Source: Lentzea fradiae (GTDB taxonomy: Bacteria; Actinomycetota; Actinomycetes; Mycobacteriales; Pseudonocardiaceae). From it: a DNA stretch of 64,000 bases. The position numbers and the translations under genes are program-made. Below, in pieces: positions 1-64,000 of this stretch. The notes under the pieces were generated by a model. The model did not search any database and was not told the DNA's origin. It worked only from the letters and a program-made list of their open reading frames with translations. Position 1 is the first letter of the stretch. Every line of letters begins with the position of its first letter. Location of the stretch: contig NZ_FNCC01000010.1 of NCBI RefSeq assembly GCF_900100955.1, forward strand, positions 346,674-410,673, read 5' to 3'.

Positions 1-879
1 CTGATCGCCTTCACCGCGCACGGCCGCGCGTTCTCCCGCCGTTTCCGCGACGCCACCGGCGTCGACCTGCCCGCCGCCGAACTGCGCACGCTCCTCGTCC
101 TGGCCCAGGGGGACGCGCGCAGCGGTGGTGACCTGGCGGCCGCGCTGGCGATCGACCTGGGTCAGGCCAGCAGGCAGGTGTCGGCGCTGGAGCGGGCCGG
201 GTTGGCCGAGCGCTCTCCCGACCCGGCCGATCGCCGGCGCAGCCTGGTCGCGCTGTCCGAGCGCGGCGCGGAGGTGGACCGCCGGTGGCGGGCGGCGTGG
301 TTGCAGGACTACCTGCGCGCGGTGGCGCGGTGGCCGGAAGCCGACATCGCGGACCTGACCCGGTGGCTGCGGCTGGTGGACGCCGCGTTGCGTCGAGGGC
401 TGGGAGCGCCAGGTGGTCGGCGGGCCGCGGGGCTGGGCGCCGTTGCGCCGCACCTGCGTTCCTACGCCGACAGCGTCGTGAGCGTGGTGGAGCTGGTGGG
501 CACCTCGCACGGGTTCGACGACCTGCTGCGAGAACTGCGGGCGCCGATCCGGCAGTCCGCTTACTTCATGTTGCGCCTGATCGACATCCACGGCCCGCTG
601 CCCATCACCGAGGTGGGACAGCGGGCCGGGGTGGACCAGTCGCAGGCCAGCAAGCAGGTGCAGGTGCTGGAGGAGCACGAACTGGTGGAACGGGCCGCGG
701 ACGGCTTCGACCGGCGCAGCACGCTGGTCAGGACGTCACGGCGCGGCAGGACCCTGGTGCGACGGGTCCGCGACTTCCAGCTGGCCGGGTTGCGCGGACT
801 GCTGAGCGGCGCTCCCCACGGTGACCGGGACCGCTGGGCGGAGCCGGTCGCCGGTCTGGTGGACGAGCTGGGCCGGTGA
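1..879 (+). CDS. Tandem MarR-family regulator (5' end outside window)
   Basis: The reading frame is open from base 1, so the start lies upstream. The visible 292 residues hold two MarR-type winged helices. The first, residues 1-130, has recognition-helix text GQASRQVSALERAGL and wing text DPADRRRSLVALSERG. The second, about residues 175-260, has SQASKQVQVLEEHELVER. A double MarR in one chain would act as a pseudo-dimer. MarR proteins usually repress efflux or catabolic genes and respond to small aromatic or lipophilic ligands. It converges on the MMPL exporter, the obvious target by neighbourhood, although the two genes share no promoter region. The C-terminal 144 bases overlap the exporter's 3' end. 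Confidence 0.85.
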   Translation: MIAFTAHGRAFSRRFRDATGVDLPAAELRTLLVLAQGDARSGGDLAAALAIDLGQASRQVSALERAGLAERSPDPADRRRSLVALSERGAEVDRRWRAAWLQDYLRAVARWPEADIADLTRWLRLVDAALRRGLGAPGGRRAAGLGAVAPHLRSYADSVVSVVELVGTSHGFDDLLRELRAPIRQSAYFMLRLIDIHGPLPITEVGQRAGVDQSQASKQVQVLEEHELVERAADGFDRRSTLVRTSRRGRTLVRRVRDFQLAGLRGLLSGAPHGDRDRWAEPVAGLVDELGR

Positions 880-3024
880 CGACTCGTCCAGTGCCCGTCC
901 TTCGGCGTCGAGCTGGGGCAGAAGGCGGTCCAGCCACTCGGGCAACCACCACGCGGCGCGGCCGAGCAGGGTGAGCAGGGCGGGCACGACGATCATGCGC
1001 ACGACGAACGCATCGGCGACGACACCGGCGGTCAGCGCCAGGCCGATGGAGCCGATCAGCGACGACGGGCTGAGCGCGAACCCGGCGAACACCGCGGTCA
1101 TGATCGTCGCCGCGGACACGACCACGACGGCGGTGCGTCCGAAGCCGTCCAGCACCGCCTCGACCGGGTCGAGACCGCGTACGTGCGCCTCGTGCATCCG
1201 GGAGACCAGGAACACCTGGTAGTCCATCGCCAGGCCGAACAGGATGCCGACGATGAGCACGGGCAGCAGGCTCAGCATCGGGTTGCCCTGCGGGGCCGCG
1301 AAGACCGGGTCGAGCCAGCCCCACTGGAACACCGCGACGGTGACGCCCACGCCCGCGCCGAGTGAGAGCAGGAAGCCGGCCGTGGCGATCAGCGGTACGA
1401 GCAGGGAGCGGAAGACGACGATGAGCAGCAGCAGGGACAGGCCGACGATGACGACCAGGTAGGTGACCAGGGCGGTGGACAGCCGTTCGTCGGTGTCGAT
1501 GCCGATCGCGGTCTGTCCGGTGACCAGCAGGGTCACGCCGGGCACGGCGTCGGCGCGGTCACGGATGTCGTGCACGAGCTGTTCGGTGCGCTCGTCGACC
1601 GGGCCGGTGGTGGGCACGACCTGGAGCAGGGCGGTGTCACCGGTGGGGTTGACGCCGGCCGGGACGACGGAGGCGACCCCGTGAAGAGTGGCGAGGCCGG
1701 AGGTCACCTCGTCCAGGCGAGCCCGCACGCCGTCTCCTTGTGCGAGCACGACCAGCGGTCCCTGGGAGCCGGCACCGAACGCCTCGGCGACCTGGTCGTA
1801 GGCCGCGCGCTGGGTGCTGGTGGGGTCCTCACCGCCGGGGGTGGTCAGCGAGGTCGTCAGCGAGAGCACCGGCACGGCCAGCACGAGCAGCCCCGCCACG
1901 GCGCCCACCAGCACCGTGACCGGACGGCGGACGACCAGCTTGATCCAGCGGTCCAGGAAACCGATCCGGTCGGCGCGGACCGGCGTGCCACCGGCGCGCT
2001 CACGACGCGGCAGGGCTTTGCGTCCCATCAGCTTCAGCGCGGCGGGCAGCAGCGTGAGCGACATCAGCACGGCGACCGCCACCCCGACCGTGGCGGCCAG
2101 GCCCATCTCGGTGATGAAGCCGATGCCGACCACCGCCAGCCCGGCCAGGGCGATGATCACGGTGCTGCCGGCGAACACGACCGCCGACCCGGCGGTGCCG
2201 GTGGCACGCCCGATCGCGTCCTCCACCGGGCGGCCCGCGCGCAGTTCGGCTCGGAAGCGGGCCAGGACGAAGAGGCAGTAGTCGATGCCCACGGCCAAGC
2301 CGAGCATGACGGCCAAGACGGGTGTCATGGTGCCGATGGGCGAGAACGCGGAGAAGGCCAGCACCCCGAGCACCCCCACCGCGACGCCGATCAGGGCACC
2401 GGCCATGTTGGCGCCGGCGGCGGCCAGTGAGCCGTAGGTCAGCAGCAGAACGGCGAAGGCCAGTACCGCGCCGATGATCTCGGTGGGCCCGAACACCTCG
2501 GGCACGGGGTCGCTGAGCGAGCCGCCCACCTCCGCACCCAGGCCGCGGTCCCGTGCCTGGTCCGCCAAGGCGACGACGGCGTCGTGCACCGCGTCCCTGT
2601 TGTCCTCGGTGAGCTCGCGCAGCGACAGGGTGGCGACCGCGGTGGTGCCGTCCGGGGAGACCGACGGGCGAGCCGGGTCGAACGGGTCGGAGACCACGGC
2701 GACGTGGGCGGTGGCGGCGGCGCGGGCGAGCACGTCGGCGACGACGGTCCGCTGCGCCGCGCCCAGAGGTGTGCCGTTCTCCGTGAACAGCACGAGTTGC
2801 AGACTGCCGGTGCCCGGTTCCGGCTGCGGGGACGGGAACTCGCGCTCGACGACCTCCAAAGCGGTGCTGGACTCGGTGTCGCCGATCTCGAACCCGCCGT
2901 CCGCGAAGCGCATGCCGCCGATCGCGGCGGCGGCCAGGCCTGCGGCGAGCACCAACCAGGCGGTGATGACCAGCAGTGGGTGTCGGGCGCTGCCGGCACC
3001 CAGCCGGTAGAGTAGTCGTGCCAT
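736..3024 (-). CDS. MMPL-family (RND-like) membrane transporter
   Basis: The protein has 762 residues starting MARLLYRLGAG, with a first membrane helix at once, a large extracytoplasmic loop (about 40-185), a block of helices (about 190-350), a second loop, and a second helix block (about 530-690). This is the duplicated MMPL architecture. MMPL proteins export lipids or drugs using the proton gradient. The ATG at 3024 is chosen because AGGAGAG precedes it; the frame stays open upstream but gives low-complexity Arg/Pro text. The C-terminal tail after about residue 700 is hydrophilic and overlaps the convergent MarR gene by 144 nt. Substrate unknown. Confidence 0.88.
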   Translation of the reverse strand: MARLLYRLGAGSARHPLLVITAWLVLAAGLAAAAIGGMRFADGGFEIGDTESSTALEVVEREFPSPQPEPGTGSLQLVLFTENGTPLGAAQRTVVADVLARAAATAHVAVVSDPFDPARPSVSPDGTTAVATLSLRELTEDNRDAVHDAVVALADQARDRGLGAEVGGSLSDPVPEVFGPTEIIGAVLAFAVLLLTYGSLAAAGANMAGALIGVAVGVLGVLAFSAFSPIGTMTPVLAVMLGLAVGIDYCLFVLARFRAELRAGRPVEDAIGRATGTAGSAVVFAGSTVIIALAGLAVVGIGFITEMGLAATVGVAVAVLMSLTLLPAALKLMGRKALPRRERAGGTPVRADRIGFLDRWIKLVVRRPVTVLVGAVAGLLVLAVPVLSLTTSLTTPGGEDPTSTQRAAYDQVAEAFGAGSQGPLVVLAQGDGVRARLDEVTSGLATLHGVASVVPAGVNPTGDTALLQVVPTTGPVDERTEQLVHDIRDRADAVPGVTLLVTGQTAIGIDTDERLSTALVTYLVVIVGLSLLLLIVVFRSLLVPLIATAGFLLSLGAGVGVTVAVFQWGWLDPVFAAPQGNPMLSLLPVLIVGILFGLAMDYQVFLVSRMHEAHVRGLDPVEAVLDGFGRTAVVVVSAATIMTAVFAGFALSPSSLIGSIGLALTAGVVADAFVVRMIVVPALLTLLGRAAWWLPEWLDRLLPQLDAEGRALDESSPAQLVHQTGDRLRPAVPVTVGSAAQQSAQPGQLEVADPSHQGPAAP

Positions 3025-3199
3025 GCGGTTTTCTCTCCTGCGACGTCCCGGTGGGAGGCGCGGCGCGGTGCGCCGCCCGACCAGTCCCAACCAGGCACCA
3101 GCCTTCCGGCGAGACGCCGGCACGTCGTCGTCCGAGCACGGCATCCCTGCTGCTGTCCTGGCGGTAGACCCGCGAGGCATACCGCGCCTGCGGTACGTC

Positions 3200-3871
3200 T
3201 CAGGGAGAGCCGAGCAGACCCGAAGAGTGCACGGTGACGACCAAGGCCGCCCGGTCCCGTGCGCCGAGCTTGGTCATGGCGCGGTTGACGTGGGTCTTGG
3301 CCGTGAGCGGTGAGATGACCAGGCGCAGGGCGATCTCGTCGTTGCTCAGTCCCCGTGCCACGAGCAGTACGACCTCGCGTTCGCGGTCGGTCAGCGGGGC
3401 CAGCGACGATCGAGGTGGCGCCGGTGGCGAGACCGCACGGGTGGCGTGTGCGGCGAGGGCGGTCATAGCCCGCGCGGACAGCAGCGTCTCGCCTCGAGCG
3501 ACCACGCGCACGGCGTCGACCAGCGCTTCGGGGGTCGAGTCCTTGCCGAGGTAACCGCGGGCCCCGGCGGCGACGGCGGACAGCACGTGCTCGTCGGTCT
3601 CGAAGGTGGTCAGCACCAGTACGGCGACCCCGCTCGATGCGCCGGGATCCGCGGTCAGCCTGCGGGTGGCCTCGACTCCGTCCACGTGCGGCATGCGCAG
3701 ATCCATGAGAACCACGTCGACCCCACCTTCGCGGACGCGTCGCACCGCGGTGTCACCGTCGCCGGCTTCACCGACGACGGTGACACCGCTCTCGGACTCC
3801 AGCACTCCGCGCAGGCCCGCCCGGATGAGGGCCTGGTCGTCCACGACCAGGACGCGCACTGCGCGGGTCAT
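3200..3871 (-). CDS. NarL/FixJ-type response regulator
   Basis: A receiver domain (residues 1-120) has acidic residues DD at 11-12, phospho-acceptor D57 in VVLMDLRMP, and Lys in GYLGKDS. A LuxR-type HTH follows at about 155-220 (LTDREREVVLLVARGLSNDEIA). At 223 residues it has the usual family length. Its ATG overlaps the kinase stop codon (ATGA), so the pair is translationally coupled. It ends the chain of genes that begins with the P450 and its redox partners, so the two-component pair probably senses something linked to that pathway or to membrane stress. The target promoter is not known. Confidence 0.92.
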   Translation of the reverse strand: MTRAVRVLVVDDQALIRAGLRGVLESESGVTVVGEAGDGDTAVRRVREGGVDVVLMDLRMPHVDGVEATRRLTADPGASSGVAVLVLTTFETDEHVLSAVAAGARGYLGKDSTPEALVDAVRVVARGETLLSARAMTALAAHATRAVSPPAPPRSSLAPLTDREREVVLLVARGLSNDEIALRLVISPLTAKTHVNRAMTKLGARDRAALVVTVHSSGLLGSP

Positions 3872-5004
3872 CGCTCGTCCCCGCTCCGGCCGGACGAACC
3901 GCGGCCGACGGGCAGGGTCGCGCGGACCCGGAACGCCGCGCCGTCCCGTCCCGCCTCCAATTGCCCGCCGATGGCGTCCACGCGTTCCCTCATCCCCACC
4001 AGGCCATAGCCACCGGTCCGCGACGGCGTGGCATCGGACACCGGGTTGACGGCCTCGACGACCACGGTGTCGGACAGGCGGCGCACGCTCAGTTCAACGC
4101 GGCCGGTGCCGTGACGGGCAGCGTTGGTCAGCGCCTCCTGCACCACGCGGTAGCCGGTCACCGACACCAGATCGGGTACCTGCCCGTCGTCGAGACGCGC
4201 TACGACCTCGACACCTCCCCTCCGGACCGCCTCGACCAGGTCCTCGACCCGCTCCAACCCGGGCACGGGGGTGGCGGTGTCCACGTCGTCGGCGCGCAGC
4301 AGACGCAGGATGCCGGCCATCTCCCGCAGCACCGCGCGAGCCGCGCTCTCGGTCTCCACCAGGGCGTCCTCCGAGCGGGCGAGGTCGGTGCGCAACGTGC
4401 GGCGCGCCAGTCCGGCGTGGACGGTGATGACCGCGACGTGATGACCCACCACGTCGTGCAGCTCCCGCGCGATGCGCAGCCGCTCCTCCACCACCCGCCG
4501 CCGCGCCACCTCTTCCCTCAACTGCTCTGCCCGCAGCGCCCGGTCCTCCACCGCCAGCACGTAGTCCCGGCGCGAGCGCACGGCGTGACCGACGCCCACC
4601 GCCCCCGCGGTCCAGGCGACCATCGCCGCCACATCGGCCTCGACCGCGGCGCCCGCACCGCCGAGCAGCGACGGGAGGCAGAACACCAGTGCGGTGACGA
4701 CGGCTGCAACCACCCACCTCCGTCGCCTGGCGGTCGACACCAGGTGGAGCAGGGCGAGCTGGCTCAACGCACCCAGCGACACCCACGCCGGGTCGGCGTG
4801 GCCGACCAGCGCGGCACCGGCCGTCGTGGCCGCCCACACCGTCGGCGGGTGCCGGTGCCGCAGCAGCACCGCAGCGAAGCCGGCGACGACGAAGGCGGCC
4901 GAGGGCCACGGACCGCCGGCGGCGATGATGCGCACCAGGGCGAGCCCCGTGACCAGGACGGCGACCAGGGTGACCACGGTGTCGACCCGGCTGAAACGGC
5001 TCAC
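3868..5004 (-). CDS. DesK-type sensor histidine kinase
   Basis: This 378-residue protein has four to five predicted membrane helices in residues 8-150, a HisKA_3 dimerisation helix with the phospho-His in IARELHDVVGHH (about residue 190), and a C-terminal HATPase with GYGLVGMRERV. It should phosphorylate the response regulator encoded just downstream. The GTG at 5004 overlaps the stop of the ferredoxin reductase gene (GTGA), which places the start and ties expression to the P450 redox genes. With almost no extracytoplasmic loop, it probably reads membrane state or an intramembrane ligand. Confidence 0.9.
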   Translation of the reverse strand: MSRFSRVDTVVTLVAVLVTGLALVRIIAAGGPWPSAAFVVAGFAAVLLRHRHPPTVWAATTAGAALVGHADPAWVSLGALSQLALLHLVSTARRRRWVVAAVVTALVFCLPSLLGGAGAAVEADVAAMVAWTAGAVGVGHAVRSRRDYVLAVEDRALRAEQLREEVARRRVVEERLRIARELHDVVGHHVAVITVHAGLARRTLRTDLARSEDALVETESAARAVLREMAGILRLLRADDVDTATPVPGLERVEDLVEAVRRGGVEVVARLDDGQVPDLVSVTGYRVVQEALTNAARHGTGRVELSVRRLSDTVVVEAVNPVSDATPSRTGGYGLVGMRERVDAIGGQLEAGRDGAAFRVRATLPVGRGSSGRSGDER

Positions 5005-6236
5005 GCCACCAGCCTCTTCAGGGGCACGCCGATGATCGCCGCGGCGTCGCGGGACACCTCCCTGCCCTGTGCGAGCGCCTTGCGCACGACCATGAAGTCG
5101 GCGGGAGCGTTGACGCACTCGGCGGCGGTGAGGCGGTCACCGCGGTAACGCAGTGCGGTGAACCGGCCGGGTCGCTCGCCAGGACGGAGGACCACCTCGT
5201 CGCCGGGATGCGCCAGACCGGCGATCTGGATCTTCAGGCTGCCCTGGTCCGACCAGAACCACGGCACACCGGTGTAGGGGCGCGGGTCGCCCACCAGGGT
5301 GGTCGCGGCGGCCTTGGCCTGTTCCACGGCGTTGTCCACGCTCTCCAGCCGCAGCCGCCGATCGGAGCCGGGAGTGGGATCGGGCAGGTCGGCGCAGTCG
5401 CCGACGGCGAGTGTGTGTCCGTCGGAGGCGCGGGAGAAGGCGTCGACGACCACGCCGCCGTCGCAGTGCAGTCCGGCGCCGCGCGCCAGGTCGTCGCGCG
5501 GCCGAGCACCGACGCCGACCAGCACGAGACCGGCGGGCAGGCGCGTGCCGTCCGCCAGCTCGACGGCGGTCACCGAGCCCCGCTCGCCGCGGAAGCGCAG
5601 CGGGCGCACCCCGGTCAGCACCCGCACCCCGGCGTCCTGGTGCGCGGCTCGCACCAACTCGGCCGTCACCGGGCTGACCACGCGGCCCATCAGTGAGGGG
5701 CCGGCCTCTACGACGGTCACCCGCACACCGGCCGCCGCCGCGGTGGCGGCGACCTCCAGTCCGATGAACCCGCCGCCGACCACCACGAGGTCGGCGACGT
5801 CGAGGCGGCGAGCCAGCACCTCGGCGTCGGCCAGGTCGCGCAACACCACGACCCCGTCGAGGTCGGCGCCCTCCAGGTCCAAGCGGCGTGGTTCCGCGCC
5901 AGTGGCCAGCACGAGGCGGTCGAACAGCCAGGACCGGCCGGAGGCGGCCACGGCCGTACCCGCACCCTCACCGGACAGCTCCAACCGTGTGACGCGCTCG
6001 TCGAGGACGAGGTCCACGTGCTGATCACGGTAGAAGGCGGTGCTGCGCAGCACCAGCGACTCGGGAGTCGTCTCGCCGCGCAGCACCGCCTTGGACAGCG
6101 GCGGCCGGGAGTAGGGGGCGTGGGGCTCCTGCCCGACCAGGGTGATCGAGCCGTCCCAGCCGAGCTCGCGGACGCTGCTCACCACCTGGGCACCGGCTTG
6201 GCCCGCGCCCACGACGAGCAGGTGGCCGGTGCTCAC
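5001..6236 (-). CDS. FAD-dependent NAD(P)H:ferredoxin reductase of a P450 system
   Basis: At 411 residues it matches putidaredoxin-reductase-type enzymes. A FAD-binding GxGxxG (GAGQAG) lies near residue 10, the NAD(P)H-binding GGGFIG near 150, and the family motif VGDCAD near 275. It takes electrons from NAD(P)H and passes them to the 2Fe-2S ferredoxin encoded just upstream, which feeds the P450. The GTG at 6236 overlaps the ferredoxin stop (GTGA); an upstream in-frame ATG would run inside the ferredoxin gene and give Arg/Pro-rich text. Together the three genes form a complete class I P450 electron chain. Confidence 0.92.
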   Translation of the reverse strand: MSTGHLLVVGAGQAGAQVVSSVRELGWDGSITLVGQEPHAPYSRPPLSKAVLRGETTPESLVLRSTAFYRDQHVDLVLDERVTRLELSGEGAGTAVAASGRSWLFDRLVLATGAEPRRLDLEGADLDGVVVLRDLADAEVLARRLDVADLVVVGGGFIGLEVAATAAAAGVRVTVVEAGPSLMGRVVSPVTAELVRAAHQDAGVRVLTGVRPLRFRGERGSVTAVELADGTRLPAGLVLVGVGARPRDDLARGAGLHCDGGVVVDAFSRASDGHTLAVGDCADLPDPTPGSDRRLRLESVDNAVEQAKAAATTLVGDPRPYTGVPWFWSDQGSLKIQIAGLAHPGDEVVLRPGERPGRFTALRYRGDRLTAAECVNAPADFMVVRKALAQGREVSRDAAAIIGVPLKRLVA

Positions 6237-6574
6237 AGCTGGGTCTCCGGGATGGTGACGTGGACCTCCTGCCCGGGGGCCAGGACGAGCTGGCAGGACA
6301 GGCGGGAGTTGTCCTCGCGGTCGGTGGCCGCGACGTCGAGCATGTCGTCCTCGTCCTCGCCGACCGGCGGGAAGTCGTCGGCGTGGCGCTCGTCGAGGAA
6401 GACGTGGCAGGTGGCGCAGGACAACGACCCGCCGCACTGGCCGAGGATGCCGGGGACGCCGTTGCGGACCGCGGTCTGCATCACCGAGTCGCCCGCCTCG
6501 GCCTCCACGACCCGTTCGATGCCGTCGGACTGGGTGTAGAACACCTTGGGCACGATCGTGTTCTCCTTCGTCAC
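6233..6574 (-). CDS. Adrenodoxin/putidaredoxin-type 2Fe-2S ferredoxin
   Basis: The 113-residue protein has the cluster ligands C47, C53, C56 and C94, in the spacing C-x5-C-x2-C...C seen in putidaredoxin and adrenodoxin. The acidic helix EDEDDMLD (about 73-80) is the usual docking surface for the reductase and P450. It shuttles single electrons from the flavoprotein to the P450. The ATG overlaps the P450 stop (ATGA). The order P450-ferredoxin-reductase is typical of actinobacterial catabolic P450 operons. Confidence 0.95.
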   Translation of the reverse strand: MTKENTIVPKVFYTQSDGIERVVEAEAGDSVMQTAVRNGVPGILGQCGGSLSCATCHVFLDERHADDFPPVGEDEDDMLDVAATDREDNSRLSCQLVLAPGQEVHVTIPETQL

Positions 6575-7791
6575 CAGGTGACCGGCAGGCTGGTCATCGG
6601 CTGGGTGAGCACGTCACGGCTGAACACCGGTTCACCCGCCAGCCGGAGGCCGGGGACGCGCTTGAACAGCTCGGCCAAGCCGACCTGCAGCTCCATGCGG
6701 GCCAGCGGAGCGCCGAGGCAGTGGTGCAGGCCGTGGCTGAGCGTCAGGTGGGGGTTGTCGGGGCGGCCGATGTCGAACCGCGCGGGTTCGGTCACCACGG
6801 CGGGGTCGTGGCCCGCGGCGCTCGGGTCGATGCTGACGGCCTCGCCCTTGGCGATGAGCTGCCCGTCCACGACAACGTCCTCGGTGGCGACGAACGGCAC
6901 CAGGCCACCGCCACCGCCGGCGGGGCGGCCGGTGGCGAACCCGCCGTGCCGCAACACCTCCTCGGCGGCGGTGGCCGCGAGGCCGTCCGGGTCGGCCGCG
7001 AAGCGGGCGCGCTCCTCGTCGTTGCTCAGCAGGGCGAGCACGCCGGTGGACAGGAAGGTGGCGGTGTTGTCGAAGCCTCCGACGATGAGGATGAACGCGA
7101 TCGGCAGGATCTCGGCGTCGGTGAGCGTCTCGTCCCGGTCGCGGGCGTGGGCCAGGGCGCTGAGCAGGTCGTCGCGCGGCTCCTCGCGGCGCTCGGCGAT
7201 GAGTCCGGTCATGTAGGCGGCCAGCTCGGCCATGTCGGCCGCGACCTCGGCCTCGGTCTTGCCCGCCACCGCCAGGGTGGACGAGCTCCACCGCTCGAAC
7301 TTCTCCCGGTCCGACGACGGAACTCCGAGCAGGTTGCTGAGCATCTCGATCGGCAGCGCCAGCGAGTACTCGGGTACCAGGTCGCGCACACCGCCGCGGC
7401 CGATCATGCCGTCGATCAGCTCGTTGGCGAAGGCCACAGCGGAGTCGCGCATCTCGCGCACCCGCTTGGGCGAGATGGCCTTCTGCACCAGCTTGCGCAG
7501 CTTGGTGTGCTGCGGCGGATCCTCGAACTGGAGCGTGCCGCGCAGGAAGTCGGGGAACGGCACGAAGAACGGCACGACGCGCTCGCCCGTGCGGAACGGC
7601 TCGCGCACGAACCGGCGGTCGCTGAGGATCTCGCGGGCGGCGGCGTTGCGGTGCACCAGCCACACGTCACCGCCGTACGGCATGGTCATCTTCGTCATCG
7701 GCCGGTCGGCGATGATGCGGCCCAGGTGCTCGACCGCCTCGGCCGGGGGCACCGGTGCGAAGGGGTACTCGGTGCCGGGAGTGGTGGTCAT
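6571..7791 (-). CDS. Cytochrome P450 monooxygenase
   Basis: The 406-residue soluble bacterial P450 has the K-helix ExxR at E278-R281 and haem ligand Cys358 in SHGLHHCLGAPLAR. Two conserved spots are unusual: the haem loop starts LSHG where FGHG is normal, and the I-helix reads VGGFDNTAT (about 237-245) where AGxDT/ET is usual. Text between ExxR and the meander is Gly-rich. With ferredoxin and reductase genes following by ATGA and GTGA overlaps, it should hydroxylate a hydrophobic catabolic substrate. SDRs, a Baeyer-Villiger enzyme and acyl-CoA enzymes nearby suggest a cyclic terpenoid or steroid-like compound; this is inference. Confidence 0.92.
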   Translation of the reverse strand: MTTTPGTEYPFAPVPPAEAVEHLGRIIADRPMTKMTMPYGGDVWLVHRNAAAREILSDRRFVREPFRTGERVVPFFVPFPDFLRGTLQFEDPPQHTKLRKLVQKAISPKRVREMRDSAVAFANELIDGMIGRGGVRDLVPEYSLALPIEMLSNLLGVPSSDREKFERWSSSTLAVAGKTEAEVAADMAELAAYMTGLIAERREEPRDDLLSALAHARDRDETLTDAEILPIAFILIVGGFDNTATFLSTGVLALLSNDEERARFAADPDGLAATAAEEVLRHGGFATGRPAGGGGGLVPFVATEDVVVDGQLIAKGEAVSIDPSAAGHDPAVVTEPARFDIGRPDNPHLTLSHGLHHCLGAPLARMELQVGLAELFKRVPGLRLAGEPVFSRDVLTQPMTSLPVTW

Positions 7792-7812
7792 CGACAGGTC
7801 TCCGGAATCGGG

Positions 7813-8718
7813 TCAGGCGGTGGGCAGCTGGGGGACGGCGACCAGCTCGGGCCGCGCATCAGGGGTGAGGGCCATGACCTCGTCGAACCTCTCGGCGACG
7901 GTCTCCACGGTCAGGGCGGGGTCGTGGATGCCGGTGGTGGTGACCACGACGGCGCGGTTGACCGTGCCGCCGGCGGCGTTGAACAGCTCGCCGGTCACCG
8001 TGCACGAGGGGTGCACGAGGTAGGCGGCCAACGGGGCGACGTGCTCGGGCAGCAGCTGGGTCCGCAGGTACTCCATGACCTCGGGCGGCAGCGACGCCGC
8101 CGAGCTCTCGGCCATGCGGGTGCCCGCTCCCGGCGCGACGGCGTTGACCAGGATGCCGTGCTCGGCGCCTTCGAGGGCGAGATTGCGGGTCAGGCCGAAC
8201 ACCGCGCCCTTGGAGCTGCCGTAGTGGGTCATCATCGGGTTGCCGAGCATGGCGGCGGAGACGGTGTTGACCACGCGACCGCTGCCGGAGGCGATCAGGT
8301 GCGGCCAGGCCGCCTTGCAGATGTTGAGCGAGCCGAAGAAGTGCACGTCGAGGTGCCGCTGGTACTCGCGCGTGTCGACCTCGTCGAAGCGGGCCGTGCG
8401 CACGATGCCGGCATTGTTGATCACCGCGTCGAGGCCGCCGAACTCGTCGACCGCGGTGGAGACGACCTCGGCTGCGCCGCTTTCGGTGGAGATGTCCGCG
8501 CGACAGGCGACAGCGCGGCCGCCGGCGGTGCCGATCTCGGCCACGACGGCGCCCGCCGGGTCGTCTCCGTCCACGCCACCGCCGTCGACCTTCGCGCCGA
8601 GATCGGCCACGACGACGGACGCGCCGCGGGAGGCCAGCAGCAGAGCGTGGGCGCGGCCGATGCCGCGCCCGGCTCCGGTCACGACCACGGTGCGGCCGGT
8701 GAAGGAAAGGGTGTCCAC
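7813..8718 (-). CDS. SDR-family NAD(P)-dependent oxidoreductase
   Basis: Motifs are the cofactor loop TGAGRGIG (residues 14-21), NNAG, a catalytic Ser around SAAMLG and YGSSK. At 301 residues it is longer than classical SDRs, with a C-terminal tail of about 50 residues after the family core. Similar enzymes oxidise hydroxyl groups of steroid- or terpenoid-type substrates. Start GTG 8718 is chosen because GAGGGG stands 8 nt upstream. It lies 21 bp ahead of the P450 gene, so it is probably the first gene of the P450 operon and may oxidise the alcohol the P450 makes. Confidence 0.88.
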   Translation of the reverse strand: MDTLSFTGRTVVVTGAGRGIGRAHALLLASRGASVVVADLGAKVDGGGVDGDDPAGAVVAEIGTAGGRAVACRADISTESGAAEVVSTAVDEFGGLDAVINNAGIVRTARFDEVDTREYQRHLDVHFFGSLNICKAAWPHLIASGSGRVVNTVSAAMLGNPMMTHYGSSKGAVFGLTRNLALEGAEHGILVNAVAPGAGTRMAESSAASLPPEVMEYLRTQLLPEHVAPLAAYLVHPSCTVTGELFNAAGGTVNRAVVVTTTGIHDPALTVETVAERFDEVMALTPDARPELVAVPQLPTA

Positions 8719-8784
8719 GGGTGTTCCCCTCTGCTCGGCGCGCTCGCTGCCGCACCTGGGCACGACGCCAACGCTACCGAATAC

Positions 8785-8797
8785 ATGAGTTTGGTCA
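8785..8797 (-). promoter_or_regulatory. Repeated 13-mer TGACCAAACTCAT, site 1
   Basis: The 13-mer stands 67 bp upstream of the SDR/P450 operon start. An identical 13-mer with similar flanks stands upstream of the SMP-30 gene at 9757. Over about 30 bp the two sites share roughly 22 positions. On the minus strand CTGACC could be a -35 box with TAGCGT as -10. It may equally be an operator for one of the local TetR, IclR or GntR regulators. Confidence 0.5.
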
Positions 8798-8816
8798 GGT
8801 AATGTGACGCGGTCGG

Positions 8817-9743
8817 TCAGGGGCGGTTGGCGCCTCCGCCGACCGCGACGTCGGCAGCCCAGACCGAGCCCCGGCGCCGGCGCCGGGACTCCTCCCAGTC
8901 CAGGACGTCCAGGCCCGCGCAGATGTAGAGGGTCCGGCGATCCTCGCCGCCGAGCACGCAGGCGGGAGGCAACGCCACCTGCGGGTCGAAGCGCACGACA
9001 TCGCTCACCGCCCCGCCTTCGAGAACGCGGGCCACGGCGGCCACCGAGGGCATGCCCGTCCACACGCCGCCCTGCTCGTCCAGGCAGATGCCGTCCGGCA
9101 GCGATGAGGTGGTGGCGAACACGCGACGATTGCTCAGTCGACCGTCGACGTCGCGGTCGAGCACGGTGATGCGGTTGGCGAACGCCTCCGCGGTCACCAC
9201 GCGAGTGCCGTCGGAGCTGACGGCGATGCCGTTGGCGCCGCCGAAGCCGCCCAGTTCGGTCAGGGCACGGGCGGTGCCGTCCGGTTCGACGACGAGCAGC
9301 GCGGAGTCGCGCGGCTCCTCTCCTGCGAACAGCTCGAAGCCCAACTGGGTCACGTAGGCGCGACCGTCGGCGTCCACGACCATGTCGTTGATCGGCCCGG
9401 TGGCCAGCTCCCGCAGGTCGGCGTGCACGGTGACCTGCTCGCCGTCGAAGGCCAGGACCAGGCGCTCGTGCATCGAGGTGACGATCAGCCGGCCGTCGGG
9501 CAGCCAGCCGAAGCCGCCGGGGATCACCTCGGCGCCGTTGACCGACGTGCGGCCGGACAGGTCCAGCACCGTTTCGGCCTCGCCCGCGGCGTCGAGGCGA
9601 ACGAGGCGGTGGGCGTACATGTCGCTGAACCACAGCGCCCCGTCGTGCCAGCGCGGACACTCCGCCCACGTGTAGCCGCGCGACAGCTCACGCGGTGCGG
9701 TCTCACGCGCATCGGCCAGGGGATCGACGTCGACGTCGGTCAC
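8817..9743 (-). CDS. SMP-30/gluconolactonase-family protein
   Basis: The 308-residue beta-propeller protein has the family's metal-site signatures: an early Glu in AECPRWHDGALWFSD, GPINDMVVDADGRAYVT, GANGIAVSSDGTRV and LPDGICLDEQGGVW. Such proteins hydrolyse lactones or related esters, which would suit a pathway with a Baeyer-Villiger monooxygenase that makes lactones. GTG 9743 is preferred because GGAG lies 5 nt upstream. The ATG nine codons earlier falls inside a conserved regulatory 13-mer and is unlikely to be the start. Confidence 0.85.
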   Translation of the reverse strand: MTDVDVDPLADARETAPRELSRGYTWAECPRWHDGALWFSDMYAHRLVRLDAAGEAETVLDLSGRTSVNGAEVIPGGFGWLPDGRLIVTSMHERLVLAFDGEQVTVHADLRELATGPINDMVVDADGRAYVTQLGFELFAGEEPRDSALLVVEPDGTARALTELGGFGGANGIAVSSDGTRVVTAEAFANRITVLDRDVDGRLSNRRVFATTSSLPDGICLDEQGGVWTGMPSVAAVARVLEGGAVSDVVRFDPQVALPPACVLGGEDRRTLYICAGLDVLDWEESRRRRRGSVWAADVAVGGGANRP

Positions 9744-9756
9744 GATTTCTCCAAAG

Positions 9757-9769
9757 ATGAGTTTGGTCA
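9757..9769 (-). promoter_or_regulatory. Repeated 13-mer TGACCAAACTCAT, site 2
   Basis: Second identical copy of the 13-mer, 14 bp ahead of the chosen SMP-30 start and squeezed into a 36-bp gap after the esterase gene. On the minus strand it is preceded by CTT, giving TTGACC. Position so close to the start suggests an operator or roadblock site rather than a -35 box. Confidence 0.45.
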
Positions 9770-9779
9770 AGTTTTGTGG

Positions 9780-10724
9780 TCAGAACGGCAGCGGGTGGGC
9801 GAACTTGGCCCGCAGCAGCGCGCCGGTCTCGGCGAGGGCAAGACGGCCGCGGGCGAGGTAGTCGGCCTGGAGCACGAAGCCGTGCGGGACACCGGGGTAG
9901 CGAGTGAGTGTGGTCTGCACGCGCGCGTCACGCAGGCGGTGCGCGTAGCGCTCGCCCCAGTCGCGGATCGGGTCGCACTCCGCCGTCACCACGATCGCCG
10001 GCGGCAGACCGGCCAGGTCGGCCGCGTAGGCCGGGACGCGGTAGGGGCTGTCGGGCACGCCCTGCCCCGCGTCGGCCAGCCCGTTGAGGTACAGCACGTC
10101 GTCGCGGCTCAGGATCGGGGCGTCGGCATAGCGGGTGATCGACGCGGCGGCCAGGTCGCGGTCCACGCCGGGGTAGATGAGCACCTGACAGGTGATGATG
10201 GGTCCGCCTCGATCGCGGGCCGCCAGCGCGACAGCGGCGGCGAGGGTGCCTCCCGCGCTGTCGCCGGCCACGGCCAGCCGCGCCAGGTCCACCCCCAACT
10301 CGTCGGAGTGCTCGGCCACCCACGTGGTGGCGGCCCAGGCGTCGTCGAACTGCGCGGGCGGCGGGGCCTCCGGTGCCAGCCGGTACTCGACCGCCACGAC
10401 CACCGCACCGCTGTGGTGGGCCAGGTTGCGAGCCACCGGCTCGAACGAGTGGTTGGAGCCCATGCACATCCCGCCGCCGTGGAAGTAAACGATCACCGGT
10501 GTCCCCCTGTCGGCGGTGGGGCGGTGCACGCGCACCGCGATGCCGCCGTGCGGACCGGGAACCACGTGGTCCTCGGTGGCGGCCATGACGGGCAGGTTCG
10601 GCGGGTGGGGCGCGGCCTCCAGGGACGCGCGGACGGCATCGATACCCCGCTCGCGCATGGCCGGGGCATCGGCCACGGCCGCGGCGATGGCCGCGGCGTC
10701 GGGATCCAGCGGGAACGCGGTCAC
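9780..10724 (-). CDS. Alpha/beta hydrolase, HSL-type esterase
   Basis: The 314-residue protein carries the hormone-sensitive-lipase signature HGGG (82-85) for the oxyanion hole, nucleophile S156 in GDSAGG, an acid in ECDPIRDWG, and a His in GVPHGF. It should hydrolyse short acyl esters or lactone-derived esters. GTG 10724 follows GAGGGGTGAG and lies 4 bp after the preceding SDR stop, so the two are one operon with the family VIII esterase gene further upstream. Confidence 0.9.
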   Translation of the reverse strand: MTAFPLDPDAAAIAAAVADAPAMRERGIDAVRASLEAAPHPPNLPVMAATEDHVVPGPHGGIAVRVHRPTADRGTPVIVYFHGGGMCMGSNHSFEPVARNLAHHSGAVVVAVEYRLAPEAPPPAQFDDAWAATTWVAEHSDELGVDLARLAVAGDSAGGTLAAAVALAARDRGGPIITCQVLIYPGVDRDLAAASITRYADAPILSRDDVLYLNGLADAGQGVPDSPYRVPAYAADLAGLPPAIVVTAECDPIRDWGERYAHRLRDARVQTTLTRYPGVPHGFVLQADYLARGRLALAETGALLRAKFAHPLPF

Positions 10725-10728
10725 GGTC

Positions 10729-11598
10729 TCACCCCTCACTCGCGGGGACGGTGAACTCGCCCTGGAGCAGAACCGGGGCACGACGGTGGATCAGGGTGTC
10801 GGCGCGGGCGGCCATGGTGTCGACGACGAAGCGTTGCGAGGTCAGGTAGAACTCGCCGGATGCCGCCTGGTCGAAGAAGACGCGAGCGGCGTCGAGGGGG
10901 TCCATCGCCTGCGACTTGACCTTGAGCATGGCCTCGCGGTGCTCCTCGGCGGCCGCGGTGTCACCGTCCTCGACAGCGCCCGCCGACTCGAAGATGTTGG
11001 AGGCGACCGCGCCGGGCAGCACCGCCTGGACGTGGACGTGATCAGCGTGCCCGGCCAGTTCGACCTCCTGGTGCAGACACTCGGTGAGGGCGAGCACGGC
11101 GTGCTTGCTCATGATGTAGGGAGCTTGGAGGGGTGCGGCGCTGACCCCGCCGATCGAGGACAGGTTCCACACCCACGACCGCGCGGGCTCGGCGAGCATG
11201 CGCGGCAGGAACGCGCGGATGCCGTGGAAGACGCCGCTGACGTTGATCGAGACCAGGCGCTCCCAGTTGGCGACCGGGGTGTCCCACAGGTAGCCGAACT
11301 GCTCGACGCCAGCGTTGTTGACCAGCAGCCGAACTGGGCCCACTTCGGTCACGGTGCGTTCGGCAAGCCGTTCAAGTGCCTGGGGATCACGCACGTCGCA
11401 GGCGATGTCGACCGCGCGGGTGCCGGCCGCCTCCAGCTCGGCGCGCAGGGCCGCGATGGCGGCGGTGTCGACATCGGCGAGCACGACGGTCATGCCCAGC
11501 TCCAGCGCGGCGTGGCGGGCCAGTCCCGCGCCGATGCCGGCGCCGGCGCCGGTGATCACGGCGACACCACCGCCGAACAGGGTCCTCGCGTCGTTCAT
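10729..11598 (-). CDS. SDR-family oxidoreductase
   Basis: Motifs are TGAGAGIG (near residue 16), NNAG and the catalytic text YIMSKHA. At 289 residues it has a C-terminal extension beyond the usual 250. Its ATG overlaps the stop of the upstream serine hydrolase gene (ATGA) and the esterase gene follows after 4 bp, forming a three-gene translationally coupled unit. Likely role: interconversion of an alcohol and ketone in the same degradative pathway. Exact substrate cannot be read from sequence. Confidence 0.88.
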   Translation of the reverse strand: MNDARTLFGGGVAVITGAGAGIGAGLARHAALELGMTVVLADVDTAAIAALRAELEAAGTRAVDIACDVRDPQALERLAERTVTEVGPVRLLVNNAGVEQFGYLWDTPVANWERLVSINVSGVFHGIRAFLPRMLAEPARSWVWNLSSIGGVSAAPLQAPYIMSKHAVLALTECLHQEVELAGHADHVHVQAVLPGAVASNIFESAGAVEDGDTAAAEEHREAMLKVKSQAMDPLDAARVFFDQAASGEFYLTSQRFVVDTMAARADTLIHRRAPVLLQGEFTVPASEG

Positions 11599-12749
11599 CG
11601 GATGCTCTTCTCACGTTCGGCGACGATCTCGCGGATGGCCCGGACGACCGGCGCGAACGTCGTCTCCGGATCGGTGACGGCCGGGGTGTCCATGTTGTTG
11701 TGGCAGATCGCCACGGCGATGCGGTCGCGCAGGTCGGCCCAGGCGATCGACCCACCCGCGCCGGGGCTGTAGACGATCTCGCGGTGCTCGCCCACCAGCG
11801 GATCGGAAGCCCCCGGTTCACCGCCGAGCCAGTAGCCGGCCGCGCCGAACCACACCGGGATGGGCAGCACCCGGTCCGGGTCGTGCGCGTTCTGCCGCAG
11901 CCGGGTCAGGGACGCGGCCCGTTCACGGGACAACAGCCGCACGCCGTCGAGCTCGCCGCTTTCGGCCAGCAAGGCGAAGATCCGGGCCACGGAGGGTGCG
12001 GTGGCGATGGCACCCGCGCCGGGATCGACGGCCTGCCGCACGACCCGCTGGTTGTGCACCTCGGAGCCGGGGAACACCGCGGGCGGGCTGATGTTGTGCT
12101 CGTCGACGATGGCGAAGGTGTTGCCGCCGTAGAGCGTGGCGACCCTGGGCAGGTCCGCGTCGGACACGCCGAGGTGGAAGTCGGTGACGCCGAGCGGTGC
12201 GCAGATCTCCTCGCGGACGAACACGTCGAACGGCCGCCGGCCGGGGTCGGTGCGGCGCACGACCTCACCGAGGATCCAACCCCACACCAGCACGTGGTAG
12301 GCGTTGGCCGTGCCGGGTTCGAAAATCGGGGTGTGCGCGGCAACGCGTTCGACCATCCAGTCCCAGTCGGCCATCAGCTCCCGCGTGACCCCGTCGGGCA
12401 TCTGTGGGATGCCTGCCCGGTGTGACAGCGCGTGCTCGACGGTGGTGGTGTCCTTGCCGTTGGCGGCGAACTCCGGCCAGTAGTGGGCGATCGGCGCATC
12501 GAGGTCGAGCAGGCCGCGCTCGGCCTGCAGGTGCACGGCGAGCGCGGTGACGCCCTTGGTCACCGAGAACACCGGGAAGAGCGTGCGGTGGTCGGCCGGG
12601 GTGCCGCGCTCGGCGTCGGCCGCCCCCGCGACGGCGTCGACGATCAGCTCGCCGCGGTGGTAGGCGGCGACGGCAATGCCGGTCTCCCCCAGTTCGAGGG
12701 CGCGCTCGAGCGCCGTGCGGATGCGTGGGTCGTCGTGCGAGACGGTCAT
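11595..12749 (-). CDS. Serine hydrolase, class C beta-lactamase fold (family VIII esterase)
   Basis: The 384-residue protein has the nucleophile motif S62-V-T-K65 and the second catalytic Tyr151 in AYHVLVWGW, as in family VIII carboxylesterases such as EstB. There is no signal peptide, so it acts in the cytoplasm and is more likely an esterase than a beta-lactamase. ATG 12749 has GGAG 7 nt upstream; an earlier ATG would add an Arg-rich stretch. First gene of the unit esterase-SDR-HSL esterase. Confidence 0.88.
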   Translation of the reverse strand: MTVSHDDPRIRTALERALELGETGIAVAAYHRGELIVDAVAGAADAERGTPADHRTLFPVFSVTKGVTALAVHLQAERGLLDLDAPIAHYWPEFAANGKDTTTVEHALSHRAGIPQMPDGVTRELMADWDWMVERVAAHTPIFEPGTANAYHVLVWGWILGEVVRRTDPGRRPFDVFVREEICAPLGVTDFHLGVSDADLPRVATLYGGNTFAIVDEHNISPPAVFPGSEVHNQRVVRQAVDPGAGAIATAPSVARIFALLAESGELDGVRLLSRERAASLTRLRQNAHDPDRVLPIPVWFGAAGYWLGGEPGASDPLVGEHREIVYSPGAGGSIAWADLRDRIAVAICHNNMDTPAVTDPETTFAPVVRAIREIVAEREKSIR

Positions 12750-12853
12750 GGATCTCCTCGTGCGGCGGCGAACGGCGGAGTCGGGCCTGGGGTCGCACGA
12801 GACTAGGGAGCCGGCGTCCACGCGGGAGTGCGGTGTTCCGGTGAGTGGACGGA

Positions 12854-13264
12854 TCAGGAGGTCACCTGGCGACCGGCGAACAGCCAGCGGCCGTCGGCAT
12901 CGCGTCGCAGTTCGTCGGTGTAGGAACCGATGGCGAGGATGCTCGACGGCGTGTCGCCGGACAGGAGCTGGAAGTAGGAGTGCGCCGCGGCTCGGTCGCC
13001 GTCCACGTGGATCTCGTGGTTGGTGATGACGTGTCGATTTCGGGAGGCGGGGCCGGCGTATCCCAGCTCGCGCATCGCTTCGAGTCCTTTCAGGACCTCC
13101 TCATGGCCCTGCCACGTCACCTCGGGCATCCACCACTCCACGTCCTGCGTGCAGAGGGCGCCGATCTCGGGAATCGTGCCCTCGTCGGCCATGCGGGCGA
13201 ACTGGTTGAGGAGGGTGACGATGCGCAGCACATCGTCGGCGGTGTTCTTCTCGTCGTTACTCAT
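12854..13264 (-). CDS. SnoaL/NTF2-like small protein
   Basis: The 136-residue protein fits the cone-shaped NTF2-like fold, with helix text LLNQFARMADEG, then IGALCTQDVEWWMPE, then a beta-rich C-terminal half ending in DGRWLFAGRQ. This superfamily includes ketosteroid isomerase, limonene epoxide hydrolase and SnoaL cyclase relatives. Here it probably isomerises or hydrates a pathway intermediate, but catalytic residues cannot be assigned. ATG 13264 has GGAG at good spacing. Confidence 0.8.
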   Translation of the reverse strand: MSNDEKNTADDVLRIVTLLNQFARMADEGTIPEIGALCTQDVEWWMPEVTWQGHEEVLKGLEAMRELGYAGPASRNRHVITNHEIHVDGDRAAAHSYFQLLSGDTPSSILAIGSYTDELRRDADGRWLFAGRQVTS

Positions 13265-13392
13265 CGGTTCTCCATAAGCTTGCCGGTGTCGGATCGGCGA
13301 TGGTCGCCCCGAGTGCCCGGCAATGACGGTGGTCGTCCCGGTGAGCGGGACAACGAGCTCACCGAGCGCAGCCGTGCGGCAACCTCCGTGCT

Positions 13393-14184
13393 GTGACGAC
13401 TTCTGCTGACGACGCGCACCTCGACCTGGCGGTGTCCGTGCGGGACGGCATCGCGCTGCTGGAGATGCGCCGCCCACCCGCCAACCACTTCGACGAACGG
13501 CTCATCGGCGAGATCGTCGACGCTGCTCTCGCACTCGACGACGACACCGCCTGCCGGGTGATCGTGCTGGCCTCGCAGGGCAAGCACTTCTGCGCGGGCG
13601 CGGACTTCGGCGGCGGTGGAGGTTTCGACCGGGACCGGGTGGCCGTGTCCGAGCGGTTGTACCGCCGGGCCGCGCAGCTGTTCGACGTGCGCACGCCGAT
13701 CGTCGCCGCGGTGCAGGGTGCGGCGGTGGGCGGAGGCTTGGGCCTGGCGTGTGCGGCGGACTTCCGGGTCGCCGAGGCGTCGTCGCGGTTCGTGGCCAAC
13801 TTCGCGTTGCTGGGCTTCCACCAGGGCTTCGGCCTGAGCGTGACGCTGCCGGAACTGGTAGGCCGTCGCGTCGCCGCCGATCTGTTGCTGACCGGACGGC
13901 GGGTCGGAGGCGAGGAAGCCGTCCACATCGGACTGGCTGACCGGCTCGCCGAACCCGGCCGTGTTCGCGAGACCGCGCTGACGTGGGCTCGGGAGATCGC
14001 GGCGGCGGCACCGCTGGCCGTGCGGTCGATCCGGGCGACGCTGCGGGCCGGTCTGGCCGACCGCGTCCGGGCGGCGTTGGAGCACGAACTGGCCGAGCAG
14101 GCCCGGCTGTGGCAGACCTCCGACTGCGCCGAGGGCATCGCGGCGAGCCTGGAGCGGCGTCCACCGGTGTTCCACGGCGAGTGA
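13393..14184 (+). CDS. Enoyl-CoA hydratase/isomerase family protein
   Basis: The 263-residue crotonase-fold protein shows the first oxyanion segment in GKHFCAGADFGGG and the second in VQGAAVGGGLGLACAADFRVA, then EEAVHIGLADRL. It hydrates or isomerises a 2-enoyl-CoA, consistent with the acyl-CoA dehydrogenases and CoA-transferase nearby. The first GTG is used; no strong ribosome site precedes it. It stands alone on the plus strand and converges on the Baeyer-Villiger gene, with a hairpin between. Confidence 0.88.
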   Translation: MTTSADDAHLDLAVSVRDGIALLEMRRPPANHFDERLIGEIVDAALALDDDTACRVIVLASQGKHFCAGADFGGGGGFDRDRVAVSERLYRRAAQLFDVRTPIVAAVQGAAVGGGLGLACAADFRVAEASSRFVANFALLGFHQGFGLSVTLPELVGRRVAADLLLTGRRVGGEEAVHIGLADRLAEPGRVRETALTWAREIAAAAPLAVRSIRATLRAGLADRVRAALEHELAEQARLWQTSDCAEGIAASLERRPPVFHGE

Positions 14185-14188
14185 GAAC

Positions 14189-14220
14189 GGGGGCGTCGCC
14201 GGTGTCCCGCCGACGCCCCC
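14189..14220. terminator. Bidirectional hairpin terminator
   Basis: GGGGGCGTCG and CGACGCCCCC form a perfect 10-bp stem with a 12-nt loop in the 46-bp gap between two convergent genes. There is no U tract, as is common in actinobacteria. Confidence 0.75.
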
Positions 14221-14230
14221 GGCACGTCCG

Positions 14231-16186
14231 TCAGCTCCTCGCGCGAGGAGTGAACGTGTAGTCCTGCGGCTCGGGGGCGCGCAGCATGGCCCAGTAGTCG
14301 ACCAGCCGCCACGGGCAGGTCACCCACGCCCGCCCGTTCTTGTTGCGGTAGTAGCCGTTGGCGGTGCCGCCGTGCTGCCACACGGTCTTGTCCAGCGACT
14401 CGTCCACGCGGCGGTTGTAGTCGTCGGTGGCCTCGCGGGTCGGCTCCATCGCGGCGAGGTCGTTCTCCACCAGGTACTGCAGGCTCTCCACGACGTAGTG
14501 GACGTGTTCCTCGCTGGTGATGTTGTGCCCGCCGCCGTGGTTGGGCGCCGCGTTGGGACCGGCGGTGACGAAGAGGTTGGGGAAGCCGGGAACGGTGATG
14601 CCGAGGTAGGCGCGCGGGTCCTGGTCGGCCCACGCCTCGGACAACCTCAGCCCCTCACGGCCGACGACGTCGAGGAAACCCAGGTACTCCAGCTTGAAAC
14701 CGGTGGCCCAGATGATGACGTCGGCCTCGATGAACTCGCCTTCGGTGGTGATCACCCCGTCGGGGCGGATCTCGCGGAAAGCTGCGCGGTGCACGGTGAC
14801 GTGATCACGCTTGACCGCCTCGAAGAAGCCGGGGTCCTTGACGATGCGCTTGGCGAACGGCGGGAAGTCGGGGGTCAGCTTCTCCCTGAGGTCCGGGCGG
14901 TCGCTGAACGAGCGGTCCAGGTGGTCGAGGCAGACCTGCATGACCGCGTCGTTGGCTGGAGACGCGGAGACGTGGGTCGCGTACCAGTCCTCGTCGATGC
15001 GGGCGATCGGCCATCCCTTGTCGGCGGCCCACCAGTAGGACTTGAGCCGGAACCACTGGTGGTAGTACGGGATGTTCTCCAGTGCCCACCGCGCGCCCTC
15101 GGGGACGTCGGCGGCCACAGCGCGTTCGGGGATGACCCAGTGGGGCTGGCGGGCGACGACGTGCAGTGCCTCGACCTGGTCGACCACGGCGGCCACGACC
15201 TGTACGGAGGTGCACCCGGCGCCGAGCACGACGACCTTCTTCCCGGTCAGGTCGACGTCCGGTCGCCACTGCGCGGTGTGCATCGTCTGGCCGCGGAAGG
15301 TCTCCGCGCCCGGGACGTCGGGGATCGAGGCGGCGTTGAGCACGCCGGTGGCGGTGACCACGGCGTTGGCGCGGTGGGTGCGCGTCGTGCCGTCCGGTCC
15401 GCGCACGGTGAGCGTCCAGGCCTGGTCGGCCTCGTCCCAGGTGCAGCCGAGCACCTCCGTGGAGAAGGAGATGTGGGGGTGCAGGTCGTACTTGCGCGCA
15501 ACACCGCGCAGGTACTCCAGGTACTCGGGGCCGGTCGGGTAGTACTTCGACCAGGTCGGGTTCAGCTCGAACGAGTACGAGTAGAAGTGGCTGGGCGTGT
15601 CGACCGCGGCGCCGGGGTAGGTGTTGCGCGACCAGGTTCCGCCGAGGTCGTCGCTCTTCTCGAACACGTGGTAGCGGAAGCCGGCCTCGCCGAGCTTGAT
15701 CGCGGCGTTGAGGCCGATCATGCCGGAACCGATGACGGCGACGGTGAAGTCCTGCGGCGGCCGGCGGGTGGCGGGCACGACGCGGCGGGCGGGTTCGAAC
15801 CCAGCCTGCTCTCGCAGGTGAGGCACGTACTCGGCGTCCACGATGTCGTTGACGCAGACGCCGGCGAGTCGACGGAAGAGCTCGTCGTCGGGGACGCCCA
15901 CGCGCGGCACGAGCGAGGTGTCCAGCAGACGGTGGGCGCGGTCGCGGACCTCGGCGGCGACTTCCTCCGGGTACGCGCCCAGCCACGCCGGACCGTCCAC
16001 GGCGCGGTGCCGGGCGAGCTTGGCCTCGAACTCGTCGACGAGTGCGGTGTCCCCGGTCAGGTGCACCAGGGTGGCGAGCAGCGCGCCGGGGTCGGCGGCG
16101 TCGATGGCGGCAGCCAGGGCACCCCGGTCGACGCCGGTCACGGGCGAGACGACGTAGGTGGGCTGGTCGTGGGTGATCACGGTCAT
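14231..16186 (-). CDS. Flavin-containing Baeyer-Villiger monooxygenase, N-terminally extended
   Basis: The 651-residue protein has an FAD Rossmann motif GSGMIG (152-157), the Baeyer-Villiger fingerprint FRGQTMHTAQW (297-307), the NADPH motif GAGCTS (322-327) and ATGFKL near the C-terminal part. About 145 residues precede the first Rossmann motif. That extension is typical of 4-hydroxyacetophenone-monooxygenase-like enzymes and absent from cyclohexanone-type ones. The fingerprint ends WR where W-P/D is usual. It inserts oxygen next to a ketone to give an ester or lactone, which the nearby hydrolases could open. It follows the IclR gene by 49 bp. Confidence 0.92.
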   Translation of the reverse strand: MTVITHDQPTYVVSPVTGVDRGALAAAIDAADPGALLATLVHLTGDTALVDEFEAKLARHRAVDGPAWLGAYPEEVAAEVRDRAHRLLDTSLVPRVGVPDDELFRRLAGVCVNDIVDAEYVPHLREQAGFEPARRVVPATRRPPQDFTVAVIGSGMIGLNAAIKLGEAGFRYHVFEKSDDLGGTWSRNTYPGAAVDTPSHFYSYSFELNPTWSKYYPTGPEYLEYLRGVARKYDLHPHISFSTEVLGCTWDEADQAWTLTVRGPDGTTRTHRANAVVTATGVLNAASIPDVPGAETFRGQTMHTAQWRPDVDLTGKKVVVLGAGCTSVQVVAAVVDQVEALHVVARQPHWVIPERAVAADVPEGARWALENIPYYHQWFRLKSYWWAADKGWPIARIDEDWYATHVSASPANDAVMQVCLDHLDRSFSDRPDLREKLTPDFPPFAKRIVKDPGFFEAVKRDHVTVHRAAFREIRPDGVITTEGEFIEADVIIWATGFKLEYLGFLDVVGREGLRLSEAWADQDPRAYLGITVPGFPNLFVTAGPNAAPNHGGGHNITSEEHVHYVVESLQYLVENDLAAMEPTREATDDYNRRVDESLDKTVWQHGGTANGYYRNKNGRAWVTCPWRLVDYWAMLRAPEPQDYTFTPRARS

Positions 16187-16235
16187 CGGGACACCGGTTT
16201 CTCGTGGTGGCGGGGCGAAACGACGGATGCGCGGT

Positions 16236-17069
16236 TCAACCGCGGGCGACGGCGGTCAGCGCTTCGGCGAGCGGCAAGGCCGCGTGGACGGGGCGGGTGG
16301 GACGCCCCCGCAGGCGGGTCACGCCGGCAGCCGCGTACCAGATGTCGGTGGCCGCCCGGCGCACCGCGGCGACGGCACGGTCGACGGGAACGGCGGCCGC
16401 CGGTCCGCACAGCGACAGGGCTGCGGACAGCCCGTCCTCGGCTGGACCGATGGCGGCGGCGACCGCGATGACGCCGGCGGAGCAGCCCTCGGCGTCCACC
16501 GCGACGCCGTCGTGGTCGCGCACCCGGTCGATCTCACGGCGCAGGTCGGTCTCGGTGCGGACCCCGCCGGGCGTGGCGGGCGCGGGGTAGGTCAGGTCGG
16601 GCCAGTCGGCGTCGTCGAGCTGAGCGAGCAGGGCGCGACCCGCGGCCGAGTGCACGGCGGGTTGCCGGGCGCCCAGCCGCCAGCCCTCCCCCTTCTCCGG
16701 CCAGCCGCCGATGCGTTCCAGGTGCAGCACGTCCCCCGACTGCAGGGCGCTGAGGTGGACGGTCAACCCGGTCGAGCGGTGCAGGGCGTGCATGTGCGGC
16801 AGGGCGGCCTGGTGCACACCGTCGCGGCGGACCACCTGGGACCCCAGTTCGAACATGCGGATGCCCAACGCGTACTCGAAGCCACGGCGCTCGATCCAGC
16901 CGAGGTCGACCAGGCGGCCGAGGATGCGGTGCGCGGACGAGCGCGGCAGACCGGCACGCCGGGAGACCTCGGCCAGGGTGAACCGGTGGCCGCCGTCGAA
17001 GACCTGGAGCAGGGAGGCCACTCGGTCGATCATCGCGGCGGGCGCTTCGTGGCTCCGGGCCGTCGTCAT
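16236..17069 (-). CDS. IclR-family transcriptional regulator
   Basis: The 277-residue protein has an N-terminal winged helix (FTLAEVSRRAGLPRSSAHRIL, about 30-50) and a C-terminal effector domain of IclR type (about 90-265). ATG 17069 follows GGGAGG. It is divergent from the TetR gene, with a 21-bp near-palindrome between them, and is followed on the same strand by the Baeyer-Villiger gene. IclR proteins usually sense a pathway acid or aromatic intermediate and control adjacent degradative genes. Confidence 0.9.
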   Translation of the reverse strand: MTTARSHEAPAAMIDRVASLLQVFDGGHRFTLAEVSRRAGLPRSSAHRILGRLVDLGWIERRGFEYALGIRMFELGSQVVRRDGVHQAALPHMHALHRSTGLTVHLSALQSGDVLHLERIGGWPEKGEGWRLGARQPAVHSAAGRALLAQLDDADWPDLTYPAPATPGGVRTETDLRREIDRVRDHDGVAVDAEGCSAGVIAVAAAIGPAEDGLSAALSLCGPAAAVPVDRAVAAVRRAATDIWYAAAGVTRLRGRPTRPVHAALPLAEALTAVARG

Positions 17070-17110
17070 CGGCACCTCCCGGCAACATCGCCTTATTGCA
17101 TAATCTGCCG

Positions 17111-17131
17111 ACATGGCAGAAACTGACATGT
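17111..17131. promoter_or_regulatory. 21-bp imperfect palindrome, candidate operator
   Basis: ACATGGCAG-AAA-CTGACATGT: nine-base arms match at 8 of 9 positions. It lies in the divergent IclR/TetR intergenic region, 42 bp ahead of the IclR start. Either regulator could bind; autoregulation is the simplest reading. Confidence 0.55.
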
Positions 17132-17243
17132 GTGAGCGTAGCCGCACATCAGCATCGTGTAAACAAATCGTGTCCAATTTCCGCATACGATCCTGCATCC
17201 CGTCTTGCGGCCGTAGGCGGTCGTCGCGTGGAGAGGTGTGGCC

Positions 17244-17843
17244 GTGCCGAGGGGTGAGCGCCCGACGCTGACCGAGCGACGCGCCGAGGAGCTGCGCGCC
17301 GCCATCGCCCGCACCGCGATGGAGATCTTCGTGGCCGACGGCGACACCTCGGCGAAGGTGGAACGGATCGCCGAGGCCGCCGGCGTCTCCCCACGCACCT
17401 TCCACCGACACTTCCCCGTCAAGGAGGACGTGGTGCGCCCGCTTTTCCGTGCCACGTCCGAGGCCGTCGCGGCCGCTCTGCGGGACGTCCCGGACACCAC
17501 CGATCCGGTCGAGGCCCTCGTCGTAGCCTGGACCGCCGCCATGCCAGGTGGCCGCCTCAGCGAGTTCGACCGGCGCTTCCTCACGCTGATGGTGACCACC
17601 TCGGAGTACCGCCTGCGCTGGCAGGAGGCCGACCAGGAGCTCTGCGAGGTGATCGCCGGGTACCTCGACCGCCGCCTCCCGGCCGGCGGGCACCCGCTGC
17701 ACCGGACGCTGCCCGCCTACCTGGTCGTGCACGCCACCCGGCACGTCTTCGAGCACTGGATCACGTCCGGCTCCGAGGAGGACCTCGCCGGGCTGTTGCG
17801 CGACGCGCTGCGGATGGTGCTGGCCGGCGCGGCCGTGCGGTGA
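17244..17843 (+). CDS. TetR-family transcriptional regulator
   Basis: At 199 residues, the N-terminal HTH (about 12-60) includes VERIAEAAGVSPRTFHRHFPVKED, the canonical TetR recognition helix region, and the rest is an all-helical ligand domain. Start: GGAGAGG lies 7 nt ahead of GTG 17244; GTG 17238 is only 1 nt from it. The gene converges on the CaiB CoA-transferase gene with 3 bp between stops and shares a control region with the IclR gene. Confidence 0.88.
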   Translation: MPRGERPTLTERRAEELRAAIARTAMEIFVADGDTSAKVERIAEAAGVSPRTFHRHFPVKEDVVRPLFRATSEAVAAALRDVPDTTDPVEALVVAWTAAMPGGRLSEFDRRFLTLMVTTSEYRLRWQEADQELCEVIAGYLDRRLPAGGHPLHRTLPAYLVVHATRHVFEHWITSGSEEDLAGLLRDALRMVLAGAAVR

Positions 17844-17846
17844 TGC

Positions 17847-19037
17847 TCAGCCGAACGCGCCGCACTCGCGCAGAGCCGCGAGATCCTCTACCCCGTAACC
17901 GCGGGCGGCCAGCACGCGTTCGGTGTCGGCCCCCTGGGCGACGGGCGCACGAGGCGGCACCGGTGCCGAACGGCTGAGCTTGATCGGCACGCCGATCCCC
18001 CGGTAACCGCCGTCGGAGACCACCATCCGCCGGTGGCGGACCTGGGGCGCGGCCAAGGCGGCTGCGACGTCGTTGACCGGACTCGCGGGAACCCCTCGCA
18101 CCCTCAGGGCTTCGGCCAGTTCACCAGCGTCCCGGGCGCGGAACAGCGGGTCGAGCAGGGCCAGCAGGTCGGCGCGGTGCTCGACGCGGTCCCGGTTGCG
18201 CAGGAACCTCTCGTCCCCGGCAAGGTCCGGCCGGCCCAGCACTTCCGTGAGCGCGGCGAAGTGGGCGTCACTGGCCGCCGCCACGAACAGGCTGCCGCCG
18301 CGGGCGGTGCGGAACACCTGGTACGGCGCGACGGTCGGGTGCGCTGCCCCGGTGCGGACCGGCACGTGCCCGGACGCGAGGTGGGCGGCCGAGTGCGGGT
18401 GCATGAGCGACACCACGGCGTCCACCAACGTGATGTCCACCAGCTGCCCGCGACCGCTGACCGTCCGCTCGGCGAGAGCCAGCAGGACGCCCGCGAACGC
18501 TTGGTGCGCGGCGGTGATGTCCACGACCGGCACGCCGACGCGCAACGGGTCTCCGTCCGGTTCGCCGTTGACGCTCATCAGCCCGCCGTGGGCCTGCAAC
18601 ACCGCGTCGTAGCCCGGTTCACCGCCCAGCGGACCGTCCACGCCGTAGCCGGTGATGCGGCAGTACACCAGGCGCGGGAACCGTGCCGCCAGGTGCGACT
18701 CGTACCCCAGTCCCCAGCGTTCCATGGTGCCGGCTTTGAAGTTCTCCACGACCACGTCCGCGTCGGCGATGAGGTCGAGCACCACCTCCCGGGCCCGTCC
18801 GATCTTGAGGTCGAGCACGACGTTGGCCTTGTTGCGGTTGAGGCCCTGGTAGTAGGCGCTGGTGGTCTGCTCCTCGTCCACGAACGGCGGTCCCCAGCGC
18901 CGGGTCTCGTCCCCCGCAGGGGGTTCGACTTTGATCACCTCGGCTCCATGGTCGGCGAGCATCTGCGTGCACAGCGGCCCGGCCAGCACCCGGCTGAGGT
19001 CCAGGACCTTCAGGCCGCGCAACGCTCCCCCGCTCAT
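17847..19037 (-). CDS. CaiB/BaiF family (type III) CoA-transferase
   Basis: The 396-residue protein has the family opening LKVLDLSRVLAGPLCTQMLADHGAEVIKVE, whose next conserved stretch (NRNKANVVLDLK, about 80) and the catalytic Asp region near DVVVENFKAG fit. It moves CoA from one acyl thioester to a free acid. Its ATG overlaps the stop of the short acyl-CoA dehydrogenase gene (ATGA), with GGAGG just upstream. It is the last gene of the acyl-CoA dehydrogenase operon and would activate the acid before oxidation. Confidence 0.92.
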   Translation of the reverse strand: MSGGALRGLKVLDLSRVLAGPLCTQMLADHGAEVIKVEPPAGDETRRWGPPFVDEEQTTSAYYQGLNRNKANVVLDLKIGRAREVVLDLIADADVVVENFKAGTMERWGLGYESHLAARFPRLVYCRITGYGVDGPLGGEPGYDAVLQAHGGLMSVNGEPDGDPLRVGVPVVDITAAHQAFAGVLLALAERTVSGRGQLVDITLVDAVVSLMHPHSAAHLASGHVPVRTGAAHPTVAPYQVFRTARGGSLFVAAASDAHFAALTEVLGRPDLAGDERFLRNRDRVEHRADLLALLDPLFRARDAGELAEALRVRGVPASPVNDVAAALAAPQVRHRRMVVSDGGYRGIGVPIKLSRSAPVPPRAPVAQGADTERVLAARGYGVEDLAALRECGAFG

Positions 19038-20050
19038 CGGGCACCTCCTGCGACCGTCGACCACCAGGAGCCTTCCGCCACCACGGCGGCGGCCAGCCGG
19101 TCCTGCCAGTGGGCCTCGTTGCCGAACTCCTCGCGCCACGACCACAGCCGCGTGGTCGCCGCGCCGAGGTGGTGCTCGGCGGAGTAGCCGAGCGCACCGT
19201 GCAACTGATGTCCGATCGTGGCGACGACATGCGCGCCGGCCGACGTGGTGGCCTTGGCGGCGGCCACGGCGAACTCGGGCCGGTGGTGCGCCTCGACCGC
19301 GAGCAGGGCGGCGTCTGCGCTGATCCGCATGGCGGTGACCTCCGCCGCGAGCGCGGCCAGGTGTTGCTGCACGGCTTGGAAGCGGGCCAGCGGGCGGCCG
19401 AACTGCTCGCGTTCGGCCACGTACTGCCGCGCGGACTTCAGCACCGCACGCGCCGCACCCGCCAACTGCACCGACCGTGCCAGCGCCCCTCTCAGCCGCA
19501 AGTCGTCGACGTCGACCCCGACCGGTGCGGCGGTGAGCGCCTCGACATCGTCGAAGACCGCGATGTCGCGCGGTTCCCCGGCGAGGTTCTCCGCCTTCTC
19601 GAGCTCGCCCACAGGTACCACGGCCACCGACACCTCGTCACCGTCACGGGCGAGAACGACGATGTGGTCGGCATGTCGCGCCCACGGCACTGCCGCCCGG
19701 CCCGACAGCCGCAATGAGCCACCGCGCCGGTGCGCCTCGACCTCGTCGAGCGAGGCCACGACCAGACCACCTGGCACGGCCACACCGGCTTGGGCCAACA
19801 ACCATCCCGCCAGGAAGGCCGACTCGGCGACCGGGGCGGCGGAGGCGTGGAAGGCGACGAGGTCGACCACCACCGCGAGGTCGCGCAGTCCCCCACCGCT
19901 ACCGCCGACCTCCTCGGGCACGCCCAGTAGGTGGAAGCCCGTGTCGGACAGGTCTTTCCACAGCGCGGCGTCGAAGCCGCCGCGCGCCGACCGTCCTTTG
20001 AGGATCGCGCCGACCGCGGCCCGGATCTCCTCGTGCAGCTCGTCGTTCAC
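19034..20050 (-). CDS. Acyl-CoA dehydrogenase-like subunit (short)
   Basis: The 338-residue protein has the acyl-CoA dehydrogenase C-terminal helical domain (REQFGRPLARFQAVQQHLA, about 235-255) but a shortened N-terminal part, and lacks the FAD-contact motif GGTNEI that its partner has. It is encoded by GTG overlapping the partner's stop (GTGA). Paired unequal subunits of this kind form heterotetramers in steroid side-chain and related catabolism, where only one subunit binds FAD productively. Here it is probably the structural half. Confidence 0.85.
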   Translation of the reverse strand: MNDELHEEIRAAVGAILKGRSARGGFDAALWKDLSDTGFHLLGVPEEVGGSGGGLRDLAVVVDLVAFHASAAPVAESAFLAGWLLAQAGVAVPGGLVVASLDEVEAHRRGGSLRLSGRAAVPWARHADHIVVLARDGDEVSVAVVPVGELEKAENLAGEPRDIAVFDDVEALTAAPVGVDVDDLRLRGALARSVQLAGAARAVLKSARQYVAEREQFGRPLARFQAVQQHLAALAAEVTAMRISADAALLAVEAHHRPEFAVAAAKATTSAGAHVVATIGHQLHGALGYSAEHHLGAATTRLWSWREEFGNEAHWQDRLAAAVVAEGSWWSTVAGGAR

Positions 20051-21195
20051 CGGACCCCCAGTCCGCGGGCCACGACGGACCGCAGGATCTCGTTCGTCCC
20101 GCCGCGCAGGGTGAACGCGGGGGTGTGCGGGATCGCGTCCGCGAGCAGTCCCGCCAGTCCGTCGGCGCCCGGTCGGGGTTCGATACCGGCCAGCCTCCGC
20201 ACGGTCTCCACGACATCGCCCTCGAAGCGCGAGCCCAGGTCCTTGACGAGTGCCGCGGCCACCTCGGGGGATCGTCCCGCAGCGAGTGCCGCGGCCACCG
20301 CCAGCGAGAGCTGCCGCAGCGTCCAGGCGCGGGCCGTGAGCCTTCCGACCTCGCGTGCGGCCACCGGGTCGGTGAGGCGAAGTTCCGACGACCACGTCTC
20401 GAGCAGCGGGGCGGTGCTGAGGAACCGCTCGGGACCGGAGCGCTCGTGCGCCAGCTCGGCGACGACCTGCCGCCAGCCCGCGCCACGTTCGCCCAGCAGC
20501 GCGCCGGCCGGGACGACAGCGTGGTCGAGAACGACCTCGTTGAAGTGGTGCTCGCCGTCGATCGTCGTGATCGGCCGGACGTGCACCGCCGGGTGCGGCA
20601 GGTCGACCACGAACTGCGACAGGCCGTTGTGCCGGTCCCCCGGTGCGCCGTCCGTACGTGCGAGCAACACGATCGCGTGGGCGAAGTGCGCGCCGGTGGT
20701 CCACAGCTTGGTGCCGGTGATCTCCCACCCGCCGTCCGCTTCGCGGGCGCGGGTGCGTACGGCGGCCAGGTCGGACCCCGCGTCCGGCTCGCTCATGCCG
20801 ATGGCGAAGAAGCACTCGCCGCGAGCTATCCCGGGCAGGTAACGCCGCCGCTGTTCTTCGGTTCCGTTGCGCAGAACGGAAGGGGCCATCTGGCGGTCGG
20901 CGATCCAGTGCGCGGCGACCGGCGCGCCCGCTGCCAGCAGTTCCTCGACGACCGCGAAGCGCTCCAGTGGAGAGCGGTCGTGGCCGCCGTAGCGGGTGGG
21001 CAGGGTCATGCCCAGCCAACCGCGTGCGCCGAGCCGTCTGCTGAAGGCGGGGTCGGCGGCGGACATCCATGCGTCGCTACGCGGCCGGAACGCGCCTGCG
21101 GCACGCTGGTCGTCGAGGAACTGCCGCACCTCGTCCCGGAGCCGCAGCTCCGAGTCGCCGGGGCGGTGGGCGGCGAGGTCGATCGTGGCTGTCAC
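20047..21195 (-). CDS. Acyl-CoA dehydrogenase (FAD-binding partner)
   Basis: The 382-residue protein has the family segment FAIGMSEPDAGSDLA (about 125-140) for substrate and flavin contact, WEITGTKLWTTGA following it, and RGGTNEILRSVVARGLG at the C-terminus. It desaturates an acyl-CoA with electrons passing to ETF. GTG 21195 follows GAGAGGAG. It heads the operon ACAD-ACAD-CaiB, just downstream of a palindrome ATTGGATCCAAT probably bound by the adjacent GntR regulator. Confidence 0.92.
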   Translation of the reverse strand: MTATIDLAAHRPGDSELRLRDEVRQFLDDQRAAGAFRPRSDAWMSAADPAFSRRLGARGWLGMTLPTRYGGHDRSPLERFAVVEELLAAGAPVAAHWIADRQMAPSVLRNGTEEQRRRYLPGIARGECFFAIGMSEPDAGSDLAAVRTRAREADGGWEITGTKLWTTGAHFAHAIVLLARTDGAPGDRHNGLSQFVVDLPHPAVHVRPITTIDGEHHFNEVVLDHAVVPAGALLGERGAGWRQVVAELAHERSGPERFLSTAPLLETWSSELRLTDPVAAREVGRLTARAWTLRQLSLAVAAALAAGRSPEVAAALVKDLGSRFEGDVVETVRRLAGIEPRPGADGLAGLLADAIPHTPAFTLRGGTNEILRSVVARGLGVR

Positions 21196-21232
21196 CCGGA
21201 CTCCTCTCTCGGGGTCCGGATCACACTAGAAA

Positions 21233-21244
21233 ATTGGATCCAAT
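21233..21244. promoter_or_regulatory. 12-bp perfect palindrome ATTGGATCCAAT, candidate GntR operator
   Basis: A perfect dyad 37 bp upstream of the acyl-CoA dehydrogenase start, in an AT-rich patch. On the minus strand a TAGTGT hexamer just downstream could be the -10 box, placing the dyad in the promoter spacer. FadR-type GntR proteins bind short dyads of TTGG/CCAA-like form, and such a regulator is encoded next door. Confidence 0.65.
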
Positions 21245-21275
21245 CCTGAATCCATAGTTCCGCTGAGTGGACTCC

Positions 21276-21962
21276 TCATCCAGCTGACGGCCGAGGCGTC
21301 GCGCCGGCGCGGAACATCAGCGACAGTTGCGCCTCGGAACCCGCCCGGTGCGTGTCCATTAGCTCGACCAGGCGGTCCAGGTCACCCGAGCCCAGGGCGG
21401 CCACCATGTCCCGGTGCTCGGTGAGGATGCGTGCCCGCGCGGCCTCGTCGTAGAGGTACACCGCGTGGTAGGGCAGCGCCCACGTCCAGATGCGGTTGAT
21501 CTCGGCGACCACCAGGTTCAGGCTGCTCATCTCGAAGATCGCCTGGTGGAAGGCGCTGTTGGCCTCCCTCATGCGGGGCAGGTCCAGATCGGCGGCGGCC
21601 CGTTCGACGTCCTCGGCGAGTGACCCGATCCGGTCCAGCTGTCCGGCGTCCGGGCGCGGCAACCCGCGGATCACCTCGGTCTCCAGCAGCCGGCGCATCA
21701 GGTACACCTGGTCGAACTCCGGACGGCTCAACCGCGCTACCGCGAAGCCCACGTTGTGCTCGTGCGCGACCAGCCCGTCGGCGACCAGCTGGCGCAAGCC
21801 CTCGCGCACCGGCAGCCGGCTCACCCCGAGCACGGCGGCCATCTGCTCCTGCCGGATCTGCTGCCCCGGCAGCAGGTCACCCGAGACGATCATCCGCTTG
21901 ATGCCGTCGACCACGCGCGACACGGCCTGGTCGGCGGCGTCCGCGCTCCTCTTGGCTGGCAT
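21276..21962 (-). CDS. GntR-family regulator, FadR (FCD) subfamily
   Basis: At 228 residues, the N-terminal winged HTH reads GQQIRQEQMAAVLGVSRLPV, then REGLRQLVADGL. The C-terminal all-helical FCD domain has FHQAIFEMSS (metal-ligand His expected) and ILTEHRDMVAAL. Such proteins repress carbon-acid degradation genes until the acid or acyl-CoA binds. ATG 21962 is 5 nt after GGAG; GTG 21968 overlaps that ribosome site. It sits next to the acyl-CoA dehydrogenase operon and its palindrome. Confidence 0.9.
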   Translation of the reverse strand: MPAKRSADAADQAVSRVVDGIKRMIVSGDLLPGQQIRQEQMAAVLGVSRLPVREGLRQLVADGLVAHEHNVGFAVARLSRPEFDQVYLMRRLLETEVIRGLPRPDAGQLDRIGSLAEDVERAAADLDLPRMREANSAFHQAIFEMSSLNLVVAEINRIWTWALPYHAVYLYDEAARARILTEHRDMVAALGSGDLDRLVELMDTHRAGSEAQLSLMFRAGATPRPSAG

Positions 21963-21984
21963 GGGCACTCCTCACGATCCGCAC

Positions 21985-21996
21985 CACCGTACGGTG
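21985..21996. promoter_or_regulatory. 12-bp perfect palindrome CACCGTACGGTG
   Basis: Perfect dyad 22 bp upstream of the GntR start and downstream of the SDR stop. It may be an operator for the GntR gene or the tip of a terminator for the SDR gene. It differs in sequence from the dyad at 21233. Confidence 0.4.
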
Positions 21997-22045
21997 CGCG
22001 GTCGGGTGGGCGGGTGACGGCGCACCGGCCCGGCCCACCCACCGG

Positions 22046-22792
22046 TCAGGACGTGACGCTGCCGCCGTTGAGGTTCAGGATCTGCCCGGTCAGCCAGGAC
22101 GCCTCCGGCGAGGCGAGGTAGACCACGGCCGCACCGACGTCCTCGGGCCTGCCCAGCCGCCGGGTGGGGATCTTCTGCGCGAACACCTCGGTGGCCGCCC
22201 CGGCGGCGTTGGTCTGCAGCCCGAGGGCCAGCGTGTTGACCGTGACGCCGGAGGGCGCGAGCTCTTGCGACAGGTGCCGCATGAAGCCCTCTACCCCGCT
22301 CTTGCCCGCCCCGTACAGCGACAAACCTTGGTCCGAGCCCGTGCGGGCGGCTCCGGAGGAGATCTGCACGATGCGTCCCCACCCGGTCTCGCACATGTCG
22401 TCCACGACCGCCGAAACGCAGTTCATCGCGCCGAACAGGTTGATCTCGATCGGCGCGCGCCACCGGCTCGGCTCCAGGGTGCGGAAGTGCCCCTGCCCGA
22501 AGTCGGCGGCGATACCGGCGTTGTGCACCATGATGTCGACGGACCGCCCCAACCCGTCACGAGCTCGCGCCACGGCCTCCCGGACCGCGTCGCGGTCGGT
22601 GACGTCGAACGGCACCGCCAACGCCGTGCCGCCCACCGCCGTGATCTCCTTCGCGACCGCCTCGGCCCGCTCGGCCACCAGGTCGTTGACCGCCACGGCC
22701 GCGCCCCGAGCCGCCAGCGCACGGGCGATGCCCGCACCCGCGTTCTGACCGGCTCCGGTGACCAGGGCCGCGTGGCCCGACAGATCGAACAT
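22046..22792 (-). CDS. SDR-family oxidoreductase
   Basis: The 248-residue classical SDR has a loosened cofactor loop TGAGQNAGAGIA (about 10-21), HNAG in place of NNAG, and active-site YGAGK. ATG 22792 has GAGGA upstream; the longer frame would overlap the preceding glyoxalase-like gene. It probably oxidises or reduces a hydroxyl or oxo group, or acts as a beta-oxidation 3-hydroxyacyl enzyme. Its operon partner upstream is the VOC protein. Confidence 0.87.
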   Translation of the reverse strand: MFDLSGHAALVTGAGQNAGAGIARALAARGAAVAVNDLVAERAEAVAKEITAVGGTALAVPFDVTDRDAVREAVARARDGLGRSVDIMVHNAGIAADFGQGHFRTLEPSRWRAPIEINLFGAMNCVSAVVDDMCETGWGRIVQISSGAARTGSDQGLSLYGAGKSGVEGFMRHLSQELAPSGVTVNTLALGLQTNAAGAATEVFAQKIPTRRLGRPEDVGAAVVYLASPEASWLTGQILNLNGGSVTS

Positions 22793-22833
22793 CGTCGTCC
22801 TCTTCCCGTGTGTTGTGGTCGTCGAGACAGCTC

Positions 22834-23223
22834 TCACGAGCCCTGCACCAACTCCAGCGCGTGCCCCTCCGGATCGGTCACCACGGCCACCCGCATCCCG
22901 GTGCCGGGCAGCGCCCTGGGTTCGACGCGCACGGAGCCACCGGCCGCCACAGCGGCGCGCACGACCTCGTCGACATCGGTGACGCCGAAGCCGAGAACGA
23001 CCTCACCGGCCGGCGGAACATCCCGATCGAGATACCGCACCAGCAGCACCGTCGGCCCCGCACCGGAGCCGGCGAGCACGAGCTGCTCGTAGCGACCCTC
23101 GCCCTCACCACCGGACAGCCGGTGCACGGCCGCCAGCGCGACGACGGACCGGTAGAACTCGGCCTGCGCGTCAAGGTCGTTCACGACGACCTTGACGAAC
23201 GTCAACTGCCCACCGTCGCCCAT
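22834..23223 (-). CDS. VOC/glyoxalase-family protein
   Basis: This is a 129-residue single-module vicinal-oxygen-chelate protein: LTFVKVVVNDLDAQAEFYRS at the start, then VLGFGVTDVDEVV and VTDPEGHALELVQ. Metal-ligand Glu in HALELV is present, while a canonical His in the first strand is not obvious. Likely an isomerase, epimerase or lyase-type enzyme or a binding protein. It precedes the SDR on the same strand by 41 bp. Confidence 0.82.
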   Translation of the reverse strand: MGDGGQLTFVKVVVNDLDAQAEFYRSVVALAAVHRLSGGEGEGRYEQLVLAGSGAGPTVLLVRYLDRDVPPAGEVVLGFGVTDVDEVVRAAVAAGGSVRVEPRALPGTGMRVAVVTDPEGHALELVQGS

Positions 23224-23423
23224 GAACCCTCCGGAAGTGGCGTGTCACGACGGCGCGCAGTACAGCCGTTCCGGCTGCGACGAATCGGCCGGTGTTCCAC
23301 TGAGCGGGAGCACGGACATCACCTGAGCGGTGTGCGGCGCCTTGGTCGTGAAAGTCAGCCCGCACCGATCACCGCGAAGACCGGAGACACCGATCGCAGC
23401 GGCAACAAGGCGAGTCTTCTGCT

Positions 23424-24902
23424 TCACGAGGTGCTGCCCGTGGCCGCCCGCGACTGAGCTCCCTCAACGGATTCGAGCTGAGCGAGAAAGGCGTTGCTCT
23501 CGGCCTGGCGCGGGTAGCCAGCGACGTCCTTGACGCATTCAGGGCACCAGTGACCGCCGGTCAGGACCAGACGCGGGCTGCCGATGAACTCATGGCCGAA
23601 CGCGCACCGCCAGGACAGCGGCGTGGCGATATCGCCCTTCGGCACATCACCGGAGAGGAGCTCTCCCCCGCGGAAAGCGGCAGCGTCGCCGTAATCCGAG
23701 GCCGTCCACCGGGCGGGGTCCTTGTCCTCGTCGTAGCCGTGATCCAGCCGGGATGGCATGCGGTCCGGTTCAACGGGGTGGAAGCTGTCCCAACCGCCGA
23801 TGGCCTCGAACTGCGCACGGGAACCGTAGTAGGCCGCGATCGCCTCCTCGTCCCGATCGCGGACGTAGGCAATGGTGCCCCGCTGCTTGCGGGTGAGCGG
23901 CTTCATGACGAAGTTCTTCACAACCCACGCCGGTATCCGACCCGCCATCTTCAACGAGGGGTTGGCGCGCAACGCCCGATCGAGTGCGGCGTCGAAGGTG
24001 TCACCGCGGAACGGCACCAGCTCCTGCAACCGGTCGGAGTCGGTGTACCACTGGCCGTGGAAGTTGCGGGTGGCGAACCAGTTCCGGTCGTACCAGCGCC
24101 GCGGGTCCCCGACACCCAGCGCCGCACTGATGCGTGTCTGCAGCTGCCAGTTGGTCAACCGCCATCCCTCGCCGCCGCCGATGTTGTAAATACCGCCCCA
24201 GAACTCATCGGGTATATCGGGTTCGCAGGCGTTGGCCAGCAACCGCGCCGCGTCCTCGGCAGACACCCACTCCATGACGCCGCCGAGCGTGGAGTGCGTC
24301 ATGATCGGGTCGCGGATCTGCAACATGCCGGGGTGAAAGATGCCGGTCTGGCGCAGCCACGCCCAGCGGGGCAAGCCGGAGTCGACGAGTTCCTTCTCGG
24401 CGATCACCTTCGTCTGCCCGTACTCGTCATAGCGGGAAACGCGCAGCGGGTCTCCGACACGACCCCAATGGTGCGGCGGGTTGCGATCACCGGTCTGCGC
24501 GACGGAACCAATGCCGACGACGGCAGTACGGGCGGGGTCGGGCTGGGCACGCACCGCGCGGACGATGTTGCGGATGCTGCCCACGTTGACCCGGTGAGCC
24601 AACTCGGGGCGATCATCGGCGTACGGCGAAACCACCGCGCCGACGTGCAGAACGAAGTCCGCACCGCGCACGCAGCGCTCGACCGCCTCGTAGTCGGTGA
24701 GGTCCCCGTGGACGACCTCGAGGTTCTCCATGTCCGCGTAGCGGCGAATCACTTCGGTGTCGCGCTTGCTGGGCAGGACCAACGCCACGACCTCGACGTG
24801 GTCTGCGCGCACGCGGAATTCGTCGAGGACTGCGCGCCCCCAGTTACCTGTGGCACCGGTGAGGAAGACCCGAGTTCGCCTGTTTCGCAAGTGTGGCCTC
24901 AT
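23424..24902 (-). CDS. NAD-dependent epimerase/dehydratase fused to a C-terminal zinc-ribbon-like tail
   Basis: The 492-residue protein starts with an extended-SDR Rossmann fold: GATGNWG (about 16-22) and active-site YGQTK near residue 160. After about residue 330 the sequence no longer resembles an epimerase. Near the C-terminus it reads SWRCAFGHEF, then about 14 residues later HWCPECV, giving Cys/His then CxxC spacing that could bind zinc. The last 40 residues are polar. The start ATG has no clear ribosome site, so it may be leaderless or start a few codons later. Two CTAGCACGTGC palindromes stand 200-260 bp upstream. Function unknown. Confidence 0.75.
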   Translation of the reverse strand: MRPHLRNRRTRVFLTGATGNWGRAVLDEFRVRADHVEVVALVLPSKRDTEVIRRYADMENLEVVHGDLTDYEAVERCVRGADFVLHVGAVVSPYADDRPELAHRVNVGSIRNIVRAVRAQPDPARTAVVGIGSVAQTGDRNPPHHWGRVGDPLRVSRYDEYGQTKVIAEKELVDSGLPRWAWLRQTGIFHPGMLQIRDPIMTHSTLGGVMEWVSAEDAARLLANACEPDIPDEFWGGIYNIGGGEGWRLTNWQLQTRISAALGVGDPRRWYDRNWFATRNFHGQWYTDSDRLQELVPFRGDTFDAALDRALRANPSLKMAGRIPAWVVKNFVMKPLTRKQRGTIAYVRDRDEEAIAAYYGSRAQFEAIGGWDSFHPVEPDRMPSRLDHGYDEDKDPARWTASDYGDAAAFRGGELLSGDVPKGDIATPLSWRCAFGHEFIGSPRLVLTGGHWCPECVKDVAGYPRQAESNAFLAQLESVEGAQSRAATGSTS

Positions 24903-25102
24903 TTCGCGTGGTGAGGGCGTTGTGGAGCGACGTGAGCCGCCCCGACCTGGTGGGCGATTGCGCTGTCATGGGGAACTGCTGCTCAGGTCTGGACTCGACC
25001 GGCCCCAGCTCGCTCGGTATTTCGGCCGGAGCCGTCGAAGGCAAGGGCCGTAAAGCCGGCGGCAGATGCGTTAGATCGTTGAACAGCGCTCCGTCGTCGG
25101 CA

Positions 25103-25159
25103 CTAGCACGTGCTAGCCGCCGTGCCGCAAAGTACACGCGAGAGCTAGCACGTGCAAGC
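25103..25159. promoter_or_regulatory. Pair of CTAGCACGTGC palindromes
   Basis: CTAGCACGTGCTAG (25103-25116) is a perfect 14-bp dyad. GCTAGCACGTGCAAGC (25144-25159) repeats it imperfectly, centre to centre 42 bp, about four helical turns. They lie 200-260 bp upstream of the epimerase gene in a 390-bp gap with no other feature. The spacing suggests cooperative binding by one regulator. Confidence 0.6.
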
Positions 25160-25242
25160 AAAGGTGGCGTCAAGCTAACCGACAGGTTCCAGCTTGTACG
25201 TGCCGACTAATGCATCTGCGCAGATCAAACGGGTGGCGGCGC

Positions 25243-25480
25243 TAGGGCGTGTCCTGCGGATCTTTCTCATGATCGTGTGCAGATGATGGTCTGTGGTCGG
25301 ACGTGGTGAGCTGACGGACAAGGCCTGGGCGGCGATCGCGCCGTACTGCCTGCGCAGAGCGGGCAGCGCGGTGGCCGGTGGCGCAGCCACCGGCAGGTGA
25401 TCAACGCGATCCTCTGGAAGGAACGCACCGGCGCCCCGTGGCGTGACCTTGCGCGTGCCGGAAACTACGTCCATGCAGGT
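25243..25480 (+). pseudogene. IS5-family transposase remnant
   Basis: Translation from 25293 gives VVGRGELTDKAWAAIAP, the N-terminus of IS5/IS427-group transposases. After a frame change come INAILWKERTGAPWRDL, a hallmark of the same family. The catalytic domain is missing. GGGCGTGTCCTGCGGATC at 25245 resembles an IS end. The remnant has a frameshift and a 3' deletion. Confidence 0.75.
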
Positions 25481-25509
25481 CAAGGCACATGGCGATACTC
25501 GTGGATGAC

Positions 25510-25809
25510 TCAGTCGAGAAGATAATGTCGGTCTATGATGCGGCGTTCAATCTGAGCGGGTTCGCCAGGCTGAGGCCGGCCCCGCAGGGGTGCCGCGTCG
25601 GCGAGCGATCGACGGGCTCGATGCTCGCTGTAGTACCGCTCGTACTCACCCAGCGCATATCGCAGATGGGCCTGATTCCAGATAAGCGGGCAATAGAAGA
25701 GGTCGCCGCGGAAGTTCTTGCTCCAGTCGATACAGATCAGCCCGAAAGATTGATTAGTGTCGGCTGGCCCTCTATACTGAATTCGAGCTATCCAATAGCG
25801 CGTGAACAC
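25510..25809 (-). pseudogene. Transposase C-terminal fragment (IS3-like integrase)
   Basis: The text QAHLRYALGEYERYYSEHRA, followed by RRSLADAAPLR, is the C-terminal end of an actinobacterial IS3-like integrase. No DDE catalytic core is present in this stretch. The upstream part of the frame is unrelated. It is AT-richer than its surroundings. Confidence 0.6.
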
Positions 25810-25898
25810 ACGAGTTGCGCAAGCTTGCTACATATGGGAACTCAAGTCTGGGACACGGAATTACCCCACGGGAGCAATTTATTCGTGGGGTAATTGCT

Positions 25899-26166
25899 TT
25901 ATATAGGCACTTCTGGTGTCCCCGATCCCCAATCCAGCGCTAACGCCGCTTGCGTTGTACGTTGAGTTCGAGCGGGACTTCGACTGGTCGGCGAGGGTCT
26001 TAATCTCAGATCAGACCCGACGTAGGTGATTTCTAGCCGCAACTCGTGGAGTTGTGCTGTCAGGTCGGAATCCGGATTGTGCCCGCGCTCAGCGATCAGC
26101 CTCGGGAGCGTCTGAAGTACGACGTCCTCGCGGACGTAGGTGTTGGCCGGCGCATCCGGAGGCCGG
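25899..26166 (-). pseudogene. Serine recombinase C-terminal remnant
   Basis: The text RPPDAPANTYVREDVVLQTL matches the late C-terminal segment common to actinobacterial large serine recombinases, followed by LHELRLEITYVGSDLRLRP. The frame begins inside the inverted repeat of the neighbouring IS, so the insertion cut the recombinase gene; the N-terminal catalytic part is not found on the other side of the IS. Confidence 0.6.
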
Positions 26167-26197
26167 TGTGACGCCCGGAAAGTCATCGCTGCCGCTC
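26164..26197 (+). repeat. IS terminal inverted repeat, left
   Basis: Matches the reverse complement of 27322-27352 over CGCCCGGAAAGTCATCGC and flanks. Confidence 0.75.
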
Positions 26198-27284
26198 AAG
26201 CTGCATATCGGTACTCGTTGATCGCCCCACCGAGGATCCGCGTGCGGACGGGTCGACGGCCAGAGACGTCAAGATCATGCGCCACTCGGAGGTGCTCGTG
26301 AGCGTCTGGTGGTAGCTGGTCGCGGGCCTGGTGAGGCCGGTGTTCGTTGTAGTGCGTCTGGTAGGCCGCGAGTACTCGACGCGCATGGCTTTCTCCCATG
26401 ATGAGGACGTGGTCGAGAACCTCGCGGCGGATGCTGCCGATGACCCGTTCGCAATGCGCGTTCATCCGAGGAGCTCGCGGCGCGGTCGCAATCACACGCA
26501 GTTCCTCTGCCTCAAATACGGCGTCGAACGCGTCGCCGTACTTGCCGTCGCGGTCACGCAGCAGGAACCGGAGAGACTCCATGCGCGCTCCGAGCTCGCC
26601 GGTCAAGTTCCTCGCCTGCTGCACCGTCCAGTTCCGTGTCGGATGGGCGGTGACGCCGGTGATGTGCAGACGCCTGGTGCCGTGTTCGAGAAACGCCAGC
26701 GCGTACAGACGTGCGCCGAGCACGGTGTCGATGTGGAAGAAGTCAGCCGCGATGATGCCTTCAGCCTGCGCGGTCAGAAACTCCCGCCAGGTCGGACCGC
26801 CTCGCCGAGGTGCCGGATCGATACCCGCGCGGTTCAACACGTCCCAGACTGTCGAGGCGCCGATGCGATGACCAAGCCGAACCAGCTCGCCATGAATCCG
26901 CCGATGTCCCCACCGTGGATTTTCCCTGGCAAGCCGGAGCACGAGCGCCCTGATCGCCGTCTGGGTGGAGGGACGCCCGGTCCGCCGACGTGCGCTGTAG
27001 TCCCACTTCCAAGCGACGAACCTGCGATGCCAGCCGAGCAACGTCCCAGGAGTAACCGGGAAAACCACCTTCCAGTGCGAGCGGTCCACCAGTCTCGACA
27101 GCGCAGCGAACCAGAACCGGTCCGCGGTCTCATAACGGACCGGCCCGGTCAGCTGCCGACGAAGCACGACGTTCTCGTGCCGCAGCACGAGAAGCTCCGC
27201 GTCCTTGGCTGCCTCACTGCGAAGCAGCATGGCAGGGACAGACATCAGCTTGCAGACCACCTTGTACAACAGCGAAACGATCAC
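26196..27284 (-). CDS. IS transposase, integrase-core DDE type
   Basis: The 362-residue protein has an N-terminal helix-rich DNA-binding half (WGHRRIHGELVRLGHRIG, about 125-142) and an rve catalytic core. Candidate acidic residues are D181 in AADFFHID, D244/D246 in LLRDRDGKYG and E279 in NAHCERVIGS. The C-terminus ends GGAINEYRYAA, typical of the family. It looks intact and lies wholly inside the inverted repeats. It cuts and joins the element's ends during transposition. Confidence 0.9.
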   Translation of the reverse strand: MIVSLLYKVVCKLMSVPAMLLRSEAAKDAELLVLRHENVVLRRQLTGPVRYETADRFWFAALSRLVDRSHWKVVFPVTPGTLLGWHRRFVAWKWDYSARRRTGRPSTQTAIRALVLRLARENPRWGHRRIHGELVRLGHRIGASTVWDVLNRAGIDPAPRRGGPTWREFLTAQAEGIIAADFFHIDTVLGARLYALAFLEHGTRRLHITGVTAHPTRNWTVQQARNLTGELGARMESLRFLLRDRDGKYGDAFDAVFEAEELRVIATAPRAPRMNAHCERVIGSIRREVLDHVLIMGESHARRVLAAYQTHYNEHRPHQARDQLPPDAHEHLRVAHDLDVSGRRPVRTRILGGAINEYRYAA

Positions 27285-27311
27285 CCGAACATGCTCGCAG
27301 CCGGAATAACA

Positions 27312-27749
27312 TCACTGCTCAGAGCGGCGATGACTTTCCGGGCGGCACACCGCCGCTTGGCGTCCGATGGGCCAGCTGAACTGCGCCAGCTGCGTGGCGA
27401 CGACGAAAACGAGCTCTGCCAGCGCCCAACCGAAGCCCGCCCAAAGCGCGGAAGCGGATCCACTGACGACGACCAGCACGAACGCGAGCCGGACGCCTTC
27501 GTCCGTGACCGCTGAGGTTGCCGCGAGGATCGTGCGGCTGCGTTCCGGATCTCGGAGCCTGCCAGCGGAGGCGAGCGCCGGCACTCGCGCCGCCAGCGCG
27601 ACCAGCCACGCGAGAACACCCAGCAGCGCCACGCCAGCCTCTGAGACACCTAGCAGTATCGCCAGGACGGCCGCGAGCAGCACGAGAACGGCCGACACCA
27701 CGGCGGCGCCCGCTCGGATCCTCCCACCGACCCGAGCAGAACCCGTCAC
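27312..27749 (-). CDS. Small membrane protein, C-terminus replaced by IS sequence
   Basis: The 145-residue frame has two N-terminal membrane helices (about 10-45) and a third near 95-130. I do not recognise the family. The last dozen or so residues, from AVCRPES to the stop, are read from the IS inverted repeat, so the native C-terminus is lost. GTG 27749 is a guess; no good ribosome site. Could be non-functional. Confidence 0.5.
   Translation of the reverse strand: MTGSARVGGRIRAGAAVVSAVLVLLAAVLAILLGVSEAGVALLGVLAWLVALAARVPALASAGRLRDPERSRTILAATSAVTDEGVRLAFVLVVVSGSASALWAGFGWALAELVFVVATQLAQFSWPIGRQAAVCRPESHRRSEQ
27322..27352 (-). repeat. IS terminal inverted repeat, right
   Basis: Inverted copy of the left end. 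It also encodes the last residues of the adjacent membrane-protein frame, showing that the IS cut that gene. Confidence 0.7.
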
Positions 27750-27831
27750 GGGGTGTTCTTCTGCGCCTGCAGGTCCATCGATGATTCCAACGCTACTCCG
27801 CACACAGCCGCACCACGCGCCAGCACGCCTC

Positions 27832-27915
27832 TAGCCGAGTTCGAGTGGCGGGGACGGACCACAGCGCATCTGGTCGTCGCGGTACGACCGCAGGGAAGGA
27901 CTGCGCCCCGGCCTG
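27832..27915 (-). pseudogene. Remnant of a third HPF-like gene, internally deleted
   Basis: CTAGCCGAGTTCG and the following bases match the 3' end of the HPF-like gene at 30132. Then GTCGTCGCGGTACGACCGCAG matches its interior about 240 bp further in. The two pieces are fused, with a frameshift near the stop (read RSYRDDQ then PSPP). This is a decayed paralogue with about 200 bp removed. Confidence 0.75.
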
Positions 27916-28020
27916 GCGGTGACGACGCTTGAATGCGCAGCCAGCCGCAGGGTGCCTGCGCCGCCCCGCTCAGCACGTCCGGACGTCAACCGTCTGAGCA
28001 TCCGTGCCGGCCGCGTGGCC

Positions 28021-28404
28021 CTAGTCGCTGTCGGGCAATCCGGGCACCAACCTCAGTGTGCGGTTGCTGCGTGGATCAGTGCGCTTCTCGGCCTCGTCGA
28101 CCTGCCGGATCAGCTCGTTGCGAACCTCGCCCAGCGCCGCGGACAGATCGCGCGACGAGGACGTGGCGATGAAGTGCAGGCGGGGCCGGCAGTTGATCCA
28201 GCATTCCAGGGTGACTCGCTGCTCTGCGCCCTGACGGTCCTTCAGGCTGATTTCCAGATCGACCTCGTCGTTGCGGAATGACCGCAACCTCAGGCCGAGC
28301 GCAGCCAGGCGTTCCGAGACCCAGCCGCGTTCGGATGAGAGAAATCCGGTGGCGAGGCGTAGGCGCTGGGCGACGATTGCCACGCCTTCACGAGTGTCGG
28401 GCAT
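28021..28404 (-). CDS. HPF/RaiA-like ribosome-associated protein, copy 1
   Basis: The 127-residue protein has the beta-alpha-beta3-alpha pattern of the HPF/RaiA domain: VSERLAALGLRLRSFRND, then VDLEISLKDRQG, then RLHFIATSSS, then a helix ALGEVRNELIRQVDEAEKR. Such proteins bind the 30S decoding region and silence or protect ribosomes in stress. It lacks the long C-terminal dimerisation domain of long HPF, so it is a short type. It is closely similar over its full length to the protein at 30132. ATG 28404 has GGAAGG close upstream. Confidence 0.72.
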   Translation of the reverse strand: MPDTREGVAIVAQRLRLATGFLSSERGWVSERLAALGLRLRSFRNDEVDLEISLKDRQGAEQRVTLECWINCRPRLHFIATSSSRDLSAALGEVRNELIRQVDEAEKRTDPRSNRTLRLVPGLPDSD

Positions 28405-29450
28405 GCGCCTTCCGATCCTTTGTGGAGTGTGCGCCTCTGTTGCCGGGCAATGACTTACCGGCGTTTCAGGCTGTACTTCGCGGTTCCTGCACAGGTTCGA
28501 GGAAGAGGTTCACGCAGGACAGCTGCTCGTCGGGGGAACCGGATTTTGCGAGTTAGTGGTGTTCTTCGGGATGACTGAACAGCTCGTCCACCGTTTCGGG
28601 ACGCGACATGTTCTGGTTTCTCATGGTTCCGACTTTCTTCGCGTCCCGCGCTGAAGCCGAAGTGGCTACACGGCGCGAGGGATTGGGAAGTGCGAAAGCG
28701 CATCTGCCCCACAGACACAACCCTACACCTCATCGTGTTCGCACGAATCCTCTGTGGCACCTCCCTTGCGGGACAAGCGAAGTCGTTCGGGAAGATTCCC
28801 GAAGCCCCAGAACAGTCATGCGCAGATGTTGATCCGGCCGCAGTGGCGAGCGCACGTGGGATCGGTGTAGTGGGAGCAGAAGTCGCCGCACACCGTCGTT
28901 CACACCCGAAGCCTGAACGGCGGCCGCAGGACGCGCCCGAGACTGAAGTCAGTGCGTCGCTTCGCTACTGAGGTCGTCCGCCCTTCGTTGCGCGCGCTTG
29001 CACTGACTCCCACGCCATCGCCCGCGTGTCGCGCACCGTCTCCATCTGTGCTTTCAGGCTCGACCACATCGAGCTCGCCCCGATCATCGAACTGACGACT
29101 GCACACCCAGGAATACCCAGAACTCCGCGACCTGTACATCCGACGAACCAAGCCCGCCGACGCCACACGCTGCGTCTCGCAAATCTCGAGCTGTTCGACC
29201 GCACAGCGCGTCGCCGTTCTGGCCTGATTCACCACCTGCCTGCAGCGCAGCAGCTGCTCAGGTATGACGGTGCTGGCGATCGGCCTGCGGGCTCGGCCAC
29301 GGAGGCGCAGGTGACGCGTGTGACCGAGCGACGGTGATACTGGCGGTGGACGAGTAGTTATCCATGAATGCGACCGACATCGCGCCCAGGATGTCCGCCA
29401 CCGGGCTGCCCCCTACAAGCCGGGAGCCGGTCTTGAGCACGACTCCGGTG
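28405..29450. other. Gene-poor 1-kb stretch
   Basis: No frame here shows convincing protein features; the open frames are low-complexity Arg/Ser text. No hairpins, tRNA or known repeats were recognised. It sits in the scar zone between decayed genes and is probably degraded sequence. Confidence 0.5.
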
Positions 29451-29626
29451 TCACCAGGGTCGCTTGGCCGGAGCGACGAGCGCAGGGACATCGATGGCCG
29501 GGTCGGTCGACAACGGTCGCCAGCCCCCGGAAAGTGCCTGTCGGACATCGCGTCTGGTTTCAATGGCAGCCTCAGACCGTGTCGTACGGTCAACGCCGCA
29601 GTAGCGCAGAGCAGATCCGAGGTCAT
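29451..29626 (-). pseudogene. DUF5994-like mini-gene broken by one-base deletion
   Basis: From ATG 29626 the text MTSDLLCATAALTVRHGLRL is followed by LKPDAMSDRHFPG. A one-base loss in the GGCGGC run then shifts the frame; restored, it reads GWRPLSTDPAIDVPAL and stops at 29451. The restored product, about 58 residues, aligns along its length with the 59-residue protein at 58137. The two genes also share about 45 bp upstream, with the same GGAGGCGGGAGC ribosome site and a structured leader. Confidence 0.7.
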
Positions 29627-29670
29627 CTCGGCGCTCCCGCCTCCAGCTGAACCAGCCGGGCTTCCTGATG

Positions 29671-29733
29671 CGCCCAAGGCGGCACCAGCTTGACCGCCGG
29701 TGCTACGACATGCCTTCGGTAACCTCATCCTAC
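29671..29733 (-). promoter_or_regulatory. Structured leader, copy B
   Basis: TAGGAT (29727-29732, read on the minus strand) is followed by CCGAAGG...CCTTGG outer pairing and a seven-base inner stem CACCGGC/GCTGGTG with hexaloop GGTCAA. One of four copies in the window. It precedes the broken mini-gene by 45 bp. Confidence 0.65.
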
Positions 29734-30131
29734 GCTGCTCCAGCTGCGGGGTCGAATGTCAACGCCGTGGCGAAGGGCAACAATGGGCAGCAGGGATCAG
29801 CGTGTGCGTGTCGCCCCTGCGCGTCCTGACGCCCCTTGGTGCGATCATCGGCGGGCAGCTCCTCCGGTTCGTGATGACGACCTCGCGACCTCATGGCACG
29901 CCGCCTCCCCCGTATCGTCCATTATGGATCGGCAGTGCAGAACCCCAGCGGACGAAGCCCGAAGCCGAGTACGAACACGACCGGGATCGCGAGCAGGGAT
30001 CAAATCGAGTTCGTCCACCAACGCTGTCATGTTGCGGAAAGTGCCTACTCGCCTCACGGACACTTGAATGGCACATCCCAATCACGCGCTCTGATGTCGG
30101 GGCGTTGCCGGACCGACCGATGCCTGTGCCG
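29734..30131. other. Intergenic stretch upstream of leader B
   Basis: About 400 bp with no convincing gene. Nothing recognised beyond the possible promoter of leader B at its left edge. Confidence 0.4.
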
Positions 30132-30515
30132 CTAGCCGAGTTCGGGTGGTGTCGGGACGGACCGCAGCGCGCGGTTGCTGCGCGGCTCGGTGCGGGTCTT
30201 GGTCTCGCCGACCTGACGGATCAGTTCGTCGCGGACCTCGTTGAGCGCCGCGGGAAGCTCTCGCTGGGACGAGGTGGCGACGAGGTGCAGCCGATGGCCG
30301 TGGTTGATCCAGCACTGCAGCATGACGCGCTGCTCGACGCCCTTGCGGTCTTTGAGGCTGATCTCCAGTTCGATCTCGTCGTCGCGGTACGACCGCAGAC
30401 GGGAACCGAGCGCGGCCAGGCGATCCACGACCCAGTCGCGTTCGGACGAGTGGAAGCCGGCGGCGAGGTGCAGTCGCTGCGCGATCACTGAAGCATCTTC
30501 GGGAGTTGCGTTCAT
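30132..30515 (-). CDS. HPF/RaiA-like ribosome-associated protein, copy 2
   Basis: This 127-residue paralogue is collinear with the protein at 28021: VVDRLAALGSRLRSYRDDEI, then LEISLKDRKG, HRLHLVATSS and ALNEVRDELIRQVGE. It would bind the small ribosomal subunit in stress or stationary phase. Its ATG 30515 has no ribosome site of its own. Instead an eight-codon frame with a strong GAGGAG site ends in ATGA over this ATG, so its translation is probably coupled to that leader peptide. The last residues (PTPPELG) match the remnant at 27832. Confidence 0.75.
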   Translation of the reverse strand: MNATPEDASVIAQRLHLAAGFHSSERDWVVDRLAALGSRLRSYRDDEIELEISLKDRKGVEQRVMLQCWINHGHRLHLVATSSQRELPAALNEVRDELIRQVGETKTRTEPRSNRALRSVPTPPELG

Positions 30516-30538
30516 GCGTTGTCGCTGACGGTGCTCAC
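30512..30538 (-). CDS. Eight-codon leader peptide coupled to HPF copy 2
   Basis: GTG AGC ACC GTC AGC GAC AAC GCA TGA (peptide MSTVSDNA) follows GAGGAG with 8-nt spacing. Its TGA overlaps the HPF ATG as ATGA. The HPF gene lacks a ribosome site, which makes re-initiation likely. Confidence 0.5.
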   Translation of the reverse strand: MSTVSDNA

Positions 30539-30865
30539 TGAAATCTCTCCTCATGACCAAGACGAACCGCCTGCCCGACGAGCGAGCGGGAAGCTGCCCT
30601 CAGCCTCAAATCTGAAAACGTCGAAATAATCTCTTTCGCATACTCTATACCACCCGCGCGCATTATCACCTGAAATTCACATGAGAATCCGACGATGGCA
30701 ACCCTTCGGCCGCCGAGCGGCACAGCTCCGCCCCGCATCCGCCCCACCACAGGGCATCTAGCAGCGAAAACGGATAGATCGGCGGTGTCGCGACTGAAGC
30801 TTCGCGGATGCCCACCGACGACACGAACAACGCGAAACTTTTCAGTCGATCACAACTGAAACGGT

Positions 30866-30935
30866 GTATGGTTGATTTTGTCGAGAACATCTCGCACCTG
30901 AGCGGTCAAGCTCAGGTCGTACTCGACGAAACCTG
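30866..30935 (+). promoter_or_regulatory. Structured leader, copy D, upstream of DUF5994
   Basis: TATGGT (30867-30872) is followed by a perfect six-base outer stem GTCGAG/CTCGAC (30880-30885 with 30922-30927). A perfect eight-base inner stem ACCTGAGC/GCTCAGGT (30896-30903 with 30910-30917) carries hexaloop GGTCAA. It is the best-formed of four related leaders. It ends about 40 bp before the DUF5994 start. The region upstream (30561-30860) is AT-rich and shows no gene. Confidence 0.7.
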
Positions 30936-30972
30936 AACCGGCAGTTTTCTCTGGCCGAGACTGGAGTCCGGC

Positions 30973-31467
30973 ATGACGCCGGTCCCTCACCGATCCACCG
31001 CCCCAAGGGCCGCCGACGACGCTGACGAACAGCAGCCCCGGTCTCCGCTGCGACTGCGCCTGCGGCCGCAGGCGCCTGCCACGGGATACGTCGACGGCGC
31101 CTGGTGGCCACGTTCCCACGACCTCACCACCGAACTGCCCGCCCTGCTCGCAGTGCTGAACGTCCGGCTGGGTGAGATCCCCAGAGTGAACTACCACCTC
31201 AGCGACTGGGACACCGCGCCGCGCCGCATAGCCGCCGACGGCATCCGGGTCCGGCTCGACGGGTTCTGGACCAGGCCCGCCCACACCGTGGACCTGATCG
31301 CCTCAGACCGGCGCCGCCTCACCCTGCTGCTCGTTCCCCCCGACACGTCCTCAGCGGCCGCACATGAAGCGATGATGCGCGCCGCACACCGCGACAACAC
31401 CGACACCGTCGAGGACCTGTTTTCCTCGACCGCCCTCCAGACCCAGGTACCACAGCCGAGAGAGTGA
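30973..31467 (+). CDS. DUF5994 family protein
   Basis: The 164-residue protein has the family core LRLRLRPQAPATGYVDGAWW, then PRSHDLTTELPALLAVL, followed by a beta-rich part (VNYHLSDWDTAPRRI, about 90-105). No signal peptide or membrane helix. DUF5994 proteins are actinobacterial and of unknown function; they often sit among stress and ANTAR genes. ATG follows CTGGAG. The 51-residue gene at 31474 comes 6 bp later and is probably co-transcribed. Two DUF5994-like mini-genes lie elsewhere in the window. Confidence 0.85.
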   Translation: MTPVPHRSTAPRAADDADEQQPRSPLRLRLRPQAPATGYVDGAWWPRSHDLTTELPALLAVLNVRLGEIPRVNYHLSDWDTAPRRIAADGIRVRLDGFWTRPAHTVDLIASDRRRLTLLLVPPDTSSAAAHEAMMRAAHRDNTDTVEDLFSSTALQTQVPQPRE

Positions 31468-31473
31468 GAAGAG

Positions 31474-31629
31474 ATGACAGCGTCGACCTACGTGTCCCTG
31501 TACGAGCGCAGGCTCAAGCTGGTTCAGGACACCCTGACCGAGCATTCCGAGCTCAGCGCCGAATCCTCGCGAGCTCTCGCCGTGCACGTGCTGGGCGCAC
31601 TGGACCACATCCCCGAGCACATCCGTTGA
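31474..31629 (+). CDS. Small protein, DUF6307-like
   Basis: The 51-residue protein reads MTASTYVSLYERRLKLVQDT, then a helical middle and ends ALDHIPEHIR. It is mostly alpha-helical and amphipathic. I recall this pattern as the DUF6307 family; the assignment is tentative. AGAAGAG precedes the ATG, and the gene starts 6 bp after the DUF5994 stop, so the two form an operon. Confidence 0.7.
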   Translation: MTASTYVSLYERRLKLVQDTLTEHSELSAESSRALAVHVLGALDHIPEHIR

Positions 31630-31677
31630 TCGAGCAACACACCTGAGTGGTTCGCGAGCGCCTGCTGTCCCAGCCGG

Positions 31678-31702
31678 GTTTGCGCCCTGCGCGGCAGGGA
31701 AA
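31678..31702 (+). promoter_or_regulatory. SigF/SigB-type promoter GTTT-N15-GGGAAA
   Basis: GTTT at 31678-31681 and GGGAAA at 31697-31702, 84 bp upstream of the AI-2E gene start. The -10 variant GGGAAA is near the known SigB/SigF consensus GGGTAT. Confidence 0.5.
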
Positions 31703-31785
31703 TCCGAGCAGAGACAGGCAGCCACCTGCCGACTCACCGATGACCCCCCGGACCCCGGCGTCGGAAATCGACACTGGAGGCGTTG

Positions 31786-32946
31786 GTGAGCACCGACCGC
31801 GGTGAAGTGCCGCCCGAACGAAGCCCGATTCCAGCTGTGCTGCGGGTCGGCGCAGCGTTGAGCTGGCGCTTTCTCGTCGTGGTCGCGGCGCTCTACGTAA
31901 TCGGTGTCATCTTCAGCAGGCTGGCGGCACTCGTCGTGCCGCTCGCGATCGCGCTGCTGCTGGCCGCCTTGCTCGCACCGGCCGTCGGTTTCCTGATGGC
32001 ACACCGAGTTCCCCGAGGTCTCGCCACCGCGCTGGTCCTGGTCGGCGGACTGCTCGTGCTCGGCGGAATGTTGACGTTCGTCGTGGTGACCTTCGTCAAC
32101 GGCCTGCCGGACCTGGCAGCGCAACTGGCCCGAAGCATCGACACGATCTCCGGCTGGCTCGTCAACGGCCCGCTGCAACTGAGCGAGACCCAGCTGAGCG
32201 ACTTCGCCGACCGGATCCTGAAAACCTTGCAGGACAACCAGTCCGGCATCACGACGGGCGCCATCACCACCGCCGCGACAGTCGGCGAGACCCTCGCCGA
32301 GATGCTGCTGGTGCTGTTCGCGCTCGCGTTCCTCCTCTACGACGGCCCCCGGATCTGGCAGTTCCTCATCCGCGTCGTTCCCGACGGACCCCGCAGGCGG
32401 GTCGACGTGGCAGGCAGGCGCAGCCTCGCCGCACTGGTCAGCTACGTCCGCGCCACCGGAGCGGTCGCGGTGGTGGACGCGGTCGGTATCGGCATCGGAC
32501 TGGCCGTGCTGCGCGTACCGCTGGCGGTTCCGCTGGCGGCGCTGGTGTTCATCTGCGCGTTCGTCCCGATCTTCGGCGCGGTGGTGGCCGGTGCCGTCGC
32601 CGTCCTCATCGCACTCGTCGCGAACGGTCCCCTGACCGCGGTGATCGTCCTGATCATCGTCATCGCGGTGAACCAGCTCGAAAGCCACATCCTGCAACCA
32701 TTCCTGCTGGGACGCGCGGTGAAGCTGCACCCGCTCGCGGTGGTGCTGGCCATCGCGGCAGGCCTGCTCGTCGCAGGCATCGCGGGCGCGCTGCTCGCCG
32801 TTCCCCTGCTGGCGGTGCTCAACTCCGCGATCCGCTCCCTGCGCAGCGATGCCGACGAACACGTGTCACCCGCCGACGTGCACACCAGCCAGCCAGAAGA
32901 GTCCGGACCGGACGAACCCGGCCTGGACACCGAAGCCGAGAAGTGA
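31786..32946 (+). CDS. AI-2E family transporter (PF01594 type)
   Basis: The 386-residue protein has paired helices at the start (about 25-75), a cytoplasmic or periplasmic middle (about 100-190), and a C-terminal set of helices including NQLESHILQPFLLGRAVKLHP, the family's signature. Members transport small molecules; some are Na+/H+ antiporters and others autoinducer-2 exporters. GTG 31786 has GGAGG at good spacing. The tail of about 40 residues is acidic. A SigF-like promoter precedes it. Desaturase gene follows after 41 bp. Confidence 0.87.
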   Translation: MSTDRGEVPPERSPIPAVLRVGAALSWRFLVVVAALYVIGVIFSRLAALVVPLAIALLLAALLAPAVGFLMAHRVPRGLATALVLVGGLLVLGGMLTFVVVTFVNGLPDLAAQLARSIDTISGWLVNGPLQLSETQLSDFADRILKTLQDNQSGITTGAITTAATVGETLAEMLLVLFALAFLLYDGPRIWQFLIRVVPDGPRRRVDVAGRRSLAALVSYVRATGAVAVVDAVGIGIGLAVLRVPLAVPLAALVFICAFVPIFGAVVAGAVAVLIALVANGPLTAVIVLIIVIAVNQLESHILQPFLLGRAVKLHPLAVVLAIAAGLLVAGIAGALLAVPLLAVLNSAIRSLRSDADEHVSPADVHTSQPEESGPDEPGLDTEAEK

Positions 32947-32987
32947 AACCCACAACGGCTCACCGCAGCCACCCCCGGAGCAGGTAC

Positions 32988-34130
32988 ATGACCTCAACGC
33001 ACGTCGTCCCGACAGACACGACTGATCGCCCTCGCGGTAGCGACTTCGCCCGCCTCACCAAAGAGCTCAAGGCCGCCGGCCTGCTGAACCGCCGACGCGG
33101 CTACTACCTGTTGCGGATGGCGGTCAACGCGCTGCTGCTCGGCGCGATCGCCGTGACGTTCGTGATGGTGGGTGACTCCTGGTGGCAACTGGTCACCGCA
33201 GCCGTCCTGGCCGTGGCCTCGACGCAACTGGCGTTCATCGGCCACGACGCCGGCCACCGGCAGATCTTCCGCAGCCACCGCAACAACGACATCGTCGGGC
33301 ACCTGCACGGCAGCCTCACCGGCATCAGCTACCAGTGGTGGGTCGCCAAGCACAACCGCCACCACGCCAACCCCAACCACGAGGACCACGACCCCGACAT
33401 CGAGATCCACGCCCTCGCCTTCAGCCGCGCCCAGGCCGCCCGGAAACGCGGCCTGTACAGCTGGATCACCAAGCACCAGGCGTTCCTGTTCTTCCCGCTC
33501 CTGCTGGCGGAAGCCGCCGTGCTGCGCATCTCCGGCCTCATCGCGTTGTGCCGCAACGAACTGCGAAACCCGTGGCGCGAAGCCGCGCTCCAGATCGTGC
33601 CGATGATCGCCTACCTGGCGGCGGTGTTCCTCGTGCTGTCGCCGGCGAAGGCGATCGTGTTCATCGCCGTGCACCAAGGCCTCATGGGCGTCTACCTCGG
33701 CTGCTCCTTCGCACCCAACCACAAGGGCATGCCGATCATCACCGAGGGCCAGCGCCTCGACCACCTCCACAAGCAGGTGCTCACCTCCCGCAACGTCACC
33801 GGCGGCCGCTGGGTCGACGCCCTGCTCGGCGGCCTCAACCACCAGATCGAGCACCACCTCTACCCGCACATGCCCCGCCCCAACCTGCGGCACGCGCAAC
33901 CCCTCGTCGAGAACTTCTGCCTCCGGCACGGCATCCCCTACAGCAAAACCACCCTGCGCCACTCCTATGCCCAGGTACTGCGCCACCTGCACGACGCCGG
34001 CTCACCCCTCCGCCACCAGCCGGGTGACGCCCGCAGCTCCACGAACACCGAAGCCCGCCGGTTGGACCCAACCGGCGGGCTTCGGTGTTCGTTCACGCAC
34101 GCCGCTGTTCAGCGGCTCAGCAAGAACTAG
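32988..34130 (+). CDS. Membrane fatty acid desaturase
   Basis: The 380-residue protein has the histidine boxes GHDAGH (about 85-90), HNRHHAN (about 123) and HQIEHH (about 285), with four membrane helices. This is the acyl-lipid desaturase type, using di-iron to add a double bond and adjusting membrane fluidity. ATG 32988 has GGAGCAGG upstream. The last 28 or so codons run through a perfect 52-bp palindrome, and the stop overlaps the convergent cold-shock gene's stop. The native C-terminus may once have been shorter. Confidence 0.9.
34041..34092. terminator. 52-bp near-perfect palindrome, bidirectional terminator
   Basis: Two 25-base arms match without error around a 2-base centre (ACGAACACCGAAGCCCGCCG... 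and its inverse). It lies between the convergent desaturase and cold-shock genes but inside the desaturase frame. It should stop transcripts from both sides. Confidence 0.8.
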
Positions 34131-34330
34131 GCGGGGACGACGTTGTCCGCCTGCGGGCCCTTCTGGCCCTGAGTGACCTCGAAGGAGACCTTCTGGCCCT
34201 CCTGGAGCTCGCGGAAGCCCTGGGCGGCGATGTTCGAGTAGTGGACGAACACGTCCGCGCCACCGCCGTCCTGCTCGATGAAGCCGAAGCCCTTTTCAGC
34301 GTTGAACCATTTGACGGTTCCGGTGGCCAT
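34127..34330 (-). CDS. cspA: Cold-shock protein, CspA family
   Basis: This 67-residue beta-barrel protein has the two RNA-binding motifs KGFGFI (about 13-18) and VFVHYS (about 27-32), opening [14 protein letters not shown]. It binds single-stranded RNA and DNA and melts secondary structure. ATG 34330 follows GGAGCGCAC. The gene stands alone, converging on the desaturase; cold shock protein next to a desaturase suits a membrane and temperature-stress role. The 580 bp to the Asp23 gene hold one SigF-like promoter and no other gene. Confidence 0.95.
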
Positions 34331-34706
34331 GTGCGCTCCAAGCATGATTCGGCACCCGCACGATGCGGAGCCGGAGGTGATCCGCCATGGCCCTCGGAGA
34401 TGCTGAACAGCAAAACGCCCGTGACACGTGATCACGGGCGACCGGTACTTCGGAACCATGACTGATGGCACCACGCTACACGGGCTGCTCGGCGGTGGGT
34501 CCACCGCGTCATCGTCAGACGGTGCGAAGTCCACTTCGGCGTGGACGCCCCCGCGGTGTCCACTCCGGCCGACGTGGACAGCGCGGTGGAAGTCCCGTAG
34601 CCGTCAAGCAGCGGCGTCGTTCTGCGAGGGTGCGTGCTCTGGTTTTCTAGCCCACATCGGACTCGGAAGACGGACTCCGACTCGTCCCGCTACTCGCTCC
34701 GCAGTG

Positions 34707-34731
34707 GTTTGCGGTCCGCATGCCGGGGAAC
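34707..34731 (+). promoter_or_regulatory. SigF/SigB-type promoter GTTT-N15-GGGAAC
   Basis: GTTT at 34707-34710 and GGGAAC at 34726-34731, the only such match in the gap upstream of the Asp23 operon (start 34911). Confidence 0.5.
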
Positions 34732-34910
34732 TCATCAGACATCCAACCGCCCCGGACCCAGGCGACAGGGGATCTCCGGGAGCGTTTCTTCTGCTTCGTT
34801 CTCCTGCACCACTCGCGGCCCCGCCGCGCTCACGTGGCGGCAGCCGTTCGGGTCACAGGAGATCTCCCGGGATCCGCTCCACACCGAACGCAAGATCGAG
34901 GAGACCCGCA

Positions 34911-35390
34911 GTGACCAACCCGACCATCTCCGCAGCCACACCACCTGCGCAGACCACGAACTCCGAGATCGCGACGTCCAACAGGAGCCTGCTCTCCTCC
35001 TCCGAGGGGACGACCACCGTCGCCGACACCGTGGTCCAGAAGATCGCCGGACTCGCCACGCGCGAAATCCCCGGTGTGCACGCGCTGGGCGGAGGCGCGG
35101 CGCGTGCCTTCAGCTCGCTGCGCGAGCGCATTCCCGGCGCCACCGCGTCAGCGGGTCAGGGAGTCTCGGTCGAGGTCGGCGAGCGACAGGCCGCCATCGA
35201 CCTGCACATCCTCGTCGAGTACGGCGTGTCCATCGCGGACCTGGCCAGTGCGGTTCGCCGCAACGTGATCGGCGCGGTCGAGCAGATGACAGGTCTCCAG
35301 GTCGTGGAGGTCAACATCGCGGTCACCGACGTCCACATCCCCGGCGAGGAGGACGACGGCAGGACTCCGGAACCCGGTCGGGTGCAGTGA
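34911..35390 (+). CDS. Asp23/Gls24 family envelope-stress protein 1
   Basis: The 159-residue protein has the Asp23 pattern: TTVADTVVQKIAGLATREIP, then GVHALG, and later DLHILVEYGVSIADLA and GLQVVEVNIAVTDVHIP. The N-terminal 30 residues are Ser/Thr-rich. Asp23 proteins polymerise at the membrane, anchored by AmaP, and are among the most abundant SigB-regulated proteins in staphylococci. GTG 34911 has GAGGAG upstream. First gene of a six-gene, tightly overlapping operon. Confidence 0.9.
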   Translation: MTNPTISAATPPAQTTNSEIATSNRSLLSSSEGTTTVADTVVQKIAGLATREIPGVHALGGGAARAFSSLRERIPGATASAGQGVSVEVGERQAAIDLHILVEYGVSIADLASAVRRNVIGAVEQMTGLQVVEVNIAVTDVHIPGEEDDGRTPEPGRVQ

Positions 35391-35788
35391 GCCCCCAGAT
35401 CGACGCGATGGTCATCGCCACCGCGGTGACGGTCCTTCCCCAGGTGGCGGGACCGCACAGCGGCCGGTACGGGGAGATCGTCACCCTCCTGCCGGGCCGC
35501 AGGGTGGAGGGAGTTCGCCTGCGCACGGACGAGATCGTCATCGGCGTCGTCGCGAGGTACCCGGCCACGACCGCCGAAGTCGATGCGGCCGTGCGCGCCA
35601 CCGTCCACGCCGCGATCGGGAGAGTCGAGTTCCCGGTTCACCTGTGGATCGGCGACATCGCGATTCCCCGCGTCCTGTCGCCCGGCATCACGACCGGGCG
35701 TCGCTCGGCGCGCAAGCTCCCCCTGCCCTCCGCGAGGGCCTGGGCGACGAGCCGCACTCCGGCCACCAGAGCAGGGACAACACCATGA
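35387..35788 (+). CDS. Asp23-like protein 2 (short)
   Basis: The 133-residue protein resembles the second half of an Asp23 domain: EVDAAVRATVHAAIGRVEFP, then VHLWIGDI. GTG 35387 overlaps the preceding stop (GTGA). The C-terminal 30 residues are basic and low-complexity. Probably a partner or divergent copy of Asp23 in the same complex; direct function unknown. Confidence 0.75.
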   Translation: MSPQIDAMVIATAVTVLPQVAGPHSGRYGEIVTLLPGRRVEGVRLRTDEIVIGVVARYPATTAEVDAAVRATVHAAIGRVEFPVHLWIGDIAIPRVLSPGITTGRRSARKLPLPSARAWATSRTPATRAGTTP

Positions 35789-35961
35789 ACTCGACCACCA
35801 CCGGGATGCTCGCGGGCATCGCGCTCGGCTTCGCCGCCGCGTTCGGCGGTTTCGGCGCCTTCATCGTCGTGCTGCTGCTCGGTGCGGCCGGGCTCGTCGT
35901 CGGCAGGGTCCTCGACGGCAAGCTCGACATCTCGGCGCTCTCCGGCCGCGACCGGACCTGA
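35785..35961 (+). CDS. Small membrane protein, DUF2273-like
   Basis: The 58-residue protein has two membrane helices (GIALGFAAAFGGFGAFIVV and on through VVLLLGAAGLVVG) and a short polar tail. Small DUF2273-type proteins are usually encoded in Asp23-AmaP operons and probably help anchor the complex. ATG overlaps the previous stop (ATGA). Confidence 0.75.
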   Translation: MNSTTTGMLAGIALGFAAAFGGFGAFIVVLLLGAAGLVVGRVLDGKLDISALSGRDRT

Positions 35962-35966
35962 CCGTC

Positions 35967-36365
35967 GTGACTCCCGCAGGCCCACCCGCGCAGGAGAACA
36001 CGGACGATCCAGGTGCGCGCGGCAGCCTCACGATCAGCGAAAGAGCTGTGGAGCGGATCGCCTCGCACGCGGCGCTCGAGGTCGACGGCATCGGTGGTTC
36101 CGCACCGCGCGTGCTCGGTGTCACGGTCGGCGCCGAGGAGGCCGAACGGAACGTGCGGATCGCCGCGAGGATCACCGGCGCGGTCGTCGCGCTCGACGTG
36201 CGGCTGTCGATCACCTACCCGGCGCCGGTGGGCAGCACCGCCGAGTCCGCGCGGACACACCTGATCAGCCGGGTCCACGCCTTGACCGGCCTGAGCGTGT
36301 TGAAGGTCGACATCACCGTCACCGCACTGCACCGCGCGGTCGTGACGCCGCGGAGGATCCGATGA
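35967..36365 (+). CDS. Asp23/Gls24 family protein 3
   Basis: This 132-residue full Asp23 domain has ISERAVERIASHAALEVDGI, then ITGAVVALDVRLSITYPAPV, then LTGLSVLKVDITVTAL. It starts at GTG 35967, 5 bp after the previous stop. A second complete Asp23 in one operon suggests hetero-oligomers. Confidence 0.88.
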   Translation: MTPAGPPAQENTDDPGARGSLTISERAVERIASHAALEVDGIGGSAPRVLGVTVGAEEAERNVRIAARITGAVVALDVRLSITYPAPVGSTAESARTHLISRVHALTGLSVLKVDITVTALHRAVVTPRRIR

Positions 36366-36907
36366 AGCGGTTGCCCCGCCGCAGCACACCGGCCGTCCTC
36401 GTGGCTCTGACCGTCCTCGCGGCCTGCGTTCTCGCCGCCGTCGTGTCGGTGCAGACGCTCCTCGGGCAGGACCCGTGGGTCGATCCCCGCGCCGTCTTCG
36501 CCGCTGTGCACGACACCCGCTGGGAAGACCCCGTCGTCGCGCTCACCGCCGCGGTCTGCGTGGTGCTCGGTGCGGGCCTGCTGCTGTGCGCGGTGCTCCC
36601 CGGCAACCCCGTCGTACTGCCACTGCGCGACGACGACCCGGACACCAGGTCCACGATGGACTCCGGGGTCACCCGCCGGAGCCTGCGCAACGTCCTGCGC
36701 ACAGCCGCTTCATCGGTCGACGGCGTCACCGCCGCGAGGCTCACCCTCGGACGGCGCACGATCACCACGACCGTCAGCACGGACCGCACGATCACCGACG
36801 GGCTCGCCGCCGCCGTGCGCGGCGCGGTCGAGAACCGGCTCGACCGCATCCGGCCGGCCATCCGACCAGCCGTGGTCGTCCACGTCAAGGCCAGGAGAAC
36901 ACGATGA
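36362..36907 (+). CDS. DUF6286 membrane protein of the Asp23 operon
   Basis: The 181-residue protein has two membrane helices (about 10-35 and 58-82) followed by a cytoplasmic domain with a DUF6286/Asp23-like layout (RNVLRTAASSVDGVTAARLT, then TDRTITDGLAAAV). ATG overlaps the preceding stop (ATGA). It probably links the Asp23 layer to the membrane. Confidence 0.8.
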   Translation: MKRLPRRSTPAVLVALTVLAACVLAAVVSVQTLLGQDPWVDPRAVFAAVHDTRWEDPVVALTAAVCVVLGAGLLLCAVLPGNPVVLPLRDDDPDTRSTMDSGVTRRSLRNVLRTAASSVDGVTAARLTLGRRTITTTVSTDRTITDGLAAAVRGAVENRLDRIRPAIRPAVVVHVKARRTR

Positions 36908-37572
36908 ACGGCCTCGAGAGGCCAGCAAGGCTCAACCGCGTCGTGCTGGCGGTCACCGGACTGGTGCTGCTCGTCGGCGGCGGTGTCGTGGTGGCCGAGA
37001 CCCTCACCACCCTGAACCTGCTCCGCCCCGACGCCCCTCTCGTTCCCGGCGACGCCCTGCCGCCGACGTGGGTCTGGTACGTCGCCGCGATCGGCTCAGC
37101 GGCTCTCGGGCTCCTGGCGATCCGGTGGCTCGTCGCACAGGCCGACCGCACACCTGAGAGCAGCACCTGGCGATACGACACCGAACCCGGCAGCGGCCGG
37201 ACCGAACTGGCCGCGAGCACTGCCATCACCCCTTTGCTGGCAGAGATCGAGGCCTACCCCGGCGTGCACGCCGTGCACGGCACCCTGGCCGGGCGCCTGG
37301 ACGCCCCGGCTCTGGCACTGGTGATCAGCACGACGCGGGACGGCGAGCCCGGCGCGATCCGGCACGCACTCGTCTCGGAAGGGCTGCCACGACTGCGCCG
37401 AGCCCTCGCCATCGACGAGTTGCCCACGACCGTCGAGTTCCGCCTCACCGACGCGCGCGGCCCGCGGACACCCGCACGACGTGCCCATCGGGAGCAGGCA
37501 CCCGACCTCGGCGCCTCGCCACGTGACGACCGCGGCCCTGCGCCTGCCGAGAACCGCAGCCGTGCGATGTGA
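36904..37572 (+). CDS. amaP: AmaP-like membrane anchor for Asp23
   Basis: The 222-residue protein has two membrane helices (about 12-33 and 58-80) and a C-terminal cytoplasmic domain with an Asp23-like section (ITPLLAEIEAYPGVHAVHG, about 110-128). This matches alkaline-shock-response membrane anchor AmaP. ATG overlaps the DUF6286 stop. It closes the operon; a Pro/Arg-rich tail of about 40 residues follows the domain. Confidence 0.82.
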   Translation: MNGLERPARLNRVVLAVTGLVLLVGGGVVVAETLTTLNLLRPDAPLVPGDALPPTWVWYVAAIGSAALGLLAIRWLVAQADRTPESSTWRYDTEPGSGRTELAASTAITPLLAEIEAYPGVHAVHGTLAGRLDAPALALVISTTRDGEPGAIRHALVSEGLPRLRRALAIDELPTTVEFRLTDARGPRTPARRAHREQAPDLGASPRDDRGPAPAENRSRAM

Positions 37573-37725
37573 GGCTCGCATCGAACTCGTCCGTGTTCGG
37601 CTTGACGGAGGCCACATGACCAGGAGATCCACCGCAGCAGCGCCACACGAGAACGGATTCGGATCGACGATCGTGAGGAGACGTCGCGCGTTCGAGGCGT
37701 ACCTCCACCTGGGGAGGGTGGCGCC

Positions 37726-38157
37726 GTGGATCCCTGGCTCATCTGGCTGATCATCGGGTTGGTTCTGGCCATCGCCGAGATCTTCACGCTCACCGCTGCA
37801 CTCGGCCTGCTCGGCGTCGCGGCGATCACCACGGCGGGGTCGGCGGCGATCGGTCTGCCGATCGCCGGTCAGCTCGTGGTGTTCAGCGTCGTGTCCGCCG
37901 CGGGCGTGGTGCTCGTGAGGCCTTGGGCGCGGCGCATGATGCTGCGACCGCGGCCGGAGCGGTTCGGCGTGGAGGCGTTGGTAGGTGCTTCCGCCTACGT
38001 GCTGCGTGAGGTGAACGACCACGAGGGCCTGGTGCGGCTGCGTGGTGAGGACTGGACGGCTCGCCCGTACGACAGGTCCGTCGTCATCCCGGCCGGAAGC
38101 ACGGTCGACGTACTGCACATCGACGGCACCACCGCCGTCGTCTACCCACGGGAGTGA
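37726..38157 (+). CDS. NfeD-family membrane protein
   Basis: The 143-residue protein has three membrane helices (about 4-75) and a C-terminal OB-fold (GVEALVGASAYVLREVNDHE, then GEDWTARP). NfeD proteins partner with SPFH/flotillin proteins in membrane microdomains. The SPFH gene follows after 3 bp. GTG follows GGGAGG. Confidence 0.9.
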   Translation: MDPWLIWLIIGLVLAIAEIFTLTAALGLLGVAAITTAGSAAIGLPIAGQLVVFSVVSAAGVVLVRPWARRMMLRPRPERFGVEALVGASAYVLREVNDHEGLVRLRGEDWTARPYDRSVVIPAGSTVDVLHIDGTTAVVYPRE

Positions 38158-38160
38158 GCC

Positions 38161-39216
38161 ATGTCCACACTGCTCGTCGCCGGGCTGGTGCTCGCGATCT
38201 TCGCGGTGTTCACCGTGCTGCGCGCTGTGCGCATCGTGCCGCAAGCACGTGCGCGCAACGTCGAACGTCTAGGTCGCTACCAGCGCACCCTCACGCCCGG
38301 CCTGAACTTCGTCATCCCCTACGTCGACCGCGTCTACCCGCCGATCGACCTGCGCGAGCAGGTGGTGTCGTTCCGGCCGCAGCCGGTGATCACCGAGGAC
38401 AACCTCGTGGTGGAGATCGACACGGTGCTGTACTTCCAGGTCACCGACCCCCGGGCCGCCGCCTACGAGATCGCCAGCTTCCTGCAGGCGGTCGAGCAGC
38501 TCACCGTCACCACCCTGCGCAACGTCGTCGGCTCCATGGACCTGGAGAAGACCCTCACCTCACGCGACACGATCAACAACCAGCTGCGCGGCGTGCTCGA
38601 CGACGCGACCGGCAAGTGGGGCCTGCGGGTCAACCGCGTGGAGATCAAGGCCATCGACCCGCCGCAGAGCATCAAGGAGGCGATGGAGAAGCAGATGCGG
38701 GCCGAGCGCGACAAGCGGGCCGCGATCCTCAACGCCGAAGGACAGCGTCAGTCGCAGATCCTCACGGCCGAGGGCGACAAGCAGGCCGCGGTGTTGCGCG
38801 CGGAAGGAAACCGGGCCGCGACCATCCTCAAGGCGGAGGGCGAGTCCCGCGCCATCGACCAGGTCTTCCAGTCAGTGCACCGCAACGATCCCGACCCGAA
38901 ACTCCTCGCCTACCAGTACCTCCAGATGCTGCCCAAGCTCGCGGACGGTCCCGGCAACACCTTCTGGGTGATCCCGAGCGAGGTCACCACCGCACTGCAA
39001 GACGTCTCCAAGGCGTTCTCAGAGGTGCTGCCACGATCAGTCGCCGCCGGGCGCGACGAAGCCGTGGAGGCCGCCGCCGCACAGGCCGAGGAGGACGTCG
39101 CGCGGGCGAGCGAGGCGGCAGCCGCAGCGGTCTCGGACGCCGCGGACGCCGCCGCGCCGGTGAACGCACTGCGACCGGAACCGGCGGGAAGCCGAGAACG
39201 GCGTCGGCCGCGGTGA
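38161..39216 (+). CDS. SPFH/stomatin-prohibitin family protein
   Basis: The 351-residue protein has an N-terminal membrane helix (about 3-22), the SPFH domain (ERLGRYQRTLTPGLNFVIPY through about 185) and a long helical repeat (EGQRQSQILTAEGDKQAAVL). It is the QmcA/stomatin type with an Ala-rich coiled tail. It forms ring-like scaffolds at the membrane with the NfeD partner encoded just upstream. Confidence 0.93.
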   Translation: MSTLLVAGLVLAIFAVFTVLRAVRIVPQARARNVERLGRYQRTLTPGLNFVIPYVDRVYPPIDLREQVVSFRPQPVITEDNLVVEIDTVLYFQVTDPRAAAYEIASFLQAVEQLTVTTLRNVVGSMDLEKTLTSRDTINNQLRGVLDDATGKWGLRVNRVEIKAIDPPQSIKEAMEKQMRAERDKRAAILNAEGQRQSQILTAEGDKQAAVLRAEGNRAATILKAEGESRAIDQVFQSVHRNDPDPKLLAYQYLQMLPKLADGPGNTFWVIPSEVTTALQDVSKAFSEVLPRSVAAGRDEAVEAAAAQAEEDVARASEAAAAAVSDAADAAAPVNALRPEPAGSRERRRPR

Positions 39217-39508
39217 TCGCGTTCGGCGCCGCCGTGACCGTGCCCAGCCCTGACAGGCCGCTGGTCCTGGCAGGTCGCCGAGCCGCGAACGCGCACCCGG
39301 TGCCGGCCTGTGCTCGAAGTGGTGTCGTGCCACACCGGACGACATCCGTGAGCCGAGGTTCGCCGCGGTGACCGAACGGCGGAGGTCGCCGGGCGCGCTC
39401 GACGCTAGGATCGGTCAGGCGTCCGGCTCGGTCGGGCGGAATCGCGCCACGCCGCCCCGGACCCCGGTGGCCCCACTTCGCCAGTCACGGTCTGGAGTGC
39501 TGCCCACC

Positions 39509-40006
39509 ATGCTCGACATCAGCCGCCTTTCGGCGGTTTCGGCGAACGTCGCCGCCCGGCTCGTCCACCGCCAGGTCGCCGTCCGGCACGTGTGCATCGC
39601 GTGCGGGGTGCGGACGAACGCGATCGGCACGGCGCTCTACCTGTGGGAGGCCGCAGGCCGCTGTGACCTCTACACGAGTTCCGGGTTCTGCGGCGAGGAG
39701 ATCGCGGAGCTGCAGACCATGCTCTGCGAGGGGCCCGCGTTCGAAGCGGCCCGGCAGAACTGGCCGGTGCTCGTGCCGGATCTCGTGGACCACGTGGCGT
39801 CGGTGCGCTGGCCGCTCCTGGCCGGCGCGGCGGTCGAGGCCGGAGTCGCGGCGATCTTCGCCTTTCCTCTCGCCCTCGGCGCGGAACCGCTCGGTGTGCT
39901 GGAGATCCACCGCGGCGACGGCGACGCGCTGACACCCACCGAGGTCGCCGGAGCAGTGCAGCTGGCAGACATCGCTCTCACCCTGCTGCTGGACGACGAG
40001 TGGTGA
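39509..40006 (+). CDS. GAF-domain sensor protein without ANTAR
   Basis: The 165-residue single GAF module is of the type found in GAF-ANTAR regulators: DLYTSSGFCGEEIAELQTML, then EGPAFEAARQNWPVLVPDL, then AIFAFPLALGAEPLGVLEI. No output domain is attached. ATG 39509 follows GGAGTG with long spacing; longer in-frame starts add basic text. Three Cys (HVCIACG, RCDLY) near the start could sense redox or metals. A sigma-region-4-only gene follows. Confidence 0.8.
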   Translation: MLDISRLSAVSANVAARLVHRQVAVRHVCIACGVRTNAIGTALYLWEAAGRCDLYTSSGFCGEEIAELQTMLCEGPAFEAARQNWPVLVPDLVDHVASVRWPLLAGAAVEAGVAAIFAFPLALGAEPLGVLEIHRGDGDALTPTEVAGAVQLADIALTLLLDDEW

Positions 40007-40061
40007 AGAGTCCGGTGGCGGTGCAGTCGCAGCTCGACGCCGAGGCACCTCGTGGCCTCGC

Positions 40062-40337
40062 GTGGGCCGTGCGAGACCACGTTCCCCACAGGTTTCGGGA
40101 TCCCTCGGGTCCAGGGCCGGTGTCCTCTTGAGCGATCAGCCCCACGCCGATCTGGGACATCTGAGCGTGCTCAGCCCTGAGCAACGCGCCGTGCTGGAGC
40201 TTCGCGTGGTGCGCGGCCTGACCGCCGAGCAGGCGGCGTCGGCACTGGGCTCGACGGCGGCGGCCGTGAGATTGCTGCAACACCACGCCCTGGACGCGCT
40301 GCGGAACGCGATCACGCGCGAAGGGACGCGGGAATGA
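40062..40337 (+). CDS. Stand-alone sigma region 4-like HTH
   Basis: This 91-residue frame has a sigma-70 region 4-type HTH at its C-terminal half: LSPEQRAVLELRVVRGLTAE, then QAASALGSTAAAVRLLQHHA. There is no region 2. A TTG at 40128 could be the real start, giving 69 residues. It may act as a DNA-binding output for the GAF protein upstream, or be a relic of an ECF sigma factor. Confidence 0.6.
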   Translation: MGRARPRSPQVSGSLGSRAGVLLSDQPHADLGHLSVLSPEQRAVLELRVVRGLTAEQAASALGSTAAAVRLLQHHALDALRNAITREGTRE

Positions 40338-40506
40338 GTCCGTCAGGGCACCGGCACAGCACGGAAAGATCATGCCGGAATCATCTTCCACAGTGGACAG
40401 ACGCCGGACGCGGACTCCGCTCGCGCTCCGCTGACGCCGGACCCGACGGCCGGTGGCCGGGTGCGCCCAGGCCGGCCGCCGCGCGCACAGGTGACAGGAT
40501 GCGGTG

Positions 40507-41307
40507 ATGGACGCCCGACGCAGGAACAACGTGACCGTCATCGGTTGCGAGGACGCTCCGACGGTGCTGCTCGCCCACGGGTTCGGCTGCGACCAGAACC
40601 TGTGGAGGCTGGTGGTGCCTGACCTGTCGAAGCGGTTCCGGATCGTGCTGTTCGACCACGTCGGGTCGGGCAGGTCCGACGTCGCGGCCTGGTCCCCGCA
40701 GCGCTACACCACACTCGACGGTTATGCCGAGGACGTGCTGGAGATCTGCGCGGAGCTGGACCTGCGGGACGTCGTGCTGGTCGGACACTCGGTCAGCGCG
40801 ATGATCGCCGTCCTCGCGGCCAACCGCGAGCCCGAGAGGTTCGCCAAGCTCGTGCTGCTGACCCCGTCGCCCTGCTACCTCGACGACGGCGACTACCGGG
40901 GCGGTTTCACCCGTGCGGACATCGACGAGCTGCTCGACTCGCTCGAGTCGAACTACCTCGGCTGGTCCGCGGCGATGGCGCCGGTCATCGCCGGCAACCC
41001 GGACCGGCCCGAGGTCGCCGGTGAGCTGGAGGCCGCGTTCTGCCGCACCGACCCGGCGATCGCGCGGGTGTTCGCGCGCACCACCTTCCTGTCCGACAAC
41101 CGCGCGGACCTCGCGGACGTCACCGTGCGGACCGCCGTGCTGCAGTGCTCCTCGGACGCGATCGCGCCGCGCGAGGTCGGCCAGTTCGTGCACGACCGGA
41201 TCGAGGGCAGCGTGCTGGTGACGCTCGATGCGATCGGCCACTGCCCGCAGCTGAGCGCTCCAGAGCAGACGGCGGCCGCGATCGCTGAGTTCGCGGGCGC
41301 CCGGTGA
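40507..41307 (+). CDS. rsbQ: RsbQ-like alpha/beta hydrolase, energy-stress sensor
   Basis: The 266-residue protein follows Bacillus RsbQ along its length: HGFGCDQNLW, FDHVGSGRSD, RYTTLDGYAEDVLEI, PSPCYLDD, NYLGW and IGHCPQLS. The triad is S95, D217, H245. RsbQ is required with RsbP to turn on SigB in energy stress. It is also the bacterial relative of karrikin and strigolactone receptors. AGGA lies 7 nt from ATG 40507. The downstream gene encodes the PAS-PP2C partner, confirming the pair. Confidence 0.92.
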   Translation: MDARRRNNVTVIGCEDAPTVLLAHGFGCDQNLWRLVVPDLSKRFRIVLFDHVGSGRSDVAAWSPQRYTTLDGYAEDVLEICAELDLRDVVLVGHSVSAMIAVLAANREPERFAKLVLLTPSPCYLDDGDYRGGFTRADIDELLDSLESNYLGWSAAMAPVIAGNPDRPEVAGELEAAFCRTDPAIARVFARTTFLSDNRADLADVTVRTAVLQCSSDAIAPREVGQFVHDRIEGSVLVTLDAIGHCPQLSAPEQTAAAIAEFAGAR

Positions 41308-41339
41308 TCCGCCCGGCGGGAAGCGGCGAGGAGGCCGGA

Positions 41340-42530
41340 GTGGAGACCACGTTCTCGGCGTTGCTGGAGGACAGTGCGGAAGACCTGTACGAGAACGCAC
41401 CGTGCGGCTACCTGTCCACGCTGATGGACGGCACGATCGCCAAGATCAACGCCACGCTCCTGGGATGGCTGGGACACGAACGCGCGGAACTCCTCGGGCG
41501 TCGGCGGTTCGCCGATCTGCTCCCCGTCGGCGACCGGATCTACCACGAGACGCACTTCGCGCCGATGCTGCGCATGCACGGCGAGATCGGCGGTATCGCG
41601 CTGGAACTGGTGCGCGCGGACGGAACGCGAATGGCCGTGCTGGTCAGTTCGACGGTCAAGACGAGCGCGAACGGCACGGCTCAGCTGATCCGCACCACCA
41701 TCTTCGACGCCGGTGACCGCCGCGCCTACGAACACGAACTGCTGCGCGCACGCCAGGAGGCGGAACAGGAACGCGACCGTGTACAGCTGCTGGCCTCCAC
41801 CTTGCAGCGCACGCTGTTGCCGCCGTCGTTGCCGGACGTGCCCGGCATGGACGTCGCGGCCTACTACCACCCCGCCTCCGCGGACGAGGTGGGCGGCGAC
41901 TTCTACGACCTCTTCCCCCTCACCGGCGACACGTGGGCGTTCTTCCTCGGCGACGTGTCCGGCAAGGGCGCGGAGGCCGCCGTGGTCACGTCGCTTACCC
42001 GCTACACGCTGCGCGCCGCCGCCGTGCAGGAGCCCGGTCCCGCCTCCGTGCTGAAGCGCCTCAACACGGCGCTGCTCAAGGACCAGCACGGCGCGACGCC
42101 GCGGTTCTGCACCGCCATCCACGGCCTGCTCGAACCGGCGGAGGACGGCGCCAAAGTCACCCTCGCGAGCGGCGGGCACCCACCGGCGCTGGTGATCCGC
42201 CACCGCGGTGCGGCCGAACTCCTCGACACCAGGGGCGGTCAGCTGATCGGCGCGCTGCCGGACGCCCGCTTCGTCGAGGTCGAGCTGCACCTGCGGCCCG
42301 GTGACACACTCCTGCTCTACTCCGATGGACTCACCGAGGCCCGCACACACGGCCGCGTCCGCTACGACGAGGAGGACCTGCGCGACTGGGCCGACACCCT
42401 TGACGTCGGCAGCGCGACCGAGACCGTGGCCGCGGTGTCCCTGCTGCTCGACAGCTTCGGCGACGGTGTCGACGACGACACCGCGCTCCTCGCCCTCAGC
42501 GTGCGCCTGCTTGGAGATGAGAGACCATGA
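41340..42530 (+). CDS. rsbP: RsbP-like PAS-PP2C phosphatase
   Basis: The 396-residue protein has a PAS domain (about 10-125), a coiled coil (HELLRARQEAEQERDRVQLL, about 135-155) and a SpoIIE-type PP2C phosphatase. Metal motifs are GGDFYD (about 184), GDVSGKG (about 203) and DDDTALL (about 378). It should dephosphorylate an RsbV-type anti-anti-sigma factor. GAGGAGG precedes GTG 41340, the chosen start; an upstream in-frame GTG overlaps the rsbQ stop. With RsbQ upstream and a STAS gene downstream by ATGA overlap, this is a full input-to-output module. Confidence 0.92.
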   Translation: METTFSALLEDSAEDLYENAPCGYLSTLMDGTIAKINATLLGWLGHERAELLGRRRFADLLPVGDRIYHETHFAPMLRMHGEIGGIALELVRADGTRMAVLVSSTVKTSANGTAQLIRTTIFDAGDRRAYEHELLRARQEAEQERDRVQLLASTLQRTLLPPSLPDVPGMDVAAYYHPASADEVGGDFYDLFPLTGDTWAFFLGDVSGKGAEAAVVTSLTRYTLRAAAVQEPGPASVLKRLNTALLKDQHGATPRFCTAIHGLLEPAEDGAKVTLASGGHPPALVIRHRGAAELLDTRGGQLIGALPDARFVEVELHLRPGDTLLLYSDGLTEARTHGRVRYDEEDLRDWADTLDVGSATETVAAVSLLLDSFGDGVDDDTALLALSVRLLGDERP

Positions 42531-42889
42531 CCTCGTTCACCGTCACCACGCTCGACCTGGAAGCGGGTCCGGTGGTCGAGTTCGCCGGGGAGCTCGACTC
42601 CGCCTCGGCCCCGCGCGCACTCCAGGCCGTCGAGGCGATCTCGCCGCGGCCGGGCCAGCAGGTCGTGCTCGACCTGACCGGACTGCTCTTCTGCGACTCC
42701 AGCGGCATCTCCGCGCTGATCGCCGCACGCAACCTCGCGCACTCCGCGGAGGCCGGCCTGGCGCTCGCCGGCGTCCCACGCCACCTCGCCCGCACCCTCG
42801 TGCTCATCGGGCTGGACACCTTCTTCACCACCTACGCCACCGCCGCGCAGGCCCAGGCCGCCTGGCCGGAGTCGCCGGCCGGAGGGTGA
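42527..42889 (+). CDS. STAS-domain anti-anti-sigma factor (RsbV-type)
   Basis: This 120-residue single STAS domain has VVEFAGELDSASAPRALQAV, then the phosphorylatable-Ser site LLFCDSSGISALI (Ser in DSSG). Dephosphorylated by the upstream RsbP-like enzyme, it would bind an anti-sigma kinase and free a SigF/SigB-type factor. ATG overlaps the phosphatase stop (ATGA). Confidence 0.92.
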   Translation: MTSFTVTTLDLEAGPVVEFAGELDSASAPRALQAVEAISPRPGQQVVLDLTGLLFCDSSGISALIAARNLAHSAEAGLALAGVPRHLARTLVLIGLDTFFTTYATAAQAQAAWPESPAGG

Positions 42890-42892
42890 GTG

Positions 42893-42917
42893 GTGTGCGG
42901 GTCGCGGCCGGGGGTAC
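42893..42917 (+). promoter_or_regulatory. SigF/SigB-type promoter GTGT-N15-GGGTAC
   Basis: GTGT at 42893-42896 (one mismatch to GTTT) and GGGTAC at 42912-42917, 31 bp ahead of the DUF2188 start, overlapping no gene. Confidence 0.5.
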
Positions 42918-42947
42918 TCGACCGGACGACCCGACAGGAGTGAGCCC

Positions 42948-43196
42948 ATGCGAGGCGACATCGAGACCTACTTCGAGGACGGCCGGTGGAAGAACCGGAT
43001 GGAGGGCAACGACCAGGCCTCCAGCACGCACCTCACCAAGGAGGAGGCTAGCGCCGACGGCCGTGAGATGGCGATCGTGCACGCGGTGGACCACATCACG
43101 CGCAACCGGGACGGCACGATCAGCGAGCACGACGTCTACCCGCGCGGCCGCGACCCGCACACCGGTGGCGGGGTCACCCGCGCGCACCGCCGGTGA
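42948..43196 (+). CDS. DUF2188-like small protein
   Basis: The 82-residue protein has YFEDGRWKNRMEGNDQASST, then LTKEEASADGREMAI, and ends with a basic tail. This is the DUF2188 pattern (two short beta strands, helix, GTISEHDVYPRG). Such proteins occur in stress regulons and their role is unknown. CAGGAG precedes the ATG, with a SigF-like promoter upstream and a hairpin terminator right after the stop. Confidence 0.82.
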   Translation: MRGDIETYFEDGRWKNRMEGNDQASSTHLTKEEASADGREMAIVHAVDHITRNRDGTISEHDVYPRGRDPHTGGGVTRAHRR

Positions 43197-43199
43197 ACC

Positions 43200-43224
43200 G
43201 ACGCGAACCGCACCGGTTCGCGTC
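43200..43224 (+). terminator. Hairpin terminator after DUF2188 gene
   Basis: GACGCGAACCG and CGGTTCGCGTC form an 11-bp perfect stem with a 3-nt loop, 4 bp after the stop codon. The remaining gap to 43476 contains only a weak GTACCGC/GCGGTAC inverted repeat. Confidence 0.7.
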
Positions 43225-43476
43225 CGCCACCGCGGGTTCCCCGGCGGGCGGCGCCGGGCAGGACTCAGCCGCCACGTGCGCTGAAACCCGTTGTGAGCGG
43301 GGCGTACCGCCTGCCACGAAGCCACGCGGTACGCTGGGTGTGTTGATCCTGATGCGGTCACGCAAGGCGTGGGCCTAGACCTCGCTACGTCCAGGAGCGA
43401 CTGGAACCAGTCGACGTGGTGGAGGAAACCGTGCCAGTCATGGACCAGTGGTCGCTGTTCGGCGGTGTGACCAGAG

Positions 43477-44208
43477 GTGCGCGAACCTGACAGTCGTCGC
43501 CGATCGGTGATCGAAGCGCGCGCCACGGTGATCGCGGCGCTGCGCGACAGCAACAGCGAGCTCGACGTCCTGGCTCGCGTGATCCGCGCGTGCGTGGGCC
43601 TGCTGCCGGTGGACGGCGCCTCGATCTCGGTGCTGAGTGGCCCGCAGGAGCGGGAGACGTTGTACGCCAGCGACGTGATCGCGATGAAGATCGAGAACGT
43701 CCAGTTCGACCTGGGCGAGGGTCCGTGCTTCGAGGCGTTCGCGACCCGCCGGCCCGTGCTGGTTCCCGACCTGTCGCAGGCGTCGGTCCTCGCGTGGCCC
43801 GTGTTCGCGGCGGCGATCGCCGCGCTGCCCATCGGCGCGATCTTCGCGTTCCCGTTGCAGGCGGGCGCGATCGGCATCGGCGCGATCGACCTCTACCGAA
43901 GCCGGCCCGGCTGGTTGTCGGCGGACGAGCTCGCCGTCGCGCTGGAGGTGGTCGACGTGGTGACCGCGGTGCTGCTCGGCGTGCTCTTGGGCGAGTTCGA
44001 CGGCGCCGACGGCCTGCGGGGTGTGCTTTCGCCCGGCCGCGAACAGGTGCACCAGGCGACCGGCATGGTGCTCGCCGCGCTCGGCATCTCCGCGGAGGAG
44101 GCGCTGTCCCGGTTGCGCGGCTACGCCTTCGCGATGGGCAGACCTCTCGACGAGGTCGCCAAGGACATCGTGAACCGCGAGCTGTCCCCGCTGGAGCTCC
44201 GCGCATGA
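43477..44208 (+). CDS. GAF-ANTAR transcription antitermination regulator 1
   Basis: The 243-residue protein has a GAF domain (about 30-165; LGEGPCFEAFATRRPVLVPD) and a C-terminal ANTAR domain (about 188-240; EQVHQATGMVLAALGISAEE then LSRLRGYAFAMGRPL). ANTAR domains bind paired RNA hairpins to control termination or translation. Its GTG start has a weak ribosome site. The second GAF-ANTAR gene follows 72 bp later. Confidence 0.92.
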   Translation: MREPDSRRRSVIEARATVIAALRDSNSELDVLARVIRACVGLLPVDGASISVLSGPQERETLYASDVIAMKIENVQFDLGEGPCFEAFATRRPVLVPDLSQASVLAWPVFAAAIAALPIGAIFAFPLQAGAIGIGAIDLYRSRPGWLSADELAVALEVVDVVTAVLLGVLLGEFDGADGLRGVLSPGREQVHQATGMVLAALGISAEEALSRLRGYAFAMGRPLDEVAKDIVNRELSPLELRA

Positions 44209-44280
44209 CCGCCTGCGAGACCTCGACGGCGGCCCCGTACTGGCAGCACTACCGTCGGACGAAGAAGACAGGAGCTGGTG

Positions 44281-45042
44281 ATGAGCGGTAGCGCACCGTC
44301 CAGGACCGAGCGGGAGTCGCGGTTGCTCCACGCGTTGGTCGAGCTGGCGGACACGCTGGTCGACGACTACGACGTGGTGGACGTGCTGCACCGGCTGGTC
44401 GAACACTGCGTCCAGTTGCTGGACGCGACGGTGGCCGGGTTGATGCTGTCCGACCAGCGCGGCGGCCTGCGGGTGGTGGCCTACTCGTCGGCCCAGACGC
44501 GCACGCTCGAGCTGTTCCAGGTCCAGGCGAGCGAGGGCCCGTGCTACGACTGCGCGCACAGCGGCGAGGCGGTGCTCGTGGCGGACCTGTCGAAGGAGGT
44601 CCAGCGCTGGCCGCGGTTCGCGCCGCTCGCCCTCGCGGGGGGTTTCGCCTCGGTGCACGCCGTACCGATGAGGCTGCGGCGCGAGACCATCGGCACGCTG
44701 AACCTGTTCCGCCACGAGACCGGGTTGCTCAGCGACGAGGACCTGCTGGTCGTGCGCACCCTCGCGGACACAGCGACGATCGGGATCCTGCAGGAACGCG
44801 CCATCCGGCGCGGCGAGGTGGTCACCGAGCAGCTGCAGACGGCGCTGAACAGCCGGGTCGTCATCGAACAGGCCAAGGGTGTGCTCGCGTTCGCCGGGAA
44901 CCTCGACATGGAGCAGGCGTTCCACACGCTGCGCGGCTACGCCCGCAACGGTGGTCGCCGGCTGGCCGATGTGGCCAGAGAGGTCGTTCTCGGCGAACTG
45001 CGCCCCGAGGTCGTCCTCTCACCACGTCCCACCGATCTGTGA
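44281..45042 (+). CDS. GAF-ANTAR transcription antitermination regulator 2
   Basis: The 253-residue protein has a GAF domain (about 25-170; ASEGPCYDCAHSGEAVLVAD) and ANTAR (about 190-245; RVVIEQAKGVLAFAGNLDME then AFHTLRGYARNGG). AGGAG lies 6 nt ahead of ATG 44281; GTG 44278 is too close. Adjacent paralogue of the gene at 43477; the two probably differ in ligand. Confidence 0.92.
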   Translation: MSGSAPSRTERESRLLHALVELADTLVDDYDVVDVLHRLVEHCVQLLDATVAGLMLSDQRGGLRVVAYSSAQTRTLELFQVQASEGPCYDCAHSGEAVLVADLSKEVQRWPRFAPLALAGGFASVHAVPMRLRRETIGTLNLFRHETGLLSDEDLLVVRTLADTATIGILQERAIRRGEVVTEQLQTALNSRVVIEQAKGVLAFAGNLDMEQAFHTLRGYARNGGRRLADVAREVVLGELRPEVVLSPRPTDL

Positions 45043-45047
45043 CCGGA

Positions 45048-45078
45048 CCGGTCCCGCGGCATCGTCCGCCGGGACCGG
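45048..45078 (+). terminator. Hairpin terminator after GAF-ANTAR 2
   Basis: CCGGTCCCG and CGGGACCGG form a 9-bp stem with a 13-nt loop, starting 5 bp after the stop. Confidence 0.65.
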
Positions 45079-45116
45079 GATCTCGGCTCGGCTCAACGGG
45101 TGCTCGGCGTTCCGGA

Positions 45117-45142
45117 GTGCCGGACGGCCGCCATGTGGGTAA
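45117..45142 (+). promoter_or_regulatory. Weak SigF-like promoter GTGC-N16-GGGTAA
   Basis: GGGTAA (45137-45142) is 71 bp upstream of the glycosyltransferase; the -35 GTGC is a poor match, so this is only a weak candidate. Confidence 0.3.
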
Positions 45143-45213
45143 CCTGAACGAGCTGGCAGACGCAGCAACCGCCCGGACCCGCGGTCTCATCACCTCGTCG
45201 TGAGGAGAACACC

Positions 45214-46485
45214 GTGGGCGTCCGTGTCGAGCCGATCTCTTTCACGCGCAAGAACATCGCGCTTGTCTCCGCGCACTCCAGCCCGCTGGCCGACCCCGGA
45301 TCGTCCGGCGCCGGCAGCCAGGGTCTCCACGTCGCGGGACTCGCGGCCGCGCTGGCCGCGCTCGGCCACCGGGTCCTCGTCTACACGCGGCGCGACCATC
45401 CCCACGTTCCGCAGCTCGTGCACAGCCCGCGCGGCTACGAGGTCGTGCACGTGCCGGCCGGGCCCCCGGTGGAGCTCGGCGCGGACGAAGTCCTGGCCCA
45501 CGCGGGAGATCTCGTCGAGTTCCTCGAGCTGGCCTGGAAGGCGCGGCGCCCTGACGTCGTGCACGCCCACGGCTGGCTGTCCGGGATCGCCGCCGTGCTG
45601 AGCGCCAGGAACAGCCTGGTGCCGGTCGTGCAGACCTACCACTCGCTGGGCACGGCACGGCCTCAGGACCACCGTGCGGCCGAGGCGGACTCGACCAAAC
45701 GCGTCGCGGTGGAACGGCTCATCGGTCACGAGGTCACCCTGGTCGTCGCGACCAGCTCCGCGGAAGCGCGCGCCGTCCTCGGCATGGGCGTGGACCGGTC
45801 GAAACTGGCGGTGGTGCCGAAGGGCGTCGATCTCGACCTCTTCGCACCGGGACCTTCAGCCGTCGACCGGATCCGGCCGCGCAGGATCGTGTCGGCGGGA
45901 AGACTGCTGCCGCGCAAGGGGTTCGACGACCTGATCGGCGCTCTGTCCACAATAGAGGGAGTGGAACTGGTGATCGCCGGCAGCGGTGCGCAGGGCGACG
46001 TCCACGGTGACCAGGAGACCAGGAGACTGCTGGCGCTGGCCCGTTCGGCCGGGGTCGGCGACCGCGTCGTGTTCGCGGGCCAGGTGCCCTACGCCGAGCT
46101 GCCCGCGCTGCTGCGGTCCGCCGACGTGGTGGCGTGCACGCCGCGGGAGTGGTCGTCCGGCGGTGTGGCGCTGGAAGCGATGGCCTGCGGCACGCCCGTC
46201 CTCGCCACCGCGGTCGGCGGTCTGGTCGACCTCGTCGTGGACGGGTTGAGCGGAGTGCTGGTCCCGCGGGCGAAACCGGATGCCATGGCCAATTCGTTGC
46301 GCGCGCTGCTCGCCGACGGCACGTACCGGGAACTGCTCAGCGTCGCGGGACGAGACCGGGCGCTCGCGCGGTACTCCTGGCACCGCGTCGCGTCCGACCT
46401 GGTGCGCGTCTACGCCGCGGCGGTGACCAGCCGCGGGATCGCGCCGCGGCACGTCCGCGCGCGGGCGACGTCAACGCCGAGGTGA
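45214..46485 (+). CDS. GT4-type glycosyltransferase
   Basis: The 423-residue GT-B protein has an N-terminal Rossmann half (GSQGLHVAGLAAALAALGH, about 33-52) and a C-terminal half with SAGRLLPRKGFDDLI (about 228) and the GT4 nucleotide-sugar motif EWSSGGVALEAMACGTPVLA (about 310), containing the conserved Glu. It transfers a sugar from a nucleotide-sugar donor to an unknown acceptor, perhaps an envelope glycolipid. Convergent with the flavoprotein gene, overlapping it by 15 nt. Confidence 0.9.
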   Translation: MGVRVEPISFTRKNIALVSAHSSPLADPGSSGAGSQGLHVAGLAAALAALGHRVLVYTRRDHPHVPQLVHSPRGYEVVHVPAGPPVELGADEVLAHAGDLVEFLELAWKARRPDVVHAHGWLSGIAAVLSARNSLVPVVQTYHSLGTARPQDHRAAEADSTKRVAVERLIGHEVTLVVATSSAEARAVLGMGVDRSKLAVVPKGVDLDLFAPGPSAVDRIRPRRIVSAGRLLPRKGFDDLIGALSTIEGVELVIAGSGAQGDVHGDQETRRLLALARSAGVGDRVVFAGQVPYAELPALLRSADVVACTPREWSSGGVALEAMACGTPVLATAVGGLVDLVVDGLSGVLVPRAKPDAMANSLRALLADGTYRELLSVAGRDRALARYSWHRVASDLVRVYAAAVTSRGIAPRHVRARATSTPR

Positions 46486-47622
46486 GCGCGGCGGTCTCCC
46501 GGCCGCTGCCCTGAGCATCGCCATCACGAGGCCAGGGCTGATCGTGCCCGCTCCCAGGCCGATCTCGACGAGCTCGTCGAAGGCGTGCCGGTCGTCACGT
46601 GCCGCGGCCGTGGCCAGGTCCACGAGGGCGGGCGCGCGGGTAAGCAAGGCGAGGGCATCGGTGTGCCGCAGGTGTCTGCCGAGCAGACGGCGCAACGACA
46701 GCCGGTAGTGCCCGGCGGGATCCGCTGTCGTCGCGGCCGCACCGGCGAGGGCTCCGGACAGGACGGCGTAGTAGATCCCCTCGCCCGTGAGCGGGTTGAT
46801 CAGCGAGGCCGCGTCCCCGGCCAGCAGCACGCGACCGCGGCCGACGCCCGGCCTGCCCGGCGACAACGGCAGCCGGTGGCCGCGCAGCGCCAGCGGAGGG
46901 CAGCCGGGCAGCAACGCGTGCAGGCATTCCGTCAGATGCGCTCGCGTCGGCGGACCGGTGCGGATGAGCTCGCCGTAGCCGACGTTCGCGGTGCCGTCAC
47001 CGACGGGGAAGACCCAGGCGTACGCGGGCCAGTGCGCGGTGGCCATCACGAGCCGCTGCTCCTGCTCCGGCCACGGGTCCGCGCTCGTGTACCCGCGCAG
47101 TGCGATGGCGGTGGTGCCCGGTCTGGCGGTCCTGGCTCCGCTTCGCCGTCGTACGACCGACTCCGCGCCGTCCGCGCCGATGACCGTGCGGGCGTGGAAC
47201 CGCCCGTCGACCTCGACGCCGTCCGCCACCGCGACGAGCGAGCGCACCCGGTGCCGGCGCAGCCGCGCACCCGCCTCCTGGGCAGCCGCGACGAGTCGCG
47301 CGTCGAGCAGCGCGCGGGGGACGACCGAGGTGGGGCGCGCGAACCCCCTGGCGGCCGTCACGCCGCTCGGCGCGGTCAGCCGCAGGCCGAGGACGGGGGC
47401 CGTGCCGGCGGTGAGAGCGCCGACGTCCACGCCGAGCCCGCCCAGGACGTCCAGCGCGTGCGGTGCGACCCCGTCGCCGCAGACCTTGTCGCGCGGGAAC
47501 TCCGCGGCGTCCAGCAGCAGCACGCGGGCGTCCGGGTCGGCGCGCAACGCCGCCAGGGCGGCCGTGGAGCCCGCGGGCCCGGCGCCGACGACGACCAGGT
47601 CCCACCGGTCGCGCGCGGCCAT
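46471..47622 (-). CDS. Geranylgeranyl-reductase-family FAD oxidoreductase
   Basis: The 383-residue protein has an FAD-binding GAGPAGS (about 12-18), DKVCGDGVAP (about 47, a family signature) and LLAGDAASLINPLTGEGIYY (about 268). This family reduces prenyl double bonds or hydroxylates lipid rings. Beside a UbiA prenyltransferase and a type III PKS, it might saturate a geranyl chain. The ATG overlaps the stop of the second flavoprotein gene by one base. Last gene of the minus-strand phenolic-lipid operon. Confidence 0.88.
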   Translation of the reverse strand: MAARDRWDLVVVGAGPAGSTAALAALRADPDARVLLLDAAEFPRDKVCGDGVAPHALDVLGGLGVDVGALTAGTAPVLGLRLTAPSGVTAARGFARPTSVVPRALLDARLVAAAQEAGARLRRHRVRSLVAVADGVEVDGRFHARTVIGADGAESVVRRRSGARTARPGTTAIALRGYTSADPWPEQEQRLVMATAHWPAYAWVFPVGDGTANVGYGELIRTGPPTRAHLTECLHALLPGCPPLALRGHRLPLSPGRPGVGRGRVLLAGDAASLINPLTGEGIYYAVLSGALAGAAATTADPAGHYRLSLRRLLGRHLRHTDALALLTRAPALVDLATAAARDDRHAFDELVEIGLGAGTISPGLVMAMLRAAAGRPPRSPRR

Positions 47623-48656
47623 CAGCGAGCCAGCTGGTCGACCGCGGCGGCGAACAGCCACGGCGCGCGCACCGCGGCGGGAACGATCCGGCGCCCGAGC
47701 ACCGGCCGGTTCCTGGCCCACAGCAGGGACTCCGTCAGCCAGCGGGAACGGCGCGACGCGCGCGCCCAGGCGCGGTCGTAGTCCGCCGGGCGCCCGGCCC
47801 GCAGGCAGCGGACGAGCTCGGCCCCGGTCGTCAGCGCCAGGGCGAGCCCCTCGCCGGTCAGCGCGTCGACGTAGCCCGCCGCGTCGCCCGCCAGCAGCAC
47901 ACGTCCGGCGACCCGGCCGGTGGTCCGCTGCCGCAACGGCCCCGCTCCGCGCACGGTCGACACCGGTGCCGCACCGGCCAGCCGCTCCGCCAGCTCGGGG
48001 AAAGCGGCGAGCTGCTCGGTGAAGCCGCCCCGGACCGGCGACAGGATCGCGACGCCGACGGTGTCCGGCGCCACGGGTGTCACGTAGGCCTCCGACCGGG
48101 GCGCCCACGTCACCTCCACCCCACCGTTCCAGGGCTCCAGGGCGAAGTGGCGCCGCAGTCCCCAGCGCGGCGAGGAGGTCCTGCCCGGCGAGCGCAGGCC
48201 GACGAGAGCGCGGATCGGCGAGTGCAGACCGTCCGCGGCGACGAGGTAGCGCGCCCGCAACGCCCCGGCCCGCACGTGGTCGTCGTGCTGGAGGACGTCG
48301 GTGACCGGCGTGTCCAGCACAGGTATCCCGGCACGGCGGACTGCCTCGCCGAGCGCGTCGTGCAGCCGGACGCGGCGAACTCCCCGTCCGGCGCCACAGC
48401 GGAACGGCGCGTGCGCCGTCAGACGTCCCTGCCGGTAGGTGATACCGTCGATCGGGTGGCCGGACGGGTCCACCCCGAGCGCGGCCAGTGCGTGCACGGC
48501 ACCGGGCATCAGCCCTTCCCCGCAGGCCTTGTCGAGCACCCCTGGCCTCCTCTCGCAGACCAGCACGTCCATGCCGGCCTGGGCACAGCCCAGCGCGACG
48601 GCGAGCCCCGCCGGGCCTCCGCCGGCCACCAGGACGTCGTGCATCCGGTCAGACAC
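47622..48656 (-). CDS. FAD-dependent monooxygenase (phenolic-lipid hydroxylase type)
   Basis: The 344-residue protein has GGGPAGLAVALG (about 12-23), DKACGEGLMPG (about 43) and LLAGDAAGYVDALTGEGLA (about 265). In SrsC and AgqC of Streptomyces and Actinoplanes, enzymes of this class hydroxylate alkylresorcinol rings to hydroquinone or quinone; I infer the same from its place beside a type III PKS and a methyltransferase. GTG 48656 overlaps the methyltransferase stop. Confidence 0.85.
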   Translation of the reverse strand: MSDRMHDVLVAGGGPAGLAVALGCAQAGMDVLVCERRPGVLDKACGEGLMPGAVHALAALGVDPSGHPIDGITYRQGRLTAHAPFRCGAGRGVRRVRLHDALGEAVRRAGIPVLDTPVTDVLQHDDHVRAGALRARYLVAADGLHSPIRALVGLRSPGRTSSPRWGLRRHFALEPWNGGVEVTWAPRSEAYVTPVAPDTVGVAILSPVRGGFTEQLAAFPELAERLAGAAPVSTVRGAGPLRQRTTGRVAGRVLLAGDAAGYVDALTGEGLALALTTGAELVRCLRAGRPADYDRAWARASRRSRWLTESLLWARNRPVLGRRIVPAAVRAPWLFAAAVDQLAR

Positions 48657-49167
48657 GGGCCGACCGCAGCGCGTCGTTCTCCGCGCGGACGCGGACCGCC
48701 AGCAGACCCGCGTTCAGCACGGTGAAGACCGACGCGGTCAGCCACGCGCCGTGCACCAAGGGCAGTGCGAAGCCCTCGACCACGACCGCGACGTAGTTCG
48801 GGTGCGGGAACAGGCGGTACGGACCGCCGGTCACGAGCGGAAGTCCCGGCACGACGACGATCCGGGTGTTCCACTGACGTCCGAGCGTCCGGACGCACCA
48901 CCACCGCAGGACCTGGGACAGTACGACGAGCGCGAACATCGGCCAGCCCAGTGCGGGCACGAAGGCGCGGCCGGACAGCCAGACCTCGGCCAGGCACCCG
49001 GCCAGCAGGACGGTGTGCAGCACGACCATGAACGGGTAGTGCGCGAACCCCGACTCCCGCCCGCCGCGGGCGAGGCTCCACGCCAGGTTCCTCCTCGCGA
49101 CGACCAGCTCGGCCAGCCGCTCGGCCGCGACGAGGCCGACCAGCACCGAGTACCACGCCTGGCTCAC
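48649..49167 (-). CDS. ICMT-like membrane O-methyltransferase (SrsB/AgqB type)
   Basis: The 172-residue protein has four to five membrane helices and the isoprenylcysteine-carboxyl-methyltransferase signature: LGRQWNTRIVVVPG, GPYRLFPHPNYVAVVVE (about 112-140). Beside type III PKS genes this family methylates the phenolic hydroxyl of alkylresorcinols, as known for SrsB in Streptomyces and BpsB in Bacillus. GTG 49167 overlaps the PKS stop (GTGA). Confidence 0.88.
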   Translation of the reverse strand: MSQAWYSVLVGLVAAERLAELVVARRNLAWSLARGGRESGFAHYPFMVVLHTVLLAGCLAEVWLSGRAFVPALGWPMFALVVLSQVLRWWCVRTLGRQWNTRIVVVPGLPLVTGGPYRLFPHPNYVAVVVEGFALPLVHGAWLTASVFTVLNAGLLAVRVRAENDALRSARV

Positions 49168-50231
49168 CACCTCAGCAGCACCAGCTCGGCGCAGAAGCCC
49201 GGCCCCATGGCCATCACCACGCCCCAGTCGCCCGGGGCGGCGGGCCGGGCCGTGAGCGTGTCCGCGAAGACGTGTAGCACGGACGCCGAGGACAGATTCC
49301 CTATCTCGTGCAGCGACCGCCAGGTCATCGCGAGGTCCTGCTCGTCGAGGCCGAGCACCGACTGGATGGCCTCGATGACCTTCGGCCCACCGGGGTGGCA
49401 GATCCAGCGCGCGATGTCGCCGATCTCGAGACCGTGTGGTGCCAGCAGGTTCTTGACGTCGTCGGCGAGGTGCTCGCGCACCAGCTCGGGGACCTCGGCG
49501 CCCAGCACTATCTTCAGTCCGGTGCTGCCGACGTCCCACCCCATCGCGCGTTCGGAGTCCGCGTACAGGTGGCTCAGCGAGTCCACGACCTGGGGACCGG
49601 CCGTGGCGCCGATGTGCTCGGAGCCGACCGCGACTACAGCCGCGGCGCCGTCGCCGAAGAGACCCGAGGCGATCATGTTGGCAGCGCTGGGATCCTGCCG
49701 TTGCACGGTCAGCGAGCACAGCTCGACCGACACGAGCATGGCGACCGAGCCCGGCCAGCCGCGCAGGAAGTCGTGCAGCCGCGCGACTCCCGCCGCGCCA
49801 GCCAGACAGCCGAGGCCGATGATCGGGATCCGCTTCACGTCCGGGCGCAGGCCGATCCGCGCCGCGATCCGGGCGTCGAGGGAGGGCACCGCGATCCCGG
49901 TGACGGTCGTCGACACGATGAGGTCCACATCGGACGGTCGCAGTCCTGCGTCCGCGAGCGCCGCCAGTGCGGCCTCACAGCCGAGATCGACCGCGACGGA
50001 GAGGAAAGCGTCGTTGGCCGCGGTGAAACCGTCGAGCTCGTCGTACCGCTCGATGGCCAGTGCGAGGTGCCGCGACCCGACGCGGGCGCTGCTGTGGAAG
50101 CGCGAGACCACCGCGCGGGAAGCGGAGTCCGGCAAACATAATCGGGCGAACAGGTTTGTCAGCCTTGCCTGGGGGTAGCGGTGCGGCGGAAGAACTCCGT
50201 GCACCGCCGAAATTGTCGTCACCCCTGTCAC
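49164..50231 (-). CDS. Type III polyketide synthase (alkylresorcinol/alkylpyrone synthase type)
   Basis: The 355-residue protein has the catalytic triad C142 (GLGCLAGAAG), H279 (WICHPGG) and N312 (GNLSSAS). It condenses a fatty acyl starter with malonyl units to a phenolic or pyrone lipid. GTG 50231 has GGAAG 7 nt upstream; another GTG lies three codons on. It opens the minus-strand operon PKS, methyltransferase, hydroxylase, GGR-like flavoprotein, all overlapping, and is divergent from UbiA. The layout resembles the alkyl-O-dihydrogeranyl-methoxyhydroquinone (agq) cluster. Confidence 0.92.
   Translation of the reverse strand: MTGVTTISAVHGVLPPHRYPQARLTNLFARLCLPDSASRAVVSRFHSSARVGSRHLALAIERYDELDGFTAANDAFLSVAVDLGCEAALAALADAGLRPSDVDLIVSTTVTGIAVPSLDARIAARIGLRPDVKRIPIIGLGCLAGAAGVARLHDFLRGWPGSVAMLVSVELCSLTVQRQDPSAANMIASGLFGDGAAAVVAVGSEHIGATAGPQVVDSLSHLYADSERAMGWDVGSTGLKIVLGAEVPELVREHLADDVKNLLAPHGLEIGDIARWICHPGGPKVIEAIQSVLGLDEQDLAMTWRSLHEIGNLSSASVLHVFADTLTARPAAPGDWGVVMAMGPGFCAELVLLRW
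50154..50178 (+). promoter_or_regulatory. SigF/SigB-type promoter GTTT-N15-GGGTAG for UbiA
   Basis: GTTT at 50154-50157 and GGGTAG at 50173-50178, 80 bp ahead of the UbiA start. It lies inside the 5' coding part of the type III PKS gene on the other strand, so transcription from it would oppose the PKS transcript. Confidence 0.6.
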
Positions 50232-50258
50232 GGTACGGCTTCCGCCTACACTCGGCAG

Positions 50259-51110
50259 ATGAGCGGCACAGCGATCCACCGCCGGAAGTCGTTGCGAATA
50301 CTGCAAGGTCTCGCACGCGCGTGTCATCCCCTGCCCGCTCTCGCCGTCACGGTGGTGGCGGTCCTGCTCGGGCTGGGCGCCGGGATCGACGGCCCGCGCG
50401 CCACGCTGCTCGGTGCCGCGGTGCTCACGGGCCAGCTGTCGATCGGCTGGTCCAACGACTGGATCGACGCCGCCCGCGATCACGCCGCCGGGCGCGCGGA
50501 CAAACCCGCTGCCGCAGGAGAGGTTCAGGTGTCCGCGGTCGCGGCCGCCGCGGTCGCGGCGGCGCTGGCGACGGTCGTGTCATCGTTGTCGCTGGGCTGG
50601 TTCGCCGGTGGCGTGCTGCTGCTGAGCGTCGCGGGCGGCTGGGCGTACAACCTCGGTCTCAAGAGCACCGCCTTCTCCGGTGCCGCCTACCTGTTCTCGT
50701 TCGCCGCGCTGACGATCGGCGTGCACGCGGCGGGGTCGGGTGGGACGTGGCCGCCGTGGTGGGTGCCGGTGACGGGCGCGCTGCTCGGGTTCGGGGTGCA
50801 CTTCGCCAACGTGCTCCCGGATCTGCGCGCGGACGCGGAGACCGGTGTCCGGGGCCTGCCCCACCGGCTCGGTCCGCGCACGGGGGTGATCGTCATGGCG
50901 GGAGCCCTGGCCACGGCGTCGGTCGTGCTGGGCCTCGCTCCCGCCGGGGCGTCGGCGCTCTACTCGGCGGTCGTGGTGACGACCGGGGTCGCGTTGGCCG
51001 TCGTCACGACCGCCGCCGCGATCCGCGCCCCGCACAGCGCGATCGCGTTCCGGCTGACCGTCGCGATCGCACTGCTGGACGTGGTGCTGCTGCTCACCGT
51101 GAGCACCTGA
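50259..51110 (+). CDS. UbiA-family prenyltransferase
   Basis: The 283-residue protein has about eight membrane helices and two Asp motifs: SNDWIDAARDHAAGR (about 65-80) and NVLPDLRADAETG (about 185-197), both for Mg-diphosphate binding. It attaches a prenyl group to an aromatic acceptor. Divergent from the phenolic-lipid PKS operon with 27 bp between starts, it would prenylate the PKS product, as AgqD does. ATG 50259 has only a weak ribosome site. Confidence 0.9.
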   Translation: MSGTAIHRRKSLRILQGLARACHPLPALAVTVVAVLLGLGAGIDGPRATLLGAAVLTGQLSIGWSNDWIDAARDHAAGRADKPAAAGEVQVSAVAAAAVAAALATVVSSLSLGWFAGGVLLLSVAGGWAYNLGLKSTAFSGAAYLFSFAALTIGVHAAGSGGTWPPWWVPVTGALLGFGVHFANVLPDLRADAETGVRGLPHRLGPRTGVIVMAGALATASVVLGLAPAGASALYSAVVVTTGVALAVVTTAAAIRAPHSAIAFRLTVAIALLDVVLLLTVST

Positions 51111-51113
51111 CGG

Positions 51114-52256
51114 CTATCTTCCGTGAGGCGCGGGAGCGGCCAGGTCGCGGCTGAGCTCGCCGCGGACGGTCTCCACGAGCTCGTCCCAGCTGTCGACGAA
51201 CTTGCGGACACCCTGGCGTTCCAACTCGTCGGTGACCTCGCGGTAGTCGATTCCGAGCAGCGCGATCTCGCTGAGCACGTCCTGGGCCGGACCGTAGACC
51301 TCTTCGAGCACGACGGGGGTCACGGTGCCGTGGTCGGCGAACGCCTCGAGCGTCGGTCCCGGCATGGTGTTGACGGTGCCCGGGATGGCCAGCTCGGACA
51401 CGTACATCGTGTCCGGGTAGGCGGGGTTCTTCACCCCGGTGGAGGCCCACAGCGGTCGTTGCGGCCGCGCTCCCGACGCGGCCAGGTCGCGCCAGCGTCG
51501 CGTGGCCAGGCTCGTCACGTGGACTTCGTGGGCGAGACGGGCGTTGGCGATCGCCGCCCTGCCCTTGGCCGCGAGCGCGCGGTCGGTGCCGATGGCGTCG
51601 AGACGCGCGTCGATCTCGGTGTCCACACGGGACACGAAGAACGAGGCGACCGAGTGGATTCCGGCCAGGTCGAGCCCGTTGAGCCGAGCCGTCTCCAGGC
51701 CGGTGAGGTAGGCGTCGACCACCTCCCGGTACCGGTCGAGGGAGAAGATGAGCGTGACGTTGACGCTGATGCCCTCGCCGATGACCGCGGTGATCGCGTC
51801 GAGCCCCGCCGTGGTGGCCGGGATCTTGATGAGCAGGTTCGGCTCGTCGACGGCCGACCAGAGCAGACGGGCGCGGTCGATGGTCGCCTGGGTGTCGTGG
51901 GCGAGGCCGGGGTCGACCTCCAGCGACACCCTGCCGTCGACGCCGTCCGTGCGGTCGTACGCCGGTCGCAGGACGTGGCAGGCCTCCCGCACGTCGTCGG
52001 TGGTGATGGCGAAGACCATGTCCTCGATGCTCGCCTCCACCTCCGCGAGCCGTCTGAGCTGCCGCGTGTAGCGCTCTCCCCGTTCCAGCGCGGACGCGAA
52101 GATGGTCGGGTTGGTGGTGATGCCGACGACGCCGCGGTCCGCGATCAGCGCCTGCAGCCTGCCCCCGGACAACAGCTCGCGGGACAGGTCGTCGAGCCAG
52201 ATCGACACGCCTGCGGCGGCGAGTTCGGTGAGCGGGTGGTCGTGGCCCGTGGCCAT
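51114..52256 (-). CDS. tal: Transaldolase
   Basis: At 380 residues it is the longer actinobacterial type. [14 protein letters not shown] (about 44-57), Schiff-base Lys in [12 protein letters not shown] (about 145) and [15 protein letters not shown] (about 165) are the family signatures; [11 protein letters not shown] follows. It moves a dihydroxyacetone unit between sugar phosphates in the pentose phosphate pathway, a route to NADPH and sugars for stress. It converges on UbiA with 3 bp between stops. The 400 bp upstream hold only a terminator of the neighbour. Confidence 0.95.
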
Positions 52257-52605
52257 GGTGCCTCCGTGGTCGGAAATCCTCGTGGTTCAGGCAGGACGGT
52301 CGCCGGTGCCGCCGGTGGTGGGCGCGGAGCCGCGCTGCACACCTCCCGGACGGACCGGCGCGACCGCGTCGCGCAGGCAGTCGTGCGCGGCCTCGGCGAC
52401 AGCGGTGACGCCGAACTCCTCGTGGACGCGGCCTCGACGGTCACGCGGGCCCGCAAGCCCGGCGGGAGCGCTTCGTCCTAATAGGACAGTTCCAGTGCGG
52501 CGAACCACGCGCGGCAGGGAATCGAGACCACGCGGGTCCGGGCGGCTGTCGATGCTTCTCCCCGCGAATAGCCGGAATCCCGGCGGCCAAACGCGCAGGA
52601 GACGG

Positions 52606-52642
52606 CTCGGCCCCGCCGAGGTGCCGTCACGGCGGGGCCGAG
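52606..52642 (-). terminator. Hairpin terminator downstream of GNAT gene
   Basis: CTCGGCCCCGCCG and CGGCGGGGCCGAG form a perfect 13-bp stem with an 11-nt loop, 17 bp past the GNAT stop. Confidence 0.8.
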
Positions 52643-52658
52643 GAGCAGGAGGTGCGGG

Positions 52659-53231
52659 TCAGTCGTCGCCGGGCGGGCGCAGCGACGGGGGCGCCGCCGG
52701 GTCGAGATCGGCCTGGCGGAGGCGGAACACCTGCAGTTCGACGCCGAAGTACTTCGTCGTCTCCCCCACCCAGTGCATGCCGTTGTTCCGCACGGTGGTG
52801 GCGGCGCGGGTGTTGCCCGGCCGCACGACGGCGAAGACCTCGTTCACGTCGTGGCGGAACGCCCACTCGGCGAGCGCGTGGGTCGCCTCGGTCGCGTAGC
52901 CGTTGCCCCACGCATCGGGGCGGAGGTGCCAGCCGACCTCGAGGTCCTCCTCGCCCGGCGGCAGCGGAAGCAGGACCGCGCCGCCGATCAACTGACCGTC
53001 GGCGGTGCGTTCGACCGCCCACCGGCCGGCCGCGGACGGCAGGCGGGCGTTCTCGGCGGCCCACTGCTGCAACAGCAACCGCATCGCCGCCTTGTCCGGG
53101 ACGCGGTCCATCTCCGGGCTGAGCCAGCGGGTCACCTCCGCGTGCCCGTAGATCTCCAGAGCGGCCGGCGCGTCGTCGACCTGCCACGGGCGCAGCGTCA
53201 ACCGCGCGGTGGTGAGGGTTTTCGCGGTCAT
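52659..53231 (-). CDS. GNAT-family N-acetyltransferase (RimJ/RimL type)
   Basis: The 190-residue protein opens LTTARLTLRPWQVDDAPAAL, has the acetyl-CoA loop RPDAWGNGYATEAT (about 108-121) and ends VRNNGMHWVGETTKYFG. It resembles acetyltransferases that act on ribosomal protein or small-molecule amines. The ATG overlaps the small Cys-rich gene stop (ATGA). Transcription probably starts at leader copy A. Confidence 0.88.
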   Translation of the reverse strand: MTAKTLTTARLTLRPWQVDDAPAALEIYGHAEVTRWLSPEMDRVPDKAAMRLLLQQWAAENARLPSAAGRWAVERTADGQLIGGAVLLPLPPGEEDLEVGWHLRPDAWGNGYATEATHALAEWAFRHDVNEVFAVVRPGNTRAATTVRNNGMHWVGETTKYFGVELQVFRLRQADLDPAAPPSLRPPGDD

Positions 53232-53392
53232 GGGCAGATGCAGCCGCGGGGCAGCGCGGACACCGTGGTGGCGGTGCAGTACCGCACACCGAGCGCGTCG
53301 TGCTCGGCCCAGGGGTGGGGACAGACGGCGCAGCTGCCGGTCGTGTCGGGCTGGTCGTCGACGTCGATGATCAGGGGTGTGGACATGGGCAT
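53228..53392 (-). CDS. Small Cys-rich putative zinc-binding protein
   Basis: The 54-residue protein reads MPMSTPLIIDVDDQPDTTGS and then CAVCPHPWAEHDALGVRYC, ending GCICP. Ligands could be CxxC, His, Cys and CxC, a compact zinc site. ATG 53392 has GGAG six bases upstream; ATG 53386 is the alternative. It is preceded by structured leader copy A and coupled to the GNAT gene. Family not recognised. Confidence 0.75.
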   Translation of the reverse strand: MPMSTPLIIDVDDQPDTTGSCAVCPHPWAEHDALGVRYCTATTVSALPRGCICP

Positions 53393-53447
53393 GCGGAACT
53401 CCGATGAGCATGGGCGGGAACGGGGTGATGCCGGGCTGTGTGGTGCG

Positions 53448-53507
53448 CCCAAGGCGGCATCAGCTCGACCGCTGCTGCGCGACATGCCCTCGGTGACTCC
53501 ACCCTAC
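53448..53507 (-). promoter_or_regulatory. Structured leader, copy A
   Basis: On the minus strand TAGGGT is followed by CCGAGG...CCTTGG and GCAT/ATGC pairing. The inner stem CAGCAGC/GCTGATG has hexaloop GGTCGA. It starts about 55 bp upstream of the small Cys-rich gene. Confidence 0.65.
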
Positions 53508-53524
53508 CTGGCCCCGCGCCACCC

Positions 53525-53549
53525 GTTTGCCCGCGGCGGCACCGGGTAA
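53525..53549 (+). promoter_or_regulatory. SigF/SigB-type promoter GTTT-N15-GGGTAA
   Basis: GTTT at 53525-53528 and GGGTAA at 53544-53549, only 34 bp ahead of the antiporter start. It stands back to back with leader copy A. Confidence 0.6.
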
Positions 53550-53582
53550 CTGGGGCCTCCCAGCCCGAACGGACGGTGCACG

Positions 53583-54875
53583 GTGGACCCGAGCCCTCTG
53601 CTCTACACCGGTGCCGGACTCGCGACGCTCGCCGCGGCGACGCTGCCGCGCCTGCTCGACCGCGCACCGGTCTCCCTGCCGATGCTCTTCCTGGGAGCAG
53701 GTGCCCTCACCTTCGCGGTCGTCGACCCGCTGCCCGACCCGGACCCCCTCCGCCACAGCACGGTGCTGCTGCACCTCACCGAGATCTGCGTGATCATCTC
53801 GCTGATGGGTGCGGGGCTGGCGCTCAACAGGGTGGTCGGACTGCGCCGCTGGGCGAACACGTGGCGGTTGCTGGCCGTCACGATGCCCCTGTCGATGTTC
53901 TCCGTGGGGCTGCTGGGCTGGGGCGCTCTTGGCCTCGGCGCCGGGGCCGCGCTCCTGCTCGCCGCGGCGCTCGCCCCCACCGATCCGGTGCTGGCGAGCG
54001 AGGTGCAGGCGGCCGAACCGACGGAGAACCCGGACGAGACCGACGACGAGGCGAGGTTCGCGCTCACCTCGGAGGCCGGTCTCAACGACGGCTTGGCCTT
54101 CCCGTTCACCTACGCCGCGATCGCGATCAGCGTCGCCGGGGTGGCACCTTCGCTGTGGCTGCCGCACTGGCTCGCCGTGGACGTGCTGTGGCGGCTGGCC
54201 TGCGGCCTCGTCGTCGGCGTGCTGATCGGCTGGTTGCTGGGCAAGCTGTTCTTCTCCTCGTCTTGGCGCACCTTCCGCCTCGCCGAGCACGCGGAGGGCT
54301 TCGTCGCCATCGCCGCCACCTTCCTCGCCTACGGTCTCGCCGAACTCGCCGAGGGCTACGGGTTCATCGCGGTGTTCGTGTGCGCGTGCTCCATCAGGTC
54401 CGCCGAGCGGCACCACGGCTACCACCAGGTGTTGCACCGCTACGTGGAACAGGCCGAGCGGATGCTGACCGTCGTGATCGTCTTCCTGCTGGGCGGAGCC
54501 GCCGTCTCCGGGCTGCTCGCCGGCACCGGTGTGCGCGAGGTCGCGGTCGCCGCGGTCGTCCTGCTGCTGGTGCGGCCGCTGGCGGGCTGGGCGGGTCTGG
54601 CCGGTGGCAGGACCGGGCCCCGGGAACGCGCCGTCATCGCGTTCTTCGGCGTCCGCGGGGTCGGCTCGCTGTTCTACGTCACCTACGCCCTCCAGAAAGG
54701 CGTCTTCGCCGAGCAGGCCGCGCTGTGGCGGATCGTCGGACTCGTCGTCATCGGGTCGATCCTGCTGCACGGCCTGACCGCGACACCGGCCATGTGGTGG
54801 CTCGACCGCGAGCGGCGGCGGAAGGCGATCGAGCATAACGGCGACGCGGGCGAGGCCTCCCGCACGCGCGTGTGA
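53583..54875 (+). CDS. CPA1-type cation/proton antiporter
   Basis: The 430-residue protein has about 12 membrane helices. Ion-site motifs are APTDPVLASEV (about 135) and EAGLNDGLAFP (about 163), and GVRGVGSLFYV (about 356) fits the C-terminal conserved region of NhaP-like antiporters. It exchanges Na+ or K+ for protons and helps survive alkali, salt or osmotic stress, matching the SigF-like promoter upstream. GTG start; the next gene begins 130 bp downstream after its own SigF-like promoter. Confidence 0.92.
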   Translation: MDPSPLLYTGAGLATLAAATLPRLLDRAPVSLPMLFLGAGALTFAVVDPLPDPDPLRHSTVLLHLTEICVIISLMGAGLALNRVVGLRRWANTWRLLAVTMPLSMFSVGLLGWGALGLGAGAALLLAAALAPTDPVLASEVQAAEPTENPDETDDEARFALTSEAGLNDGLAFPFTYAAIAISVAGVAPSLWLPHWLAVDVLWRLACGLVVGVLIGWLLGKLFFSSSWRTFRLAEHAEGFVAIAATFLAYGLAELAEGYGFIAVFVCACSIRSAERHHGYHQVLHRYVEQAERMLTVVIVFLLGGAAVSGLLAGTGVREVAVAAVVLLLVRPLAGWAGLAGGRTGPRERAVIAFFGVRGVGSLFYVTYALQKGVFAEQAALWRIVGLVVIGSILLHGLTATPAMWWLDRERRRKAIEHNGDAGEASRTRV

Positions 54876-54939
54876 ACGCTACCCCCGATCGAACACGAGA
54901 AACTCCTTGCACCGCAATAACTTCCCTTGCTCCCAAGCA

Positions 54940-54965
54940 GTTTGCACCCTCTGGGCGCGGGGTAG
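54940..54965 (+). promoter_or_regulatory. SigF/SigB-type promoter GTTT-N16-GGGTAG
   Basis: GTTT at 54940-54943 and GGGTAG at 54960-54965, 41 bp ahead of the gene at 55006, which leads into the multidomain partner-switch gene. Confidence 0.6.
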
Positions 54966-55005
54966 CTCGCACTGCGAACACCAGCCGAGAAGCCGAGGAG
55001 AAGTC

Positions 55006-55284
55006 GTGCGCCACGAAGCTGACGACGTGGTGTGCCAGGCGAGGAACGCCGGCAACGCGGAGCGAGCGGTGGAGACGCTGCGGGACGCGCCCCGCCTAGC
55101 GGTGCGGCAGGCGCGGGAAAGCCCGATCGCGGCGGGACTCATCGCGTTCGGGTGTGGCCCGCTGGTCGCCTCACCGCTGCCGCGCTCGCAGGCGGAGCAG
55201 CAGATCGTGGCATCGCGCGAGCGATGTCGTCGCACCCTGACCCGTACACCGCCGGGCCGGTTCGCCCCCGGTTCTCCCTCATGA
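55006..55284 (+). CDS. Short DUF3618-like protein
   Basis: The 92-residue protein resembles the C-terminal part of DUF3618/YtxH-like envelope proteins: EADDVVCQARNAGNAERAVE, then VRQARESPIAAGLIAFGCGP, a single short hydrophobic segment. The last 25 residues are basic and look unrelated, as if the frame slipped and the gene lost its natural end. GAGGAG precedes GTG 55006. Ends 12 bp before the 887-residue regulator. Confidence 0.6.
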   Translation: MRHEADDVVCQARNAGNAERAVETLRDAPRLAVRQARESPIAAGLIAFGCGPLVASPLPRSQAEQQIVASRERCRRTLTRTPPGRFAPGSPS

Positions 55285-55296
55285 CAGGTTGGACAG

Positions 55297-57960
55297 ATGA
55301 GCGCCACCGAAAGCGTCACGAAGACACAGGGACTGCGCTCGTTCGTCGACAACCTGCCGGTGGTCCTGTGGGAGGCGGACGCCGTGACGCGCCGGCTCAC
55401 GTTCCTCTCCCGGCACGTCGAGCAGCTGCTCGGTCATCCGGTGCGCCGGTGGCTCGACGACCCCGCGCTCTGGACGTCCGCGATCCTGCCCGGCGACCGG
55501 GCCAGGGTCGAGGCGCAGCGCTGGAACCGGGCCGCCGAGGACGACGACTACGAGCTCTCCTACCGCGTGCGCGACGCCGGAGGAAGAATCCTCTGGCTGC
55601 AGGAGAAGGCGCGCGTGCAGCGGGACGAGTCCGCGGTGGCGCGGCGGCTCCAGGGCGTGCTCGTCGACATCACCCCGCACCGGGCACCCGCCGGGCGCGA
55701 GAGGTTCCTCGCCGCGCTCGAGAAGGAGTCGCGCAAGCTCGAGGACCGCGACGGTCTGATGGAGCTGGCGACCCGGTTGCTCGGCCGGCACCTCGACGTC
55801 GACCGCTGCGCGTACGCCAGGGCGGACGAGGACCACGTCGTCCTGAGCGGCGACCACGCCACCGGTCTGCCCCCGCTACCCGGCCGCTTCCCCATGCGGC
55901 ACCTAGGTCCCGGAGCACTGCGGGCCTTGCGGGCCGGTGAGCCGTGGGTCGTCGCCGACCACGAGAACGACCCCCGCCTCGGCGAGGAGGACCTGACGGC
56001 ACACGCCGGCACCGGTGTCCGTGCGGCGCTCTGCCTCCCCCTGCTGCGCGGCGGGCGGTTCGTCGCCGCGATGGCCGTGCACCACGCGACGCCGAGGCAG
56101 TGGACCCAGGACGAGGTCGACCTCGTCGCCGTCGTCACCGAACGGTGCTGGGAGTCGATGCGCCGGGCCCGGTCCGACCACGACCGGCGCGAGGGCGAGC
56201 TGCGCCTGCGCCGGCTGGTCGACCACGCCACCGACGCCGTCTGGCTGCTCGACCACGAGCTGCGGTTCGTCGAGGTGAACCCGGCGGCCTGCGCACTGCT
56301 GGGCCGCCGCCGCGACGAGCTGGTCGGGACGGAGGTGATGGACCTCGTCGTGGACGGCGAGGAGCCGGTGGACCGGACGACCGCGGTGTGGATCCTGCGC
56401 CGTACCGACGGCGCTCTCGTCGCGCTGGAGCTCAGCACGCAGGCGACCCCGGACGGGACGCAGGCCATCGGGCGGGACGTGACCGAACGGCTGCGCGCCG
56501 AGGCCGAGCGGGAGTCGGCGCTGCGGCGGGAACGGGAGGCCGCCATCGCCCTGCAGCACAGCCTGCTGCCCCGGGAGTTACCGGTGCTGGACCGGCTCGC
56601 CGTGTCCGCCCGCCACCTGCCCGCCTCACCGCACGCGCCCGCGGGCGGCGACTGGTACGAGGTGCTCCCGATCAGCGGCACCGTGGTCGGCTTCTCGGTC
56701 GGCGACGTCGCGCACGGGGGACCCGCGGCGGCCGCGGTGATGGCACAGCTGCGCAGCGCGCTGGCGGGCTACCTCGTCGACGGGCACCCGCCGGCGGCGG
56801 CGCTGGAGCGGCTCGACGCCTTCGCCACCAGGGTCGGCGGCTCCACCGGCAGCACGTGCGCCTGCGTCACGTTCGACTGGACCACCGGAAAGGTGCGCTG
56901 GTCCACCGCGGGTCACCCACCACCGCTGGTCACGGGTTCCGGCGGCACCCGGCTGCTCTCGGGGGCAGGCGCCGCCCTGGGCGCACCGCGCCGAGCGCCG
57001 TACGAGGAGCACACGACCGTCCTGTCACCGGGCACGTCGATCGTGTTCCACACCGACGGCCTGGTCGGAGGGCCGGGAGCGGTGCCCGACCGCCTGCTGG
57101 ACCTGGTGCGGGAGGCGCGCGGACGGGGTCCCGAGGAGCTGGCCGACTCGATCGTGGGCGACCTGCTCGCTCACGGCCAGGACGACGACGCGGTGCTCGT
57201 CGTCGCCCGCTACCTGCCACCACCGTTGCACCTGACCACCCCCGCCGAACCGGAGCAGCTGTCCGGGCTGCGCGCGGCGGTGTCCGAGTGGACGACCGTG
57301 TCGGGCCTGTCCGAGGACAGGTCCTACGACCTCTTGCTCGCCTACGGCGAAGCGGCCGCCAACGCGGTGGACCACGCCTACGAGCAGGCGCGCGGCACCT
57401 TCTCGACCCACCTCGCGCACACCGGCGGCTCCGTGCAGGTGACGGTGGAGGACAACGGTTCCTGGCGTCCGGCGGACGCGGAGCCGGGGCACCGCGGGCG
57501 CGGCCTGCGGATGATCCGGGCGCTCGCCGACGACGTCGAGCTGACCACCAGCGGCACCGGCACGACGATCCGGTTCCGCTTCGCCACCTCGCCGGCCGCG
57601 ACGACGCCGATCGCGTCGCCGGCACCGGCGGTGCGGTCCGAGCTGGCCGAGCAGGAGTCGGACGGCGCCCACGTGCTCCGCATCACCGGTGACCTGGACA
57701 CCGGCACCGTGGAGGACCTCCGGGGGCGGGTGATGGCCCACGTCGACCGCCGCGACGACCGGCGGCCGGTCGACATCGACCTGACCGCGGTGGGATACCT
57801 CAGCAGTTCGGGGATCGCGTTGCTCCTCGAAGCCTCCTACCTGGCCCAGCGCACCGGCCGCGTGTTCCGCGTGACGTGCCTGAGCGGCAGCGCGCCGGAC
57901 CGGATCCTGACGCTGTCGGGCCTCGGCGACGCCCTGGCGGTGCACAGGACGCTCGGCTGA
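55297..57960 (+). CDS. Multidomain partner-switching regulator: PAS-GAF-PAS-PP2C-HATPase-STAS
   Basis: In order, the 887 residues hold PAS (about 15-130), GAF (about 150-290), a second PAS (about 300-405), and a SpoIIE-type PP2C phosphatase (about 430-640; GGDWYE near 450, GDVAHGG near 469, DDDAVLVV near 629). Then come an RsbW-like HATPase kinase (about 650-770; GEAAANAVDHAYE) and a STAS domain (about 785-887; GYLSSSGIALLL). It thus holds phosphatase, anti-sigma kinase and anti-anti-sigma parts in one chain, like Mycobacterium Rv1364c but with extra GAF and PAS sensors. Cytoplasmic. SigF-like promoter upstream via the 55006 gene. Confidence 0.9.
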   Translation: MSATESVTKTQGLRSFVDNLPVVLWEADAVTRRLTFLSRHVEQLLGHPVRRWLDDPALWTSAILPGDRARVEAQRWNRAAEDDDYELSYRVRDAGGRILWLQEKARVQRDESAVARRLQGVLVDITPHRAPAGRERFLAALEKESRKLEDRDGLMELATRLLGRHLDVDRCAYARADEDHVVLSGDHATGLPPLPGRFPMRHLGPGALRALRAGEPWVVADHENDPRLGEEDLTAHAGTGVRAALCLPLLRGGRFVAAMAVHHATPRQWTQDEVDLVAVVTERCWESMRRARSDHDRREGELRLRRLVDHATDAVWLLDHELRFVEVNPAACALLGRRRDELVGTEVMDLVVDGEEPVDRTTAVWILRRTDGALVALELSTQATPDGTQAIGRDVTERLRAEAERESALRREREAAIALQHSLLPRELPVLDRLAVSARHLPASPHAPAGGDWYEVLPISGTVVGFSVGDVAHGGPAAAAVMAQLRSALAGYLVDGHPPAAALERLDAFATRVGGSTGSTCACVTFDWTTGKVRWSTAGHPPPLVTGSGGTRLLSGAGAALGAPRRAPYEEHTTVLSPGTSIVFHTDGLVGGPGAVPDRLLDLVREARGRGPEELADSIVGDLLAHGQDDDAVLVVARYLPPPLHLTTPAEPEQLSGLRAAVSEWTTVSGLSEDRSYDLLLAYGEAAANAVDHAYEQARGTFSTHLAHTGGSVQVTVEDNGSWRPADAEPGHRGRGLRMIRALADDVELTTSGTGTTIRFRFATSPAATTPIASPAPAVRSELAEQESDGAHVLRITGDLDTGTVEDLRGRVMAHVDRRDDRRPVDIDLTAVGYLSSSGIALLLEASYLAQRTGRVFRVTCLSGSAPDRILTLSGLGDALAVHRTLG

Positions 57961-57972
57961 GAGCCGCCTCTC

Positions 57973-58016
57973 GGGTCCACGCCGGTCCGTCACCCCGATG
58001 CGACCGGCGCGGACCC
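57973..58016 (+). terminator. Hairpin terminator after partner-switch gene
   Basis: GGGTCCACGCCGGTC and GACCGGCGCGGACCC pair at 14 of 15 positions around a 14-nt loop, 12 bp after the stop. Confidence 0.75.
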
Positions 58017-58025
58017 GTCATCGGC

Positions 58026-58087
58026 GTAGAGTGGGTGGTCCGAGGGGACCTCGCGCATCGGCGACCGAGCCAGGTGCCCCCTGCGGA
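58026..58087 (+). promoter_or_regulatory. Structured leader, copy C
   Basis: TAGAGT (58027-58032) is followed by CCGAGGGGACCT pairing with AGGTGCCCCCTGCGG. The inner stem GGC/GCC has hexaloop GACCGA (58063-58068). It ends 50 bp before the mini-gene. Changes relative to copy A keep the pairing. Confidence 0.65.
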
Positions 58088-58136
58088 GTGTCAGCGACCC
58101 CGCCCGGCTGGTCCGGACGGAGGCGGGAGCACCGAG

Positions 58137-58316
58137 ATGATCTCGGGCCCGATCAGCACCAGCCTCGACCTCACCACACCACGCGGCCTTCGGATGACGA
58201 GGAAGCCGGACGCGGTGTCCGACGGCCAGTTCCCCGGCGGCTGGCGGCCGCTCGCCACCGACCCCGCCACCACCGTTCCCGCGCTGAACCCGCCGGACTG
58301 GCGGACGCGGGCATGA
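58137..58316 (+). CDS. DUF5994-like mini-protein
   Basis: The 59-residue protein reads LRMTRKPDAVSDGQFPGGWR, matching the N-terminal third of DUF5994 (LRLRPQAPATGYVDGAWW), then ends at WRTRA without the rest of the domain. GGAGGCGGGAGC precedes the ATG. The broken gene at 29626 has about the same length, so this short form seems to be a family in its own right and not a lone truncation. Function unknown. Confidence 0.6.
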   Translation: MISGPISTSLDLTTPRGLRMTRKPDAVSDGQFPGGWRPLATDPATTVPALNPPDWRTRA

Positions 58317-58429
58317 CCCCGCGCACCTGACCGCCGCACCGCGACAGTCCTCAGTGGACTCCCTCTTCGCACCGGACTCGTGCCGGTGCGCCCGTCTGCC
58401 TGCCTCCGACTCGAAAGGCCCGCCGCTTC

Positions 58430-59569
58430 ATGGTTCGCACCTATGGTTTTCTGAGCACCTACCCACCGACACAATGCGGGCTCGCGACGTTCACCGCCTC
58501 GCTCCAGCGCCACCTGGCCGCCGCCACCCCGGGCAGCAGAAGCCGCGTGGTCCGCGTGCTGACCGACGCCGAACCGCACGCCGCCGCCCCGTCGGCGGCC
58601 CACCCCATGCGTCCCGGAGCGGTGGACGCCGCCGCGGAGGTGCTCAACCGGTGTGACGTCGCGGTGGTCCAGCACGAGTACGGGATCTACGCCGGCATTG
58701 ACGGCGACGAGGCGCTGGGCGTGCTCGCCCGGTTGCGGGTCCCGGTGGTCGTCGTGCTGCACACGGTGCTCACCACGCCCACACCGGGACAACGCCGGGT
58801 GCTCGAAGCGGTCGTCGACCACGCCGACGCCGTGGTCACCATGTCGGAAGCGGCCAGGAGCCGTCTCCTGGCGGGCTACGCGGTCGACCGGCCCGGTGAG
58901 GTCGTGGTGATCCCGCACGGCGCCGTGCCCGCCGACAGGCCCGCCGCCTCGGCACCGGGCCGCGGCCCGCTGGTCCTCACCTGGGGCCTGCTCGGCCGCG
59001 GCAAGGGCGTCGAATGGGGCATCGCGGCGCTCGCCGCGCTGCGCGACCTGAAACCGCGCTACCTGGTGGCGGGCCAGACGCATCCCAAGGTGCTGGCACA
59101 CGAGGGTGAGGCGTACCGGACGCACCTGTGCGAGCAGGCCGCCGCCTCCGGGGTGAGCGACCTGGTCGAGTTCGACCCCGCCTACCTCGGCACCGAGGCG
59201 CTGGCGGACCTGGTCGACAGGGCCGACGTCGTGCTGCTGCCCTACGACTCGTCCGAGCAGGTCACCTCCGGCGTGCTCGTCGAGGCCCTCGCCGCGCGGA
59301 AACCGGTGGTCGCGACGGTGTTCCCGCACGCGGTCGAACTGCTCGCGGATGGAGCCGGACTGCTGGTGCCGCACCGGAATCCCGCCGCCATCGCCGCGGC
59401 GCTACGGCGCGTGCTGACCGAACCGGGACTGGCCGCGGGGATGCGCGACCGGTCCGCGGACCTGGGTGCCGTGCTGAGCTGGCCCGCCGTGGCGGACCGC
59501 TACCGCGGGCTGTGCGAGAACCTGGTGGCGGGCAGGCTGTTCGCCGACCGCGTCGCCGTGACGCGATGA
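58430..59569 (+). CDS. GT4-type glycosyltransferase of a glycan operon
   Basis: The 379-residue GT-B protein opens TYGFLSTYPPTQCGLATFT, a typical start for mannosyltransferase-like GT4 enzymes. The C-terminal half has LTWGLLGRGKGVEWGI (about 183) and YDSSEQVTSGVLVEALAARK (about 273) with the conserved Glu. The next gene overlaps its stop (ATGA), and the third overlaps again, so three glycan enzymes are made together. Confidence 0.88.
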   Translation: MVRTYGFLSTYPPTQCGLATFTASLQRHLAAATPGSRSRVVRVLTDAEPHAAAPSAAHPMRPGAVDAAAEVLNRCDVAVVQHEYGIYAGIDGDEALGVLARLRVPVVVVLHTVLTTPTPGQRRVLEAVVDHADAVVTMSEAARSRLLAGYAVDRPGEVVVIPHGAVPADRPAASAPGRGPLVLTWGLLGRGKGVEWGIAALAALRDLKPRYLVAGQTHPKVLAHEGEAYRTHLCEQAAASGVSDLVEFDPAYLGTEALADLVDRADVVLLPYDSSEQVTSGVLVEALAARKPVVATVFPHAVELLADGAGLLVPHRNPAAIAAALRRVLTEPGLAAGMRDRSADLGAVLSWPAVADRYRGLCENLVAGRLFADRVAVTR

Positions 59570-60576
59570 GCGACCTCGAGTTCGCCCACCTGGTCAGGCT
59601 GAGCGACGACACCGGTCTGCACGAGCACGCGGACGGGCCGCTGCCGCGCCGGGAGCACGGCTACTGCCTCGACGACGTCGCGCGAGGCCTGGTGGTGCTG
59701 CACCGCGAACCCGACCTGCCCGCCGACCTGGCCGCACTGGCCGAGCACTACCTCGCCTTCACCGCCTACGCGCAGGCCGAGGACGGGCGCTTCCACAACA
59801 GGCTCAGCCCCGACCGCCGCTGGCTCGACGAACCGGGTCTGGGCGACTGGTGGGGACGCGCGCTGTGGGGGCTCGGCACCACCGCCGCCCGCAGCACGGT
59901 GCCCGCCATCCAGCAGGCGGCGCTGGCGTGCTTCGACCGCGGCGCACACCACCGGCCGCCGTCGGTGCGCACGATGGCGTTCGCCGCGCTCGGCGCCGCC
60001 GAGGTGCTGGACGCCGATCCCCTGCACGCCTCCGCCACCGCCCTTCTCGGCGACATCACCTCCTACATCGGCGCGCCCCGCCCCGACGAGAACTGGCCGT
60101 GGCCGGAGAACCGGCTGTTCTACGCCAACGCGGCGCTGCCCGAGGCGTTGATCGCCGCGGGCGACCTCCTCGGCAGCGACAAGGTCCGCGACGACGGGCT
60201 GCGGCTGCTGGACTGGCTGCTGACCGTGGAGTCCAGGGACTTCCACCTCTCACCGGTCCCGACCGGCGGGTGGTTCCTCGGCGAGCCGCGTCCTGCCTTC
60301 GACCAGCAGCCCATCGAGGCCGCCGCGATGGCCGACGCGTGCGCCCGCGCCTACCGGGTCACCTCCGACCCCGCGTGGCTCGCCGGTGTCCACCGCGCGA
60401 TCGCCTGGTTCAGCGGGGACAACGACCTCGGCTCGCTGATGCGGGACGAGCACACCGGCGGTGGATACGACGGCCTGACGCCGACCGGTCCGAACACCAA
60501 TCAGGGCGCCGAGTCGACCCTGGCGCTGCTCTCCACCCGCCAACACCTGCGCACGCTCCTGAGGAGCACCGGATGA
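59566..60576 (+). CDS. Alpha/alpha-toroid glycosidase-like protein
   Basis: The 336-residue, mostly helical protein has repeated Trp-rich and Asp-rich segments (GYCLDDVARGLVVLH near 27, GDWWGRALWGLGT near 90, DENWPWPENRLFYANAALPE near 168). The layout fits a six-hairpin toroid as in GH76, GH88 or GH105 enzymes; the family is not certain. Its neighbours act on mannosides, so mannan trimming is plausible. Starts by ATGA overlap with the GT4 gene. Confidence 0.75.
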   Translation: MSDLEFAHLVRLSDDTGLHEHADGPLPRREHGYCLDDVARGLVVLHREPDLPADLAALAEHYLAFTAYAQAEDGRFHNRLSPDRRWLDEPGLGDWWGRALWGLGTTAARSTVPAIQQAALACFDRGAHHRPPSVRTMAFAALGAAEVLDADPLHASATALLGDITSYIGAPRPDENWPWPENRLFYANAALPEALIAAGDLLGSDKVRDDGLRLLDWLLTVESRDFHLSPVPTGGWFLGEPRPAFDQQPIEAAAMADACARAYRVTSDPAWLAGVHRAIAWFSGDNDLGSLMRDEHTGGGYDGLTPTGPNTNQGAESTLALLSTRQHLRTLLRSTG

Positions 60577-62036
60577 ACCCCCGCGTCACGCGCAGCCCGC
60601 TGCGGCTGCGCCCCGACCCGCGCCGGGTCATCACCAAGCTGTTCGTGCCGGGCGAGGAGGTGCCCGAGCACGAGTCGCGGTCGGCGGCCGTCATCCGGCG
60701 GGTGATGGCGCTGGACGAGCCGGCCGCGTGCGCGGCGCTCGACCGCACGGTCCGGTTGTTCGCCGGACGGCACCGGGACGTCCGCGGGACCTTCGCGGAC
60801 AACTTCGCGAGCGTCAGCCACCGGCTGTCCGCGGACGCCGAGCTCTCCGAGTCCCGCCGTCTCCTGATCGGCGCCTACTTCACCCACGAGTACGCCGTCG
60901 AGGGTGCCGCGCTGTGCAACCCGTCCATGGTCGCCCACCCCGACCAGAGCGGGATGGCACAGGGGCAGCTGCGGTTCGTGCTGAGCGTGCGCGGCATCGG
61001 CGAGGGGCACCTGTCCTCGATCGGCTTCCGCACCGGGGTGGCGGGCCCGGGCGGTGTGCTCACCGTGGATTCGCAGCCGGGCGTCATCAGCACCGGGCTG
61101 CGCACGGACTCGATCCACGACAAGGGTCTCTTCCTCGGCAAGCTCGCCGAGCGGGGCCACGACGACGAGGTGTCGGCCGTGCTCAGCCGGTGGTTGCCCG
61201 CGCGGTTCACCGGAGCGGAGCTCGACGAGCTGCTGGCCGGTCTGCACCCCAAGCTGGTCGCCAGGCAGGCGGCTCACCGGACGGTCGAGCTGGTCAGGTG
61301 GATCGCCGCGTGCAACTACACCACCGACTTCCCGGAGGACTCCGCGGTCAACGGCCGGGTGCTTTGGCCGACCGGCCCGTCGGAACGCCACGGCATGGAA
61401 GACGCGCGGTTCGTGCGCTTCTCCGACGACGACGGCTCGCAGACCTACTACGCGACCTACACGGCCTACGACGGCGTCGACGTGGCGCCGCAACTGTTGC
61501 AGACAGACGACTTCCGCACGTTCCGGATCACACAGCTGACCGGTCCCGCCGCGCGCAACAAGGGAATGGCGCTGTTCCCCCGCCGCATCGGCGGCAGGTT
61601 CGCCGCGCTGTCCCGCGGCGACGGCGAGAGCACGGCTGTGACGACGTCCGACGACCTCAAGTCGTGGAACGAACCCCGGCCCGTGGCGGCGCCGGGCAGG
61701 GACTGGGACCTCGTCCAGGTCGGCAACTGCGGCTCGCCGGTCGAGACACCCGAGGGCTGGCTCGTCCTCACCCACGGGGTCGGTCCGATGCGGCTCTACT
61801 CAATGGGAGCGATGCTGCTCGACCTCGACGACCCGGCGAAGGTGCTCGCCACGCTGCCGGAGCCGCTGCTGACGCCGAACGCCGCTGAGCGCGACGGTTA
61901 CGTGCCCAACGTCGTCTACTCGTGCGGCGGTCTGCTGCACGGCGACACCCTCGTGATCCCGTACGGCGCGAGCGACGCGACCATCGGCCTCGCCACCACC
62001 TCGGTGGGCGACGTGCTCGCCGCGATGGCGCCGTGA
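60573..62036 (+). CDS. GH130 family beta-mannoside phosphorylase/mannosidase-like
   Basis: The 487-residue protein has a C-terminal five-bladed propeller of GH130 type, with NGRVLWPTGPSERHGMEDAR (about 260-280) giving the conserved Glu-Asp-Ala-Arg, and later GNCGSPVETPEGWLVLTHG. The N-terminal 200 residues form a helical extension found in some actinobacterial members. GH130 enzymes act on beta-mannosides by phosphorolysis or hydrolysis. ATGA overlap with the preceding gene. Confidence 0.88.
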   Translation: MNPRVTRSPLRLRPDPRRVITKLFVPGEEVPEHESRSAAVIRRVMALDEPAACAALDRTVRLFAGRHRDVRGTFADNFASVSHRLSADAELSESRRLLIGAYFTHEYAVEGAALCNPSMVAHPDQSGMAQGQLRFVLSVRGIGEGHLSSIGFRTGVAGPGGVLTVDSQPGVISTGLRTDSIHDKGLFLGKLAERGHDDEVSAVLSRWLPARFTGAELDELLAGLHPKLVARQAAHRTVELVRWIAACNYTTDFPEDSAVNGRVLWPTGPSERHGMEDARFVRFSDDDGSQTYYATYTAYDGVDVAPQLLQTDDFRTFRITQLTGPAARNKGMALFPRRIGGRFAALSRGDGESTAVTTSDDLKSWNEPRPVAAPGRDWDLVQVGNCGSPVETPEGWLVLTHGVGPMRLYSMGAMLLDLDDPAKVLATLPEPLLTPNAAERDGYVPNVVYSCGGLLHGDTLVIPYGASDATIGLATTSVGDVLAAMAP

Positions 62037-62051
62037 GATCGTTTCGCGCCT

Positions 62052-62078
62052 GTTTGAAGGTGGCGGGGCAACGGGTAA
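62052..62078 (+). promoter_or_regulatory. SigF/SigB-type promoter GTTT-N17-GGGTAA
   Basis: GTTT at 62052-62055 and GGGTAA at 62073-62078, 75 bp ahead of the desaturase start. Confidence 0.6.
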
Positions 62079-62153
62079 GCCTTTCTGACTGACATCACCG
62101 TTCGCCCGAGACCCCGGCGGCACCGACAAGATCGCCGTCCGGAGGTTCGCGAC

Positions 62154-63113
62154 GTGACCACGACAGTGCCCCGCACGCAGTCCGCACCCCAGCCACTGCT
62201 CGCGGGGGAGAACTCCCCGTTCGAGAGATTCCTGGTCAAGCTCTTCGCGGTCGTTCCCGCGCTGGCGCTCGCCGTCGCGGTGCCGTTCGCGTGGGGCTGG
62301 GGTCTGGGCTGGACCGATGTGGGTCTCGCCGTGTTCTTCTACACCCTCACCTGCCTCGGCGTGACCGTCGGTTTCCACCGCTACTTCACCCACGGCGCGT
62401 TCAAGGCCACCCGGGCGCTGCGGATCGGGCTCGCGATGATCGGCAGCATGGCCATGCAGGGACCGGTCATCGGCTGGGTCGCCGACCACCGCCGCCACCA
62501 CGCCTTCGCCGACCGCGAGGGCGACCCGCACTCCCCCTGGCTGTTCGGCACGTCGGCCACGGCGCTGGCCAAAGGCTTCTGGCACGCGCACATGGGCTGG
62601 ATGTTCCGCCGCGACCTGACCAACGCCGCCCGCTTCGCACCGGACCTGGAGGCCGATCCCGACCTCCAGCGGGTCAACCGCCTGTTCCCCGCGCTGACGG
62701 CCGTCACCCTCCTCGCGCCCGCCGTGGCCGGAGGGCTGATCAGCTGGAGCTGGTGGGGTGCGCTCACGGCGTTCTTCTGGGCGAGCCTCGTGCGGGTGGC
62801 CGTGCTGCACCACGTCACGTGGTCGGTCAACTCGATCTGCCACATGATCGGCGACCGGCCGTTCGAGGCGCGCGACAAGTCCGCGAACTTCTGGCCCCTG
62901 GCGATCCTGTCCATGGGCGAGTCCTGGCACAACTCCCACCACGCCGATCCCACGTGCGCACGGCACGGAGTCCGTCGTGGTCAGATCGACATCTCCGCGC
63001 GCCTGATCCGCGTGTTCGAGCTGCTCGGCTGGGCGACCGCCGTGCGCTGGCCGAAGCCGGAGCGTCTGGCACGCAAGCTGAAGTCGGCCAGCGACGCCCG
63101 AACGGCGGCGTGA
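62154..63113 (+). CDS. Acyl-CoA/stearoyl-type delta-9 desaturase
   Basis: The 319-residue membrane protein has three histidine boxes: HRYFTH (about 75-80), HRRHH (about 112-116) and HNSHH (about 260-264), with four helices. This is the stearoyl-CoA desaturase (DesA3-like) type. It makes oleate-type lipids and changes membrane fluidity. A SigF-like promoter precedes the GTG start. It differs from the acyl-lipid type desaturase at 32988, so the stress island holds both kinds. Confidence 0.93.
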   Translation: MTTTVPRTQSAPQPLLAGENSPFERFLVKLFAVVPALALAVAVPFAWGWGLGWTDVGLAVFFYTLTCLGVTVGFHRYFTHGAFKATRALRIGLAMIGSMAMQGPVIGWVADHRRHHAFADREGDPHSPWLFGTSATALAKGFWHAHMGWMFRRDLTNAARFAPDLEADPDLQRVNRLFPALTAVTLLAPAVAGGLISWSWWGALTAFFWASLVRVAVLHHVTWSVNSICHMIGDRPFEARDKSANFWPLAILSMGESWHNSHHADPTCARHGVRRGQIDISARLIRVFELLGWATAVRWPKPERLARKLKSASDARTAA

Positions 63114-63233
63114 GCCGGTCCGGTACCGCACTAAGGTCACCTGTGCGCCTGGCCCGGTCAGGTGAGAACTCCACGACCGCCCCGGCCCCGGCGGTGCATC
63201 GTCCACCCCACCCGGTCTGGAGTGTTGCCCGCG

Positions 63234-64000
63234 ATGATGGGTTTGTCCGACGTCACCCGGCTGGAACAGCACACCCGCGCGCTGCGCGAGATGGACTACC
63301 GCCACGGGGGTGAGTCTTGCCTGGACCGGGTGCGAACGCAGATCCGCGAGAACCTCCCGCTGCTCGTCGCCGCCGCGCCGGACGACGTGCGGCGGCGGTT
63401 GCACGTCGCTCTCGCCGACCTGCGCAACCTCGCCGGCTGGGTGTCGTTCGACGCCGGTCAGGTCACGGCGGCGCACAACCACTTCGCGCACGCGTTGGCA
63501 CTCGCCGGAGTGGCCCGGGACGACGGCCTGCTCGCGAACGTGTGCTACCGGCTCGGCCGGGTGTACCTGCACCACGGGAACCTCGACGAGGCGTTGCGGT
63601 ACTTCGACCTCGGCCGCCTCGCGGCGGCGCGCTCCGGCGACCGGCTCGCGGCCAGCATCCTGACCGTCAACGCGGCGTGGGCGTGCGCGCAGAAGGGCGC
63701 CGAGCACCACGCGCTGACATTGCTCGAACGCGGCCGGGAGCAGTTCGGCGCCGCGGACCGCACCGAGGTGGCCGGCTGGGCGATGTTCTTCACCGAGCCA
63801 GACCTCTCGGCCATGGCGGGCGCGGTGCACTCGGCCCTGGTGGACACCGCGGGGCCGCACCACGCGCGCACCGCCATGCCGCTGCTCGTCACGGCGGTCG
63901 ACGGCTACGGCGAGGACATGCTCCGAAGCCGGGTCCTCAGCCTGATCCTGCTGTCCACCGGCCAGCTCGTCGAAGGAGACGTCGACGTCGGCGTCGCCAC
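63234..64000 (+). CDS. TPR-rich regulator-like protein (3' end outside window)
   Basis: The visible 255 residues are alpha-helical with tetratricopeptide-like repeats: VSFDAGQVTAAHNHFAHALA, ANVCYRLGRVYLHHGNLDEA. The sequence resembles the ligand-binding half of Streptomyces XRE-TPR regulators, but no HTH is present at the N-terminus. ATG 63234 is followed at once by a second ATG; GGAGTG lies upstream. The frame is open to the end of the window. Confidence 0.75.
   Translation, partial: MMGLSDVTRLEQHTRALREMDYRHGGESCLDRVRTQIRENLPLLVAAAPDDVRRRLHVALADLRNLAGWVSFDAGQVTAAHNHFAHALALAGVARDDGLLANVCYRLGRVYLHHGNLDEALRYFDLGRLAAARSGDRLAASILTVNAAWACAQKGAEHHALTLLERGREQFGAADRTEVAGWAMFFTEPDLSAMAGAVHSALVDTAGPHHARTAMPLLVTAVDGYGEDMLRSRVLSLILLSTGQLVEGDVDVGVA

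What the first reader, a model, noticed from the sequence alone, without database searches (positions are those of the whole stretch)
30866..30935. Four-copy structured RNA leader with a GGUC(A/G)A-type hexaloop
Four 60-70 bp elements share a layout: copy D 30866-30935 (+), B 29671-29733 (-), A 53448-53507 (-) and C 58026-58087 (+). Each has a TANNNT hexamer (TATGGT, TAGGAT, TAGGGT, TAGAGT), a left arm, a TCGCRCA-like bulge, and an inner stem with a hexaloop (GGTCAA in D and B, GGTCGA in A, GACCGA in C). Arm sequences differ yet still pair: ACCTGAGC/GCTCAGGT in D, CACCGGC/GCTGGTG in B, GCAT/ATGC in A against ACCT/AGGT in C. That is covariation, the sign of a selected RNA structure. The hairpin would sit at the 5' end of each transcript. 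I know of no named RNA family with this form.
Basis: seen in the sequence. Interest (0 to 1): 0.9.

Follow-up and report, generated by a model that had tools for sequence, protein, structure and literature searches.

The report
New stress-gene leader RNA in actinobacteria
A small folded RNA at the predicted start of messages for little-known, probably stress-related genes in this soil bacterium belongs to a widespread, evolutionarily conserved RNA family of actinobacteria that matched nothing in the reference RNA catalogue and whose trigger is unknown.

Summary
The finding is real and larger than claimed. The window is Lentzea; the genome has seven copies, and 22 of 24 Lentzea genomes have credible matches. 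At E <= 0.001 matches occur in 64 of 397 order genomes and 47 of 394 class genomes, the weakest unexamined. The core (P1) is a hairpin with a conserved bulge (YAYNU), a near-invariant CG clamp and a hexaloop NNYYRA. Covariation is strong: 13 of 18 pairs change on both sides, score 0.489 against 0.270 shuffled and at most 0.152 slid. P1 mostly follows a GNGTANNNT hexamer; usually a second hairpin, then the Shine-Dalgarno and start codon, follow at near-fixed spacing. Sixty of 80 DUF5994 loci chosen by protein carry it. It also leads RGCVC, DUF6307, transporter, desaturase, phosphoketolase, STAS, ice-binding and GAF-ANTAR genes. No Rfam match overlaps the elements tested. Best reading: a new cis-regulatory leader, probably controlling translation through a trans factor at P1. 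GAF-ANTAR proteins are the leading, unproven candidates; the known ANTAR loop rule is not met (0 of 90).

The parts
30867..30872 (+). copy D: TATGGT -10-like hexamer (GTGTATGGT)
   Evidence: sequence; motif GNGTANNNT
30880..30927 (+). copy D: P1 hairpin (8-position lower stem, bulge CATCT, CG clamp, upper stem, loop GGTCAA)
30938..30957 (+). copy D: P2 hairpin upstream of the Shine-Dalgarno
   Evidence: sequence; fold of the same leader in L142; P2 regions more stable than shuffles overall
30963..30975 (+). copy D: Shine-Dalgarno GGAG and start ATG
   Evidence: sequence
30973..31467 (+). DUF5994 protein gene led by copy D
   Evidence: PF19457 E 1.7e-39
31474..31629 (+). DUF6307 small protein gene just downstream; elsewhere led by P1 itself (L097, L162, by sequence)
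   Evidence: PF19826 E 2.1e-20
29727..29732 (-). copy B: TAGGAT hexamer
   Evidence: sequence
29672..29720 (-). copy B: P1 hairpin, loop GGTCAA
29643..29659 (-). copy B: P2 hairpin
29258..29626 (-). copy B: short reading frame with the small-protein N-terminus; the family's C-terminal motif lies in another frame, so probably a broken copy
   Evidence: translations
53501..53506 (-). copy A: TAGGGT hexamer
   Evidence: sequence
53447..53494 (-). copy A: P1 hairpin, loop GGTCGA; no clear P2 follows
53231..53392 (-). RGCVC-family small protein gene led by copy A
   Evidence: NF038206 E 5.5e-22
58027..58032 (+). copy C: TAGAGT hexamer
   Evidence: sequence
58039..58087 (+). copy C: P1 hairpin, loop GACCGA, one extra bulged base; most divergent copy
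   Evidence: R1 E 4.8e-8, R3 E 4.6e-6
58139..58318 (+). 59-aa small protein gene led by copy C (PGGWRPLATDPA motif; no NCBIfam name)
43477..44208 (+). GAF-ANTAR protein, candidate class of trans factor
   Evidence: PF03861 E 1.1e-8
44278..45042 (+). GAF-ANTAR protein, candidate class of trans factor
   Evidence: PF03861 E 1.1e-17

Best explanation
A new family of cis-regulatory leader RNAs in actinobacteria. Transcription starts from a GNGTANNNT promoter within a base or two of the foot of P1, so P1 forms the 5' end of the mRNA (inferred from spacing). P1 is a bulged hairpin whose conserved bulge, CG clamp and hexaloop NNYYRA form a recognition site (conservation shown, role inferred). Usually a second hairpin P2, and then the Shine-Dalgarno and start codon, follow at near-fixed distance (shown). 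A trans-acting factor, more likely an RNA-binding protein than a metabolite because at least ten unrelated gene families share the leader, binds P1 and alters translation initiation through the P2/Shine-Dalgarno region (inferred). It thereby co-regulates a set of probable envelope and stress genes (inferred). Confidence is about 0.95 that this is a conserved RNA family, about 0.5 for control of translation, and about 0.25 that the factor is a GAF-ANTAR protein.
For: Covariation: 88.8% of cells paired vs 76.8% shuffled, 13 of 18 pairs with both-side changes, score 0.489 vs 0.270 +- 0.010 shuffled and <= 0.152 slid (90 sequences); unaided RNAalifold gives 15 pairs, 14 of them the same. Fixed place: P1 end to start codon 33-44 nt in 58 of 60 leader-bearing DUF5994 loci; 32-43 nt in 63 of 63 DUF5994-assigned leaders of the named loci and 35-49 nt in 47 of 49 of the other set. 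TANNNT close upstream in 247 of 269 rows over six clade groups, with flanking G's conserved and -35 positions carrying little information (TA and final T were required by the search, the G's were not). P1 and P2 regions fold better than shuffles (mean z -1.40 and -1.53; controls -0.18 and -0.21; 153 sequences). No terminator-like site in the D or B leader. Unrelated families led. ANTAR link: 23 ANTAR proteins in 17 of 80 DUF5994 loci, about 1.2 expected from 268 domains in 141.7 Mb (my arithmetic); three GAF-ANTAR genes preceded by P1 matches.
Against: No transcript, binding or expression data. The published ANTAR loop rule (A1 and G4) is met by 0 of 90 loops, and P2 loops vary in length and sequence. 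P2 is not clear in copy A and L009, and in L162:2628 the start codon follows P1 too closely for one. One of the three P1-led ANTAR genes (L309) has no TANNNT just upstream, and L309 and L310 have no clear Shine-Dalgarno. The DUF5994 neighbourhood is a cluster of signalling and stress genes, so ANTAR proximity need not mean binding. 20 of 80 DUF5994 loci gave no hit in that position. I saw no conserved pairing between P1 and the Shine-Dalgarno (by eye), so how P1 would signal to the ribosome site is unknown.
Confidence: 0.5

Rival explanations
1. A small-molecule riboswitch: P1 (bulge plus loop) is an aptamer for a stress-related metabolite and P2/Shine-Dalgarno is the expression platform.
For: Leader position, conserved unpaired bases in a helix, hairpin next to the Shine-Dalgarno, no terminator-like site in the D or B leader. 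An alternative local hairpin in P1 (CGAG with CUCG) is pairable in 90.8% of cells.
Against: Few conserved unpaired or clamp positions, all in a single hairpin, which is small for an aptamer (judgement). Diverse gene set with no shared metabolite pathway that I can see. The alternative hairpin shows no covariation beyond shuffles (0.213 vs 0.205).
Confidence: 0.2
2. A 5'-terminal mRNA stabiliser, possibly bound by a protein, that protects stress mRNAs from decay.
For: P1 at the predicted extreme 5' end. 5' hairpins that stabilise mRNAs are cited for M. smegmatis gyrase and B. subtilis aprE (titles seen in the reference list of PMC3765725).
Against: A plain stabiliser would not need the conserved bulge, clamp and loop, nor the near-fixed distance to the start codon.
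Confidence: 0.15
3. A divergent ANTAR-target RNA: P1 is bound by GAF-ANTAR proteins with altered loop specificity.
For: About 18-fold excess of ANTAR proteins near DUF5994 loci (two different ANTAR profiles were used); 4 of the genome's 10 ANTAR domains and 5 of its 7 P1 copies within about 38 kb of one contig; three GAF-ANTAR genes preceded by P1; P1 has a hexaloop.
Against: 0 of 90 loops have A1 and G4; no second conserved hexaloop; ANTAR domains are in 16 of 16 and 20 of 20 genomes looked at, so presence alone says little.
Confidence: 0.25
4. DUF5994 protein binds its own leader (autoregulation).
For: 63 of 73 matches at E <= 0.01 in the DUF5994-selected loci and 49 of 92 in the other set precede a DUF5994 frame.
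Against: P1 also leads other families, and 3 of 16 genomes with P1 hits (G117, G077, G1018; 98, 93 and 88% complete) have no DUF5994 match. The predicted fold has no significant PDB match.
Confidence: 0.07

Closest known systems
ANTAR-target RNA (dual hexaloop motif; PMC8164766, PMC8934654)
   Same: Leader hairpin with a hexaloop, often near the ribosome site, in actinobacteria; ANTAR genes lie near many copies.
   Different: No loop with A1 and G4 (0 of 90), only one conserved hexaloop, an extra conserved bulge and clamp, close to the promoter. 'DUF' occurs nowhere in the main text of PMC8164766.
Translational riboswitches (generic)
   Same: Structured 5' leader, usually with a hairpin beside the Shine-Dalgarno.
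   Different: Single bulged hairpin as sensor, many unrelated genes, no ligand known, no Rfam match at the elements tested.
5' stabilising hairpins (e.g. M. smegmatis gyrase; title only)
   Same: Hairpin at the predicted 5' end.
   Different: Here bulge, clamp and loop bases are conserved and the spacing to the start codon is nearly fixed.

Membership tests
ANTAR-target RNA | hexaloop with A at 1 and G at 4 | tested here: not met
   0 of 90 loops; rule from passages of PMC8934654 and PMC8164766; the latter reports only >50% conservation of A and G in actinobacterial predictions
ANTAR-target RNA | two stem-loops, both with hexaloops, short linker | tested here: not met
   P2 usually present but its loop varies in length and sequence (middle of the printed output was cut)
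ANTAR-target RNA | binding by an ANTAR protein | not testable with these tools
   only genomic proximity
Any Rfam 15 family | match to a covariance model at the element | tested here: not met
   none at gathering in the window; none overlapping the elements at E <= 1 in 11 loci
Riboswitch | conserved structured leader with covariation | tested here: met
Riboswitch | ligand-dependent structural change | not testable with these tools
   alternative hairpin pairable but without covariation signal
Intrinsic-terminator attenuator | G+C hairpin followed by U run in the leader | tested here: not met
   none in the D or B leader (one site elsewhere in the region, shuffles mean 1.1); in most leaders printed P2 is followed by GACGGGAG, GGCGGGAG or a like sequence, not a T run

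The most novel reading that the evidence does not exclude
P1 is the RNA code of an actinobacterial post-transcriptional stress regulon: one hairpin at the 5' end of many mRNAs read by a dedicated RNA-binding regulator (GAF-ANTAR proteins with a new loop specificity, some of them led by P1 themselves), in lineages from Lentzea and Mycobacterium to probable Streptomyces.
Probability: 0.25. Interest if true: 0.88.

Novelty: new variant of a known kind. Interest (0 to 1): 0.76.

Why it matters
It adds a well-supported RNA family, unmatched in Rfam 15 at the elements tested and not described in what the paper searches showed me, to actinobacteria. It marks what looks like a co-regulated set of largely unnamed genes (DUF5994, DUF6307, RGCVC) together with desaturases, transporters, phosphoketolase, STAS and ANTAR proteins. 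That gives a handle on what these domains of unknown function do and on post-transcriptional control in the phylum. It also offers a concrete RNA against which actinobacterial GAF-ANTAR proteins can be tested.

Tried and rejected
Single-sequence folding as proof: A, C and E do not beat shuffles; dropped in favour of alignment covariation. Dodecin as a target: my first reading of L098, L100 and L081 was wrong; L098 is an AI-2E transporter and the other two start alike; notebook entry 2 carries the error, entry 3 corrects it. Hits L027, L028 and L029 (of G028, G015 and G004) lie in what looks like coding sequence and were not used for models. Rows dropped: 90 distinct R1 hits became 67 by a 93% identity filter and edge checks; nine degenerate or fragmentary ones were dropped by hand, and five more, copy C among them, before A4/R2. 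For A7/R3 copy C was put back, and weak R2 hits (E up to 3.5) were admitted because they lay just upstream of DUF5994 genes; a few were shifted by a base or, for L173, extended. Local switch hairpin in P1: pairable, no covariation excess. DUF5994 as the binding protein. Intrinsic-terminator attenuation. A sub-threshold cspA thermoregulator match in two mycobacterial loci does not overlap P1. Downstream-gene calls by script are rough: of 92 distinct P1, 49 were assigned to DUF5994, 39 to 'other' (some are wrong-frame picks, e.g. L310's gene in L296) and 4 to none.

Full report
WHAT WAS CHECKED. The four elements are in the sequence as described. The window lies in a Lentzea genome: G005, of the same genus as the window, has a contig of 135,439 bases, the length of a named Lentzea albida contig carrying the closest DUF5994 relative (98%). 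A first model (R1, five sequences) found seven copies in the genome at E <= 4.8e-8, with the next match at 0.09; five of the seven were its training sequences, two were not. Four lie in the window, one just beyond it on the same contig and two on another contig. Among 24 genomes of the genus, the window's own included, 24 had a match at E <= 0.01; two of these (G004, G015) had only one weak match each, in what looks like coding sequence, so I count 22 of 24. Of 16 other genomes in that call two had a match; one (G028) looks like coding sequence, the other (G035) leads a phosphoketolase gene and a divergent gene.

ANATOMY. Ninety sequences (MAFFT alignment A7; chosen by me from R1 and R2 hits, 30 from Lentzea) show one hairpin, P1. 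Its lower stem has eight positions. On the 5' side follows a bulge YAYNU (C/T 87 of 90, A 82, T/C 86, mixed, T 86), then C-G (90 and 90 of 90) pairing with C-G on the 3' side (89 and 87), a single bulged base (C/T 86 of 90), an eight-pair upper stem and a hexaloop NNYYRA (positions 3 and 4 pyrimidine in 89 and 87 of 90, purine at 5 in 84, A at 6 in 74). Thirteen of 18 pairs change on both sides; 88.8% of cells pair against 76.8% in shuffles; the covariation score is 0.489 against 0.270 +- 0.010 shuffled and at most 0.152 with slid partners. The upper stem shows whole swaps such as G-C, A-U and C-G at one pair. Three lower-stem positions are often unpaired (30, 18 and 38 of 90). The shuffle control does not remove relatedness, and R-scape was not available. 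RNAalifold without any given structure returns 15 pairs, 14 of them the same; it pairs the first bulge base (column 15) rather than the clamp C (column 20) with the 3' G, so the exact edge of the bulge is open. An earlier within-group test (53 sequences) agrees.

SURROUNDINGS. A TANNNT lies close upstream in 247 of 269 rows over six clade groups (37 of 39, 17 of 18, 38 of 41, 101 of 110, 23 of 25, 31 of 36). These rows include weak and degenerate hits, and some Lentzea copies count twice because two searches cut them differently. The search imposed T, A and final T; the flanking G's of GNGTANNNT were not imposed and are mostly well conserved. No -35 box is conserved. The spacing puts the start of transcription at about the foot of P1; this is inference. 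Downstream there is usually a second hairpin P2 with variable arms and loop (copy A and L009 show no clear P2), then GACGGGAG, GGCGGGAG or a like sequence and the start codon. P1 and P2 regions fold better than dinucleotide shuffles (mean z -1.40 and -1.53) while coding and upstream controls do not (-0.18, -0.21; 153 sequences at most 85% identical in P1). The start region is intermediate (-0.61). No terminator-like site lies in the D or B leader.

SPREAD. R2 matched 30 of 397 genomes of the order and 5 of 396 of the phylum, all in the same class, at E <= 1e-4. R3 matched 64 of 397 in the order (26 of 85 genera) and 47 of 394 in the class (17 of 138 genera) at E <= 0.001. All four sets include the window's genome and overlap each other. 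Only 13-14 candidates per genome were scored, which loses some; on the other side the weakest matches were not examined one by one and a few may be chance.

THE DUF5994 TEST. The 80 named loci were picked by protein similarity alone. Sixty carry an R3 match (listed at E <= 1) on the same strand just upstream, and in 58 the P1 end lies 33-44 nt before the start codon; in the other two the script set the start upstream of P1. Thirty of the 60 loci gave training sequences, 13 more are Lentzea and one is close to a training sequence; the remaining 16 are mycobacterial and new to the model, though I did not measure how near they are to its mycobacterial training sequences, and three of them score weakly (E 0.1-0.44). 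At E <= 0.01 there are 73 matches in these 654 kb: 63 precede DUF5994 frames, 5 the small protein, 3 RGCVC genes, one (L162) a DUF6307 gene by eye, and one (L149) no clear gene. Twenty of 80 loci had no match in that place.

OTHER GENES LED BY P1. RGCVC (copy A; NF038206), DUF6307 (L097, L162; by sequence), AI-2E transporter (L098), phosphoketolase (L026), alanine-dehydrogenase-like (L271; L278 and L016 by sequence), STAS (L252, L273), CBS (L256), fatty acid desaturase (L301), ice-binding domain (L286; L299, L300, L313, L314 by sequence) and GAF-ANTAR (L291/L315; L309, L310). Some of these families rest on one example. Similar genes sit near DUF5994 loci: desaturase in 22, DUF6307 in 20 and a GAF/ANTAR cluster in 18 of 81 loci, the window included (the simple gene caller misses genes, finding DUF5994 itself in only 58).

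THE ANTAR QUESTION. ANTAR domains are RNA-binding. In the window's genome 4 of 10 lie on the window's contig between 390,711 and 414,339, where 5 of 7 P1 copies lie between 376,342 and 413,342. In the 80 named loci there are 23 ANTAR proteins in 17 loci by a profile of my own from three sequences, against about 1.2 expected from 268 Pfam ANTAR domains in 141.7 Mb of 20 of those genomes (my arithmetic; loci of one genus are not independent). Three GAF-ANTAR genes are preceded by P1 matches (E 2.3e-8, 4.8e-6, 6.7e-6); two have the TANNNT hexamer, L309 does not, and L309 and L310 lack a clear Shine-Dalgarno. Against this, the known ANTAR target needs two hexaloops with A1 and G4 (passages of PMC8934654 and PMC8164766), and 0 of 90 P1 loops have both (A1 in 22, G4 in 1). 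So P1 is not filed as an ANTAR-target RNA; that it is read by an ANTAR protein of other specificity stays open.

DUF5994 ITSELF. The AlphaFold2 model (mean pLDDT 85.9) has no significant PDB match (best Foldseek E 0.17), so its function is unknown. Three of 16 genomes with P1 hits lack a DUF5994 match (98, 93 and 88% complete), so it is unlikely to be the required factor.

NOVELTY. Rfam 15: no match at gathering score in the window and none overlapping the elements at E <= 1 in eleven fetched loci. Paper searches: DUF5994 0 papers, RGCVC 0, DUF6307 1 (a mycobacterial IS paper, listing only); searches on riboswitch and ANTAR terms showed no description of this element in what I saw (listings; abstract, outline and passages of PMC8164766; passages of PMC8934654, PMC12838073 and PMC3765725). 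The library holds open-licence papers only, and no supplementary files could be read.

VERDICT. A real, widespread cis-acting leader RNA family, unmatched in Rfam where tested. Its architecture argues for control of translation by a trans factor. The factor and the signal are not known.

Noticed in passing
window 30840-30861: Inverted repeat TTTCAGTCGATCACAACTGAAA just upstream of the copy D hexamer; similar GATC-centred repeats precede many Lentzea DUF5994 leaders (by eye). Possibly a transcription-factor site; not seen as conserved in the other clade groups.
   Followed up: partly
window 28021-28404 (-) and 30132-30560 (-): Two paralogous proteins; one shows a weak ribosome-hibernation (S30AE) match just below the Pfam cut-off, the other a very weak HPF/YfiA match. 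Relatives occur near DUF5994 in a few other loci.
   Followed up: no
window 29258-29626 (-): The gene behind copy B appears frame-broken while its leader is intact.
   Followed up: no
window 31474-45042: Cluster of probable stress genes: DUF6307, AI-2E transporter, desaturase-like, SPFH-like (by sequence), PAS-SpoIIE phosphatase, STAS, two GAF-ANTAR proteins.
   Followed up: partly
window 30968-30982 and several other DUF5994 starts: The ATG often sits in the loop of a small perfect hairpin whose arms differ between lineages (e.g. CCGGC/GCCGG, GCGTC/GACGC), seen by eye.
   Followed up: no
L212:3420-3766 and L184:5757-6141: Sub-threshold cspA thermoregulator matches (36 and 27 bits, gathering 78) in mycobacterial loci; the first ends shortly before P1, the second lies elsewhere in its locus.
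   Followed up: no
L286, L299, L300, L313, L314: In one family of the order (f16) the P1 leader precedes ice-binding-like (PF11999) proteins; only L286 was scanned, the rest by sequence.
   Followed up: partly
Lentzea and other loci: Unnamed small families recur behind the leader: a 52-62 aa 'GGWRPLSTDPA'-type protein in Lentzea, and in the probable Streptomyces hits an 'EAARxVADALR' protein.
   Followed up: no
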